Positions 1 through 64,000 of a stretch of 64,000 bases of DNA are shown piece after piece. Position 1 is the stretch's first letter; every line of letters starts with the position of its first letter. The position numbers and the translations under genes are program-made. Source of the stretch: Sciurus carolinensis (Eukaryota > Chordata > Mammalia > Rodentia > Sciuridae); contig NC_062218.1 of NCBI RefSeq assembly GCF_902686445.1, positions 11,941,015 through 12,005,014 on the forward strand, read 5' to 3'. Under the pieces are notes generated by a model. The model saw nothing but the letters and a program-made list of their open reading frames with translations. It was not told the DNA's origin and ran no database searches.

Positions 1-518
1 AGAAAACTTCTAGGAGGTAGAATTTCAGGCAAGACTTGAAGAAGGGTAAGATTCAAAAAGGTAGAGCATAATAACATATGTGGAAAATCAGCCCCAAGCT
101 TGGAGTTTAGAATTCAAGAGAGTTTGTCTCATACTGCACTTGTGAGGGAAAATGATGATTAATCTCCGAAAGGCAGCTGGAGGTTGAAGGTGACTGTCAA
201 TTGTAGGTAGCATCCCTTGCAGGCATTAGGGAGTCATTAAAGAATAAATTGATGGAAGTTCAAGGAGGTTACATGGGTAGTTGGATGCAAGGAGGATTGG
301 AGTGGGAAGAGAGAAAGGAACCATGCTGGACATGAGAAAGACAAGACTCAGTAAATGGGTAGAAGCAGTGGTCACCCATGCCACCCAAAAATGAGCAAGC
401 AAACAAACTGAGCCAAATGAGCCAGGTCCCCTTTCCACATCTATTTGACTAAGCTACTCCTACATAGAAATCCTGGTTGAAGAAGGAATGAGAAGGAACA
501 AATAGAACAAGCCTGACC

Positions 519-520
<2 letters not shown>
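1..520. other. Unassigned sequence
   Basis: I see no gene, RNA gene or recognisable repeat here. Short reading frames on both strands have no recognisable domain. Confidence 0.5.

Positions 521-572
<52 letters not shown>
521..572. repeat. (CA)n microsatellite
   Basis: This is an almost pure CA dinucleotide run with one interruption (AACAC) near 560. The minus strand reads as poly-Cys/Val in a short frame, which is an artefact of the repeat. Confidence 0.95.
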
Positions 573-1940
573 ACGGTGGAATTTGACAATAGTCAGTAGC
601 GGAAGGAGACATGGCGGTCACAGATGATTCTCTTTTGTACAACTTAGACAAACTGAAGAAGCATGCAAACAAACAGAAACAAAGCATCAAGAGGAAAGTG
701 CATTTTGGAGACGAGATGACTTAAGAAATGTAAATAAAACACTGATTCTTTACCATTTGCTCTTTCCATACTGAAAACATGAAGCCCACTATAACTGTAT
801 GCGAGACCCAAACCATCCAGTATCTTTTTCTTTATTCCTCCATAATTTGAAAAATGCATAATAAAAAGAAGATGAAGGAGTCAATCATATATGGATGCCA
901 TGATTGTTTGACTGCCCACTCGAAAAAAATAAATAATGATTCTAAAAGTTTCAAATGGAGTAGTATGGCTTGTGGGTTTTGTCACCATTTTCATGAATTG
1001 GAATTGTGCAGTGCAAGCTAAGAAAGATGCACAGGTTTTCTAGAAGCTTCATCTGTTAAAACACAAAGAGAAGGGAGGAGAAATCCAGAGGAGGACATAG
1101 AAAGTTGATGCATTTAAAATAAAGCAAACACTGAAAACAGCACCCCAGTTCTGCAGGTCTACACTGGAGGAAGAGAGATGCTGCATGCTTGCTAAGTGCA
1201 AGCATGGATGTTACAGAACCTTTAATGGAGAAAGTGTAAGAATTAGCGATGAGAGAGGGATACTGAAGGAAAGACAATCTCAGAAACATCCTTTCTCCTT
1301 CCCTTCCTGTCTTCCCTGTGACTCTTCCATGTATCTCTGTAGAAATAGTGCTTCCTGACTTAGAAAATTGCTCTTCTGACTCTTGCACATACTGGAGATA
1401 GTGTGGTCTGTGATACACCACCGGCCACAGTGACCCCATTTTCCCCACGAATAATGTGAGGTGGGTGCAGCAGTCATCTTGCAGGGAATGTCCAGCTCCA
1501 AAACACAATGAACCCAAGCAAGGGATCTTAGCTCCCAAAACTTACTGCATGCATTAAGTAACAGCAATGTTACTTAACATGGATACTATGTGCAGCATCT
1601 TACAATGTGGCATATGAAACATGTGGAAAATTATATCACTTGACACGTCTGAAATGTGGTGGATCAGTTGAACATGGTAGCTTGTTAACATCTCTGTTAG
1701 CATCTCTTCTTTTCTCCATAGAAACAAATTTCCATTCCAGATGCCCACATGATGAACAAACAGTGCTCCCTGGACCATACTCATTCTCTGTGTACAAAGC
1801 TAAAATGCTTCTTAAAATTCTCCTCCCAGGCTCAGGACCTCTGAATGAAAATATGGACACCAAATTTTAGGTGCAATCATAGTTTCCTATGGTAAGTCTC
1901 TCTGACATCGGCCTTTGTTGTTGCTGCTCAGCCTGGTTTC
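573..1940. other. Unassigned sequence
   Basis: I recognise nothing in this stretch. The longest frame is 160 codons on the minus strand (1056-1538). Its translation shows no domain, signal peptide or conserved-looking segment, so I do not call it a gene. Confidence 0.5.
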
Positions 1941-1945
1941 ACAAG

Positions 1946-2255
1946 TTGAACCTCTCTAATTCAAAAATCTGAAATGAAAAATGCTCCAAAATTCTAAAGA
2001 GCATTTTGGATGTGAGAGACCCGGCAAGTAGAAAATTCCACCACCTGCTGTAATGTGACAGGTCATAGTCAAAATGCAGGTGCACTAAAATACTAATAGA
2101 ATTTCCTTCTATGTGTAGAAGGTAGACACAAATCACAAGTGAACTTCGTATCTAAACTTGGGTCTTATCCCCAAGATATCTCATTATGCAAATGTTCCAA
2201 AATCCAAGACATTCTGATCCTAAATATTTCAGATAAGGGATATTCGATCTGTAAG
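1946..2255 (-). mobile_element. Fossil non-autonomous DNA transposon (MER/Tigger-type)
   Basis: The two ends are imperfect inverted copies of one another. The left end carries AACCTCTCTAATTCAAAAAT and AAATGCTCCAAAATTCTAA. The right end carries TTCCAAAATCCAAGACATTC and TTTCAGATAAGGGATATTC. Between them is the segment TATCCCCAAGATATCTCATT, which I recognise from an old mammalian Tigger-like MER element. No transposase is present. The exact family name is from memory and is not asserted. Confidence 0.65.
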
Positions 2256-2762
2256 TTTCATGTTGAACCTTTCCAGATCATATTGCCTAGCTTGGTTGTG
2301 CCAGCTTTTCCTTGTTTAAAACCAAATGACAAAATTACATCACATGTAACTCAGGAAAACAACACTTTTTAAATTAGAACCCTGTTTGTAATTATAATCT
2401 AAAGGTCAGTCAACAGCTTGGGATTGACCTCATCATTCCTTAATCACTTGTACTTTCAGAAATTCTAGACTGAATCAAATATATGACCAGTATTAACCAG
2501 AGAGAGAGAGGAAAAGAACCTAATTAATGTGATATTTCTTGCTTTCTGGAAGCAGCAGGGGCTAATGATCTTTACCTTTATGCTACCTTTTAATTGATAT
2601 TATTCCACTTCAGAGGTGGGCATTCTAAGTAACAAAGTACAATCATTCACCAAATGTAAAGTAACAAAAATGCCAACTCTTATTTCCTCGTTTCGGGTTC
2701 TAAATTAGTTTATCAGGCATTTCTTTAGAAAGGAAATGTATTTTATTGCATACGTTACTGGT
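2256..2762. other. Unassigned sequence
   Basis: This is AT-rich, with no gene or repeat that I can name. Confidence 0.5.
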
Positions 2763-3152
2763 TGTATTAGTCAGACTTCTGTCACTATAAGGGAAATACA
2801 GAAGATAATTAACATATAAAGAGAAAAGGTCTATTTTGGCTTACGGTTTTGGCACACAGGTTCCAGTCCAAGGTCAGGTGCACCCATTGCTTTGGGTCTC
2901 TGGTGGGTGCGCTGGACAGCAATGGCAAGAAGTATCTGGTGAAGCAAACTGCTCATCTCATAGCCAGGAAGCAAAACAGAGAGAGGAAGGGCCTGAGGGT
3001 CCCATGACCCCTTCAAGGGCACACTCTCAATGACCTAAGGACCTTGCAGGAAGCCCCACCTCCTAAAGGTTCTACCACCTCCCAAGAATGCCACCCTGGG
3101 GAGCAAGCCTTTAACACAGAGACCTTTGGGGTCACTTATCCAAACCACAGCA
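2763..3152 (-). mobile_element. MaLR/ERVL-type LTR, inverted
   Basis: The segment opens with TGTATTAGTCAGACTTCTGT and closes with CCAAACCACAGCA. The first is the reverse complement of an MST/THE-like LTR end, and the block has TG...CA termini. The middle (CCACCTCCTAAAGGTTC, CACCTCCCAAGAATGCC) matches the middle of that LTR class. There is no internal retroviral sequence, so this is a solo LTR. The subfamily is not assigned. Confidence 0.7.
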
Positions 3153-5345
3153 CTGCCCATACCTAGATTTGACCTCTGGTTTTGGAGACATCAAGGAGCA
3201 GTGGAAAAGGCCAAGGGCCTCCTCCAGCTGCATCCTCCTCCTGCTAAAACCCGCCCACAGACACATGGAGCCTGCTGAAAGCCAGATGTCAAGATCACTA
3301 AGGGAACATTTTGGGGGTTGTCTATGCTGTTAGCATGATGGTTCATTTTTGTTAAGCAGAGAAAGAAAAAAATTGATAGGTTCACCAATAAATAAAAATA
3401 TTCTCATCTAACCTTGCATTTAGGTCTCTTTGCTTTTATGCTAAAAGATTAGGAAATCGTAACCTCTAAATCATGTTCCCTTCTGAGAGAAAAACTTAAT
3501 GAGAAGAGGGAATCAAATGTCATTCAGTGTAAAATAAAATCCTAATATTAGGAATTGTTAGTAGTTTTACTCAGGAGACTTCTTCTAAAAGCAGCAAAGA
3601 ATTACCCCAGCTTCTAACATCATCCCCTCAGAAGCACATTAATTAACCAGAAGCATATTAATAGAGGAATTTACCAACTTGAGATAGCTTGACTTCACAG
3701 ACCCCCTGTAGTCTGATTTTTTTTAATCATAACTAAAAATCCACAAGAATAATTAAGACATTTTACAAACACCTGTGGTTGGTACCCATGCTTGTGCCAA
3801 GGGGTTTGGCACTAAAATGGGATGTGCTGATTTAAGAGGCAGAAAACTTTTTTGAGTTATAAGAATGGGATCAGATACAGCAAATCCATTTATCTGAAGC
3901 CAGACAGTAATTTCTGCAAAGTAGGTTTTAGCTGTCTTTGAAAAGCTTAAGAATAGATTCGGGGTCACATCAAAAGATGCATCCAGTCAGAAAAAGAATG
4001 ATTTGATCATCTCACAAACAGAGCAGTTGGTGGCAGATCAGAGTTCAAGAGGAGGCCCAGGGGCTATTCTTTCTGCAACCCCAGCCTTCACCAACACCAT
4101 GGTAAACTCAGAGTGCAGCGGTCTCTCCAACTTAGCCTCAGCTGTATTTCTGGGTCTTCATACTGTTCATTACATGAATGAAGCACAGCCCCATATTTGT
4201 CCTCATCCAGGAGCTAATTAGCTTTCTAAATCCCAAACTACCTACAGTTACAAATTATATTACAGTGACTCTGCTACCAACAAAACAGGATTTATTTATA
4301 TCACCAAAGAAGACAAAGATAACCACTGACTGGTTAGTATTTTCTGTATTTTTCCTTTCTTAAGCACAGTAGCCTTTACAATAAAGGTCATTACTATCTA
4401 CGGATATCAAATGACAGATCTCAGACACTGCAATTTCCCTCAACAGCAAAAGTGCTAAAATATTATTTCAGTTACCAAACATAAATTCCATTTACCAGGT
4501 ATTTAAAGAATAAATTTATTTTATTGCTCACAAAGTTAAGTTATAGAAACTCTCAAGTGTTTTCTTCAGGGCTTCCTTGAGGTTGAATTTTCAATGCTTA
4601 CTTCCTACCACAACCAACATCACAGCTTCCTACCAGAGCAGAACTGAAAGGACACCTGAGTAAAGCGAATGCATTTCCTACCACCTAGCAATTGCTGCAT
4701 AATGCAATACCCAGTTCCTGCTCCTGAATTGCCAGCACCCTGGTTTTTCTATCAATTATTAATTGTTCCACTGAAAACAGTTAATATTGAACCATATATT
4801 TAGCTACCAAATAGACTGAAACAGCCAAATGAAATTCACAATTAACTACATAAATCAACTTTTACTGATTAAAGTGAATTCCAAGTTGGGATATAAATGT
4901 ATCTAGGTATGAAAACATGAAAGCCAGGTTGAGGTAAGGATTGTAGCCCTTACCTGGTGATCCAGTGTTGGACATGAAACTAATCTGAACAATTTCTTTC
5001 TTTGGATTGTTTTAACTTTCAAATGTTACATAATCAAAATTATAGGATGGTTCCTGTTTCATAGGAACCAAAGGTAGCACAGAAAGACATTAAATATCAA
5101 ACCTAGTACTATAATCCCCTTTTAAGGTGATAATTAAATTAATTTCATGTTTTAGATATGATTTTAAAACAAATGCTATGTATTTTTTTAAAAAGCACTT
5201 AGTATAGTTCCTTAATCTCACCAAAGGCAATCAATAAATATTGATCTGTTTTCTCTGGGATATGAAGAAAGTTATTCAAGAAAGTATAGGACAGGTCCTT
5301 TCCTGAAAGAGCGTAAAATCTAGCAAAGGACATAAAATGCAGTAG
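3153..5345. other. Unassigned sequence
   Basis: Two kilobases of AT-rich DNA without a frame above about 75 codons and without a repeat I can name. I see nothing functional here. Confidence 0.5.
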
Positions 5346-5394
5346 GCTGGGGTATAGCTCAGTGGTAGAGCAGTTGCCTAGCAAGTGCAAGGTC
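5346..5394 (+). repeat. ID-type SINE fragment (tRNA-Ala-derived)
   Basis: GGCTGGGGTATAGCTCAGTG, followed by a GCAAGTGCAAGG segment, is the A-box half of an ID element. The copy stops before the B box and poly-A tail, so it is truncated at the 3' end. It is a SINE remnant and not a tRNA gene. Confidence 0.85.
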
Positions 5395-5396
5395 AG

Positions 5397-7070
5397 TCTA
5401 AACAAGCTAACAACACATACCGATTGTCAGGCCTTCAAGACATATTGGAATTCAGGATGCTCTGTCAAGCTCATGAGTCAAAATACGTAAAATATAGCCA
5501 TAAAATATAACAAGATTTAAAAGATAAGAGCTTTTCATAAAATTCAGCTTTGAAATCAGCCTAAATCACTTAAATGAAGTAGACTCAGTAGCATCTCTAA
5601 AAATTATAGGGAAAAATTTTAAAGTGAAATAAGGTCTGTAAGAATTTCTTTTCATTTATAAAGAATGACAGAAAATAAGTCCCTGAGGTAAGTGTTCTGA
5701 ATGTGAGCTAGAGCAGCCCATGATTTCTCTCTGCTTTTCCATGTTCTCCCCGCTCCCCTTCCCCAAAACAGAGTTGACAAGTGGATCTGTTCCAACAGAA
5801 AATTCTAGAAGGAGGTTCCCCTTTAAACCACCGCAGCATGCATCTCACTGGCAGTCCCTGAGCCAGGCCCACTCCACCTTCTGTGCCTGACTCTTCTCTT
5901 CCTCCTCTCTCTTCATCTCCCCACCCCCTTTCCCTGTCCTTCCTTCTGACCCTAAGACACAAAAGGAAAGTGACCTCTCACCCAAGTCTCAGGGTCCCCT
6001 CTCACATCGTCACTGCTTTTCTTGCCATTCTGAGCACTGTTTTAGAACAAACTGGGATCTCACAATCAATATCAAGGTGAGGCAGACCCAGGAAGGCTGC
6101 TGCTGGAACTGGTGTCTGCCAGACCACTAAACTCATTGCGTACTAATAACAAAGCACAGAAAAATAAAAATGGAAGGGGTTAATTCACCAAGGGACATGG
6201 AGCAATAGGAGAAAAATCTGTCACTTTTGTGACCCAGAAAACACAGAAACCCAAAAACAGCAGTCGCCTAGGAGAAAATGCAAGGCAATTACAACGAAAA
6301 GAACTAGAGTCGAAGGTAATTTTTCTCCAAGCTGTTATCCCCACTTGGGAATTACATTTCTCTATTTTTTTTTTAAAGAAAATTAATGAAATGGAAAACA
6401 TGTTCAAATCAAAAAAGTTGGCCCTGTAGAAACTGTTCAAAATGGTAAGCACTCTATTTAGAGTTTATTTTTCCTAATTAGTTCTATTTGACTCTTGTAG
6501 AGACTAAACCTTATTAAAACCAGTTCAAAGTTCTTATTTCGATATTAAAATCGTAATCACTATATATGGGAAAGTAAGCCCTGAAGGGAAGGGAGTCCGT
6601 GGGCAATAATGGAGAGGGGAAAGGGCTTGGAGAACCCCTGCCCTTCCCTCCAAGCTGCTGCAGCGACCCAGTCCTCTGTGGGGATCCCCACCCTGTTCCC
6701 CAAAGGCACTTTCCTGACCTGTCTGAAACACCCTCACTCCTTCTGCCCTGCTCCAGGGACAAGGACGTTTTCATGTCCCTTCCTCTACAGAGTTCTTCCT
6801 GAATCTCATGGTTCCCTCTATGAAATTCTGTTGTCCTTTCCTCAATTCCAATAGTTTCCATAGGGAATAGTAATACATTTTAAAAATATAAAGTGCATTA
6901 GGATAAGTTTTTCAACAGAGGCTTTGAGTACTGTGGCTAGCAATTCATCTGACAAATTAGGTGCCCATTCAACATATCACGAATAATCAGTTTAAATCAT
7001 CTATACAGAGTATAAGAAATCAAAAACGTTATCCCTTTTTGTTTAAAAAAGTTTCTTTTTCCCCCAGTCT
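5397..7070. other. Unassigned sequence
   Basis: No gene or named repeat. Frames of 84-115 codons at 5708-5962 and 6514-6861 (minus) have no recognisable domain and overlap frames on the other strand. Confidence 0.5.
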
Positions 7071-7175
7071 CGTGTATTCTATTTTACTTTTTTCTTATTC
7101 TTTATTTTACAGACTGCATTTTGATTCACTGTACACAAATGGGGTACATTTTTTCACCTCTTTTTATCCATTTGA
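7071..7175 (-). mobile_element. L1 3'-end fragment, inverted
   Basis: TTTTGATTCACTGTACACAA followed by ATGGGGTACA is the reverse complement of the 3'-terminal motif seen in the other L1 tails of this window (18901-18935, 59530-59570). Only about 100 bp is left. Confidence 0.6.
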
Positions 7176-7179
7176 AGGC

Positions 7180-8511
7180 ATTCTCTCTCCTGACATTATT
7201 GTTCTCACTCTTCTTGTTTTCATTTTCCTTTTAATCCGTTGCCATAGGAAGTGACCGCATTGTTTGTGGGTAAGCAATAGAAGGAAACACTGGTAAGGGC
7301 AACAGGCAGACTCCAGGGCTTGTGGCCCTTGTACAGTGGACGTAGCTTCCTCATTCTGCACTTCTGCCCTCCCCCTTAGTCTAGGCCAACTGGCATGAGG
7401 GTTACTCCATGACCAACACCCACATTTTTCTTGCAGGTGCTCTTTTATTATCATTTCACTGAGTGATTATCAAATAGGGTAGAATTGCAAACTTGGATTT
7501 GTGAATTATTCATAAAAGTCAATTTCAATATGCTGAACATGAAGTTACCATAGCTTGGAGCCATCAGCTAGGGTTTACAAATATTTTCCCTGCAGGGAAT
7601 TGTTGCAATGGTATTTGTAGTACAGGAACGTCAAATTGGTCAAGTCCTATTATTAGTAATGGATCTAGAAAACACATGAAAGAGCACTATACCTACCAGT
7701 GACAGGCTTGGGTTTATCGGCCTTCCTTCTTTTCTTTTAAAGAAGAAATCCTCAGAATTCCAGTTACAAGATTTACAGCATTTCAGTCTCATACCCTATA
7801 AAATCTATGTGTGGAGGTTAATAAACAGAGATTAATCCAGAGATAGCACACATCGGTTTCTTCTTTCCTTTCAAGCACAATGTGGTGCAGGAAGCTCAGT
7901 CTGTACTGAGGAAGGGTTCCGGAACAGCTGGCCACTGGTGGAGGCGAGCTGCCATCCAGTGGCTGAAAGGAAAATACACCCAGAACCTCGCCAGACACTA
8001 AGCAAACAGAGGCAGCCTCCCGCCCACACTTCAGAGTCGGATTGATTCACACCGCCTCTCCTGCTGAGAAGACAGAATGGTGGGGGACCTTCCTGACAGC
8101 TTCACGGGATCAGGAGCAGAACCTCCTCATGTACAATTCAGCGCCACACCAAGCTTGTCTCTGTGTTCCAGTGGTTTCCCTCTCAAAAATTCCCCACCTA
8201 GAAAACTCTGCCTATTTATATCATATGAACCAGGCTAAAGGATAAAATGACTGTAAATACTAAAATGCATCTGCCTGTGTAGAAGGTGGTACATTGAAGA
8301 GAAAATCTCTTTGATTTCAATCTCTCAAGAAAAAATCATCCAAATCTCAATATTGTTTAGTTACAGGGTAAATTCTTTTGAGTTGATTCTGATCATTTAT
8401 TTTTTAATTATAAAAATTTGTTATGAAAAACATTTTTTAAAATGAATATCACCATAATGTGGGCAGTCTGTGAGAAATACCCTCTCATTTCCTTAAAAAA
8501 AATTTAAAAAG
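7180..8511. other. Unassigned sequence
   Basis: No gene or repeat recognised. Reading frames are all below 100 codons. Confidence 0.5.
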
Positions 8512-8704
8512 ACGTAGAGGCATGGTTTCACATGCCTGTAACGCCAGCAAATCAGGAGGCTGAGACAGGAGGATCACAAGTTCCAGGCCAGCCTAAGCAA
8601 CTTAGCTAGACCTGTGCCAAAATAAAAAATAAAAATGGCTGAGAATGTGACTCATTGGTAAAGTGCTCCTAGGTTCAATCCCAGTACCAAAAAAAAAAAA
8701 AAAC
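8512..8704 (+). repeat. B1-ID heterodimeric SINE (B1-dID/MEN-type)
   Basis: The left half is 7SL-derived B1 (GCATGGTTTCACATGCCTGT, GGAGGCTGAGACAGGAGGAT). The right half is an ID-like tRNA-derived unit (ATGGCTGAGAATGTGACTCA, GGTTCAATCCCAGTACC). The element ends in a poly-A run of about 15. The two halves are joined by an A-rich linker. This composite SINE is typical of squirrel-related rodents and is one basis for the host assignment. Confidence 0.88.
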
Positions 8705-8720
8705 AAAGTAATTAAAAATA

Positions 8721-8822
8721 GGTCTGGGGGTGTGGCTCAATGGTGGAACACGTACTTGTCATGTGCAAGGCCCTGGGTTCAATCCTTAGCAGCAAATAAA
8801 TGAATGAACAATAAAAATAATT
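8721..8822 (+). repeat. ID-type SINE, monomer
   Basis: A complete ID unit: A-box region GGTCTGGGGGTGTGGCTCAA, central GCAAGGCCCTGG, B box GGTTCAATCC, then an A-rich tail. It lies 17 bp downstream of the heterodimeric SINE, in the same orientation. Confidence 0.9.
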
Positions 8823-8869
8823 TTAATATGTTATATATACAGACCCATGTATATACACATATTCCTGTA

Positions 8870-9350
8870 TTTCTAGCTAAAAAGATAGAATGAAAACTTT
8901 CTCATGTTACTGAATATTCTATAAATATGGCTTAATGAGCTGCATATAACACTGATTATATAGGCCTTAATTTATTTAGCCATTCTAACTTTCAGATTGG
9001 TTGTAATTTTCTCTATTATAAATAATACTATAATGAATAGCCCCAAGTACAAATTCTTGTATGACTATCCACTTATTTATTTCAATAAATTATTAGAAAT
9101 AAATTATCCTTAAGAATTATGCTCTTTGGTTCCCAAGAGAAATTTGATGTTATTTATTCTCTTTGCCAAATGATAGATGAGAAGCAGCAAGTCACTGTCA
9201 TTTCCTTGTAAGTTTAATTTGAACGTCTTGTGACAAGAGTGAAACTGAATATTTTTAAATACTTATTGGACCTTTTATGTTCTATGGTTTGTTTTCTTTC
9301 TATTGTGAATGACCTGTTTATGTCCCCTTTTATTTTCTGCAGATAATTTT
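8870..9350 (-). mobile_element. Old L1 fragment, inverted
   Basis: Scattered matches to the reverse complement of an old mammalian L1 3' region are visible, including AGATTGGTTGTAATTTTCTC, ATAATACTATAATGAATAG and GTGAATGACCTGTTTATGTC. The copy is highly diverged and the borders are approximate. Confidence 0.55.
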
Positions 9351-9429
9351 CTTTCTGTTGATTTAAGTCTAGGTAAAGATACAGCATACATTCAGAAAAT
9401 GAATTAGGTCATTTATTATCATATAAAAG

Positions 9430-10050
9430 TAGAACTAAAGACAAAAGCTTTGAAGGTGTTGGGGCTCAGGAAACAAAGGCACTTGAGCAGCCTGAGAACG
9501 TTGAACAAAGGTACACTGGAAGGCCTCAGAAGCAGCCTCGGAACCAAAGTCTCTCTGCCCTTCTCTGCCCCTCATCTCTTGCCTCTTGCTCTCCCCCAAA
9601 GAGATCCACAGAAACAAGAATTCCTCTTCCCCCATATGGGCCATATAAACTAGAACCCATGCCCCAAGCCAGACATCAAAACTGGAGTTAGGACTCTGAT
9701 CATTCCCTGTCTTCCTCTGCCCTGCTCTTGTCCTGTGGTAGGACATGAGGCCCTCATCTCCCGTGGGTCCTGTCCAGTTCCTGGAGGTAGGAATGCCACA
9801 CAGAGGTCAGGAAGAACCTGAGCAGACGGGCTCTCTGGGTTCCCCTCCTTGTCTGTTACCTTAGCTCACACCTTTTTACCCCGTCGCAACTCTTCTCAGC
9901 TGCCAATTCTTCATGGAACCGAACATAAATATAGACAGTCCTCCCTGGATCTCTGGGTCTTCATGTGAAACTTTTATTAAATAAATTCACTCTGTTTTTC
10001 TCTTGTTAACCTGTCTCCTGTTACAGGAGTGCTACCATGACCACCATCCC
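9430..10050 (+). mobile_element. Candidate solo LTR (class I ERV type)
   Basis: The 3' part (GGGTCTTCATGTGAAACTTT, TTATTAAATAAATTCACTCT, TTTTCTCTTGTTAACCTGTC) resembles the R-U5 end of class I ERV LTRs, with a polyadenylation signal in ATTAAATAAA. I see no primer-binding site or internal sequence and no clear target duplication. The 5' border is a guess. Confidence 0.4.
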
Positions 10051-10533
10051 TGCCACTACCAAGATTTGAAGACAGCCACTTTATTTTCACAAAGGCATAA
10101 TCTACTATGAGAACATAGTAGCTGTGTGCTGAAAGTTGGTATTAAAATAAAATAAGAAAAACCAGTTAGAAAACACTGGCAACATTAACAAACTATAGGA
10201 AAAGGATGCCCTAATAGAATGTGGGGATAAAAATACATTAAGCCTTCTATTGTTCCCAAATAGTGTTATTTTATAGTGCCACAGAGAACAAGAGTAGTCA
10301 TTCATTAGAACATGGAAAACTTTAAAGAGCAGAAGTCCTGCCAAGCCACAATCTCCCAGGATCATGTTATAAGTTGGAAATTAATCATGGAGGAATTGCA
10401 TGTCTCTCAGTTGCTTTTACATTCAGAAAGACTTCTTTTAAATTACTAGTGGGTCCTTGCAAAACCAGAAACGTTAAAAAAAAAAGACCACCTTGAATAC
10501 TGTAACAAATCCCACTAGACTCAAGAAGACTGA
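10051..10533. other. Unassigned sequence
   Basis: No gene or repeat recognised between the candidate LTR and the start of the L1 block. Confidence 0.5.
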
Positions 10534-11899
10534 TGGAGGCTGAACATCCAAGATGGCGGATAGAGGGAGGCTGCGTTACTTGTCGCTCCATAACTTGGGT
10601 TTCAAGCAGAGGATATCTGTTTCTTGGTGAGGCAGTTTTTGCAGTTTATCAATCCCTGCTGTTTACCCCATTTGTCTACTGTGATCACCTGCAGTCTGCC
10701 AGAATATCGACTACTTTTAAGTGCAGATTGCTCACTGTCTGGCACCTACCATCCACCATTTGCCTGCCTCTTGCCTGTCCATCACCTGCTTTTTCACCTA
10801 CCATCACACACCACCCAAATTTCACCTCCCAATCATCTGACAGCAGTCAGAAGATTGACCACAGACTGCAGTGGAGTACCAGCTGCCCACTGTTGCCGGG
10901 AAGTTCACTGTCACAGGTACTTGCAGGTTTGGTTACACATGGCTGCTGCCATTTTGAGAAACAGCAAGGACTTGTAGACCCCTGGCCAGATGACTAAGCC
11001 CTGTTTCCATGATCCCTCAGCCCAGCTGATTATTCACTGCCTTCAGGGCCCTCACATCAACTGACTGCTCCCACCATCAGGACCCCCAGACTGACTGCAC
11101 CCTGTCTCCAGGATCCCGCAAACAGACCAAACAACACCCCATCTCCAGGACCCCTGTCCGATGAACCACACCACACCTCCAGGACCTCCAACCAACCACA
11201 CTCACACCCCAAGCTGCAGCTCCCCATTGCCAACACATTTGGAAGCCAGAGCAGCCATCCTGGAAACTGTATCTCCCATCTTTAGGTGAGGCAAATCCAT
11301 CCTGAGACACCTGCTGGAGACTGGAAGCTCATTGTCAGGGACCTCTCATATCAGGCTATTGAAGACTGGGAGGTTTGAATACTATATGACTGATATAGTG
11401 TAGATTTTTCTTTTTTCTTCTTATTAAAAAATTTTAAGTTTTATTTCTTAACTTTTCTTGCTCTTTTTCCTTTGTTTACCTGTTCCTCAGAGTCTCTTTC
11501 TCCCTTTTCCCATGCTAGCAACTGACTTCTTTTGATTATACTTGCACTCTTTCTATGATCTAGAATTTCTATATATTCTTTTTATTCCATTAACAGCTAC
11601 ATCCTACACCCCTCTGCATCCTCTTTGTCCTCCATTAGAAACTGTAGACCTTATTGCAAATCTATTTGTTATACTGAAGATAATAATTGAACTCATTCTG
11701 TTTATTATGACAATATTGTTAACGTCCTCATAGGGGTTATTTGGTTTCGGGTTGCATGTTGTCTGAACGGGGCACTGCAAATATTGATCTCTCCCTTAAA
11801 GAAAAGGTTTTGGAAACCTATAAGGTCACTATAAGCCTATAGGGGGGAAATTGCAATACCCCAGATCTGCACTGCTAGAGGGGAAGATACATAAACAAC
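10534..11899 (+). promoter_or_regulatory. 5'UTR (internal promoter region) of the old L1
   Basis: About 1.35 kb precedes ORF1. It opens with CCAAGATGGCGG, a YY1-like CCATNTT core on the opposite strand that is common near L1 starts. A C-rich, CACACC-rich part follows (10750-11340), then a T-rich part (11400-11720). The segment near 11347 (ATCAGGCTATTGAAGACTGG) and the segment near 11830 (CACTATAAGCCTATAG) recur in the young L1 at about 20220 and 20269. The roughly 440 bp between them here is missing there. A 154-codon frame at 10533-10997 lies wholly in this UTR and is not a gene. Confidence 0.75.
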
Positions 11900-12905
11900 A
11901 TGAAAAAACAAGGGAAGAAATGATCCAAACAAATCTAGATTCTATATTAATAGAATCCAGTGACAGTATGATAGAAGAAATGTCAGAAAAGGACTTCAGA
12001 TTATACATGATTAAAATGATTTGTGAAGCAAAGGATGGAGATATGAGAGCAATGCAGCAATGAATGATCATACCAATAAGCAGTTGAAAGAGCAACTGCG
12101 GGAAGCAAAAGATAATTTCAACAAAGAGATAGAGATTCTCAAAAAGAAAACCAAATGGAAATCCTTGAAATGAAGGAAACAATAAACCAAATAAAAACTC
12201 AATGGAAAGCATCACCAAAAGACTAGACCATTTGGAAGACAGAACCTCAGACAATGAGACAAAATATTTAATCTTGACAATAAAGTTGCCCAAACAGAGA
12301 AGATGGTAAGAAATCATGAACAGAATCTCCAAGAACTATGGGACATCATGAAAGACCAAATTTAAGAATTATCAGGATTGAGGAAGGCACAGAGATACCA
12401 ACCAAAGGAAATGAACAACCTATTCAATGAAATAATAGCAGAAAATTTCCCAAAACTGAAGAATGAAATGGGAAATCAATACAAGAGGCTTATAGGACTC
12501 CAAATGCACAAAATCACAACAGATCCACACCAAGGCACATTATAATGAAAATGCCTAACATTCAAATAAAGATAGGATTTTGAAGGCTGCAAGAGAAAAG
12601 CATCAGATTACATATAGGGGAAAACCAATACGGATATCAGCAGATTTCTCAGCCCAGACTCTAAAAGCTAGAAGGGCCCCAAAACAACATATTTCAAACT
12701 CTGAAAGAACATGGTTACCAACCAAGATCCTATATCCAGCAAAACTAACCATCAGATTTGAAGATGAAATAAAATCCTTCCATGATAAACAAAAGTTAAA
12801 AGAATTTACAAATAGAAAGATTGCACTACAGAATATTCTCAACAAATATTCCATGAGGAGGAAATGAAAAACAATAATGTAGGTCGGCAAAAGAAGGAAA
12901 TACCT
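11900..12905 (+). pseudogene. L1 ORF1 remnant of the old element
   Basis: ORF1p is the RNA-binding chaperone of the L1 ribonucleoprotein. It has an N-terminal coiled coil, an RRM and a C-terminal domain. The start codon at 11900 lies in the same context as the intact-looking start of the young copy. Surviving pieces are the coiled-coil segment (to about 12063, ended by a stop) and C-terminal segments at 12580-12867 with the RGKPIRISADFSAQTLKARR signature of the C-terminal domain. Several frameshifts and stops lie between them. It encodes no functional protein. Confidence 0.88.
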
Positions 12906-12949
12906 TAAAGGAAAACCACTCAAAGGAGAAACCAAGTCAAGTTAAAAAC

Positions 12950-15900
12950 CAAAAATAAACCCAAATGACTGAGAATACAAATCATATCTCAATATAACCC
13001 TGAATATTAATGGTCTAAAGCTCATCAGTCAAAAGACATAGACTGGCAGAATGGATTAAAAAGAAAGACCCAACAATATGCTGCCTTCAAGAGACTCATA
13101 TCATAGAAAAAAACATCCACAGACTAAAGGTTAAAGGATGGGGAAAAAACCTAACATGCACATGGACTCAGTAAAAAGCAGGGGTTTCCATCCTTATATC
13201 AGATAAAGTGGACTTTAAGCCAAAGTTATGTCAAAGGGATAAAGAAGGCATTTCATACTGCTTATGGGAACCATAATCAGGAAGACATAACAATCGTAAA
13301 TATTTATGTCCCAAACAGTGGTGCATCCATGTACATCAAACAAATTCTTCTCAATTCCAGGAATCAAATAGGACCACAACACAATAATTCTGGGTGACTT
13401 TAACACACTGCTGTCACCACTGGATAGATCTTCCAAACAAAAACTGAACAAGGAAACCACAGAACTCAATAACACAATCAATACCTAGACTTAACAGACA
13501 TATACAGCATATTGCATCCATCAATGAGCGAATTCACCTTCTTCTCAACAGCACATGGATCCTTCTCAAAAATGGACAATATGTTATGCAACAAAGCAGC
13601 CCTTAGTAAATGCAAAAAAATACTACCTACTGATACTACCTTGTGTTCTATCAGATCATAATGGAATAAATTAGAAATCAATGACAAAATAAAAAACAAA
13701 AATTACTCCAACACCTGGAGACTAAATAATATGCTATTAAATGAAACCTGATGACAGAAAACATCAGGGAGGAGATAAAAAAAATTCTTAGAGGTCAATA
13801 AGAATGATGATACAACATATCAAAATCTCTGAGACACTATGAAAGCAGTACTAAGAGGAAACATTGAATGGAGCACATTCAAGAAAAGAAATAAAAAGTC
13901 AACAACTAAATGACCTAACATTACAGCTCAAAGCCCTTGAAAAAGAAGAACAGAATAACAGCAAAAGTAGTAGAAGATAGGAAATAATTAAAATCAGAGC
14001 TGAAATCAATGAAAATGAAACAAGAGAAACAATTCAAAAATTGAAAAAAAAAAAAACAAAAAGTTGGTTCTTTGAAAAAGTAAACAAAATAGACAAACCC
14101 TTAGCCACACTAACAAAGAGAAGAGAGAGAAAATTCAAATTACTAAATTCATGATGAAAAAGGAAATATCAGGACAGACTCCACTGAATACATAACATAA
14201 TAAGAAGGTACTTTGAAAATCTATATTCCAACAAAATAGAAAATTCCAAAGACATCAACAAATTTCTAGAAACATATGCTCCTCCCAAACTGAACCAGGG
14301 GGACATACACAATTTAAACAGATCATTATCAAGCAATGAAATAGAAGAATTCATCAAAGTCTACCATCCAAGAAAAGCCCAGGACCAGACAGATTTTCAG
14401 TCAAGTTCTACAAGAACTTCAAAGAAAAACTCATTCCAATACTTCTCAAAGTATTCCAGGAAATAGAAAGGAGGGAACCCTACCAAACTCATTCTATGAA
14501 GCTAATATCACCTGTATACCCAAACTGAGCAAAGACACATCAAGGAAAGAAAATTTTAAACCAATATCTTTGATGAATATAGACTCATAGATTCTTAACA
14601 AAATAATAGCAAACCATATCCAAAAACATATCAAGAAGATAGTGCACCATGATCAAGTGGAGTTCATCCCAGGAATACAAAGTTGGTTCAACATCCATAA
14701 ATCAATAAACATAATTCATCATGTCAATAGGCTTAAGGATAAGAATAATATGGCTATTTCAATTGACATAGAAAAAGCATTCAACAAAATACAATACCCC
14801 TTCATTCTCAAAACACTAGAAAAAATAGGGATAGTGGGAACATACCTCAACATTGTAAAGGCTACTTATGCTAAGCCCACAGCCAACATCATTCTTAATG
14901 GAGAAAAACTGAAAGCTTCCCTTTAAAAATTGGAACAAGACAGGATGCCCTCTTTCACCACTTCTATTCAACATCATCCTTGAAATACTAGCCAGAGCAA
15001 TTAGACAGACTAAAGATATTAAAAGGATACAAATAGGAAAAGAGGAACTTAAGCTGTCACTATTTACGGATGACATGATTCTCTATTTAGATGATCCAAA
15101 AAACTCCTCCAGAAAACTTCTAGACCTCATAAATAAATTCAGCAAAATAGCAGGTTATAAAATCAACATGCATAAATTTAAAGCATTTTTATACATAAGT
15201 GATGAAACATCTGAAAGTGAAATGAGGAAAACAACTCCATTTGCAATAGCCTCAAAAAAAAATAAAATATTTGGGAATCAATCTAACCAAAGAGGTAAAA
15301 GATCTCTACAATGAAAACTACAAAACAATGAAGAAAGAAATTGAGGAAGACCTTAGAAGTTGGACAGATCTCCCATGTTTTTAAATAGGCAGAATTAATA
15401 TTATCAAAATGGTCATACTTCCAAAGGCACTATACAGATATAATGCAATTCCAATTAAAATTCCTATGACATTTCTCATAGAAACAGAAAAAGCAATCAT
15501 GAAATTCATCTGGAAGAACAAAAGACCCAGAAGAGCCAAAGAAATCCTGGGCAGGAAGAGTGATGCAGGAGATATCACAATACCAGATCTTAAACTCTAC
15601 TATAGAGCAATAGTAACAAAAACAGCATGGTATTGGCACCAAAATAGGGAGACCAATGGTACAGGATAGAAGACACAGAGACAGACCTACCCACATAAGT
15701 ACAGTAACCTCATACTAGACAAAGTTGCCAAAAACTTACAATGGAGAAAAGATAACCTCTTCAACAAATGGTACTGGGAAAACTGGAAATCCATATGCAA
15801 TAAAATGAAATTGAGCCCCTATCTCTCATCCTGTATAAAACTCAACTCAAAATGGATCAAGAATCTAAGAATTAGATCTGGGACCCTTCACCAAATAGAA

Positions 15901-16085
15901 GAAAAAGTAGGCCCAAATCTCCATCACATTGGCTTAGGACAAGACTTCCTTAACAACACCCCTGTAGCATAAGAAATAAAAGCAAGAGTCAATAAATGGG
16001 ATAGATTCAAACTAATAAGTTTTTTTTCTCAGCACAGGAAACAATTAATAATGTGAAAGAGAGCCTGCAGAGTGGGAGAAAATCT
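12950..16085 (+). pseudogene. L1 ORF2 remnant of the old element (EN and RT, C-terminus deleted)
   Basis: ORF2p supplies the endonuclease and reverse transcriptase for L1 copying. The likely start is ATGACTGAG at 12965, equivalent to the MTGN start of the young copy. Recognisable pieces include the endonuclease region (13000-13700), reverse-transcriptase segments around 14642-14926 ([24 protein letters not shown]) and 15075-15314 (after the catalytic Asp pair near 15067), and the thumb region at 15409-15669. The frame is broken many times. The cysteine-rich C-terminus is absent because of the deletion at about 16085. Confidence 0.9.
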
Positions 16086-16172
16086 TTTCTACAAAGTTGT
16101 ACCCCATTTGTGTATAATGAATCAAAATGTATCTATAAAAATAAAGAATATTTTAATAAAAAATAAAAAACA
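16086..16172 (+). mobile_element. 3' tail of the old L1
   Basis: AAAGTTGTACCCCATTTGTG is followed by TATAATGAATCAAAATG and an A-rich AATAAA-containing tail. The same terminal motif ends the elements at 18901-18935 and 59530-59570. Confidence 0.85.
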
Positions 16173-16893
16173 GAGATTCTGAAAAAAAATTCTTGAAATG
16201 AAGGCAACAATAAACCAAATTAAAAATTCAATAGAAAGCATCATCAACAGACTAGACCACTTGGAAGACAGAACTTCAGGAATGAAGACAAAATATATAA
16301 TCTTGAAAATAGAGTTGACCACAGAAAGATAATGGTAAGAAATCATGAACAGAACTTTCAGGAATTATTGGATAACATGAGAAGACCAACTTTAAGATTC
16401 ATCAGGAAAAATGAAGGCACAGAGATATAAACCAAAAAAATGTACAATCTTTTCAATGAAATAATATCAGAAAACTTCCCAAATCTAAAGAAAGAATTGG
16501 AAAATCAAATATAAGAGACTTATAGGACTCTAAATGTGCAAAATTACAACAGATCCACATCAAGGCACAGTATAATGAAAATGCCTAGCATCCAGAATAA
16601 GGATAGAATTTTGAAGGCTATGAGAGAAAAATATCAGATCACATGTAGGGGAAAACCAATCTGAATCTCAGTTGATTTCTCAACCCAGATCCTCAAAGCT
16701 AGGAGGTCCTGGAATGACATATACCAAACTCTGAAAGAAAATGAATGCCAACCAAGAATCCTACATCCAGCAAAATTAAGCTTCAGATTTAAAGATGAAA
16801 TAAAAACTTTCCATGATAAATAAGAGTTGAAAGAATTTACAACTAGAGAGCCTTTACTACAGAACATTCTCAACAAAATATTGTACTTGTATG

Positions 16894-17007
16894 ATTATGC
16901 AAACAGTATGACTCTACATTGTATACAGAGAAATAAAAAGTTGTATCCAATTTGTGTACAATGAATCAAAAAATAAAATAAAATATATGTATACTCTCTG
17001 AAAAAAA
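16894..17007 (+). mobile_element. Short L1 3'-tail insertion in ORF1 of the second L1
   Basis: ORF1 sequence ending AACATTCTCAACAAAATATT is interrupted by a terminal L1 motif (TTGTATGATTATGCAAACAG, GTTGTATCCAATTTGTGTAC, AATGAATCAAAAAATAAAAT). ORF1-like sequence (CATGAAGATGAAATGAAAAA) then resumes. This is a roughly 110-bp, extremely 5'-truncated retroposed L1. Confidence 0.75.
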
Positions 17008-18586
17008 CATGAAGATGAAATGAAAAAAAAAAATTGAAAACCAGAGAAGGAAGGAACTACACTAAAGAAATAGTCAATCAAAGGAGAAACTAATTCAAAT
17101 TAAAAACTAAAAATAAACCAAAATTACCAGGAATACAAATCATATCTCAATAACCTTGAACATTTATGGCCTACATTCATCAATCAAAAGACACAGACTT
17201 GCAGAATGGATTTAAAAATGAAACCCAACAATATGCTGTCACCAAGAGATTAATCTCATAGGCAAAGACATCCACAGACTGAAGGTGAAATGATGGGGAA
17301 AACATATCACTCACATGGATCACATAAAAAAGCAGGGGTTTCTGTTCTCATATCAGATAAAGTGAACTTCAAGCCAAAGTTAATCAGAAGGGATAAAGGA
17401 CATTTTGTACTGCTTTGTACATCAACAAGACATAACAACAAGACATAACATAATAAATAAACATAAATATTTATGTCCCAAACAATGGAGCATCTACATG
17501 CATTAAACAAACCCTTCTCAACTTCAACAATTGAATAGACACAACAAGATAATACTGGGTGATTTTAACATACCTCTCTCATTGCTGGATAGATCTTCCA
17601 AACAAAAACTAGAGAAACTCTAGAACTAAATAATACAATCAATAATTTAGACTTAACAGACATACATAGAATATTTCATCTATCAATGAGTAAATACACT
17701 TTTTTCTCTGTAGCACAAGGATCTATCTCTAAAATAGACCACACCTTATGCCATAAAACAACTCTTAGCAAATATAAAGATAGAGATAATACCCTGTGTT
17801 CTATCAGATCATAATAGAATGAAATTAGAAATCAATGACAGAATAAAAACAGAAGCTACTCTAACACCTACAGACTAAATAATATGCTATTGAATGATGA
17901 ACTGTTAACAGAAGACATTTGGGGTGAAATAAAAAAATACTTAGAAGTAAATGGGAAAAATGATACAACATATCAAAATCTCTGGGATACCATGAAGACA
18001 GCACTAAGAGGAAAGTTCATTTCAATGAGTTCATTCATCTAAAGAATAGGAAGTCAATAAATAAAAGACTTAACATTACATCTCAAGTCCTAGAAAAAGA
18101 ACAAATCAACACAAAAAGCAGTAGAAGACAGGAAATAATTAAAATCAGAGCTGAAATCAATGAAATTGAAACAAAAGAAAAAATTGAAAAAGCAAAAATC
18201 TGGTTCTTTGAAAAAAAAATACAATTGATAAACCCTTAGCCACACTAACGAAGAGAAAGAGAGAGAAAATTCAAATTAATAAAATATGTGATGAAAAAGG
18301 AAGTATCAAAATGGACACTACTGAAATACAGAAGATAATTAGAAACTGGTTTTAAAATTTATAATCCAATAAAATAGAAAATCTTGAAGACATCAACAAA
18401 TTTCTAGAGACATATGACCTAATCAAACTGTACAAAGAGGACATACACAATGTGAACAGTTCGATCTCAAGCAATGAAAAAAAGAAGATGCTATCAAAAC
18501 CTAACAACTAGGAAAAGTCCAGGACCAGATGTATTCTCAGCTGAGTTCTATAAAACCTTCAAAGAAGCCATTTGTGGAATATTAAC

Positions 18587-19065
18587 CATAAAGAAGAATA
18601 AAATTATGGCATTTGCAGTTAAATGGATGGAATTGGAGAATATCATGCTAAGTGAAATAAGTCAATTCAAAAAAAACCAAAGGTTGAATGTTTTGTCTGA
18701 TAAGTGGATGCTCATAGGTAACAGGAGGGCAGGGGTAAGAAAAGAATGGAGGAACATTGGATTGTGTAGAGGGAAATGAGGGGAGGGGAGAGGCCAGGGG
18801 AAATGAAAGACTGGAATGAGACAAAAGTCATTACCCTATGTACATGTATGATTACACAAATGGTGTGACTCTACATCATGTACAACCAGATAAATGAAAA
18901 GTTGTACCCCATTTGTGTACAATGAATCAAAATGCATTCTGCTGTCATGTATAACTAAATAGAGCAAACAATAAAAAGAAGCCCTTTGTGTACAATGTGT
19001 CAAATGCATTCTACTGACATTTATAACCAATTAGAAGAAATTTAAAAATTGATTAAAAAAATTAA
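18587..19065 (+). mobile_element. 5'-truncated L1 3' end nested in ORF2 of the second L1
   Basis: ORF2 sequence breaks off after AAAACCTTCAAAGAAGCC and resumes at about 19066 with ACACCAATACTTCTC. The insert begins in the last part of ORF2 (TTGGAGAATATCATGCTAAG), passes through a G-rich 3'UTR (18770-18800) and ends in the tail GTTGTACCCCATTTGTGTAC with AATAAAAAG near 18970. A partial second tail copy follows (CCTTTGTGTACAATGTGTCA, 18983-19030). Confidence 0.8.
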
Positions 19066-19573
19066 CACCAATACTTCTCTTATTATACCACAAAATAGAA
19101 AAGGAGGAAATCCTTCCAAGCTCGTCCTATGAAGCTAGTATCATATCATACATCAACATTGGGTCTATGCTAAACCCAAGACTAACATCATTCTAAGTGG
19201 AGACAAATTGAAAGTATTCGCTCTAAAACTGAAACAAGACAAGCATGCCCTCTTTCACCACTTCTATTCAGCACAGTCCTGGAAACTTTAGTCAGAGCAA
19301 TTAGAAGAAAGATATTAAAGGAATACGAATAGGAATAGAAGAACTCAAACTATCACTATTTGCCGATGACATGATTCTACAGTTAGAAGATGAAAAAATT
19401 CCACCAGAAACATTCTAGAACTAATAAATGAATTTAGGAAAGTAGCAGGATATAAAATTAACACCCATAAATCAAATGTGTTCCTATACATCAGTGATGA
19501 ATCCACTGAAAGAGAAATTAGGAAAACTACCCCATTCACAATAGCCTCAAAAAAAGTAAAACATTTGGGAATC

Positions 19574-19587
19574 AATCTAACAAAAGA
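19574..19587 (+). repeat. Target-site duplication of the young L1, left copy
   Basis: AATCTAACAAAAGA, a perfect 14-bp match to 25592-25605. It is part of the ORF2 sequence of the second L1, so it is the original target. Confidence 0.95.
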
Positions 19588-20328
19588 CTCCGGCATGCAA
19601 GCAGCTTCAGGGACCAGGATAGGGCAGCCAGAGACCTCCCCAAGTAGCCTGGACCCCTGCGGTGGGAGGTGCCTTTCAAGGCTACCTTCTCAGACCAGAC
19701 CGCCCAGTGAGAGGCTTTCTACATAGAACCAGCCACAAGTCCCCGAACCAACGGAGAGCTTCAATCTGCAAGCAGCCTCTGGGATCAGGGCAGGGCAGCC
19801 AGAGACCTCTTCAGGCGGCTCTGCCCACTCCGGCCGCAGGCTCTCTCCACGGGGCGATCCAAGAGGCGGCCTAGAGGGTGACTGCACCCCCAGTCGCTCC
19901 AGAACCCAGGAGTTAAGAAGGGGAGGCATTGAGAGACTCGGACTGAAATAGAGCCACGGGTGAGTCTGCCCACGGGGTAAAGCTCGGCCCGGGTGGCAGG
20001 CACAGATAGGGGTGGCTTATCAGAGCAGGGCAGGGCAGCTAGAGTCTTCCCCAGGTAGCCTTCCACACTCCGGCAGTGGGCTCCTCCCACACGGCCAGCT
20101 GCTTGGTGCAGGCCCCCAGTGAGAGCCTTTCCGCACAGAGCCACCTCCAAACCCTGGAACCAGTAGGGGGTTAGGGGCAGCTTTCTTCGGATGCACTGCA
20201 TTATCAAATTTCTCCAAGACATCAGGCTACTGAAGGCTGGGAGGTGATACACTGGAAATCTACAGGGACACTATAAGCCAATAGCGGAAATCTGCAATAT
20301 CTCAGGGTCCCACTGACAGCTGACCAAT
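19588..20328 (+). promoter_or_regulatory. 5'UTR of the young L1 with monomer-like repeats
   Basis: 741 bp, GC- and CpG-rich compared with its surroundings. A module starting GCAAGCAGC recurs at 19597 and 19768, a 171-bp offset. Both copies carry GGGCAGCCAGAGACCTC, then a hexamer-rich GTAGCC/GCGGC segment, then a CCAGTGAGAGGC- or CCGCAGG-type segment. A third, shifted copy begins near 20018 (TTATCAGAGCAGGGCAGGGC). This is the layout of a tandem-monomer L1 promoter as known in mouse L1 families. The 3'-proximal 110 bp (20215-20328) is shared with the old L1, and the rest is not. Confidence 0.8.
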
Positions 20329-21376
20329 ATGAGAAAACAAGGGAAGAAAATGTCCCAAACAAACCTAGATACTACATCAATAAAACCCAATGACAGCACA
20401 GCAGAAGAAATGTCAGAAAGGAAGTTCAGAATGTACGTAATTAAAATGATCAGGGAAGCAAATGAGGAGATGAAAGAGCAAATGCAGGCATTGAAGGAGG
20501 AGATGAAAGAGCAAATGCAGACATTAAATGATCGCACCAATCAACAGTTCAAAGACCAAATACGGGAAGCAAGAGATCATTTCAATAAAGAGTTAGAGAT
20601 ACTGAAAAAAAAAGCAAACTGAAATACTTGAAATGAAGGAAACAATAAACCAAGTTAAAAACTCCATAGAAAGCATAACCAATAGGATAGAACACCTGGA
20701 AGACAGAACCTCAGACATTGAAGACAAAATATTTAATCTTGAAAACAAAGTTGGCCAAACAGAGAAGATGGTAAGAAATCATTAACAGAATGTACAAGAA
20801 TTATGGGATATCATGAAAAGGCCAAATTTAAGAATTATTGGGATTGAGGAAGGCTTAGAGAAACAAACCAAAGGAATGAACAATCTATTCAATGAAATAA
20901 TATCAGAAAATTTCCCAAATCTGAAGAATGAAATGGAAAACCAAGTACAAGAGGCTTATAGAACTCCAAACATACAAAATTACAACAGACCCACACCAAG
21001 GCACATTATTATGAAAATACCTAACATACAAAATAAAGACAGAATTTTAAAGGCCGCGAGAGAAAAGAATCAAATTACATTCAGAGGGAAACCAATAAGA
21101 ATATCAGCAGATTTTTCAATCCAGACCCTAAAAGCTAGAAGGGCCTGGAACAACATATACCAAGCCCTGAAAGAAAACGGATGCCAACCAAGAATCTTAT
21201 ACCCAGCAAAACTTACCTTCAAATTTGACAATGAAATAAGATCCTTCCATGATAAACAAAAGCTAAAGGAATTTACAAAAAGAAAGCCAGCAAAACAGAA
21301 CATTCTCAGCAAAATATTCCATGAGGAAGAGATGAAAAACAACGATGCAAATCAGCAACAGGAGGCGCTAGCCTAA
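20329..21376 (+). pseudogene. L1 ORF1 (RNA-binding protein), two lesions
   Basis: ORF1p coats L1 RNA as a trimer in the cytoplasm. The start at 20329 follows the UTR shared with the older copy. The span of 1,048 nt equals 348 codons plus stop plus one extra base, which fits a single insertion. The N-terminal part (codons 1 to about 95) is a Glu/Lys/Gln-rich coiled coil and contains an 11-residue duplication (codons 46-56 and 57-67). An A9 run at 20605-20613 shifts the frame to a TGA at 20620. The reading continues in the next frame, and a TAA at 20783 is a second break. From 20813 the RRM (LRIIGIEEG) and C-terminal domain (RGKPIRISADFSIQTLKARR) are open to the stop at 21376. Confidence 0.93.
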
Positions 21377-21431
21377 AGGAATAGCCAAATAAAGGAGAAA
21401 CCAAATCATGTCAAAAACAAATATGAGTCAA

Positions 21432-24400
21432 ATGACTGGGAATACAAATCATATCACAATAATAACCCTGAATGTTAATGACCTGAACTCATCAATCAAA
21501 AGACATAGACTGGCAGATTGGATTAAAAAGAAAAATCCAACAATATGCTGCCTGCAAGAGACTCATCTCATAGAAAGAGACACCCATAGACTAAAGGTGA
21601 AAGGATGGGAAAAAACATACCATGCCCACGGACACAGCAAAAAAGCTGGAGCATCCATCCTCATTTCAGATAATGTGGACTTCAAACCAAAACTAGTCAG
21701 AAGGGATAAAGAAGGACATTACATGCTGCTTAAGGGAAGCATAAATCAGCAAGACATAACAATCATAAATATCTATGCCCCGAACATTGGCTCATCCACG
21801 TACGTCAAACAAATCCTTCTCAATTCCAGAAATCAAATAGACCACAACACAATCATACTAGGTGATTTTAACACACCTCTCTCACCACTGGATAGATCGT
21901 CCAAACAAAAATTGAATAAAGAATCTATAGATCTCAACAACACAATCAACAATTTAGACTTAACGGACATACATAGAATATACCATCCAACAAAGAACAA
22001 ATACACTTTCTTCTCAGCAGCACATGGATCCTTCTCTAAAATAGACCAGATTTTATGCCACAAAGCTACTGTTAGCAAATACAAGAAGATAGAGATACTA
22101 CCTTGTACTCTATCAGATCATAATGGATTGAAATTAGAAATAAATGACAGAATAAAAAACAGAAACTTCTCCAATACCTGGAGATTAAACAACACACTAT
22201 TATATGATGAATGGATAACAGAAGACATCAGGAGGGAAATCAAAAAATTCTTAGAAGTAAACGAGAACAAAGATACATCATATCAAAATCTCTGGGACAC
22301 TATGAAAGCAGTACTTAGAGGAAGATTTATTTCATGGGGCGCATTCAAAAAAAGAAGTAGAAATCAACAAATAAACGTCTTAACACTACAGCTCAAAGCC
22401 CTAGAAAAAGAAGAGCAGACCAATACCAAAAGTAGTAGAAGACAGGAAATAGTTAAAATCAGAGCCAAAATCAACGAAATTGAAACAAAAGAAACAATTG
22501 GAAAAATTAACAAAATAAACAGCTGGTTCTTTGAAAAAATAAACAAAATTGATAAACCCTTAGCCACACTAACAAAGAGAAAGAGGGAGAAAACTCAAAT
22601 TACTAAAATTCGGAATGAACAAGGAAACATCACAACAGACACGACTGAAATACAAAACATAATTAGAAGCTATTTTGAAAATCTATACTCCAACAAAACA
22701 GAAAACCTCGAAGACATCAACAAATTTCTAGAGACATATGAATTACCTAAACTGAACGGGGAGGACATACACAACTTAAATAAACCAATTTCAGGCAATG
22801 AAATAGAAGAGGTCATCAAAAGCCTACCAACAAAGAAAAGTCCGGGACCAGATGGGTTCTCAGCCGAGTTCTACAAAACCTTTAAAGAAGAGCTCATTCC
22901 AATACTCCTCAAAGTATTTCATGAAATAGAAGAGGAGGGAACCCTCCCAAACTCGTTCTATGAAGCCAATATCACCCTGATACCTAAACCAGACAGAGAC
23001 ACATCGAGGAAAGAAAATTTCAGACCAATATCCTTAATGAACATCGACGCAAAAATTCTCAACAAAATTTTAGCAAATCGCATACAAATATATATTAAAA
23101 AGATAGTGCACCACAATCAAGTGGGTTTTATCCCAGGGATGCAAGTTTGGTTCAACAGTCAGAAATCAATAAATGTCATTCACCATATCAACAGACTTAA
23201 AGTCAAGAATCACATGATTATTTCAATAGATGCAGAAAAAGCATTCGATAAAATACAGCATCCCTTCATGCTCAAAACACTAGAAAAAATTGGGGTAGTG
23301 GGAACATTCCTTAACATTATAAAGGCCATCTACACTAAGCCCATGGCTAATATCATTCTAAATGGTGAAAAACTGAAAGTGTTCCCCTAAAAACTGGAAC
23401 AAGGCAGGGATGCCCTCTTTCACCACTTCTATTCAACATCATCCTTGAGACTCTAGCCAGAGCAATTAGACAAACCAAAGAAATTAAAGGGATACGAATA
23501 GGAAAAGAAGAACTCAAACTATCCCTGTTCGCTGATGACATGATTATATATTTAGAGGAACCTGGAAATTCCACCAGAAAACTTTTAGAACTCATAAGTG
23601 AATTCAGTAAAGTAGCAGATTACAAGATCAATGCTCATAAATCCAATGCATTTTTATACATAAGTGATGAATCTTCAGGAAGAGAAATTAGGAAAACTAC
23701 CCCATTCACAATAGCATCGAAAAAAATAAAATACTTGGGAATCAATCTCACAAAAGAGGTGAAAGACCTCTACAATGAGAACTACAGAACACTAAAGAAA
23801 GAAATTAAAGAAAACCTTAGAAGATGGAAAGATCTCCCATGTTCCTGGATAGGCAGAATTAATATTGTCAAAATGGCTATACTACCTAAAGTGCTATACA
23901 GATTCAATGCAATTCCAATTAAAATCCCAATGATGTACCTTGCAGAAATAGAGCAAGCAATTATGAAATTCATCTGGAAGAATAAAAAACCTAGAATAGC
24001 TAAAGCAATCCTCAGTAGCAAGAGCGAAGCAGGGGGTATCGCAATACCAGATCTTCAACTCTACTACAAAGCAATAGTAACAAAAACGGCATGGTATTGG
24101 TACCAAAATAGACAGGTAGATCAATGGTACAGAATAGAGGACATGGACAAAAACCCAAATAAATACAATTTTCTCATACTAGACAAAGGTTCCAAAAATA
24201 TGCAATGGAGAAAAGATAGCCTCTTCAACAAATGGTGCTGGGAAAACTGGAAAACCATATGCAATAGAATGAAATTAAACCCCTATCTCTCACCCTACAC
24301 AAAACTCAACTCAAAATGGATCAAGGACCTCGGAATCAGACCAGAGACCCTGCATCTTATAGAAGAAAAACTAGGTCCAAATCTTCAACTTGTTGGATTA

Positions 24401-25231
24401 GGATCAGACTTCCTTAACAGGACTCCCATAGCACAAGAAATAAAAGCAAGAATCAACAACTGGGATAGATTCAAACTAAAAAGCTTTCTCTCAGCAAAGG
24501 AAACTATCAGCAATGCCAAGAGAGAGCCTACAGAGTGGGAGAATATCTTTGCCAACCATACTTCAGATAGAGCGCTAATTTCCAGAATCTATAAAGAACT
24601 CAAAAAACTCTACACGAAGAATACAAATAATCCAATCAACAAATGGGCTAAGGAAATGAACAGACACTTCACAGAAGAAGATGTACAAGTAATCACCAGA
24701 TATATGAAAAAATGTTCAACATCCCTAGTAATAAGGGAAATGCAAATCAAAACTACCCTAAGATTTCATCTCACCCCAATTAGAATGGCGATTATCAAGA
24801 ACACAAGCAACAATAGGTGTTGGCGAGGATTTGGTGAAAAAGGAACACTCATACATTGCTGGTGGGGTTGCAAATTAGTGCAGCCACTCTGGAAAGCAGT
24901 GTAGAGATTCCTCAGAAAGCTTGGAATGGAAACACCATTTGACCCAGCTATCCCACTCCTTGGCCTATACCCAAAGGACTTAAAATCAGCATACTACAGA
25001 GATACAGCCACATCAATGTTCATTGCTGCTCAATTCACCATAGCCAGATTGTGGAACCAACCTAGATGCCCTTCAGTTGATGAATGGATAAAGAAACTGT
25101 GGCATATATATACAATGGAATATTACTCTGCAATGAAGAATGATAAAATTATGGCATTTACAGGCAAATGGACGAAATTGGAGAATATCATGCTAAGTGA
25201 GATAAGCCAATCTCAAAAAACTAAAGGATGA
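21432..25231 (+). pseudogene. L1 ORF2 (endonuclease-reverse transcriptase), two lesions
   Basis: ORF2p nicks the target and primes reverse transcription there. An in-frame ATG at 21408 exists. I prefer 21432 ([16 protein letters not shown]) because it puts the catalytic residues at the human L1 numbers: Glu43 (QETH), Asp145 and Asn147 (GDFN), Ser228-Asp229-His230 (SDH), and Asp702 of the FADD reverse-transcriptase motif at 23528-23539. A 1-bp loss near 23388 (codon about 653) shifts the frame, and TAG at 24902 falls at codon 1158. The frame then runs to TGA at 25229. In the C-terminal cysteine motif (24818-24871) the second Cys position (24830-24832) encodes Phe. LNVND has Asp where the older copies have Gly. 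Confidence 0.94.
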
Positions 25232-25591
25232 ATGATCTCGCTGATAAGCGGGTGAGGACGTATAATGGGGGGTGGGAGGGGTTAGCATTAGGTTTAGGGT
25301 TAGGTTTAGGGTTAGGGATAAGGAGAGCGGTAAGAATGAAGGAAAGAAGGACTGTATAGAGGGAAAAGAGGGGTGGGAGGGGTGGGGGGGAAGGAAAAAA
25401 ATAATCAAACATCATTGCCCTATGTAAACGTATGATTACACAAATGGTATGCCTTGACTCTATGTACAAATAGAGAAACAACATGTATCCCATTTGTATA
25501 TAATAATAAAAAATAAATAAATAAATAAATAAAAACAAAAACAAAAAATTTTAAAAAATAAAATCAGACTAAAAAAATCTCAAAAAAAAAA
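25232..25591 (+). other. 3'UTR and A-rich tail of the young L1
   Basis: A G-rich 3'UTR follows the ORF2 stop. It has telomere-like TTTAGGG/TTAGGG units at 25281-25317 and a four-run G tract at 25370-25390. Next come a conserved terminal segment (CATTGCCCTATGTAAACGTA, ATGTATCCCATTTGTATATA) and an (AAAT)n and A-rich tail with AATAAA motifs around 25506-25530. The tail is unusually long (about 85 bp) and interrupted. Confidence 0.9.
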
Positions 25592-25605
25592 AATCTAACA
25601 AAAGA
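25592..25605 (+). repeat. Target-site duplication of the young L1, right copy
   Basis: AATCTAACAAAAGA, identical to 19574-19587. ORF2 sequence of the interrupted second L1 resumes immediately after it (AGTGAAAGACCTCTACAATG). Confidence 0.95.
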
Positions 25606-26147
25606 AGTGAAAGACCTCTACAATGAAAACAATGGAACACTAAAGAAATTGAAGAAGAACTTAGAAGATGAAAAGATTTCCCATGCTCCTGGATAGGCAG
25701 AATTAACTTTGTAAAAATGGTCATACTACCAAAAGCATTAAACATATTTTATTCAATTCCTATTAAAATCCCAATGACATTCCTCATAGAGATAGAAAAA
25801 GCAGTCATGAAATTCATTTGGAAAAATAAGAGACTCAGAATAGCCAAAGCAATCCTTAGCCAGAATTAATTAAGCAGGAGACATCACAATACCAGAACTT
25901 AAATTGTACTACAGAACCATAGTAACAAAATCAGCATGGTATTGGCACCAAAACAGATACACAAATCACTGGTAGAGAATAGAAGACACAGAGACAGCCC
26001 CACATAAATACAGTTTTCTCATACTAGACAAAGGTGCCAAAAACATACATAAAGAAAAGATACTCTTCAACAAATGGTGCTGGGGAAACTGGAAATCCAT
26101 ATGTAGCAAAATGAAATCAAGCCCTTAACTCTCACCCTGCACAAAAA
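25592..26147 (+). mobile_element. Second L1, downstream part (ORF2 RT/thumb region)
   Basis: This continues the element split by the young L1. The order of ORF2 sequence is preserved across the insertion (GTGAAAGACCTCTACAATGA, TGGATAGGCAGAATTAA, GACATTCCTCATAGAGATAG, ATACCAGAACTTAAATTG). Stops and frameshifts are frequent. It ends at TCACCCTGCACAAAA, equivalent to about 24300 in the young copy. Confidence 0.85.
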
Positions 26148-26199
26148 TCCAGTGTGCTTCCTGCCTTCCCATTCCATTTTGAAGTGCCTTCTGCTTTGC

Positions 26200-26405
26200 T
26201 CTATACAAATTGGTGCAACCACTACGGAAAGCACTATGGAGGTTCCTCAGAAAACTTGGAATGGAACCACCATTAGATTCATTCATCCCATTCCTAGATT
26301 TATACCCAAAGGACTTAAAATCAGCATACTACAGCAAGACAGCCATATCAATGTTTATAGCAACTCAATTCACCAGAGCTAAACTGCAGAACCAACCCAT
26401 TCTCC
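26200..26405 (+). mobile_element. L1 ORF2 C-terminal fragment
   Basis: Sequence from CAAATTGGTGCAACCACTAC to GCAGAACCAACCC matches 24873-25064 of the young L1, beyond the region where the preceding fragment stops. The flanks (26148-26199 and 26406-26570) are not L1. They resemble an old L2 (CTTCCTGCTTCAGGAAGCTT), so this may be a separate insertion in an L2. Confidence 0.75.
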
Positions 26406-26570
26406 GGTTCCAGCTTGGTTCATACTTCCTGCTTCAGGAAGCTTTCTCTAATGTCTCCCTGCTCTCCGTCCAAGTGCACTGCCATCCTTACACACAGTAC
26501 CATTTTGCAGTCCTGTGTTGACATCACTCCCTCCCCTTCTACCAGAATGAGCTCCTCAAGCATTTATTAT

Positions 26571-26790
26571 GAGGGGGATATTATTAATAGTTAACAACTG
26601 TGCATGAATAAAAGTTAATATGGAATTCAGCGTATACATTGGTTTTTCTAAATGCATTCCCTTTTATCCTCTACATAAACCAAACTAGATAGAGACAGAA
26701 ATACATATGTATTTGTTAATACACATGATGGGTTGACATTCCGTGGGTTTTAATGAACTTGTCTCACTAAGTGGAAATAAGACTTTTCCC
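26571..26790. other. Unassigned sequence
   Basis: AT-rich sequence between L1 fragments, without a gene or repeat I can name. Confidence 0.45.
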
Positions 26791-26794
26791 ACAA

Positions 26795-27115
26795 GAAGAA
26801 TGAAATTATGGTATTTTCTGGTGCATGGATGGAACTGGAGAACGCCATGCTAAGTGAAATAAGCCAGACTCAAAATCAAGGATAAAATGTTTTCTCTCAT
26901 ATGCAGGGGAATGAGGGGAAAAGGCAGGGAGGGGATCCCAGGGAAACAGAGGGGAGCTCAGTGGAGTAGAGGAAGGGGACGGAGGGGAGGGGTGGGAACA
27001 GGGAGGAACTGCAAAATAAAACTTTCAGAATTATGCTATGTGCCTATGTGACTATGCCACAGTGAATTCCATGGCATGTATATCTAAAGAGTGCAATTAA
27101 AAAACAATAAATAAA
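26795..27115 (+). mobile_element. L1 3' end of a different 3'UTR type
   Basis: The end of ORF2 is recognisable (GGTGCATGGATGGAACTGGA, GCCATGCTAAGTGAAATAAG). The 3'UTR then ends in GCTATGTGCCTATGTGACTA, CCATGGCATGTATATC and AACAATAAATAAATA. It lacks the GTACAATGAATCAAAATG terminal motif of the other copies. A separate, probably older, L1 subfamily is likely. Confidence 0.75.
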
Positions 27116-27290
27116 TAGAAGGGAGACCCGTAGAAAAGAGGAAGCGGGGTAGGGAGAGGGAGAGGAGGGGAGAGGGAGTCCTGGGGAAGGAACCGGAGCA
27201 AGCTGTGTTCCACACACGTGCGATCATGTCAGGACGAGCCCCACTATTGTGTGTAACTATCCTCACTAAGAAAAACCTCTTCAGGAAATA
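27116..27290 (+). mobile_element. Second L1 3'UTR remnant
   Basis: A G/A-rich tract (27150-27200) is followed by CACACACGTGCGATCATGTC, CCCCACTATTGTGTGTAACT and ATCCTCACTAAGAAAAA. This is the layout of an L1 3'UTR tail with yet another terminal sequence. Only the 3'UTR is present. Confidence 0.55.
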
Positions 27291-28934
27291 AGAAAAGGGG
27301 ATCCCCCTGGCCCCACACCACCCTACAAGTTCTATCCGTGCTCCTCCACGGTCTCTCTTCTACCTCCAGGGAACCCTGGATGCCTAGGCAGAGTGAAACA
27401 CTGCACTGGTGCCCGGGGGTCTCTCCTGCTTCTTACCCTCTTTCCCTGGCTCTCTGACAGTCAGAGTTGTAAGAACATAGTTTCCAGAGTGGGCAACCAT
27501 GGCTTTGTGGGCCCAGATGGGGGGGCATCAAATATTTGCCTGCTGGGGCGACAGTGCTACCACCACTGTTTCCACATTGACTCTAAGCCCACCTGGCCAG
27601 GAAGAAACTCATGGGTGGCAGGAAACCGGGAGAGCTGGCTTAGCTGGTCCAGAGTCTGCGAGGGACCACAGCAGCTCTGTGGCGTTCTGCCTCGTGACTT
27701 CTCGGGAGCCGGGAAGTTTAAGGGGGGCACAGCCCAGGGCTCTGGAGTCCATAGTGGAAGGAGACAAATAAGAAGGACCCAGGAGGCAGAACTTTTGGGA
27801 CACTGATGGACTAGGACCCAGAAACACACAGATGGTCCCCAGAGCTCTGAGCCAGGCTTAAGTTAAATTGCTGGAAGGTGGAAGAATTTGGAGGACGCTA
27901 AGTGGGATGACAGAGTAGCCAGGGCCATAAAGGGGCATGGGAGGGCTCCGAGGCAGATTACTTACCATATGGAGTGAAGTATTCAACCTTCAGTAATCAG
28001 TATGGATGTACTAGCACATCCCTGCAGAATGTCACCCTTCTACAGAATTCTGGTTTGTATATTGGATATTAGAGATTGGCTTGTTCGATATCCATTCTAT
28101 GCCATCTCTAACATCCTTTTTTTTAATGTAGTAACTTGTAGCAAAAACATATATTTCCCGACTCCTTTGAAGCTGTCTTACAGTTAGTGTCCCACATAAA
28201 TTTCGGGTTCCTCCAGTCAGATGAACTTGGATGAGACACTGAGCCGGAACTAGGATTTGAGGAGAGGAGTCGAGGGTGAGATGCTGGTTTGCAGTGCAAG
28301 TCAGAGGTAATGCCATCCTGGAGCCAGAACCCACGAGAGCAGCTCAGTCAGGGAGAGGCCACATGTCCCTCAGTGTCCCAGCTCTATGGTATGGTTTTGG
28401 AAGTCCAGCCTACTGTTTGATTTATGTAGAACTCCCAATAATTCAGGGTGATAGCCTGACTCCTTGATAAACTCCTTTGTGCTTTAACCAGTTAAGTGGA
28501 TATTAACACCTGTGACTGAGAATGATAATCTAGCAAAGGCCACCAGGAGCAAAATCCAGGAAACAGCTCCCCAAGGGGAATGTAGAATCTGAGCTTAGCC
28601 CCCCGGCTTGCTTTTCTGAAGGCAGTGCAGATCCTGTTGCTTTCAGATGTAGGGACACACAGTCATGGCACACATGGCAAGTCGGTTACTTAACATGTCA
28701 CTTACGGTTGTCTTGAATGAAGCGACGTTGAAGGTCAGTTGGAGACTATGGGGGCACACTGAATAGAGAACTGCAGGCAAGCAGCCGCAGAGCAAGGGGA
28801 CTAAGCAAGGTGACTGCACTGGGGAAAAGGAGATGAATGAATCAAGCCTCACCCTAGCAGAGTGACACTGTGGGCTACCAGGCAAAGTAGTGATGAGCAG
28901 CGTTTGGCCCGAGACCACCTCACGGTGACCACAG
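27291..28934. other. Unassigned sequence
   Basis: No gene or named repeat. A 137-codon plus frame (27393-27806) starts with a hydrophobic run (SLLLLTLFPWL). It overlaps a 90-codon minus frame and shows no recognisable domain. I do not call it a gene. Confidence 0.5.
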
Positions 28935-28966
28935 CCTGGTTCAATCCCCAGCAACGAAGGGAGAGA
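28935..28966 (+). repeat. Possible ID-SINE 3' remnant
   Basis: CCTGGTTCAATCCCCAGCAA is a B-box-like ID element end. It is followed directly by a microsatellite where the poly-A tail would be. Only the last 30 bp or so is recognisable. Confidence 0.4.
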
Positions 28967-28972
28967 AAGAAA

Positions 28973-28973
<1 letters not shown>

Positions 28974-29051
<78 letters not shown>
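28974..29051. repeat. (TG)n(AG)n compound microsatellite
   Basis: About 28 bp of TG dinucleotides (to 29002) is followed by about 45 bp of AG dinucleotides. The plus strand reads as alternating Cys/Val then Glu/Arg in a 160-codon frame, which is a repeat artefact. Confidence 0.95.
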
Positions 29052-29055
<4 letters not shown>

Positions 29056-29234
29056 CTTGGCAAGTGGCATAATCCTCAATTTGTCCAAATGTGGATTCTC
29101 CTGCAAGACCCTCTCAGAAACCAGTGCTAGCATGGAAGACATGACAGATGTAAGGTGTAATTCCTACCACAATCTTTTAAACTCTTCTGTTCTGCTATTT
29201 CCTGTCTCAAGACAGGAGACCTTAGAAGTGAACT

Positions 29235-29390
29235 CCTCAGTCTTGGCACCACTGATCCTTTGGATGATTCTTGCACTGTGGAGTGCTAGCAGCAGTCTTA
29301 GCCCCCAGACACTAGAGGTCAGTGCCACATCCTCTCCATTGTGACAATGTCCCCAGGAAATGAACTCATTCCAGGTTGAGAAGCACAGAG
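29235..29390 (-). mobile_element. MER5A-like hAT DNA transposon fossil
   Basis: CAGTCTTGGCACCACTGATC, AGTGCTAGCAGCAGTCTTAG, AGACACTAGAGGTCAGTGCC and CCAGGTTGAGAAGCACAG match the reverse complement of a MER5A-type element in order. It is non-autonomous and diverged. Confidence 0.75.
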
Positions 29391-29939
29391 GAACTTGAAC
29401 TACAAGTAATCAGGGTCTGACTCCAATTACAGCTGCTCCAGAGACGGTCTCTTCACAAGAGGCCCAAGTGTGGTTGAGCCTCTGGATCGGGAGGCACTGT
29501 GTGCAGTCTGGGTGTGCTGCTCCGGCCATTCACACTGCAGTGTAGAAGGTTCTGGCTTTGGAGGGAGCCCACCAGCTCCAGTTGCTGCAAGCCACTCTGA
29601 CCCTCCAACTCGGCTTGAGCGGCTGGGGAGTAGGATGGTGCACGGGACTGCCAGGGGAAATCATGGCGGAGCCCACTGTGGAATGCCTCTTCTCTTTTTG
29701 AAACAGCTGGGGACTTGCTGCAGGAGCTTGGAGATGCTCCACGTGAGCGTGGCACCTGCACCGCTCATCGTGAACTCAGTGTTCCCTGATCCCTCAGTCA
29801 TAAAGTCGTCGGGCCTTTCACAGTGACTGCGCAAAGGAAAACCTGTTCCCCTTCTCACAGTATTTCCAACAGCCAACGTGGGTTTTACTCCAATCTCTGT
29901 GGGCACCAACTACATACTCCATGATTTAAATTGGTACTG
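29391..29939. other. Unassigned sequence
   Basis: Frames of 102-118 codons on both strands overlap one another (29453-29826) and show no domain. I see no repeat here. Confidence 0.5.
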
Positions 29940-30144
29940 ACACTAAGTGACTGCAGTTGGACCAACTCCCACAGGTTAAAGCCTTCGTCCTAGAGACTGT
30001 CCTCAATTGCAAGTAGGGGGTCCCCGGGTTACCCACACTTCTGTACTTACCTACAGATCTGAGGTGCCCGTGATTCCCACTCCAGGCTCAATTTATTAGA
30101 ACAGCTCACACAACGCAGGAAACGCTTGACTTACTATTGCCAGT
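29940..30144 (-). mobile_element. ERVL-type LTR (MLT2-like), left part
   Basis: TTACCCACACTTCTGTACTT and AACAGCTCACACAACGCAGG lead into CTTACTATTGCCAG, where the class I ERV is inserted. The homology continues after the ERV at 36502. The family name is by memory of the consensus, and the outer border is approximate. Confidence 0.6.
30140..30144 (+). repeat. Target-site duplication of the ERV, left copy
   Basis: GCCAG directly before the TG of the 5' LTR. It is repeated at 36502-36506. Confidence 0.85.
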
Positions 30145-30416
30145 GAGGGGACAATGGGTTAAAAAGGCTGCAGTCATTTCTCCCCTGTTATTTTGCTGCT
30201 GCCCTTATTCTACCTCCCCCACACCATTTTACCACCTAGACTGTTGGCCCGTGAACTTCTTATCAGCCATTGGTCCAAACATTAGCCCACCAGCTTCCTC
30301 GTCAGTCATTGGTCCATGAGATTCCCTCTCAGCCTACAGGCAGACACTCGGCCTGTCTGCATATTAAAATCTCTTGTGTGAGTTCCCGCATCTGGAGTGG
30401 TTTCCTGGTGCTTTCA
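30145..30416 (+). repeat. 5' LTR of the ERV
   Basis: 272 bp from TGAGGGGACA to GTGCTTTCA. It contains ATTAAA at 30363 where the 3' LTR has AATAAA, then TCTCTTGTGTGAGTTCCC and TCTGGAGTGGTTTCCTGG shared with the 3' LTR. It lacks the CT repeat and about 60 bp of neighbouring sequence present in the 3' LTR. Confidence 0.93.
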
Positions 30417-30417
30417 T

Positions 30418-30435
30418 TGGTGCCGTGACTCAGAT
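30418..30435 (+). other. Primer-binding site for tRNA-His
   Basis: TGGTGCCGTGACTCAGAT starts 2 bp after the LTR end. It matches the complement of the tRNA-His 3' end with one mismatch (A for G at position 15). This site sets minus-strand priming in retroviral reverse transcription. Confidence 0.9.
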
Positions 30436-30915
30436 GGGCTCTTCTACCGCCACTTAGGCGAGTGGAATCCCATCTGTCACCCCAGACCCTGAGACACTGG
30501 TCTCACCTTCCATTTGCCCACCTTCTGTTCCCCCAGACGCTCTCCTCCATATCCAGACTCTGACTTCAGAGTGGTGAGTTTTCCCTTAGGTCGACTTAAA
30601 CACTCCTCTGCTGACCTGAGATGCACTGTTGATCGTCTGGCACCCTCGAGGCAGTTGAGGAGTGGGGGTTCCCCAGCCACGACCTTTATAGGTATGGCTG
30701 GCCCCCTGAGTTGACCTTATCTGATGGGTGGGTCCCCGATCTTTATGGTGGAGATTCTCTCTCTAAGTTGAGGCTCCTCTTCACTTTCCCTCTTGAAAAT
30801 CCTGGTGCCAGGTCCTCAACCCTTCGACTTTTGCCCAGCACACACTGACGGGGATGACAACTCCCATCATTGTGTTGCCTTCTCATCTCCAATTAGTCTG
30901 TGACCTTGGGATGCC
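30436..30915. other. ERV leader region
   Basis: Untranslated leader between primer site and gag remains, C/T-rich. I cannot identify a packaging signal or splice donor with confidence. Confidence 0.5.
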
Positions 30916-31699
30916 TTGGACACTGACTTGGCTGTATCAGTCCCCACTATGGGGTCTGGGTCCTCCATTCCAGCAGATTCACCCCTGGGGTGTCTCTTTG
31001 GTGGCCTAAAGTCACCAAAACTTATTCACTTGTGTAACAATATTTGGTCACAGTATCCTTTAGATAATCAATCCAAAATGGCCACCTATTGGCACCCTGG
31101 GTCCCAGTGTTTTATGGGACTTATACAACTTCTGTGAATGAGCAGGCAAATGAAAGGGATTCCTTATCTTCAAGTTTTCTCTTTCTTGTCCACTAAACTT
31201 GATTTTTGCTCTTCTTGCAAACCAAACACCTTCTTTTGGCTTTTTCTCCTCCTCCTAATCCCTCCTCCTCCTCCAACTTTGACCCAGCTGACAAACCACC
31301 CCCTACTTATTATTTTTCCCAAAGCTACCCAGACACAAAGGCTAAATTGAGATGGTTGGATAGGGGGACCCCTCACCCCACAGGCAGAGGTTCTAGCGGT
31401 GGCATTCAGGGTGTATAATGGAACGGAAGAAAACAAAAACTAAAATACCAAATGCTAACCAACACCTTTCAGCCAGCTGGCCACTACTAGGGGCACCAGA
31501 AGACCTCCAAGCTCATGCCCCAAGTGCAGAAAAGAGGACCACTGGGCACGAGCATGCCCCAACCCCCAGCAGCCTCCAGGTCCTTGTCCAAAATGCCACC
31601 AACCAGGACATTGGGCAGTGGATTGCCTGGGTGCTCAGAGAAGTGCCAGGTCACTGCCCCCCACCCAGTGACTTACTGGGATTAGCAATGGATGACTGA
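30916..31699 (+). pseudogene. ERV gag remnant (matrix, proline-rich, end of capsid, nucleocapsid)
   Basis: Gag forms the retroviral particle. A matrix-like segment (CNNIWSQYPLDNQ, within 31030-31080) is followed by a proline-rich stretch with a PPTY late-domain-type motif (31299-31310). Directly after comes what looks like the very end of capsid (EVLAVAFRVYNG, 31387-31422). The body of capsid is therefore deleted. The nucleocapsid has two in-frame CX2CX4HX4C zinc knuckles (31516-31557 and 31585-31626). A TAA at 31441 lies between capsid end and nucleocapsid, and the pieces are spread over more than one frame. It is not functional. Confidence 0.85.
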
Positions 31700-34600
31700 A
31701 GGGGCCCAGGACTTCTACACCTGACAACCATCACCGCTCAGGAGCCCTGGGTGACCCTTACAGTGGCAGGCAGGCAGCTCCCTTTCCTTATAGATACTGG
31801 AGTCACCTTTTCAGTGCTGCAGAAGTTTTGGGGATCCACTTCCCCTGCCAAATCCTTTATTATTGGGGTAGAGGGAAAACCATACCAACCCCTAAAAGCC
31901 CCTCCAATAATTTGCCATATCAGACAAATCTGCTTCACTCATTCCTTTTTGATAATTCCTTGGTGTCCCATTTCCCTCCTGGGAAGGGACACCCTAACTA
32001 AATTGGGTGCCTCTATTTCCTTCTTACCCACCATGTGCCTCCACCAAGACTCCTCTGCTATTCCTCTCATCTTGACCTTGCAAGAACATACAACCCAACC
32101 TGAGTCTTCATATCCCCTTCCTCCCTCCCTTGTTGACCCCAAGGTCTGGGACACCCTCACACCCTCTTTAGCCACATGCTCACCTGCACTCATTCGCCTG
32201 AAAGACCCAACATCTTACCCAGCCCAGGTCCAACATCCCCTTCCCCAAAGAAGTCTTTTAGGGCTTCAACCAGTCATCCAGGATTTGAGGCAGAAAGCCT
32301 TCCTGAGCCCCGCCAACTCGCCTGATAACACTCCCATTCTGGCCGTTAGGAAGCCTAATGGATCCTACCAATTGATGCAAGATCTCCACATCATTAACTT
32401 GGCAGTTGTTCCCAGATTCTTCATTGTGCCCAATCCCTCACTTTGCTTTCCTCTATCCCCTCCTCCACTTCTCTGTGTTGGATTTGAAGGACACCTTTTT
32501 CACTGTCCCTCTTCATCCTGACTTGCAAGATCTCTGCCTTCACCTGAACTGACCCTCTCACTCAAGTTTCTTCTCACTTGACCTGGACAGTTCTCCCACA
32601 GGGATGTCGGGACAGCCCTCACCTCTTTGGCCACTGTCTCATGATCTTGACTCTCTTACTTTCATTTCTTCCTCTCTCTTATAGTATGTTGATGATCTTC
32701 TATGTAGTCCCTCTCGAGGACGCCCAAGGGGACACTATTAAGCTTCTAAATTTTATGGCTGATAGAGGGTATAGGGTCTCTCCAGCAAAGGTACAGTTTT
32801 CCCAACCTCGGGTTATTTACTTAGGAGTCAGCCTCTCACCTGGATTTAAGGCCATCACTGTAAGAGAAAAGCATTGTTGCAGAACATGCCCACTCCATCT
32901 ACCAGGGAAGTAATCCTTTCCTTTCTAGGGCTAGCAGGAGATTTATCATTCTGGATCCCAAATTTTTCCATCCTGGTGGCCCCTTGTATGAGGCTTCAGA
33001 GGGCGCTCCCACTGAACCTCTTCTCAACCCGGTGGAAGCCCCTTTCCAGACCCTAAGGAAAGCCCTCTTCAAGTTCCAGCCCTACGCCTCCCTGACATCA
33101 CCAGACCCTTCTTCCTTTTTGTCTCTGAGAAAAGTGGGCTCATTCTGGGGGTCTTAGGGTACATATTTGGTCCTACTTTTGGCCTAGTGGCATACCTATC
33201 AAAAAGGCTAGACGCTACTATTAAAGACTGGGCGCCATGTCTTAGGGTATTGGCTGTAGCATTTGTCTTAACCCAGGAATCAAAAAGCTTTACTTTGGGG
33301 CTCCCACTGAAGTGCTCTCACCTCATGATTTGTCCAAGCTTCTAACTTATAAAAGCCTGCAAACTCTACCACCCTGTCTGGCGTTAGCCTTGCAAACTGC
33401 TCTTATTGAGGACTCTTCCATTTCCTTTAAGATATGCCCTCCTTTAAATCCAGCCACCCTCTTGCCCCCCACCTTCCAACATACATGCTTCAGCAACCCA
33501 TAACCTTGAGATTCTGGAAGAGTTACTCCCCTGCCCCTCCAATGTCCAGGAGGGGGCCTTACACAACACTACTTTCATATGGTTCACTGGTGGGAGCTCT
33601 TTTCTCCATGAAGGGATTTGATGGGCTGGACATGCCATTGTCTCCCTGGAAAAGGCTGTAGAGTTGGGACCACTACCTAACCACACCACCAACTAACAGG
33701 CAGAAATAGTCACCCTCACCCGCACATTCACCCTCGCAAAGGGAGAATCCCTCACAATCTACACTGACTCCAAATGTGCTTTTCATATTCTCCTTTTGCA
33801 TGCTGCTATTTGGAAAGAGAGGGGCCTTCTTACCACAAAAGGGAACTCCATGACCAACTCTAGCTACATCCTAAACCGCCTTGAGGTTCTTCACCTCCCA
33901 GCAACCATAGGTCGTGTACATTGCCGAGTTCATCAGACAGACCAATCATTCATCTCTTCAGGCAACAACAAGCCTCATCTGAGGAGGCTAGAAGAGCAGC
34001 CCTATCATGCACACCAGCCCCCGTTATGACTCTCCATAATCCCTTACCTCCATCACCTCCCAACAGGGAGGTACTTTCATACCTCCACCATTTATTTCAC
34101 CCCAACCTTTCTTCACTCTCACAATTTGTTAAGACTCATTTGCAGTTATCTTCCTCTGACATCTCATTTCTGAAGGAACTCTCCTCCACATGTGAGATTT
34201 GCCTATGAACTAATCCTACAGCCATCAGAGCCCCTACTTTTCTGACTCACCAGGCCCGTGGTGCCATTCCAGGGGTAGACTGGCAATTGATTTCACTCAT
34301 ATACCCACAGTAAGAAAATCTAAATACCTTTTGGTCATGGTAGACACCTTCTTGGGATGGGTTGAAGCCATCCCCACTTCCAACAAAAGGGCACTAACTG
34401 TCTCTACCTTCATCCTTTATGAAATTCCTCACTTTGGAGTGCCTACCTCCTTCCAGTCAGATAATGGGCCTGAGTTCATCTTCCAAGTTTCTCAACAATT
34501 TGCCAAGGCTATTGGAGTCCCTTGGAATTTCCACATTCCCTTTCACACAAAGTTATCAGGTAAAGTAGAACAAACAAACCGGACTCAAAAATGTCTTAAA

Positions 34601-35035
34601 CAAATTTCTTTAGAACTTCACCTTGACTGAGTTTAACTCCTGCCTCTTGCTCTTCTGCGTCTTCACTTGCTCCCAAAGAAACCTGCCAATATCTCCCCTT
34701 TTGAGCTGATGTATGGTCATACCATCCTTCCCCCAGGGTTATTGCCCCTTCCTGCCCCTCCTCCTTCTCATATAAACCACATTCGGGCATTCCTATGGGG
34801 TTATGCTGACTCCTCCCTGCCCAGACCCTTGTCTGCCCCCCTGGCTCAACCTCTTCAAATTGGAGACCTAGTTCTTACCTCTCCTCCTCAGGAGGCTACA
34901 GCCCCTCTGTCTCCCAAATGGCAGGGACCTCATACAGTGGTCCTGCCTATGCCAACGACTGTCAAGGTGTGAGGTTTACTGGGATGGCTACACATTTCTC
35001 TGGTTAAGCTCTACTCTCAATCCACAAACCCCTCT
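31700..35035 (+). pseudogene. ERV pro-pol remnant (protease, RT, RNase H, integrase)
   Basis: Pol carries the retroviral enzymes. The protease active-site Asp-Thr-Gly is at 31793-31801, with the flap-distal GRDTL signature near 31983. The reverse transcriptase begins in the same frame (AVRKPNGSYQ), then shifts frame at least twice. The LPQG motif near 32593 is in one frame and YVDD (32685-32696) in another. RNase H shows the YTDSKCAF segment near 33763. The integrase has His and Cys residues of the zinc-binding domain (34060-34205), SDNGPEF near 34458 and VEQTNR near 34568, so Asp and Glu of the core remain. A C-terminal domain follows to about 35030. Multiple stops interrupt it. Confidence 0.9.
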
Positions 35036-35214
35036 CCAGCTTCTAACCCTCAGGCTTCTTCCAACCAATACTCAGCCACCCCAGTGGGACCTCTCCGCCT
35101 CAGGCTGAAGACCATCAAGCCCTCTACCCTTCTTCCCATTCCGGAGACCAAGGACCAGAACGCCAAGGCACCAGACAACCATACCCAGTCATGAGGACTG
35201 GACTGTCAGCTACA

Positions 35215-35929
35215 TAATTGTCTCCCCTGCCATTCATCCTGTCTGCCATTTTCCTAACTATCAAATTTTCCCCTAATAGATCTGTCCAGGTGCCAGTCAT
35301 TTCCTCCTTCCCGGCTTGCCCACAGGACTGCTGGAAGACCGACTCCTACTGTCCCCAGGGATGTTTTGCCCATTTTACATATGTTCACAGCTGATGCTCA
35401 GAGGATCCACTCTTAACACAGAGAGTCACCACCACACACCACACACTCAATTTAACTAATCCTCTCATGGCACAGGGATATTGGATGTGCATGAGAGCAG
35501 GGTTCTCTCATCTCCTGGCTAGCACCCTAGACTTTAGCAGCTCTTTGACTTTCAACAGCACCCACTGGAGCAGGCAGATATCACCCCAAAATTATCAGGA
35601 GTGCCTCTCTACAATTTGCTTCCAGGTGCACATCTTCCAATGGAAGCCACCCTGTGGGTTCACTAGAAAAAGGGAAGTGCTCTCAGGAAGAGTGCTGCTT
35701 CTATGTCGACCAATCAGGTGTTGTTAAGGACAAGATCAAACAGCTGCAGGAGGACTTGGAGAGGAGAAGGAATGATTCTCCCATTTATATCCCCCACTCC
35801 TTATAATTGTCATCATACTGGCCTTTGCCCCCTGTACATTGAAATGTGCACAAAATCAGATTCAAGAAAATTTTCTTTCTAATCAGACTATTAATCAGCT
35901 TGTATTATAGGACTATAGGGACCTCATAA
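35215..35929 (+). pseudogene. ERV env remnant (mostly deleted)
   Basis: Env is the surface/transmembrane glycoprotein of retroviruses. Only about 0.7 kb is left, far less than a typical env. The clearest piece is the transmembrane-subunit segment with [11 protein letters not shown] near 35683-35715, followed by a charged helix ([11 protein letters not shown]) and a hydrophobic anchor-like run ([10 protein letters not shown], about 35803-35832). The Cys spacing before the Cys pair is shorter than the usual CX6CC, so a small deletion is likely. The surface subunit is almost entirely gone. Confidence 0.75.
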
Positions 35930-36110
35930 AGGAAGAATTGGGGTCTGGCTACAAGTGCACTCCCCAGGGGACCTATCCGGTCCCCAATCCTCACATACTG
36001 CAATGACATCTCCCTGCCCTGAAACAGCTCTATGACCACACCCAGCAGGAAGCATTTACTGAAGATGAATCTTTGTCCATATGCCTCCCCCCAAAAGGGG
36101 ATCTTCTTAT

Positions 36111-36129
36111 AAAAACAAAAATGGGGGAA
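36111..36129 (+). other. Polypurine tract of the ERV
   Basis: AAAAACAAAAATGGGGGAA lies immediately before the TG of the 3' LTR, where plus-strand priming occurs in retroviruses. The run is interrupted by C and T. Confidence 0.85.
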
Positions 36130-36356
36130 TGAAGGGACAATGCATTAAAAAGGCTACAGTCATTTCTCCCCTGCTATTTTGCTACCACCATTATTCTGCC
36201 TCCCCCCACGCCATTTTACAACCTAGATTGTTAGCCCGAGAACTTCCTCATCAGTCATTGGTCCAATCATTAGCCTGCAAACTTCCTACTCAGTCATTGG
36301 TCCAGATTGTTAGTAGCCCATGAAATTCCACTTCTTAAGAATAGCTCCCCCACCAT

Positions 36357-36416
<60 letters not shown>

Positions 36417-36501
36417 TCTGAGGGCACACACTCTGCCTGTCCACTTAATAAAATCTCTTGTGTGAGTTCCCATGTCTGGAGTGGTTTTCTGGGTGCTTTC
36501 A
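36130..36501 (+). repeat. 3' LTR of the ERV, with CT expansion
   Basis: 372 bp from TGAAGGGACA to GTGCTTTCA, 100 bp longer than the 5' LTR. The extra length is a (CT)n run at about 36358-36413 and the sequence just before it. The polyadenylation signal AATAAA is intact at 36447-36452. Confidence 0.93.
36358..36413. repeat. (CT)n microsatellite inside the 3' LTR
   Basis: Almost pure CT dinucleotide run, absent from the 5' LTR, so it expanded after (or was lost from one LTR after) integration. Confidence 0.95.
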
Positions 36502-37020
36502 GCCAGCATATTATAAAAGATACTATAAAAAATTCAGATGAACAGACAGATTCAGAAGAAGATTCATGAGGTGGGGTCTGGAAGGGTCCCAAGCACAGGA
36601 GCTCTGTCCCATGGAGTTGTGGTATACCACCCTCCAGGCATGTGGGTGCATTCACCAAGCAAGAAGCTCCCTACATCAAATATTCAGGGTTTTTAGGGAG
36701 GCTCCATCCACAGGGATGGTTGATTAAATCATTGACCATTGGAGACTAATTCAATCTCCAGCCCCTACCTCTACCTGAAGGTCAGTAGGGCCAGAAGTTT
36801 CTAAGTGCCTGGTTCCTAGGACTGAATGCTCTAATCACATGGTAGGTTTCTCTGGAAGCCTCAGCCATCTTGAGGCTATCTACAGGGCCCCTGGCAACCA
36901 CCAGTCATCTCATTAGAACAGAAAAGAAATATCACTCTGAAGATTTACAGTCTTAGAAGCTCTAGTGTCAGGAACCAGAACAGAGATCAACATATAAATC
37001 TTATGGGGTCCCCTCAGGTA
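36502..37020 (-). mobile_element. ERVL-type LTR (MLT2-like), right part; begins with the ERV duplication GCCAG
   Basis: GATGGTTGATTAAATCATTG, CATTGGAGACTAATTCAATC, TCTAATCACATGGTAGGTTT and TCAGGAACCAGAACAGAG occur in the order of an MLT2-like LTR on the minus strand. They continue the piece at 29940-30144. Positions 36502-36506 (GCCAG) are the right target duplication. Confidence 0.65.
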
Positions 37021-37059
37021 CAGAAGGTACAGGTCAGCTGTGAGCAGGACGTTCACATA

Positions 37060-40000
37060 CACAGTGCACCTAAATCTGATGCACTGATGCACTTCTGCCT
37101 CACCTGCAGCTCCTGCATCTCACACTGAAGAACTTCTGCCTCCCACTCAGTCTTCCCTGGGGCTCCTACACCTGACACACTGAGGCACTTCTACTCAGCC
37201 ACACCTGGAGCTCTTGCACTGAGGCACTGAGGCATTTTAACCGCCCTCTCAACCACACCTGGAGTTCTTATGCCTGAGACACTGCCACCTCTCAGTCACT
37301 GCTGGGCTCCGACACCTGACAGAGGCACTGTCAACACTCAGCCACACCTGGGGCTCATACACCTGACACACTGATTCACTTCTACCTTCCCCTAACCAAC
37401 ACCTGGGACTCCTGAACCTAACACACTGAGATATTGCAATCTCTCAGACACACCAGGGGTTCCTTCACCTGACACACTGAGGAATTGACAATTTCAACCA
37501 CACCTGGGCTCCTACACCTGACACACTGAGGCACAGCCAACTCTCACTCACACCAGGGTTCCCACACCTGACTCAGTGAGGCACAGTCACCTCTCAGTCA
37601 TACCTGGGCTCCGACAGCTGACACACTGAGGCACAGACAACTCTCAGTCACACCTGGACTCCTACACCTAACAAACTGAGGCACCGTCAAATCTCAGTCA
37701 CACCTGGACTCCTACACAAGACACACTGAGGCACAGTCACCTCTCAGTCACACCTGGGCTCCGACAGCTGAAACACTGAGATACAGCGACCTCTCAGTCA
37801 CACCAGGACTCCTACACCTGACACACTGAGGCACCATCACCTCTCAGTCACACTTGGGCTCTTACACCTGACACACTGAGGCACTGTCACCTCTCAGTCA
37901 CACCTGGGCTCCTACACCTGAAACACAGAAGCACAGAAACATCTCAGTCACACCTGGGCTCCTACACCTGACACACTGAAGCATCGTCAACTCTCAGCCA
38001 CACCTGGGCTCCTACACCTGTCACACTGAGGCACTGTCACCTCTCAGTCGCACCTAGAATCCTACACCTGACACACTGAGGCACCATTACCTCTCAGTCA
38101 CACCTGGGCTCCTACACCTGACACATTGAGGCACAGTGATCTCTCAGTCACACATGGACTCCAACCTGACACACTGAGACACTGCCACATCTCAGTCACA
38201 CTTGGGCTCCTACAGCTGACACAATGAGGCACTTCCATCTCAGCCACACCTGGGCTCCTATACCTGACACACTGATCACTGAAACATCTCACTCACAACT
38301 GGGCTCCTACACCTGACACACTCAGGCACTGTCACCTCTCAGACTCAATTGGGCTCCTAAACCTGAAACACAGAATCATGAACACATCTCAGTCACAACT
38401 GGGCTCCTACACCTGACACACTGAGGCACTGTCATCTCTCAGTCACACCTGGGATCCTACACTGGACACACTGAGGCACTGTTACCTCTCAGTCACACGT
38501 GGGCTCCTACACCTGACACAATGAACTTTGTACGCTCTCAGCCACACCTGTGCTCCTACACCTGACACACTGAGGTACTGCTAACACTCAGCCACACCGG
38601 GAACCATACACCTGGCACACTGCAGTACTGCCAACTCAGTCACACCTGGACTCCTACACCAGACACACTGAGGACCATCAAATCCCAGCCACACCTGGGC
38701 TCCTACAGCTGACACACTGAGGCACAGTCAAATCTCATTCACACCTGGGCTCCTAAACCTGACACACTGAGGCACAGTCAAATCTCATTCACACCTGGGC
38801 TCCTAAACCTGACACACTGAGGCACTGCCACCTCTCAGTCACACCTGGGATCCCACACCTAACACACTGAGGCACAGACACCTCTCAGTCACACCTGAGT
38901 TCCTACACCTGACACACTGAGGCACCATTACCTCTCAGTCACACCTGGGCTCCTACAGCTGACACACTAAAGCACAGCCTCAGTCATACCTGGGCTCCTA
39001 TACCTGACACACTGAGGCACAGTCACCTCTCAGTCACACCTGAGTTCCTACACCTGACACACTGAGGCACAGTCAAATTTCTGCCACACCTGGGCACCTA
39101 CAACTGACACACTGAGATACTGCCACCCCTTAGCCACATCTGGGATCCTAAACGTGAAAAACTGAGGATCTCCAAACCTCTCAACCACATCGGGCTCCTA
39201 CACCTGACACACTGAGGCACAGTCACCTTTCAGTCACACCTCAGCTCCTAGTGCTGACAACTAGGCACAGCCACCTCTCAGTCACACCTGGGCTCCTACA
39301 GCTGATACACTGAGGCACTGCCACCTCTCAGTCACACCTGAACTCCTGCATCTGACACACTGAGGCACAGCCACCTATCAGTCACACATGGGCTCCTACA
39401 CCTAACACACTGAGGCACTGCCACCTCTCAGTCACACCTGGGCTCCTACACCTGACACACTGAGGCATCGTACTGTCTCCAGAACAGCAGGGCTCCTACA
39501 CCTGAAACACTGAGGTACTGCCACCTCTAAACCACACCTGGGATCCTACACCTGACACACTGAGGACCTGCAACCTCTCAGTCACACCTGGAATCCTACA
39601 CCTGACACACTGAGGCACAGCCACCTCTCAGTCACACCTGGACTCCTACACCTGACACACTGAGGCACAGCCACCTATCAGTCACACATGGACTCCTACA
39701 CCTAAAACACTGAGGTACTGTCACCTCGCAACCACACCTGGGATCCTACACCTGACACACTGAGGACCTGCAACCTCTCAGTCACACATGGACTCCTACA
39801 CCTGACAGAGTGAGGCACACCCACCTCACAGTCACACCTAGGCCCCTACAACTGACACAGTGAGGCACAGCCACCTCTCATTTATACCTGGGCTTCTACA
39901 CCTGACACACTGAGGTACTGCCACCTCTCAGTCACACCTGTGATCCTACACCTGATTCACTAAAGCACAGTCAATGCTCAATCACACCTGGGCTCCTTCA

Positions 40001-43000
40001 CCTGACACACTGAGGTACAGCCACCTCTCAGGCACACCTGGGCTCCTTCAGCTGACACACTGAGGCACCGCCACCTCTCAGTCACACCTGGGCGCCTACA
40101 CCTGACACACTGAGAACAGTCACCTCTCAGTCACACCTGGGCTCCTAACCTGACACAATGAGGCACCATCAACTTTCAGCCAGACCTGGGATACTACACC
40201 TGACACACTGAGGACCTCCAAACTCTCAGCTACACCTGGGCTCCTACACCTAACCCACTGAGGCACTGTCACCTCTCAGTCACACCTGCCCTCCAACACC
40301 TGACACACTGTGGCACAGCCAGCTCTCAATCACACCTGGGCTCCTACACCTGAAACACTGAGGCACCGTCACCTCTCAGCCACACCTGGGCACCTAAAGT
40401 TGGCACACTGAGGCACAACCACCTCTCAGTCTCACCTGGGTTACTACAGCTGACATGCTGAGGCACTGCCACCTCTCAGTCACATCTGGAATTCTATACC
40501 TGACACACTGATGTACTGCCACCTCTCAACCAAACCTGGGATCCTACACCTGACACAATGAGGACCTCCAACCTCTCAGCCACACCTGGGCCACTACACC
40601 TTACACACTGAGGCACAGCCTCCTCTCAGTCACACCTGGGCTCCTACACCTGAAATGCTGAGGCACAGCCACCTCTCAGTCACACCTGAGATCCTACACC
40701 TGACATACTGAGGCACTGTCACCTCTCAGTCAAACCTGGGCTCCTACACCTGACACACTGAGGCACAGTCTATTCTCAGCCACACCTGGGCAGCTACCTC
40801 TGACACACTGAGGTACTGCCACCCCTCAGTCACACCTGGGATCCTAAACGTGACAAACTGAGGACCTCCAAACCTCTCAACCACATTGGAATCATACACC
40901 TGACACACGGAGGCACAGCCAACTCTCAGTCACATCTGGGCTCCGACACCTGACACACTGAGGCACTACCACCTCTCAGTCACACCTGGGCTCCTAAGGC
41001 TGCCACACTGAGGCACTACCACCTCTCAGTCACACCTGGGCTCCTACACCTGACATGTTGAGGCACTAAACCTCTCAGTCATACTTGGGCTCCTAAAGCT
41101 GAAACACTGAGGTACAGCCACCTCTGAGTCACACCTGGGCTACTACACCTGACACACTGTGGCACAGCCACCTCTCAGTCACACCTGGGTACCTACACCT
41201 GACACACTGAGGCACTGCCACCTCTCAGTCACACCTCAGTTCCTAGAGATGAAAACTAGGCACAGCCACCTCTCAGTCACACCTGGGCTCCTTCAGCTGA
41301 CACACTGAGGCAGTCAAATCTCAATCACACTTGGGCACCTACAACTGACAAACTGAGGTACTGCCACCCCTCAGCCACACCTGAGGACCTCCAAACCTCT
41401 CAACCACATTGGGCTCCTACACCTGACACAGCCACCTCTCAATCACACCTGGGCTCCTACACCTGAAATCTGAGGCACAGCCACCTCTCAGTCACACCTG
41501 AGATCCTACACCTGACACACTGAGGCACAGTCATCTCTCCGTCACACCTGGACTCATACACCTAACACACTGAGGTACAGCAAACTCTCAGTCACACCTG
41601 GGCTCCTACATCTGACACACTGAGTCACTGCCACCTTTCAGTCTCACCTGGGCACCTACACCTAACACACGGAGGCACTGTCTCTTCTCAGTCACACCTG
41701 GGCTCCTACACCTGACATACTGAAGTATTGCGAACTCTCAGCCACACCTGGGATCCTACAAAGGACACACTGAGGACCTCCAACCTCTCAGTCACACCCA
41801 GCTCCAACACTTTACACACTGTGACTCTGTCAACCCTTAGTCGCAACTGGGGTCCTCTATCTGACACACTGAGGCACAGTCACCTCTCAGTCACACCTGG
41901 GTTCCTACAGCTGACACACTGAGGCAGAGCCACCACTCAGTCACACCTGGGAGCCTACAGCTGACACACTGAGACACTAACACCTCTCAGTCACACCTGG
42001 GCTACTACACCTGACACACTGATGTACTGCCACCCCTCAGTCACACCTGAGCTCCTACATCTGACACACTGAATCAATGTCACCCCTCAGTCACAACTGG
42101 GTCTCCTACACCTGACACACTGAGGCACTGCCACCGCTCGGTCACCCCTGGGTTCCTACACCTGACGCATTGAGGCACACCTAACACTCAGTCACTCCTG
42201 GGCTACTACACCTGACACACTGGGGCACTGTCACCCCTCAGCCACACATAGGCTTCTAAACCTGACACACTGAAGCACTGCCACCTCTCAGTCACACCTG
42301 GGTTCCTACACCTGACACACTAAGGCACTACCACCTCTCATCCACACCTGGGCTACTACACCGACACACTGAGGCACTGCCAAATCAGAGCCACACCTGG
42401 GCTTCTACACCTGATGCACTGAGGTACTGCCACATTTGGTCATGCCTGGGCTCCTACACCTAACACACTGAGGCACTGGCACCTCTGAGTCACACCTGGG
42501 CACCTACACCTGACAAACTGAGGCACCGCCACCTCTCTGTCACACCTAGGCTCCTACAGTTACACACGGAGGCACTGTCATCTCTCAGTAATACCTGGGC
42601 TCCAACACCTGACACACTGAGGCACGGTCACCTCTCAGTCACACCTGGGCACCTACACCTGACAAACTGAGGCACCACCACCTCTCTGTCACACCTAGGC
42701 TCCTACAGTTACACACGGAGGCACTGTCATCTCTCAGTAATACCTGGGCTCCAACACCTGACACACTGAGGCACACAGTCACCTCTCAGTCACACCTGAG
42801 CTCCTACAACTGACACAATGAGGCACTGTCACCTCTCAGTCACTCTTGGGCTCTTTTTCCTGACACACTGAGGCACAGCCACCTCTCAGTTATGCCTTGC
42901 CTCCTACACCTGACACACTTAGGCACTGTCACCCCTCATCCACACCTGGGCTCCTACACATGACACACTAAGGCACTGCACCTCTCAGTCTCACCTGGGC

Positions 43001-45398
43001 AACAACACCTGACAAACTGAGGCACTGCTGCCTCTCATTCAAATCTGGGATCCTACACCTTACACACAGAGGCACTGCCACCTCTCAGACATACCTGAGC
43101 TCCTCCACCTGACACACTGAAGTACTGCCACCTCTCCGCCACACCTGGGCTTCTACACCTGACAAACTGAGGCAATGTCACCCCTAAGCCACACCTGGGC
43201 TCCTACACCTGACACTGACGCAATGTCACCACTCAGTCACACCTGGTCTGCTACACCTGAAAAACTGAGGCACTGGCAACACTCAGCCACAACTGGGTTC
43301 CTATAGCTGACACACTGAGGCACTGTCAACTTTCGGTCACACCTGGACTCCTACACATGACACAAAGTGGGACTGCAACCTCTTATTCACACCTGGGCTC
43401 CTACACCTGACACACTGATGCACTGCCAACTCTCAGTCACACCTGGGCTCCTACACCTGACAAACTGAGGCACTGCCACCTCTCAACCACACCTGTTGTC
43501 CTTCACCTGACACACTGAGGCAATGTCAACTCTGGTTCACACCTGGGTCCTACATGTGACACAATGAAGCACACCAATTCTCAGTCACACCTGGGCTCCT
43601 ACACCTGTCACACAGAAGCACTGTCACCTCTCAGTCACACCAGGGCTCCTATCCCTGACACACTGAGGCACCGTCAACTCTCGGCCACACCTGGGATCCT
43701 ACATCTAACACACTGAATACTGCCACCTCTCAGCTACACCTGGGATACTTCACCTAACACACTAAGGCCCTCCAACCTCTCAGCCACACCTGGACTCCTA
43801 CACCTGACACACTGAGTCACTGCCACCACTCAGTCATACCTGGGCTCCTACACCTGACACACAGAGGCACTGCCACCTCTCAGTCACACCTGGGCTACTA
43901 CACCTGACACACTGAGGCACTGCCACCTCTCAGTCTCACCTGGGCTCCTACACCTGACACACAGAGGCAAAGTCACCCCTGAGCTACAACTCGATCTCCT
44001 ACCCCTGACACACTGATGTACTGCCTCTCCACCTCTCAGCCACACCTGGGCTCCTACACCTGACATACTGATGTACTGCCGCCTCTCCACCACACCTGGA
44101 CTCCCACACTTCACAAACTGAGGAAATGTCACCTCTCAGTCACACCAGGGCTCCTAATCTGACACACTGCGACAATGTCACCACTCAGCCACATCTGGGT
44201 CTCTACACCTGACACACTGAGGCACCTCCACCTCTCAGTCACACCTGGGCTCCTAAACCTGACACACTGAAGCACAGCCACCTCTCCATCACACCTGGGC
44301 TCCTACAGCTGACACACTGAGGGATTATCACCCCTCAGCCACACCTCGGTTCATACACCTGACACACTGTGGCACAGCAACGTCTCCGTCACACCTGGGC
44401 TCCAACAACTAGCACACTGAGGCAATGTCACCTCTCAGTCACACCTGGCCTCCAACACCTAGAACATGGAGGCAATGTCACCTCTCAGTCACACCTAGGA
44501 CTACACCTGACACACTGAGGTACCATCATGTCTCAGCCACACCTGGACCCCTGTACCTGACACATTGAGGTATTGCCACCTCTCAACCAATTCTGGGATC
44601 CTACACCTGATACAGAGAGGACCTCCAACCTCTCAGCCACAACTGGGCTCCTACAGTTGACACACTGAGGCACTGCCACCTCTCAGCCACACCTGAGCTC
44701 CTAAACCTAACACACTGAGGCACTGCCAACTCTTAGTCACACCTGGGCTCCTACTCCTGACACACTGAGGCACCATGAGGTCTGGCCACAAATGGCCTCT
44801 TACATCTGACACAGTGAGGCACTGCCACGTCTCAGTCACACCTGGGATCCTAAACCTGACACACTGAAGCACTGTCACCTCTCAGCCACACCTGGGCTCC
44901 TACACTTGACACACTGAGGCACTGCCAACTCTCAGCCACACCTTAGCTCCTACAACCGACACACAGAAGCACAGCCACAACTGAGTCACACCTGGGCTCC
45001 AAAGGCTGACACACTGTAGCAATGTCACCCCTCAGTCACACCTGGGATCCTACACCTGACACACTGAGGCACTTGCACCTCTCAGCCACACCTTGCCTCT
45101 GACAGCTGACACACTGAGGCAATATCACCCCTCTTTCAAACCTGGGCTCCTTCACCTGATACACTGAGGCACTGCCACCACTCAGCCACACTGGGTCTCA
45201 TACACCTGAAAAACTGAGGCACTGCCACCTCTCAGTCACACCTGGGCTCCTACAGCTGACACACTGAGGCACTGCTAACTCTCAGTCACACCTGGGCTCC
45301 TACACCTGACACACTGAGGCACTGCCACCTCTCTGTCACACCTGGGCTCCTACACCTGACACACTGAAGCACTGCCACCTCTCAGTCACACTCAGACT
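37060..45398. repeat. 8.3-kb tandem array of a 50-bp satellite-like unit
   Basis: Roughly 165 head-to-tail copies. The consensus, split for reading, is CTCAGTCACACCTGGGCTCC, TACACCTGACACACTGAGGC, ACTGCCACCT. The period of 50 is seen directly, for example at 45241 and 45291. Copies vary by substitutions and small indels. The first few hundred bases (37060-37500) are the most irregular, and the units near 45230-45390 are the closest to consensus. The plus strand is C-rich (21 C against 9 G per unit). Each unit has two CACCTG sites and a 6-bp inverted repeat (ACTGAG...CTCAGT, 12-nt loop). Open frames within it are repeat artefacts. I know no named satellite with this unit. Confidence 0.97.
42491..42788. 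repeat. Higher-order duplication within the 50-bp array
   Basis: A three-unit block starting CACACCTGGGCACCTACACC at 42491 is repeated almost exactly from 42640, offset 149 bp. It includes the private variants CTACAGTTACACACGGAGGC and CTCTCAGTAATACCTGGGCT. This is a recent local duplication of a 3-mer. Confidence 0.9.
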
Positions 45399-45923
45399 CC
45401 AAGGTATTTTCTACGAATACTTAAAAATTATTATAAGATTTAAAGTCAAATGTATTTTGTCTCATTCCTGATCCTTGAGCAGTATGCCACTGATGTATTT
45501 TTAGACTTGTCCACAAGGTGGAGCTATTCTCCAAGCAACTCTTGCTAAACAGCAGTGCACAGGTATTTTCAAATTTTTCATTGGGAAGTGTCACATTAGG
45601 AGTTTTGACAGGGTGGCTCATTAATTGCCACCCTAGGAATCATGAGTTAAGGTAAAGGTCGACATTTCTAGAACTACTTTAGTAGATGAAGGGCAGGGCA
45701 GATAAGGAAAGGCCTTTGAGCGTGTGGTGCCAGGCACACCTCTGTGCCTCCCCACATGGATCCACGATGACCCTGTAGATAGCTTCATCCCCCACCTTAG
45801 AGAGCAGAAAGTCCTGCTTCGGGAAGCAGCTGAGAATGTGAGGGTCTGTCTGACCGCAACGCCCCTTCTTACTTCTCTGTCATTCCAGGAATGAGGGTGC
45901 CAGTACTGAGTCTGAGAGGGACT
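45399..45923. other. Unassigned sequence
   Basis: Unique-looking DNA after the satellite. No gene or repeat recognised. Confidence 0.5.
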
Positions 45924-46012
45924 CTTTTTTTTTTTCCATTCTGGAATTCAAACCCAGGCTTCGTGCATGCTTGGCAAGTGCTTTACACCACTGAGCTGTA
46001 TCACCAAGCCCC
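45924..46012 (-). repeat. ID-type SINE, inverted
   Basis: A poly-T start (45924-45935) is followed by GGAATTCAAACCCAGGCTTC, TGCATGCTTGGCAAGTGCTT and CACTGAGCTGTATCACCAAG. This is the reverse complement of a full ID unit with B box and A box. Confidence 0.85.
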
Positions 46013-46835
46013 GGAGTCTTCTATAAAGGGTCAGACTCCTGTAGCCAGCGTTCTTTTTAAAAACGTTCTAACTACTGCTTGCACCATCTCCAGCAATATG
46101 TCCATAACCTGTGTGGCATTTCTCAAGGGCCCCTTGCTTCTGGCCCCATTTGCTCGCTTCCCAGCGCTGCTCCAAGACTTCTCCCATAGGGACCTTCCCG
46201 CACTCTCCCTCGCCTTGGTCTCGCCTCCTTCCTCTTTCCTGGCTCTAACTCTGGCCGCTCCTTGTCCCTCTCCGTAAGTGCCAGACCGACAGCTCCCCAT
46301 CCCCTTTGAGTGTGGAGGGCTCTTCACACAGCTCTCCCCTCTGCATCCGGCCCCAGAGAGCCCAGATGGGTTTCGGCCCCATCTGGACACATCTGGTCAT
46401 GTGAGAGGAGCTGGAAGGGAGGTTGCCGAGAGCCAAGTTGCATGAGGACTTGAGGGGTTCTCTTCCCTTTGTCTTATTTTGGCCACTGGCGAAGAAAGAG
46501 TCTTGCTTAGGATGCCAAGGGAGAACTAGGAGGGAAGGACAGAGGTGACTCTCCTAACATTTCAGGCCAAAACCATGGTTCAGGCCGAACCCCTGTGAGA
46601 AAAGACTGTACTGGGGCGTCCAAGGGCAGGGGGGTGGGCAGCTGCAACTCTGATGCCCGTGGGACCAAGCATCGTCCCTAATGAGAGGACACTGAGCACA
46701 CTCATGCCCACACGACATGACTTCCAGCTCGTAGCCGCGTCCACAGCCAGCCAGCTAAGAACCAAGAGGCCTCGGTGCAGGGCCAACGGCTCTCACCACT
46801 CGGCAGTAGTTAACGCATCACTGTTCAGGCCGTGG
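46013..46835. other. Unassigned sequence
   Basis: Moderately GC-rich. Overlapping frames on both strands (46031-46390 minus, 45891-46277 plus) have no domain. No repeat recognised. Confidence 0.5.
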
Positions 46836-47105
46836 TGCCCAGATATCTGATCAAACGCTAGTCTGGACGTTGCAGTGAAGGTATTTCTTAGGTGAGACTA
46901 ACATGGGAAGCAATGGACTCTAAGCAGACAAACTTCCAAAACATAGGGGGCCTCATCCACCAGCTGAGGTCTTAAGAGAACAGAAGACAAAGACCTCGCA
47001 GCAGCGGGAATCCTGCCTCTAGACTGTCTTTGGACTCCAGCTGCAGTGTCCCTCGCCATCTCCAGGGTCCATTCCAATACCTCAGCATTTGCTTGGAACT
47101 GCAGA
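46836..47105 (+). mobile_element. MLT1-type MaLR LTR fragment
   Basis: GTGAAGGTATTTCTTAGGTG, AGACTAACATGGGAAGCAAT, GGGCCTCATCCACCAGCTGA and TGTCTTTGGACTCCAGCTGC follow the order of an MLT1-like LTR on the plus strand. It is truncated at both ends. Confidence 0.7.
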
Positions 47106-47516
47106 TTTACTGAACTCTGTATGTTTCACTTAAAAGAGGCACGTCATGGCTTCCCTTTGGAACATCCAAATTGCCAGCATCACTACTCTTGTGCCCTGGA
47201 GCCCTTATTAGGTTAAGTAAGGACATAGGGTTGCCTGAATACCAGCACTGGGACACTGCAGGAGCTGTCTGACAGCAGAGCCGGCTACTGAGAGAGTAAG
47301 GGACAGCGGGCACAGGCCCTGTGGACCTGCTGGACAGAGGGATGTTCATGTCTCAGGAGGACACAGCAGAGCAGTGAGGGATTTCATCGCAGTCCTCGGG
47401 CATGCGGTTTAAAACATAAACTGTATTTCTGGAATTCTCCATTTGAGATTTTCAAACTGAGGTTGAATATGGGTAACTAAAACCTCGGAAAGCAACACTG
47501 CAGATAAGCAAGGACA
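47106..47516. other. Unassigned sequence
   Basis: No gene or repeat recognised. Confidence 0.5.
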
Positions 47517-47530
47517 ATGCAGTGTGTGCG

Positions 47531-47565
<35 letters not shown>

Positions 47566-47912
47566 CTCTGTGTGTTTGTGTGTGTGTATCTGTGTGTGCA
47601 TGTATGTCTCTGTGTGTTTGTGTGTGTGTATCTGTGTGTGCATGTATGTCTCTGTGTTTGTGTGTGTGTATCTGTGTGTGCATGTATGTCTCTGTGTTTG
47701 TGTGTGTGTATCTGTGTGTGCATGTATGTCTCTGTGTGTTTGTGTGTGTGTGTGTGTGCATGTATGTCTCTGTGTTTGTGTGTGTGTGCGTATCTGTGTG
47801 TGCATGTATGTCTCTGTGTTTGTGTGTGTGTATCTGTGTGTGCATGTATGTCTCTGTGTGTGCGTGTGTGTGCACGTGTGTGTGCTCGTGTGTGTGTGCA
47901 CACGTGCATATT
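47517..47912. repeat. TG-rich 40-bp minisatellite
   Basis: A TG run (47517-47560) leads into about eight copies of a 40-bp unit (CATGTATGTCTCTGTGTTTG, then TGTGTGTGTATCTGTGTGTG). The period is seen at 47641 and 47681. It ends in a TGCACGTG/TGTGCTCG-rich run. Six-frame translation gives long Cys/Val or Thr/His frames on both strands, up to 402 codons, purely because the repeat lacks stops. Confidence 0.93.
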
Positions 47913-47989
47913 TATACACACGCATCCTGCTGGCGGCTTCTCTGGAGAACCCCCGCTAGCACACTCCTGCCACCGGCCCTCCCTCTGTC

Positions 47990-49445
47990 ACCCCACCTGT
48001 CCAGTCTCCTCGGCTCCTCGGCTCCACGTCACACTCCCAGCCCTGCCCCTGCTGGTCTCCCCTGCTGCAGGCCACTCGCTCACTCTGGTCACGCTCAGCT
48101 CAGGCGCTGGTGCCCATGGCTCCCGGGGCTGCAGTGGTCCTCCCCTCGGGTCCACAAGGCCAAGTCCCAGGCCTCCAGCCAGCTCCTCCCCAGGTCACCT
48201 TCGTCATCAGACCTACTCGACCGCCTATTTCAGTCTCCCGCTACCCAGCCTGAAGCGCCAGGCCCTTCTTCCCGTCTCCAGGCCACGTGCCGTCTGCACA
48301 CATGTAAACAAGAGGTGCCTGTGTCCGGTCACCGTCTGTCATCTCCCTCAGCCAGAATGGCACTTCACGGGACAGGGATTGTCTGGTTTAGTTCCTGGGC
48401 AGGCCCCAAACCCCTAAAGCCATGGCCGGGATGTAGACGGTGGCCAAGAGCACGCGCGGACGGCGGAACCCCTTCTGGGCCCCACACCCACCCGCACCCA
48501 GCGACCCCCCATCAAACGCTCCTGAGCAGTGGCCCCCCCCCCGCCATCGCCCGCTGTGCCCTTCTCTCCAACACACCCTCACCACAGCAGGAACCAGGAA
48601 CTGCGCCGGGCCCAGTGCAAGTTCCCTCCCTGCCTTACCTGCGGGCCGCACGAGGCAGAGTTGTCCCTCCTCTGAGACGCCCTCTCCTCCTGGCCAGGAC
48701 CCCCTCCCGCCCTGCTCCCGCCTGATGACTTCTTCCCACCTCAGCTCCGAAGTTCAGGTCAGCTGGACGCTCGTCCGGCCCCTTCTCTGTTCACGCCCTC
48801 TCCCTGGACGGCTTCGGAAGCTCCGCTCCCTACCTCCTGACCATCCTCTCCACCCCGGGTGGGCCCCCACCTCCCAGTCCTCTGTGTGGTCATCTCAGAC
48901 GCAGCCTCAAGTCAGCATTTCCCAAGTCACACCCCGCTCCCCCTACCGCTCTCCGGGCTTCCCCATCCTTCCAGCGCTAAGGCAGAACATCTTGAAGACA
49001 TCCCAGCTCTGGTCTTCTGCAGGCACACAGGCAACCTCCCTCAGCTGTCCCAGTAACAAGCCATGCACACTCAGACCACAGGACCTTTGCATGTGAGGTC
49101 CCCATGCTCTGGAGCCCTGCCTGCCAGATATCCACACAATTCCCTCCAGTCCTTTGGGTACCTGCTTAAGTACCCCTTACTAGTAAGGGAACTTCTGATC
49201 ATTTATAAAACAGCAAGTACCACCAATTCGCTCCAGAATGTTCTCTAACCTCCTTGCTTCATTTGTTATTTTCAGAGCACCCATCAGGACTTGACATGGT
49301 ACATCAGTGGAGGACTAGAAGGACAGGGACTCGGTCTAACCCTGAGAATGAAGGAACGGTCATCTGTGTTCACTACCCTAGCCCCAGTACATAGAACGGC
49401 ATCTGGGTTCTCGGTAGATACTCAGTAAATACGTGTTGGGTGAGA
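47990..49445 (+). mobile_element. L2 LINE fossil (non-LTR), diverged
   Basis: The L2 3' region is recognisable in order: CACAGGACCTTTGCATGTGA, CCATGCTCTGGAGCCCTGCC, CTTCATTTGTTATTTTCAGA, CATAGAACGGCATCTGGGTT and GATACTCAGTAAATACGTGT. The 5' part (47990-48800) is a weaker match and includes a GC-rich stretch. No frame is preserved. Confidence 0.65.
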
Positions 49446-51166
49446 AGCCAGATGATAGATGTCGGCAGACTAGGAACGTGCTTCCGGAGACGCTGCACCG
49501 ATGGTGAGCTCACCGGAGCAGGCCAGGAGCAGGCTTGTTCATACTCGTCCTGGCGCCCAGAACCATGCCTGGCTCAGAGCTGGTCATTCATTAAAGAGTA
49601 CTGAGCAGATGGACCTGAATGTTAGTTTTCCCTACACCGGACATTCTTGCTGTTGGAAGCAGTGAGGTAAGCGGATTTTCCAATCCACTCTGGAAACTCT
49701 GAGAGCCATGAGAGCAGAAGTGGACCGTGCAGGCTCTCTCCTGCCGGCCTGCTCTCCACCCTGCCACGGGGCAGCCCCAGAGGAAGGCTCCATGGTCCAC
49801 TGTAGACCCCAGGCCTTAGTTTTCAACCAGCTCTATCAGACATAATAAAGACCGTGATCATCACTCCCACGACATCTAGATCTCTCGTTCTTCTGAATCA
49901 AGGAAGGAAAGGGGGCTGTCAAAGAAAAAATTTTAAAAAGGTTGTGATTTAGGATACCCAGAGGTCAAAAGCCCATGACCGATAGCCAGATTTAAGTCAC
50001 TACCTGGAAATGCCAGCTCTAATTATAATCGAAGGGATCTTTACGCCCTTGTCGCTGTAGTCTAGGAAAATAAACCATCAGTTATAGACAAATCGGCTTA
50101 CATGGTTCTACTTGCCCCAAAGCAGAGCAAGCGTGCAACAGGCACGGTGAGAAAGTCCAAGCACTTCCTGCGTGTGCTGTCGGAACTGCCGCCAGGCGAG
50201 CCTCCCTCCGCCCGGCTGGAAGCCTCCCAGACGGCAGCCCGCATCTTACTGTGTGCAGAGAAGCGCGGAATGCTTCCACCTGGATCTGAGTTTATTTTTG
50301 ACAGAGGGAATTATCTGTTAGTCCCTCCTCCCAAGCAGTTGCCTCCGTCTCCTCCAACCACTTCAGCCAGCCCTGTCTTTCTAGGCTTCTGGAATCTGTG
50401 TAAACGCACAGGCGTGTGCTTTTTCGTGAGAGAGGAGTGATAACTTTGTGTCTTTTGCACCAGGCAGTCGCAGGAGACTGGCCTCTGCAGCCAGAAGACC
50501 CCTGCAGGGACCGGCAGCAGGAGCGCCCTCTGGGGGTCACTTGCAGTCTCCCTTCCTCACACTTCCTGGTGAACTCGGAGTCCCTCCACAAACTCCATCT
50601 CCTGATTTCTCAAGAAGGGCCTGTCTGGAGGATTAGGCACCATTCCTAAAACTGGCAGGCATTTGGATTATCTGGAACGCCTGGCAAAAATATCGAGCCT
50701 GAAGCCTCCGACAATCCCAGTGGGCCAGAACCACTGCACAAAGTGCCCAAGAACCTGGGTGTTCCCGATTCCCGGTGGCTGCTTATGCAAACTCAGCACC
50801 AGTTCCGCATCAGGCTTGAGGACCACCAGCAGGGCAGATGCAAGGGCTTGGCGCTTCTCAATTCCTGATGAAGACGAGACCAAGGACACCTTCCAAGGTG
50901 ACGTTCATTCCTCTTCAATGGTGCTTATGGGTAGGTGCAACCCTCTAGGGAACACCCCAACCTGCTGGTTCCCATCCAAATCTGGAGGCTAAGGTCATCC
51001 CCAGGCTTCCTCTGACATCATTTCCTATTTAAGTGGAAGTAAAGAAAGTCCTCAAAAATGACATCTATGAGCACTCAGATGAGAAGCTAAGGTTCTGTAC
51101 AAGTATGGAACACCAGGACTACTCCACGCTCTGTCTCTGGTTCAATCCCTCAGACACCAAAATACC
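49446..51166. other. Unassigned, with a second L2-like end at 49530-49610
   Basis: CCCAGAACCATGCCTGGCTC and TCATTCATTAAAGAGTACTG look like another L2/MIR-type 3' end. The rest (49620-51166) shows no gene or named repeat. A 112-codon plus frame (50102-50440) has no domain. Confidence 0.45.
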
Positions 51167-51892
51167 TGTTGTAGTGGATCGAATAACGGCAAAGAGGTCT
51201 GTATTGCACTCCCAGAACCCGTGGGTGTGCAAACAAATAGGTCTACATCATAACCCCATGAACCTAAGGTTGCAGGCGGAATTAAAGTCGCTAATCAGAG
51301 CATGGTGGCACACGCCTGCAATCCCATCGGCTCGGGAGGTTGCAGCAGGAGGATCTCAAGTTCAAAGCCAGCCTCAGCAACTTAGCAAGGCCCTCAGTAA
51401 CTCAGTGAACTCCTGTCTCAAAATAAAAAATAAAAAGGTCTGGGGACGTGGCTCAGTGGTTACGCATCCCTAGGTTCAATCCCCAATACAAAAATAAGTT
51501 GCAAATCAGCTGATCCTAAACTGGAGGGCTGCCTGGATTATCTAGGTGAGCTCAACGCAATCATAGAGGCCTCTAAAAATGCATGAAAGGGGCAGGAGAG
51601 GGAGTCAGAGAAAGACCAGGGACTAAGAAGCACCATGAGAGAGTGGCAACATGCTGACTTCGAAGAGGCCACAAGCCAAGGTAAGCAGTGACCTCTGGGA
51701 GCTGGAAAAGCAGAGGCACAGATTGTCCCCTAGGACCTCCAGAAGGACGGCAGCCTCGCCAGGGCTCAACTCTCACCCAGTGAGACCCATGTCAGCTGTC
51801 TGAACTGGAGACCTGAAGGATAACGCTTCCATTGTATAAACCACAAAACTTTGGAATAACTTGTTACAGTAGCCCGAGGAAGTTAGCACAGC
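51167..51892 (+). mobile_element. ERVL/MaLR-type LTR split by a SINE
   Basis: TGTTGTAGTGGATCGAATAA, AACCTAAGGTTGCAGGCGGA, (SINE), TGCCTGGATTATCTAGGTGA, ATGCTGACTTCGAAGAGGCC and AACTTGTTACAGTAGCCCGA follow the order of an MLT-type LTR on the plus strand. The SINE at 51299-51500 interrupts it with flanking direct repeats. Confidence 0.65.
51299..51500 (+). repeat. B1-ID heterodimeric SINE with target duplication
   Basis: B1 half (GCATGGTGGCACACGCCTGC, AGCAGGAGGATCTCAAGTTC), A-rich linker, ID half (GGTCTGGGGACGTGGCTCAG, GGTTCAATCCCC), A-rich tail. Flanking 9-bp repeats GCTAATCAG (51290-51298) and GCAAATCAG (51501-51509) differ by one base. The element lies inside an LTR. Confidence 0.92.
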
Positions 51893-54654
51893 TAGGAGAG
51901 CTGGATGGCTCCTGGACACTGCCCTGAATTCCTTCCCACGGACCAAGCATGGTGGACACAGGCAAGCAAGAACTCACACTGCCCCGGCCACACCAGGATG
52001 CCCGTGAACCCTGACCCCAACATCATACACCTCCCGACCCTGGGCACCAAGGACCAGTCACTGGGGTTTTGCTGAGGCTTCATTTTTTCGAGTGGGCATT
52101 TGGTTTTAGCATCCCTGGTCCCCCATCCACTTTGTACCATCAGTTGTCTTGAGGATGATTAAATAATTTAGCACTTAGTCCCCAGTGTAGAAGCAGCCTC
52201 TGGTCTGGATCATGACCATGCCAAAGGAGTGGCCGCCGGCAAGAGACCCGGCGATATCACCACTAGGTGCCAAAGTTGGCACAGCTTCAGGGGAGCTCCT
52301 GGGGCACCTCCACCATGTGTACAGATGTGTGGGAAGAATTAGAAGGAGTGTGTGTGTGTTCTGGGAAGCCCAGGGTGGGAAACGGTGTGTGGATCAGTGA
52401 ACCAGCTGGAACGTGTATTCCCTCCCTTCCTGGTAACCTCCCCTAGACCACTAAGAGTCACAGACCACAGTGGCTGCTTGCCCCACACAGGGTTGACTGG
52501 GTCAGGGAAAACCTGCCCCAGATGGACCAAGCAGAGCTTCTATCCCTGGAATTTAGATTTTGAGCCTAGAGAGAAGGTGCCTCTTCGCTGACTGTACACA
52601 TGAAAGCTCAGAAACCAGGAGGGTTTGGTCGTTGCTGTTGTTATTGTTGTTTTGAGGATTTTGTTGTTGTTCTTGTTCTTGTTTGTTTTGTTTTGTTTTG
52701 GAAGCCCACAGAAAGATTATGGATGCCAACAGAGCAGTCTCCAGAGAGGAAGGAGAGTGAAGCAGACCACCCAGGAATGCAGAGAGGAGAAATCTGAGTC
52801 ACCTGACAGTGCCGGACCCTGCGGGTACCTCCCGTGCACCCAGCATCACCACCATGCCGAGCTTCCCTGAAACAAACCTGGCCCACCCCTGTTCTGCTTT
52901 AGTTGGCTCATGTGTTTACAACCAAAAGAATACTAACCCTATGCGAGATGTCACTGCCACCGGGTCCAGAGTCCAGTAGGAAATGCTTATTAGAAAGCAC
53001 AGTAAGATCTACAACCAATATTTACTTAGCTCCTTACAGGTTCCACTGAGCAAAATCTGGAGGAAACAGACATGTCCCTTATCTCCTGACCCAGGGCTTC
53101 CCTGTTGCCACAAGACACCTGAGTTCTGCTTGTCACCACAGTGTACAACCTGAAGTGCAAAAGAAGTACTGCTGACGAAGCTCTTCCCCAACGGGAAGCC
53201 GGAGCATGGGATCCGTTCTCCCTCCCTCCCCCACCCCAGGCCACCAGGCAGACAGACGCGCTCTGCTGGCAGATTGTCCCACCAGCCAGCCACCTGGAGC
53301 AGCGGCAAAATAACTCACCCTTGCATTGAACCCCCCTCCACTGCTTCTCCACCTTTCTCTTGCTCCTTAGGGTTGCTCTCCCAGTAAATGAATAGACATC
53401 CTAGCCTGCAGCTCTGCTCTTTGGGAACTCATTCCAAGATGCTCAGGATTAAAACGAGTTCTAAGGTCAACTTAGAAGCTGAACACGGTAATGAGGGAAA
53501 AGCCCTGGCTAATCTTGTTTTTGGTAACTGAGAATGGAATACATGCTAATGTAACTGAGGCACAGGGTTAAAATCACAGATTCCCCTCCACCTAAATTAC
53601 ACTGACAGTGACTTTAACAACAAACCACTAATTGATTTCCCGCACAGGAGAATGGAGGTGAGATCATCTTAGCAAATAAACTAAGTGTAATGTCTCACTA
53701 TCCACCAAATACAGGAGAATTTAACACGATGCTTCGATAGGACTCCTCAGCGCCAACCTGTGCCCATAGAAAAGAGTCGCGTGGAAACCACCAGAGAGCG
53801 CCAAACTCAAAGGGGCCGCTAGGTGGCGGGCTTTCGACATCCTTTGGATTCTGCCTATTTGGAGATTCACTCCCAGGCTGTCTTCATTCAGATTGATGAG
53901 AATTTGCCATTTTGACAAACTGGAATGTACCATGCATAGTCTTGAGAATTTAAGAGTCCTGAAACTCAAAAAAAAAGTTGAAAATTGTTTTATCCCCGAT
54001 CAAAGCATTATAAATTAAATTGTAGAGAAGTCTTCACTTGTCCACGAGCCACGTGAATTTCACCGTCTCCTGGGCTGGAGATGTCGGCATTGGTGTGACC
54101 GTGTTTGGCGAGGTCTTTGGTCCAGTTGTACTTTAACGTGGAGAGTTTGTATGTTTGCTGTTTAAACAAGGTGCTTTGACAACCAAGACCTGTCCTAGAA
54201 CAGCATCTGTCAAACGAAGCCAGGGCAGACAGAGAGGCAGTACATCAAGCAGGGCACGGACGGCCACGGCAGGTGGAAAGGGTGGCGGCTGCTTGAGAAA
54301 ATGCTTTGCAATGAAGACTTTGCAGCTTCACGAGAAGACACAAAATCACCTACTGCAGAATGGTAAGCATCCATGAAGAACTGAGCTCAAGCAGCATTTT
54401 GATGAAACTGAAACATGTTTATGACATGCTGTAAAGTGAAAAATATCCAAGCCCCAAAAGAGCATGGTCCAATTTTGCAAAGAGTTGTTTAAATGAAATA
54501 AATTAATTGCATGAGCATATTTGTGGAGAGAAAGATCATTATTTCTTGAGACCAAAGGGAGGCTTACAGATTTTTTTGGCACGCTCTTTTTGCTTAGCCA
54601 TATTTCCTAGGTTTACTTATGTCTTTTTTATTTTTACTCTTAATTACTGGCATA
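51893..54654. other. Unassigned sequence with a (TTG/TTTTG)-rich patch
   Basis: No gene found. 52627-52700 is a low-complexity T/G tract (GTTGTTATTGTTG, TTGTTTTGTTTTGTTTTGG). Frames up to 108 codons (53026-53352 minus) have no domain and overlap each other. No repeat is named in the rest. Confidence 0.5.
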
Positions 54655-54870
54655 ACTTTCTATCAGGCCCTGTTCTAAGCATTCTATAAATATCGACTCA
54701 CTTAATCTTCACATGCCTACAAAGTAGGTACTATTACTATCCCCATTTTTATAAATGGAGATATTAAAGCACAGAGAGGTAAAGGTAATTACTCAAGGTC
54801 ACACAGCTAATGAATGGCAGGGGCCAGGATTCAGACCCAGAAAGTTCAGCCTCAGATTCTGTGCTGTCAA
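54655..54870 (-). repeat. MIR SINE, inverted
   Basis: Reverse complement of a MIR: GGCCCTGTTCTAAGCATTCT, ACTATCCCCATTTTTATAAA, AAAGCACAGAGAGGTAAAGG, CTCAAGGTCACACAGCTAAT and GGCCAGGATTCAGACCCAG, in the expected order. Confidence 0.9.
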
Positions 54871-56740
54871 CTAATAAAATAAAGGATAAAGAAAAAGGAA
54901 AGAGGGACAGAAAGAAGGAAAGGGGAGGGGAGATACTGTGTATCACAAGGGAACAGTACACAACTGCTTTAAAAGCAAAATATGCTTTAATGCCTCCAAA
55001 ATTTTATGATTAAAGGGAATTGGCTTTTTAAAGGGAAAGTATAAACTGAACAATAAACAAATATTAAAATATGTAACCCCAAGTATATTAACTGCAAGGA
55101 TCCAAAAGCATGCACATAAAATCTCTTAAACAGGAGGCAGTAATTTTTTTTTTTTAATACTTCCTGCTCTCAGAGCACACTAGGTGTGGAGCGGCTGGTT
55201 CCATCTCCACACCTTCCAAGTCTGACTTGGCCTCTCCAGAGCGTGCCTCAGCCTGACAGGCAGAAAGGCCGTGAAATGTCTTGTGGTTTCTGTTTTTATT
55301 TTTGTTTTTGTTTTAAACTAAGTAAAAGATAAACACTTTGTGTAAAAAGGGAAAAGAGGAAATGCCCAAGCAGAAAGCACGGCAGACCTTAAATACTAGT
55401 CCGCAGTTTTGAAGGTTTGTCTCCTTCAAGACCAGAGGGCTCAAATGAATGGAGGAAGTCTATTCTGCACCAAAAAAGAACCCAGCCAGTTCCCCCGCTA
55501 GCTCTCTGCACAGCCCAAGGCAGCAGGGACTGTCACCCTGGCTGGACCCAGAGGGAAGGGATGGGGAGACGGGGAGAGAGGAAAGGCAGGACCAGGAGGA
55601 GGAGGAAGGGTGAGGAAGGAGCTGCAGGAAGAACTGTGGAGGGAGGAGGGAGGCGGCTAGGGAGGCTGGCACCTGGAGAAGGGTCACACGCCGATCTCGA
55701 AAACCCAGCAGGCCTGAAACCGGAAAAAGAAGGATTTCTTCCCCTTTCTCAGTCCCTCAGCGCAGAGGGCAAAAATCTCCAAGTGCCAAATGTGTCTTTA
55801 CCTGTTAAGAACAGGGTCAGGACTCACTGGGTAAGGAAGTTTGAGTGTCGTCGGTAACAGGCATTAAGCAGAATCTCTTATTGTCACTGCAGCCTATTCC
55901 AGGACACAGAGCAGGAATGAACAGACCTTTTATAAAGTGATTTCCATACAAACGAACCCGGAGCTGCGTGGAAGAGGAAGACCCACGCCCAGAGAGCAAA
56001 GCAGCTTTGCTCTAGAGGACAAGACCAGTGCACCTCCCAGCTTCCATCTAACGGGTATTTTGAAATAGTCAGAGGTTAGATTGTTTCAAAACAAGAGCAT
56101 CCGTGACACTACAAATGCCAAGTCTCGTGCGTGAAGACCCCAGGGTTCTGCCTAAATGGCGGGTTGCTCCTTGGCCCTCACCACAAGCATGTCACGTACC
56201 CCCTCCTCAGACCTAGCAAAAGCATCCTCTCTAGTCCCAGGTCCCCACATTTAAGATAAATATTACACATGTTACGTTTAAGAAGTTCAGAGGACAAGCC
56301 TAGTGGGAAACGGGGAGGAAGACCGTGATCTCTTTCTTCTCAGCAGTCTCATATCATTTTTTTAAAAGGTCAGTGGGCACCTAAGTTTTCCTCTTAGACT
56401 TTGACCAAATTGGATAAAATTTTTAGCCTGATTTCCTTGAACTCACTAATTTACAATTGACGTGCTGAGCCTGTGTTGTACTTCTCCTTGGTGCCAGTGG
56501 CCTAAATACTTGACTTTCAGAGAATATTCTTCAGAAACTCCACCGCAAGAATACATTCTCACATCCAGAGGATTCCCTTGTAATGGAGCGCTACTTACAT
56601 AATGTATGTAAATGAAGAACTGCCAAGCGATTGGTATTCCACCCTTGTCTAGCGTTATTATTTCCCAATACTAAAAGGAGGTCATGAAGGCAAAAATACA
56701 TGATTAGCCACTTTTAAATCTTTATAATAAGATTTAAAAT
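54871..56740. other. Unassigned sequence with a purine-rich tract
   Basis: 55545-55680 is strongly G/A-rich (GGAGGAGGAGGAAGGG) and gives a Gly/Arg-rich plus frame of 146 codons (55417-55857). I read this as low complexity and not a gene. T11-type runs occur at 55146-55156. No repeat is named. Confidence 0.5.
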
Positions 56741-57320
56741 ATTAGTTCCCTGGGTGTATATTTGCATACAGTTACCAAGACATAATTAAAAATCCCAAGG
56801 TACGACTTAATCAGCCTCTCCCCTCTTAAACCAATCAACTACAGAGACTGCTAGGCAGTGACCCAGTTACTTCTTCAGATGCTTAATTAGTCCCAGAAAC
56901 ACCGAAGCTCTTTTTGAACAGTGTAAATCTATTTCTGTTGTTCATTAACACCCTTACAGCAGTTTCTGCAGCTATTAGACACAAGCCAATGGAAGGGCCA
57001 GGGGGAGTCACCAACAGAGTTGGCTCCCACTCTGTTTCAAACGAGGCCTAGCTAACAGGCTTTGCTTTAAATGGAGAATGCAGAATTCCAACACAGACAA
57101 AATCAAATTCCAAAGTCATTATGAAGCTAATGAACAAATGTAATCATGATGCAGATGCTCTCACACATTCAGAGAGACGTTAAATATTGCGTTTTTATTA
57201 CTCTCTAAATTTTCTCTTTAAGCAGGTGGAACATATTTTAAAGATAAAGGAAGTGACTGAGAGGGATTTCTCATTTTTTAATTTCTAGGTCTACATGAAC
57301 CTGGGAAGAGCATATCCGCT
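56741..57320. other. Candidate conserved non-coding block
   Basis: AT-rich but complex sequence without recognisable repeats or long frames. It holds many homeodomain-type and related cores (GCTTAATTAGTCCC, AACCAATCAACTAC, GAAGCTAATGAACAAATGTA, ATCATGATGCAGATG). The texture resembles developmental enhancers. This is an impression only; conservation cannot be seen from one sequence. Confidence 0.3.
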
Positions 57321-59439
57321 AAAAGAAAATCAAGTATTACACCCAGTGTACTAGCAATTGTAAATGTGACCAAATATAGACTGTGTAGAACTTAGAGTCG
57401 TGACAAGATCACTGGGTTAATAAACACTGTTATTTGCTCAGTATGCTCAGCCTTGGACTGACCATAAACATAGATGTTTCCCCTAATAGCATAAGAACAT
57501 AAATAAAGTGAAGCCTAGAGTCCATCTTTTTAAAGATCTTAATAGCATGAACATGGCTATAAAAAGCGATCTGCTTCGTGAGCGCTTCCAGACGCTGCTT
57601 GGCTAATTTGCAATCATGCTCCATACAACCTGTACCATCATGTATCTTATATCCTATGAGCTGGATTAAGCTGGCCCAAACACTCATTCCATGACCTTCC
57701 CAAGACTTCAGCAGTCCGCATGGAGTTGAGGGCTGAAGACCACCTCCGGCTCTGTCCTTCCTCCTCTAGGGCAGCAGGTGTACAGCACAGCCCATTGCAC
57801 AAATTCCACAAAATGACAAAGTAGCCCGGAAGACAGCAGATCTCAGAGGTCAAGAGGGAAGACAGAGTCCCAGGAAGCCCTAGCCTTGGGCTATCCTTTG
57901 CTCCCCTTGGACCTGGGGATCTTCCTATGACTCCCCCACCTCTCTTGTACCAGCCCCGCCTCCAAGGCTTCTCCCTGCCCTTCCTCCATCTCTCTGTCAC
58001 TCAGTCACCCCCCACCAAGATGGGGAAGTTGCTGCCAGTCATGCTCTTTGCTTATTTTACTCTGCCTCCAACTCTTGTCTCCTCTCTCCAGTGACATAAC
58101 CAAGAGGTCCTCCTATCCCAAGACAGTTTCCTCCTAATAAAAATTCTGCCATCGAAGGTCATTTGCATTGACCTTCCAGGGGAGGTATTAGAATCACTCT
58201 ATGGTGGATAAAAATGTAGGCTACATGAAAGAAATGCAGAACTTTAAACCTGCTACTATCAGAAACTTCAGCAAAATAGTCATGCCATGAAGAACAAAGA
58301 CAAAAGAGTAGACCCCCCTTGTGCAGAGACTGATCGCACACTTCAGACATGAAAAGATAGCTAACCCCTACACGGCAGCTACATGTAATGAAAGCCTCCT
58401 GTGACACGGGAAACAGGGTCACCCAATTCTTCAGCATTGACCCTGCCGAGGTGTCACCCCCTGGGTCAGTCTTTTCTGTGCATGAGCTTAAATGGAGGAG
58501 GATCCTGCCCGTGGTTGGAGACAACCAGCTCTTCCCCTGGCTCCGTGGCTGCACGCAGATCGGTCCGTCTGTTGCCATCACTGCGTTTGCTTATGAAATT
58601 TCCCCTGCCTGTGTGGCTAGCTGTTTTCTTGCTCGTGTTCACTGGGAACAGCTGCTCAGGTTCACTGCCATGATCCATCTTCAGCAACAACTGTCCATCT
58701 CGCATGAGCTGCCGAGGACTGGCAGGAGAGCCACGCTCAGGAGCTCCCAGGCAGCAAGCTGCGCCTCAGACAGGCCTGGAGTTGCTGATGGAGGCCAATC
58801 TGAGGCTTCCCCACCACTGATCTCTCCCATGCTTTTCATACCATGATAATCGCACCCATAAGCATTTGTGCTGAGTTGGTTTTCACTTGAACTCACTTAG
58901 GATTTTCAGCAGTGCTTGGCATGCTGGCCTTCCTAATGAGATGGTTAAACTGTTTTGAGAACTAAGACCCTGGTCTTTAATTTCTCTTATATCCTCCACA
59001 TGGTCTTGTACCACACAGCACAGATAATGAGCATGTACCAAATGGTGCCTGATGCCCCGGCCACAAAAGCCAGTCCTGGGGAAAATTGTGGCAACAGCAA
59101 AATCAGTCTCCAGTTCCTTTCTTCTTCCTCTTTCACCTGTGCCTCCTCCCCCAGCCCTCCCCCATCCTCCCAGAGCCAAGAGCTCCACGTCAGCAACCTA
59201 CTTAGGCCTGCATGGTGGGTCTGGATTTAGTCAGATCAAAAGCTTATTCGAATAGGGGCTCCCACGTTAAAAAAGAAAATATAAAACTATTTTTAAATCC
59301 AGATATTAGAGTGAATACCTATTAAGGAAAAACTAATTACCCGTATTTTAAAACTGACAACACAAAATCCAGGAAAAAATATAGAATGTTGTTATTAACT
59401 TTCTGAAAGACTTCTATATCAAAAATGGATGGAAAGGTA
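57321..59439. other. Unassigned sequence
   Basis: Frames of 140 codons (58159-58581, minus) and 152 codons (58388-58846, plus) overlap each other and show no recognisable domain. A C/T-rich stretch lies at 57900-58010. No gene or repeat is called. Confidence 0.5.
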
Positions 59440-59616
59440 GTAGAATGAAAAAGACAGTATTACCCTATGTTTATGTATGACTACATGAATGGTGTGAATC
59501 TACATTGTGCACAACCATAGAAATGAAAAGTTATACCCCATTTGTATACAATGAATCAAAATGCAGTCTGTAAAACTAAAAAAAAATTAATAAAAAAATG
59601 ACAAAAAAAAATAGAG
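59440..59616 (+). mobile_element. 5'-truncated L1 3' end
   Basis: TTACCCTATGTTTATGTATG, GAATCTACATTGTGCACAAC, TTATACCCCATTTGTATACA and ATGAATCAAAATGCAGTCTG, then an A-rich tail with TTAATAAAAAAATG. The same terminal sequence occurs in the L1 tails at 16086 and 18901. Confidence 0.88.
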
Positions 59617-59887
59617 TAGGAGATAGAGATGCAAATACTTCTGGTCACAAACTCTTTGATCTGTTCATTCAACAACTTGAGAATATCTTCTAGGGTGAAC
59701 ACAAAGATAATTGAGTCCTTCCAGCAGAGGTGATGGAAGTTTGTCTTTTCTTGGAGTCAGAATGCACAAAACATAAACTCAGAGACATGTACTGGTTCTA
59801 TTTTGTACAATTTAAAGATGTGTACATTACAGGGATGCTAATAAATCTATTTCACATATTTGTCATAAAGGAAGAAATGTGTGGTAT
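59617..59887. other. Unassigned sequence
   Basis: No gene or repeat recognised. Confidence 0.5.
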
Positions 59888-60282
59888 GGGTATTAGTCAA
59901 ATTTGTGTTGTTATAACAAGATGCCCATCACTTGGTACTTTATAAAGAAAAGAGATTTATTTAGCTTATAGTTTTGGAAGCTGAAAGTCCAAGATTGGGT
60001 GGCCCCATCTGTTGATCTCTGGTGAGGGCCCCCCTGGCTGTATCACAACATGGTGGAGAAGAGGAAAGAGTCTATGTGCGGAAAGGTGGCCTCACTTTAT
60101 AACCTCCCATGAGAGTAAGAACGCACTACTTCAGAGAGAAGCTTTGATCCCTTAATGAGAGGGGGGCCCCATTACTTAGTTACCTTCTGCTAGACCCCCT
60201 CTTAGTGGCTCCACCTCAGCACTGCCACAGAGGACGCCAAGTTTCCAGTACGTGAACCCTTGCATATCCAAACAATAGCAGT
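59888..60282 (-). mobile_element. MaLR/ERVL-type LTR, inverted
   Basis: TATTAGTCAAATTTGTGTTG, ACTTTATAAAGAAAAGAGAT, GAAGCTGAAAGTCCAAGATT, AGTGGCTCCACCTCAGCACT and CATATCCAAACAATAGCA are in the order of an inverted MST/MLT-type LTR. Confidence 0.7.
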
Positions 60283-60732
60283 GTGTTTACAATTTCATCA
60301 CTTCGTTATCAAGAACAGCCATGAAGAAAGCTTCCATCTTTTATGAATGAGAACCCTATCCTCTCCTCTGGACATATCTGCAGATTGAAAGTTCTCCTCA
60401 TGGACTGCTTCTGGTTCATGCATTTCAAAACTAGCCTCTCCTTAGTGGAACAAAGACCTGGATGCCAGGTACCATGGGACTCATTCATATGAACCTGGCC
60501 TTGATCCTGGATCTTCAGGTCATTGTTCTGGATGAATGAGCACAGCAGAAAAATCTACTCATGCTAACCATGGAAATATATCCCATGTGACCTAAATGCA
60601 AGGTTCTCTTTGGCTGAACTTTCAAAGTACCATTGCCACTCCAACTCCACCCTTTTAGAGGGGACACTGGATCAAGGGGAAGCCACAATAGAAAGAGACA
60701 GTGATCTTAACAAGTCCCAGTTGAGACACCTA
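60283..60732. other. Unassigned sequence
   Basis: No gene or repeat recognised between the two inverted LTRs. It could be internal MaLR sequence too diverged to see. Confidence 0.4.
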
Positions 60733-61078
60733 TGTCTTAGTCCATTTGAGTCACTGTAACAAAATACCTGAGATTGGGTAATTTATAAATGACAGAAATA
60801 TAAGAGTTCCCAAGGCCAGGAAGTCCAAGATCAAGATACAGGCAGAGTCCTTACCTAGGGCAGGTCCACTCTGCTCCAAACAGGCACCTCATTGCTGCAT
60901 CCTTGCTGGGTGAAGGGCAGAAGAGACTAACAGGCTCCCTCAGGCACTTTATGAAGACGCTAGTGCCATTCACGATCATGACCTAATCACCTCCTAAAGA
61001 CCCCACCCCTTAACACTATTGCGTTGGGGATTGTTTCAACATGAATTTTGGAGGGATATAAACACTCAAACCAAAGCA
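60733..61078 (-). mobile_element. MaLR/ERVL-type LTR, inverted
   Basis: CTTAGTCCATTTGAGTCACT, CAAAATACCTGAGATTGGGT, GGAAGTCCAAGATCAAGATA, CATGACCTAATCACCTCCTA and AATTTTGGAGGGATATAAAC follow the inverted LTR consensus. It is a different subtype from the neighbour at 59888. Confidence 0.75.
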
Positions 61079-61382
61079 CCTGACTTCTGCAGATTGTGTA
61101 AAAACCATACACCCGTCAAACACACTACTTGGCCTTTCCCCAAACCCCACAGCTCACCCTGAACCCATCCTAGTGAGCAATGTTTATAAAGTACATTATC
61201 TCACCCTGCACTTTACATTCACCAAGTCATTTGGTTCTAAGCCTCTCTTAAGGAGGAAGATAATAGTTTCAGCTTATCAGTGAGAGACTAGGAAGGTTCA
61301 TAGCAACTTTCTGCAAAGATAACCCATAAAACTGTTGAAATGATTATTTGTAGTGATAGGCTGGAAGACAGGACTGGGATAC
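61079..61382. other. Unassigned sequence
   Basis: No gene or repeat recognised. Confidence 0.5.
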
Positions 61383-61827
61383 TGTAATGGTTTGGGTGTG
61401 AGGTGTCCCCCAAAAGCTCATGCGTGTGACAATGCAAGAGGTTTAGAGGAGAAACGATTGGGTTAAGAGAGCCTGAACCCAATCAGTGACTTAGTTCCCT
61501 GACAGGATTAAAACTGAGTGGTAACTGGAGGCAGGTGGAATGTGGCTGAAGGAGGTGGGCCACTGGGGGCTTCCCTTTCAGGTATATATTTATATCTGGC
61601 AAGTGGAGTCTCTCTCTCTGCTTTCTGATCATGATGTGAGCTGCTTCCCTCTGCCACACTCTCCCACCAAGATGTTCAGCCTCACTTCTTCAAGTCTGGA
61701 GGAATAGAGCCAGATATCTATGGACAGAGACCTCTGAAACCACGAGACCGCAAATAAATTTTTCCTCCTCTAAAGTTGTTCTTGTCAAGTCGTTTAGTCA
61801 CAGCAGTGGAAAAAGCTTACCAAAACA
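61383..61827 (+). mobile_element. MaLR-type solo LTR with target duplication
   Basis: 445 bp with TG...CA ends: TGTAATGGTTTGGGTGTGAG, CAATGCAAGAGGTTTAGAGG, GCAAATAAATTTTTCCTCCT (polyadenylation signal) and GCAGTGGAAAAAGCTTACC. The flanks GATAC (61378-61382) and GATAG (61828-61832) form a 5-bp duplication with one mismatch. I know this LTR type from squirrel genomes. Confidence 0.88.
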
Positions 61828-61832
61828 GATAG

Positions 61833-62135
61833 AGACAGGCTTTAAATTGCCCACACTTTCATATTGTTCCAGACTCTCTCTTTTTCTATGGCCATCCAGT
61901 GCTTTTTATTTTTCTGTAGTAAGAACACTTAACATCACATCTACCCTCTTGCTGAATTTACCGGTGCACAATATACTGCTGTTGACTACAGATACAATGT
62001 CGTGCAGCTTATACGTCCTGCTTAACTGAAATTTTAAGACTGTCAACTACCAACTGCTCTCTTCACCTCACCCCAGCTTCTGCTACCACCATGACACTCT
62101 GGTTCTATGAGTTTGGCTATTTTAGATATCTTATC
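61833..62135 (-). mobile_element. Old L1 3' region, inverted, left part
   Basis: AGTAAGAACACTTAACATCA, CACAATATACTGCTGTTGAC and GAGTTTGGCTATTTTAGATA match the reverse complement of an old L1 3'UTR. The homology resumes at 62598, after an LTR insertion. Confidence 0.75.
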
Positions 62136-62592
62136 TGTTTTGGTCAGTTGTTTTTTTTTTTTTTTTTCTTTCTTTCATTTCTGTGATCAAATGACCTAAC
62201 AAGAACAACATAGAGGAGGAAAAGTTTATTTGGACTCATGGTTTCAGAGGTCTCAGTCCATAGATGGCCAACTCCATTGCTCCGGGTCCATGGTGAGGAA
62301 GAACATCATGCGGGAAGAGTGTGCTGGAGGAAAGTGGCTCAGGACATGGCACCAGGAAGCAGAGAAAGAGAGCCTCCCCTCATCATGGACAAAATACAAA
62401 CCCCAAAGACACACCCCTAGTGACCCACCTCCTCCAGTCACGCCCTACCTCTCTTCAGTTACCACCCAGTTAGTTAATCAATATCAGGAGATCAATTCAC
62501 TGATTAGGTTAAGGCTCACATAACCCTCTAAACTTTCTTGCATTGTCTCACACTTGAGCTTTTGGGAGACACCTCATCTCTAGACCATAACA
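62136..62592 (-). mobile_element. MaLR-type solo LTR, inverted, inserted in an old L1
   Basis: It opens TGTTTTGGTCAGTTG plus a T18 run and closes CTAGACCATAACA. The interior (GGAGGAAAAGTTTATTTGGA, GGTTTCAGAGGTCTCAGTCC) matches the reverse complement of the LTR type at 61383-61827. Flanks TTATC (62131-62135) and TCATC (62593-62597) form a 5-bp duplication with one mismatch. Confidence 0.85.
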
Positions 62593-62597
62593 TCATC

Positions 62598-63125
62598 CAA
62601 GCTGAGTCATGCAATATTTGTCTTTTTGTGTCTGACTTACTTCACTTAGCATAGCAGTCTCAGGATTCATCCATATTGCCATTTATTGTAGGATTTCCTT
62701 TTTTAAGACTGAATAGTATTCACAAAAAATGTGATTTATGTATATCATATATGTAGATATGTAGGTATGTAGATATCTGATATATAGATATTATATATAG
62801 AGAGAGAGACATATATCATGTCACCTGATATATATCACATGTGTCATATATATCATGTCTCCTTATTCATCTGCTGATGGACAGTTAGGTTGTTTCCACA
62901 TCTTAACTCTTGTGAATAGTACTGCAATGACTATAGGAATGCTAAAATCTATTTGAATCCTGATTTCAATTCTTTTGGATAAATAAACAGAAGTGGGAGA
63001 TTGCTGATCACACAGCTATTCTATTTTTAGTTTTTTGGGGAACCCCCCTACTGTTTTCCATAGCAGCTGTACCATTTTGCATTTCTACAGTGTGTAAGGG
63101 TTTCAACTTTTTTACATCCCTGCCC
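62598..63125 (-). mobile_element. Old L1 3' region, inverted, right part
   Basis: TTTGTGTCTGACTTACTTCA, GATTCATCCATATTGCCATT, GCTGATGGACAGTTAGGTTG, ATAAACAGAAGTGGGAGATT and GTACCATTTTGCATTTCTAC continue the inverted L1 split by the LTR. A TA-rich simple repeat (62735-62850) lies inside. Confidence 0.85.
62735..62850. repeat. TA/GATA-rich simple repeat
   Basis: Low-complexity sequence of TATATGTAGATATG, GATATCTGATATATAG and CATATATCATGTC type units, an expansion within the inverted L1. Confidence 0.8.
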
Positions 63126-63126
63126 C

Positions 63127-63127
63127 A

Positions 63128-63168
<41 letters not shown>
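63127..63168. repeat. (CA)n microsatellite
   Basis: About 21 uninterrupted CA units at the edge of the inverted L1. Confidence 0.95.
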
Positions 63169-63170
<2 letters not shown>

Positions 63171-63302
63171 CTATCCTGGCAACTCATTGTGGTTGCCATT
63201 TTTAAATTAAAAAATATTTTATCGTATATTTTAAAGAAAAGAAAAAGAATTCACATGAACAGGGAAATTATTGATCCTAAATTCAGGCCTTTCGATTACC
63301 GT

Positions 63303-63741
63303 TGTAGGCTGAAGTGTACCCCCTCAAAGAATCTTGAAGCCCTAATCCCTCATTACTTCAAGATGTGATTTTATTTGGAAAAAGGTTCTTTGCAGATTTA
63401 ACCAAGTCGGGATGAGGTCACTAAGGTGGGCTCTAATCCAATATGACTAGCATCCCTATAAAAAGAGGAAATTTGGGCCGACATGCCCAGAGGGGAGATG
63501 ATGTGAAGACACAGGGAGGCGTGGGCCGCAGGAGTGGAGAGAGCTATATATGACCCAGGGCCGTGGGGGCTACCGGAAGCCAGGCGAAGGCACAGAAAGA
63601 GCCCTGGGTGCCAGTGGCCCTGGCTGGCACCTTGACCTCAGACTTCCAGCCTCCAGAAAGGGGAGAGAACAAGTTTCTGCTGTTTGAAGTCACCCAGATG
63701 GTGGATTTTAGTACTGCAGCCTTAGGAAACTAGGACCAACA
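63303..63741 (+). mobile_element. ERVL/MaLR-type LTR
   Basis: AAGTGTACCCCCTCAAAGAA, TTATTTGGAAAAAGGTTCTT, GTGGGCTCTAATCCAATATG, CTTGACCTCAGACTTCCAGC and CAGCCTTAGGAAACTAGG follow the order of a common mammalian ERVL/MaLR LTR on the plus strand. The subfamily is not assigned. Confidence 0.7.
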
Positions 63742-64000
63742 CCTTCCCTTGAGATGAATAAATGTTCAGGACACTTTACAACCCAAAGGGATGACTTCAG
63801 TAAGATGGAATCTGAAGCACCCATCACACTCCATGGACAACTGGGTGTGCAGCCTCCTTGTACGAGCGAGACGACCCTGCTCTGACCATGAGGTCGCAGC
63901 AGAAGTGAGTCCCAAAGCTGGTCACAAAAGTCACCTCGCCCGCTGGAACTCTCCCTCTGTGAAGCTTTCAGCCACTGAAAGCAGCCCCACTGCTGGAGGC
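63742..64000. other. Unassigned sequence
   Basis: No gene or repeat recognised up to the window edge. Confidence 0.5.

Follow-up and report, generated by a model that had tools for sequence, protein, structure and literature searches.

Human minisatellite VNTRs are built on a pattern of 7 bp to several hundred bp (PMC8096271), and the VNTR in intron 18 of human ABCA7, with a 25-bp unit, has alleles of up to 10,678 bp (PMC5954066). As the ABCA7 alleles reach this length, the size class of the array considered here is a known one, and the view in the original prediction that the array is "too long for an ordinary minisatellite" is not supported. The array occupies positions 37076-45391 (+ strand) of the window, the 64,000-nucleotide stretch of DNA that was analysed, and starts approximately 41 kb upstream of the start codon of DNAH5, a cilia gene, which lies on the minus strand. 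It is probably an ancient, large, single-locus minisatellite that was formed in a burst and has since been altered by point mutation.

The tandem structure was recovered by TRF, wraparound alignment and lag matching. TRF placed the array at 37274-45391 with a period of 50, 162.6 copies and 74% matches, and wraparound alignment lengthened it to the bounds given above with 167 traces of the 50-bp unit. Ungapped self-matching reached 0.67 at lag 50 against a mean of 0.275 (sd 0.023, lags 1-2599). The approximately 165 tandem units proposed from the letters alone were thus borne out, and the proposed bounds of 37060-45398 were correct to within about 16 bases. The consensus unit on the + strand, CACACTGAGGCACTGCCACCTCTCAGTCACACCTGGGCTCCTACACCTGA, contains 37% C and 17% G. 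Units lie head to tail, are of a size within the minisatellite range and are confined to one locus rather than dispersed. A coding array was rejected, the longest open stretch being 83 codons, and the three inverted repeats of 15 nt that were found are unconvincing. The longest exact repeat within the array is 97 bp, and because no longer one exists an assembly artefact is unlikely.

The left edge, described earlier as irregular, is decayed (units 1-7, 37076-37421, + strand) with small insertions or deletions in several units, and units 2-8 carry a mean of 11.9 differences compared to 6.4 in the core (0 of 20,000 resamples that high). On the right, the wraparound alignment ends abruptly in a last, partial unit of 32/50 bases (45360-45391, + strand), and units 163-166 are close to consensus, as had been noticed, with a mean of 3.0 differences. 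Four random units equal this closeness in 0.5% of draws; the core holds one further run of four units with equally few differences, and runs of this kind turn up in 50% of permutations. Divergence shows no gradient within the core (r = 0.05, p = 0.53). Growth from the inside or from the right, as originally suggested, is therefore favoured only in its first half: the closest duplications are interior, but the right edge is unexceptional among all four-unit runs and the gradient is absent.

To the left the array is bordered by an old dispersed, LTR-like element (36530-36999, + strand; its left bound is only the start of the query). Of 78 candidate matches 40 were scored, 39 of them elsewhere in the genome at 68-89% identity, and none of these 39 copies continues beyond query position 470 (window 36999). 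Dispersed and diverged copies of this kind fit an LTR, as was predicted for the left border, putatively of the ERVL/MLT2 type. The right border is unique DNA as predicted, 45410-45660 having a single match in the squirrel's own genome, namely itself. Also outside the array lies a broken gammaretrovirus-type provirus (30144-36501, + strand), recognised by its domains and by two LTRs (30144-30416 and 36130-36501, + strand) that are 15% diverged from each other, with a 5-bp target duplication, GCCAG, at 30139-30143 and 36502-36506. Telomere-like repeats were observed at 25279-25317; they are probably carried by L1, as the enclosing 25116-25512 has a match elsewhere in the L1 block and similar motifs occur in four flanking loci (L020, L021, L025 and L028).

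Within the array, units have long diverged from one another and show next to no similarity to their neighbors. The mean distance to consensus is 0.12 (units 5-166) and the mean pairwise distance 0.205 (units 9-166), while adjacent units differ by 0.203 (Mantel r -0.002). The number of substitutions per unit follows a nearly Poisson distribution (variance/mean 1.09, p 0.21). In star simulations, the ratio of lag-1 to mean distance was 1.00 and variance/mean 0.90; the observed ratio is 0.99. Simulated turnover in steps of 1-5 units gave far lower ratios (setting means 0.07-0.54, single runs 0.05-0.71), and simulated steps of up to 20 or 60 units matched the ratio but gave variance/mean of 1.7-6.3. 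A burst followed by point mutation reproduces the array better than simulated local unequal exchange does. Nevertheless, the array is not a clean star, because the variance of counts is 1.32 times that expected once site differences are allowed for (p 0.004), within-quarter distances are slightly lower than permuted ones (0.2030 vs 0.2050, 0 of 2,000 that low), and regional clustering at p < 0.01 is seen for 4 of 38 common variants, where 0.4 would be expected.

Based on these patterns, a 50-bp stretch beside the old LTR-like element was probably multiplied rather suddenly to approximately 160 copies, presumably through slippage, unequal exchange or rolling-circle reinsertion. After this burst, the copies would mostly have collected point mutations independently, with rare small interior duplications and faint regional groups of variants. 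An origin as a dimer was rejected, because the two halves of the consensus, aligned with each other, score no higher than shuffled sequence (90/500 shuffles reach the score). An origin from other window DNA was rejected as well: outside approximately 37000-45450, and thus beyond the 75 bp right beside the array, the best local match scored 27, the same as the top one among 200 shuffled chunks. Linkage among the ten commonest variants is almost absent, with all four combinations present in 44 of 45 pairs, which is unexpected from a single founder unit unless sites are hypermutable or conversion has shuffled them. A linked group of variants (11A, 12C, 15C and 17A) occurs at scattered places in the array, and by eye 8 of the 9 units with this group come after a unit with 11T and 38A.

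The transition/transversion ratio of the array, 0.82, is unlike those left by plain neutral decay in the local controls (1.88 in L1 copies, 2.15 in the LTR pair). On the + strand, substitutions in the array are biased towards A: a change to A is far commoner than expected and A itself is hardly altered. It is possible, although doubtful, that the array preserves the record of a mutation process that treats the two strands of this locus differently. Perhaps lesions on the G-rich minus strand, for example if this strand were often single-stranded in the germ line, are filled in with A and leave the bias on the + strand. Transcription of DNAH5 through the array lost support as a cause, because the first coding exon is about 41 kb away and the array lies upstream of it. 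An origin of the C>A changes in oxidised G at GG runs is likewise at odds with the counts per position, in which the first C of CC pairs turns into A no less often than the second. If the bias towards A is a real mutation process, some 160 parallel copies of a 50-bp sequence would register it sensitively.

An actively changing, hypervariable minisatellite, in which units are frequently gained and lost by local unequal exchange or conversion, is distinctly unlikely. Some signs of local turnover do exist. Units 34 and 35 (38713-38812, + strand) are identical neighbors from a recent single-unit duplication, and units 110-111 were copied as 113-114 with a mean divergence of only 1% (42514-42761, + strand, containing the 97-bp exact repeat). 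A further duplication, of units 50-51 as 54-55, has a mean divergence of 5% (39506-39805, + strand). The nearest relative lies at most 5 units away in 21 of 158 units (10.1 expected), units no more than 12 apart have a slightly low mean distance (39/999 permutations as low), and rare variants are shared with z of 2.2-2.6 at lags 3, 7, 9 and 12. In unit-level self-alignment, units 109-112 against 112-115 scored 51.3 and units 11-51 against 14-55 scored 44.0, compared to a maximum of 38.3 in 60 permutations; we take both as local duplication, and the second, spanning 41 units, hints at longer order. A higher-order repeat was rejected, the top z printed for lags 1-79 being 2.6 at lag 7 and none beyond lag 12 exceeding 2.5. 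Against frequent turnover, neighbors are about as unlike as distant units apart from the faint signal up to lag 12, local-turnover simulations give the far lower ratios described above, and only three segment pairs exceeded the threshold, including an old one (units 42-43 and 76-77, 10% apart). Recent-looking interior duplications are few and small. With units so diverged, hypervariability is not expected, and the array looks old and nearly frozen; its length would vary little at present.

It is highly improbable that the array is a functional element, for example a set of clustered CACCTG E-boxes or a G-rich recombination region of the switch-like type. The array does contain 180 CACCTG hexamers compared to 22.8 in shuffles, of which about two per consensus unit are there by construction, and its minus strand is G-rich with a period of 50. 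Of the two CACCTG sites, one is intact in 61% of units and the other in 49%, compared to a median of 50% for all hexamers of the unit, and they therefore show no clear conservation. Immunoglobulin switch-like regions consist of AGCT-rich repeats with a constant-region gene nearby, but here AGCT is not enriched (28 vs 37.8 in 20 shuffles). No immunoglobulin domain was found in the frames scanned (two sets of 10, and 82 of the 175 listed frames of at least 105 aa), a scan that short exons could escape. Most likely, the array has no sequence-specific job.

The presence of more than 160 copies within 8.3 kb, of a unit that matches no satellite known to us, could also speak for one outlying member of a dispersed or centromeric satellite family. 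In the 2.8-Gb genome, a search that skips very common words, allowing 3 mismatches at most, placed a 26-bp core at 99 sites, 98 of them in the array, as the one-locus prediction had anticipated, and the remaining one, with 3 mismatches, on C2. The core occurs without mismatch at 10 places of the assembly. A doubled consensus gave 88 matches, all in one candidate region (C6:11978135-11986405). Within 200 kb of flanks there is no other array with a period of at least 8 that is longer than approximately 100 bp, no paper on a sciurid satellite was among those listed, and Rfam at gathering score and a 35-mer search of viral contigs returned 0 matches. Such a family, abundant at many loci, is the least credible explanation in the assembled genome, though copies could hide in unassembled centromeres.

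A mammalian genome can evidently hold an 8-kb single-locus minisatellite marked by old expansion and little later turnover, and this locus would offer a natural test of how such arrays are born and become frozen. We file it as a large, ancient, single-locus minisatellite, and not with the satellite families. Satellite DNA shares the long tandem array, but its families are described in a review as abundant and classically heterochromatic (PMC10048060), whereas this unit occupies one locus of the assembly. Unit size and tandem layout fit the human minisatellite VNTR class, although the arrays genotyped in that survey fit inside sequencing reads and the squirrel array, at 8.3 kb, is far larger (PMC8096271). 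The array also resembles the ABCA7 VNTR, a minisatellite that likewise occupies a single locus and has a short, C-rich unit. That VNTR lies at a splice-donor site, is strongly length-polymorphic and has unit sequences said to vary slightly (PMC5954066), while the squirrel array has 50-bp units 12% off their consensus and is located upstream of the first coding exon that was identified.

The tandem array of 50-bp units occupies 37076-45391. TRF placed it at 37274-45391 with a period of 50 bp, 162.6 copies and 74% matches, and a wraparound alignment, which re-estimates the consensus while aligning, widened the bounds and gave 167 unit traces, in agreement with the roughly 165 copies of the original prediction. 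At lag 50 the ungapped match fraction was 0.67, against a background mean of 0.275 (sd 0.023, lags 1-2599), and the periodicity is therefore well beyond chance. The + strand is C-rich (C 0.37, G 0.17), and no special conservation of CACCTG sites was seen (61% and 49% intact, hexamer median 50%). A coding array was ruled out, as the longest open stretch spans 83 codons and every frame holds more than 100 stops. The left edge is decayed, matching its earlier description as irregular, and the right end is abrupt. The last four full units, earlier described as near the consensus, are indeed nearer to it than 99.5% of random draws, but this closeness is not exceptional: an equally close run occurs once more within the array and in half of permutations.

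The array is confined to one locus of the assembled genome (2.8 Gb, 752 contigs), as had been anticipated. The window itself lies at C6:11941015-12005014 (contig C6, 162 Mb). In the genome search, which skips common words so that an absence of matches there is not proof of rarity, the doubled consensus gave 88 matches in one candidate region, all within C6:11978135-11986405, and the right flank matched only itself, consistent with the expected bordering unique DNA. A 26-bp core with up to three mismatches matched 99 times (no mismatch in 10 cases, one in 24, two in 40 and three in 25); 98 matches fall in the array and the remaining one, with three mismatches, on another contig (C2), while its reversed control pattern had 0 matches. 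The element to the left is old and dispersed, with 39 scored copies elsewhere at 68-89% identity, none of which extends beyond 36999 among the 40 of 78 candidates scored, and about 75 bp separate it from the first unit. Within the 200 kb of flanks (20 stretches of 10 kb, both sides, including 273 N bases), no other array with a period of at least 8 and longer than about 100 bp was found. A second, GT-rich tandem array is located 2 kb to the right at 47518-47897 (TRF: 47530-47885, period 40, 8.7 copies, 89% matches).

Among the 82 of 175 listed flanking frames scanned with Pfam, dynein heavy-chain pieces were found left of the array, two of the three placed on the minus strand and the third (AAA_6) unplaced; among solved structures they match dynein axonemal heavy chain 5 best. 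A tblastn search with a DNAH5 N-terminal query returned 28 collinear minus-strand matches, of which the first covers residues 1-21 with 86% identity at C6:11937075-11937013. The array thus starts upstream of DNAH5, about 41 kb from its start codon, and the gene may have upstream non-coding exons. In human, the gene next to DNAH5 is presumably TRIO. One of the 82 scanned frames, in the window or the flanking stretches L009-L028, bears a weak LINC-PINT peptide match (E 0.00016). Within the covered literature, DNAH5 together with tandem repeat or VNTR brought up only copy-number variants in heart defects.

Most history statistics were drawn from units 9-166 (158 of 167), thus without the decayed left edge or the incomplete final unit. 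On average, units 5-166 lie 0.12 from the consensus and units 9-166 lie 0.205 from one another. Adjacent units are hardly more alike (lag-1 distance 0.203; Mantel r -0.002, a value reached in 486 of 999 permutations). More sensitive tests do reveal local likeness, though a small one: mean distance is 0.2033 at lags up to 12 versus 0.2050 (39 of 999 permutations as low), 21 of 158 units have their nearest relative within 5 units where 10.1 are expected, within-quarter distances lie below permuted values (0 of 2000 as low), and 4 of the 38 common variants cluster along the array, among them T>A at position 14 towards the left end and C>A at position 13 towards the right. The most clearly recent events are interior (units 34/35, 50-51/54-55 and 110-111/113-114), and a self-alignment of 41 units (11-51 with 14-55) scored 44.0, compared with a maximum of 38.3 in 60 permutations; the 50-51/54-55 pair within it would account for only a part of this match. 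Of the predicted growth from inside or from the right, these events uphold the former, whereas the closeness at the right edge, being matched inside the array, does not single out the latter.

The array is best, if imperfectly, explained by a burst with subsequent point mutation. A simulated star with 12% change (50 runs) gave a lag-1/mean ratio of 1.00 and a variance/mean ratio of 0.90, against 0.99 and 1.09 observed, and the count variance is 1.32 times that expected once site heterogeneity is allowed for (p 0.004). Simulated turnover in steps of 1-5 units gave lag-1/mean ratios of 0.07-0.54 as setting means (single runs 0.05-0.71); steps of up to 20 or 60 units gave 0.98-1.08, with variance/mean ratios of 1.7-6.3. 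These settings, of 4 runs each, were inexactly tuned (mean pairwise distances 0.03-0.63 versus 0.205 observed): only single-unit steps came near (0.200) and none with steps up to 60 fell below 0.3, and earlier settings of 3 runs each had saturating mutation rates. Among the ten commonest variants nearly every combination is present (44 of 45 pairs; mean r2 0.014 versus 0.006 shuffled), and 8 of 1361 pairs in a wider set are linked after Bonferroni correction, which suggests that conversion shuffled the variants earlier or, alternatively, that mutation was recurrent.

The substitutions from the consensus are unusual. Their ts/tv ratio is 0.82 (bootstrap over positions 0.56-1.18), compared with 1.88 in three L1 copies of the window and 2.15 (28 to 13) in the LTR pair of the neighbouring provirus. 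Changes into A make up 415 of 937 (44%; bootstrap 0.35-0.53), versus 139 of 532 in L1, and the ratio of C>A to G>T stands at 2.45 (bootstrap 1.56-3.96; p 0.008 by rank over positions), compared with 1.12 in L1. A positions change least (median 0.044 versus 0.096-0.12; A versus rest p 0.0002); between A and T positions alone the difference is not significant (p 0.12). Neither the T>A nor the T>C asymmetry is significant by rank over positions (p 0.14 and 0.70); the bootstrap for T>A (1.11-6.07) excludes 1, that for T>C includes it, and the L1 copies likewise show T>A at 2.0 and T>C at 1.8 times their complements. By quarter from left to right, C>A over G>T runs 3.9, 6.3, 1.4 and 1.7, a weakening towards the right; without common variants the overall ratio drops to 1.86 and ts/tv to 0.62. 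Because these figures come from 50 positions of one array, much of the spectrum may reflect variants shared by descent.

The broken gammaretrovirus-type provirus at 30144-36501, with a 5-bp target duplication (GCCAG), offers a local reference for age. Its LTRs differ by 15% (28 transitions, 13 transversions), a corrected divergence of 0.084 per copy, and the units lie 0.130 from the consensus, or 0.087 without variants above 10%; judged by these divergences, the expansion would thus be about as old as the provirus or somewhat older. Protease, RT and integrase exceed the Pfam cut-off in separate frames, as does one of two envelope pieces; the other, like the RNase H pieces, lies below it. The primer-binding site is presumably that of tRNA-His. 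Further left, an L1 block (11811-26149) holds several copies in one orientation, mutually about 80% identical, one with an ORF1 frame and an RT-bearing frame of 511 aa adjoining one of 665 aa. Degenerate TTAGGG-like repeats at 25279-25317 are probably carried by this block rather than an old telomere. The SINE at 51290-51500 looks to be of sciurid type.

Among the entries listed on squirrel satellites there was nothing on this 50-bp unit; this silence is weak evidence of novelty because most subscription journals lie outside the coverage. With its 50-bp unit and single locus, the array fits the definition of a minisatellite as given in PMC8096271. It had been considered too long for an ordinary minisatellite, a view at odds with the human VNTR in ABCA7, which, according to PMC5954066, reaches up to 10,678 bp, so that the length of the squirrel array lies within the known range of that VNTR.
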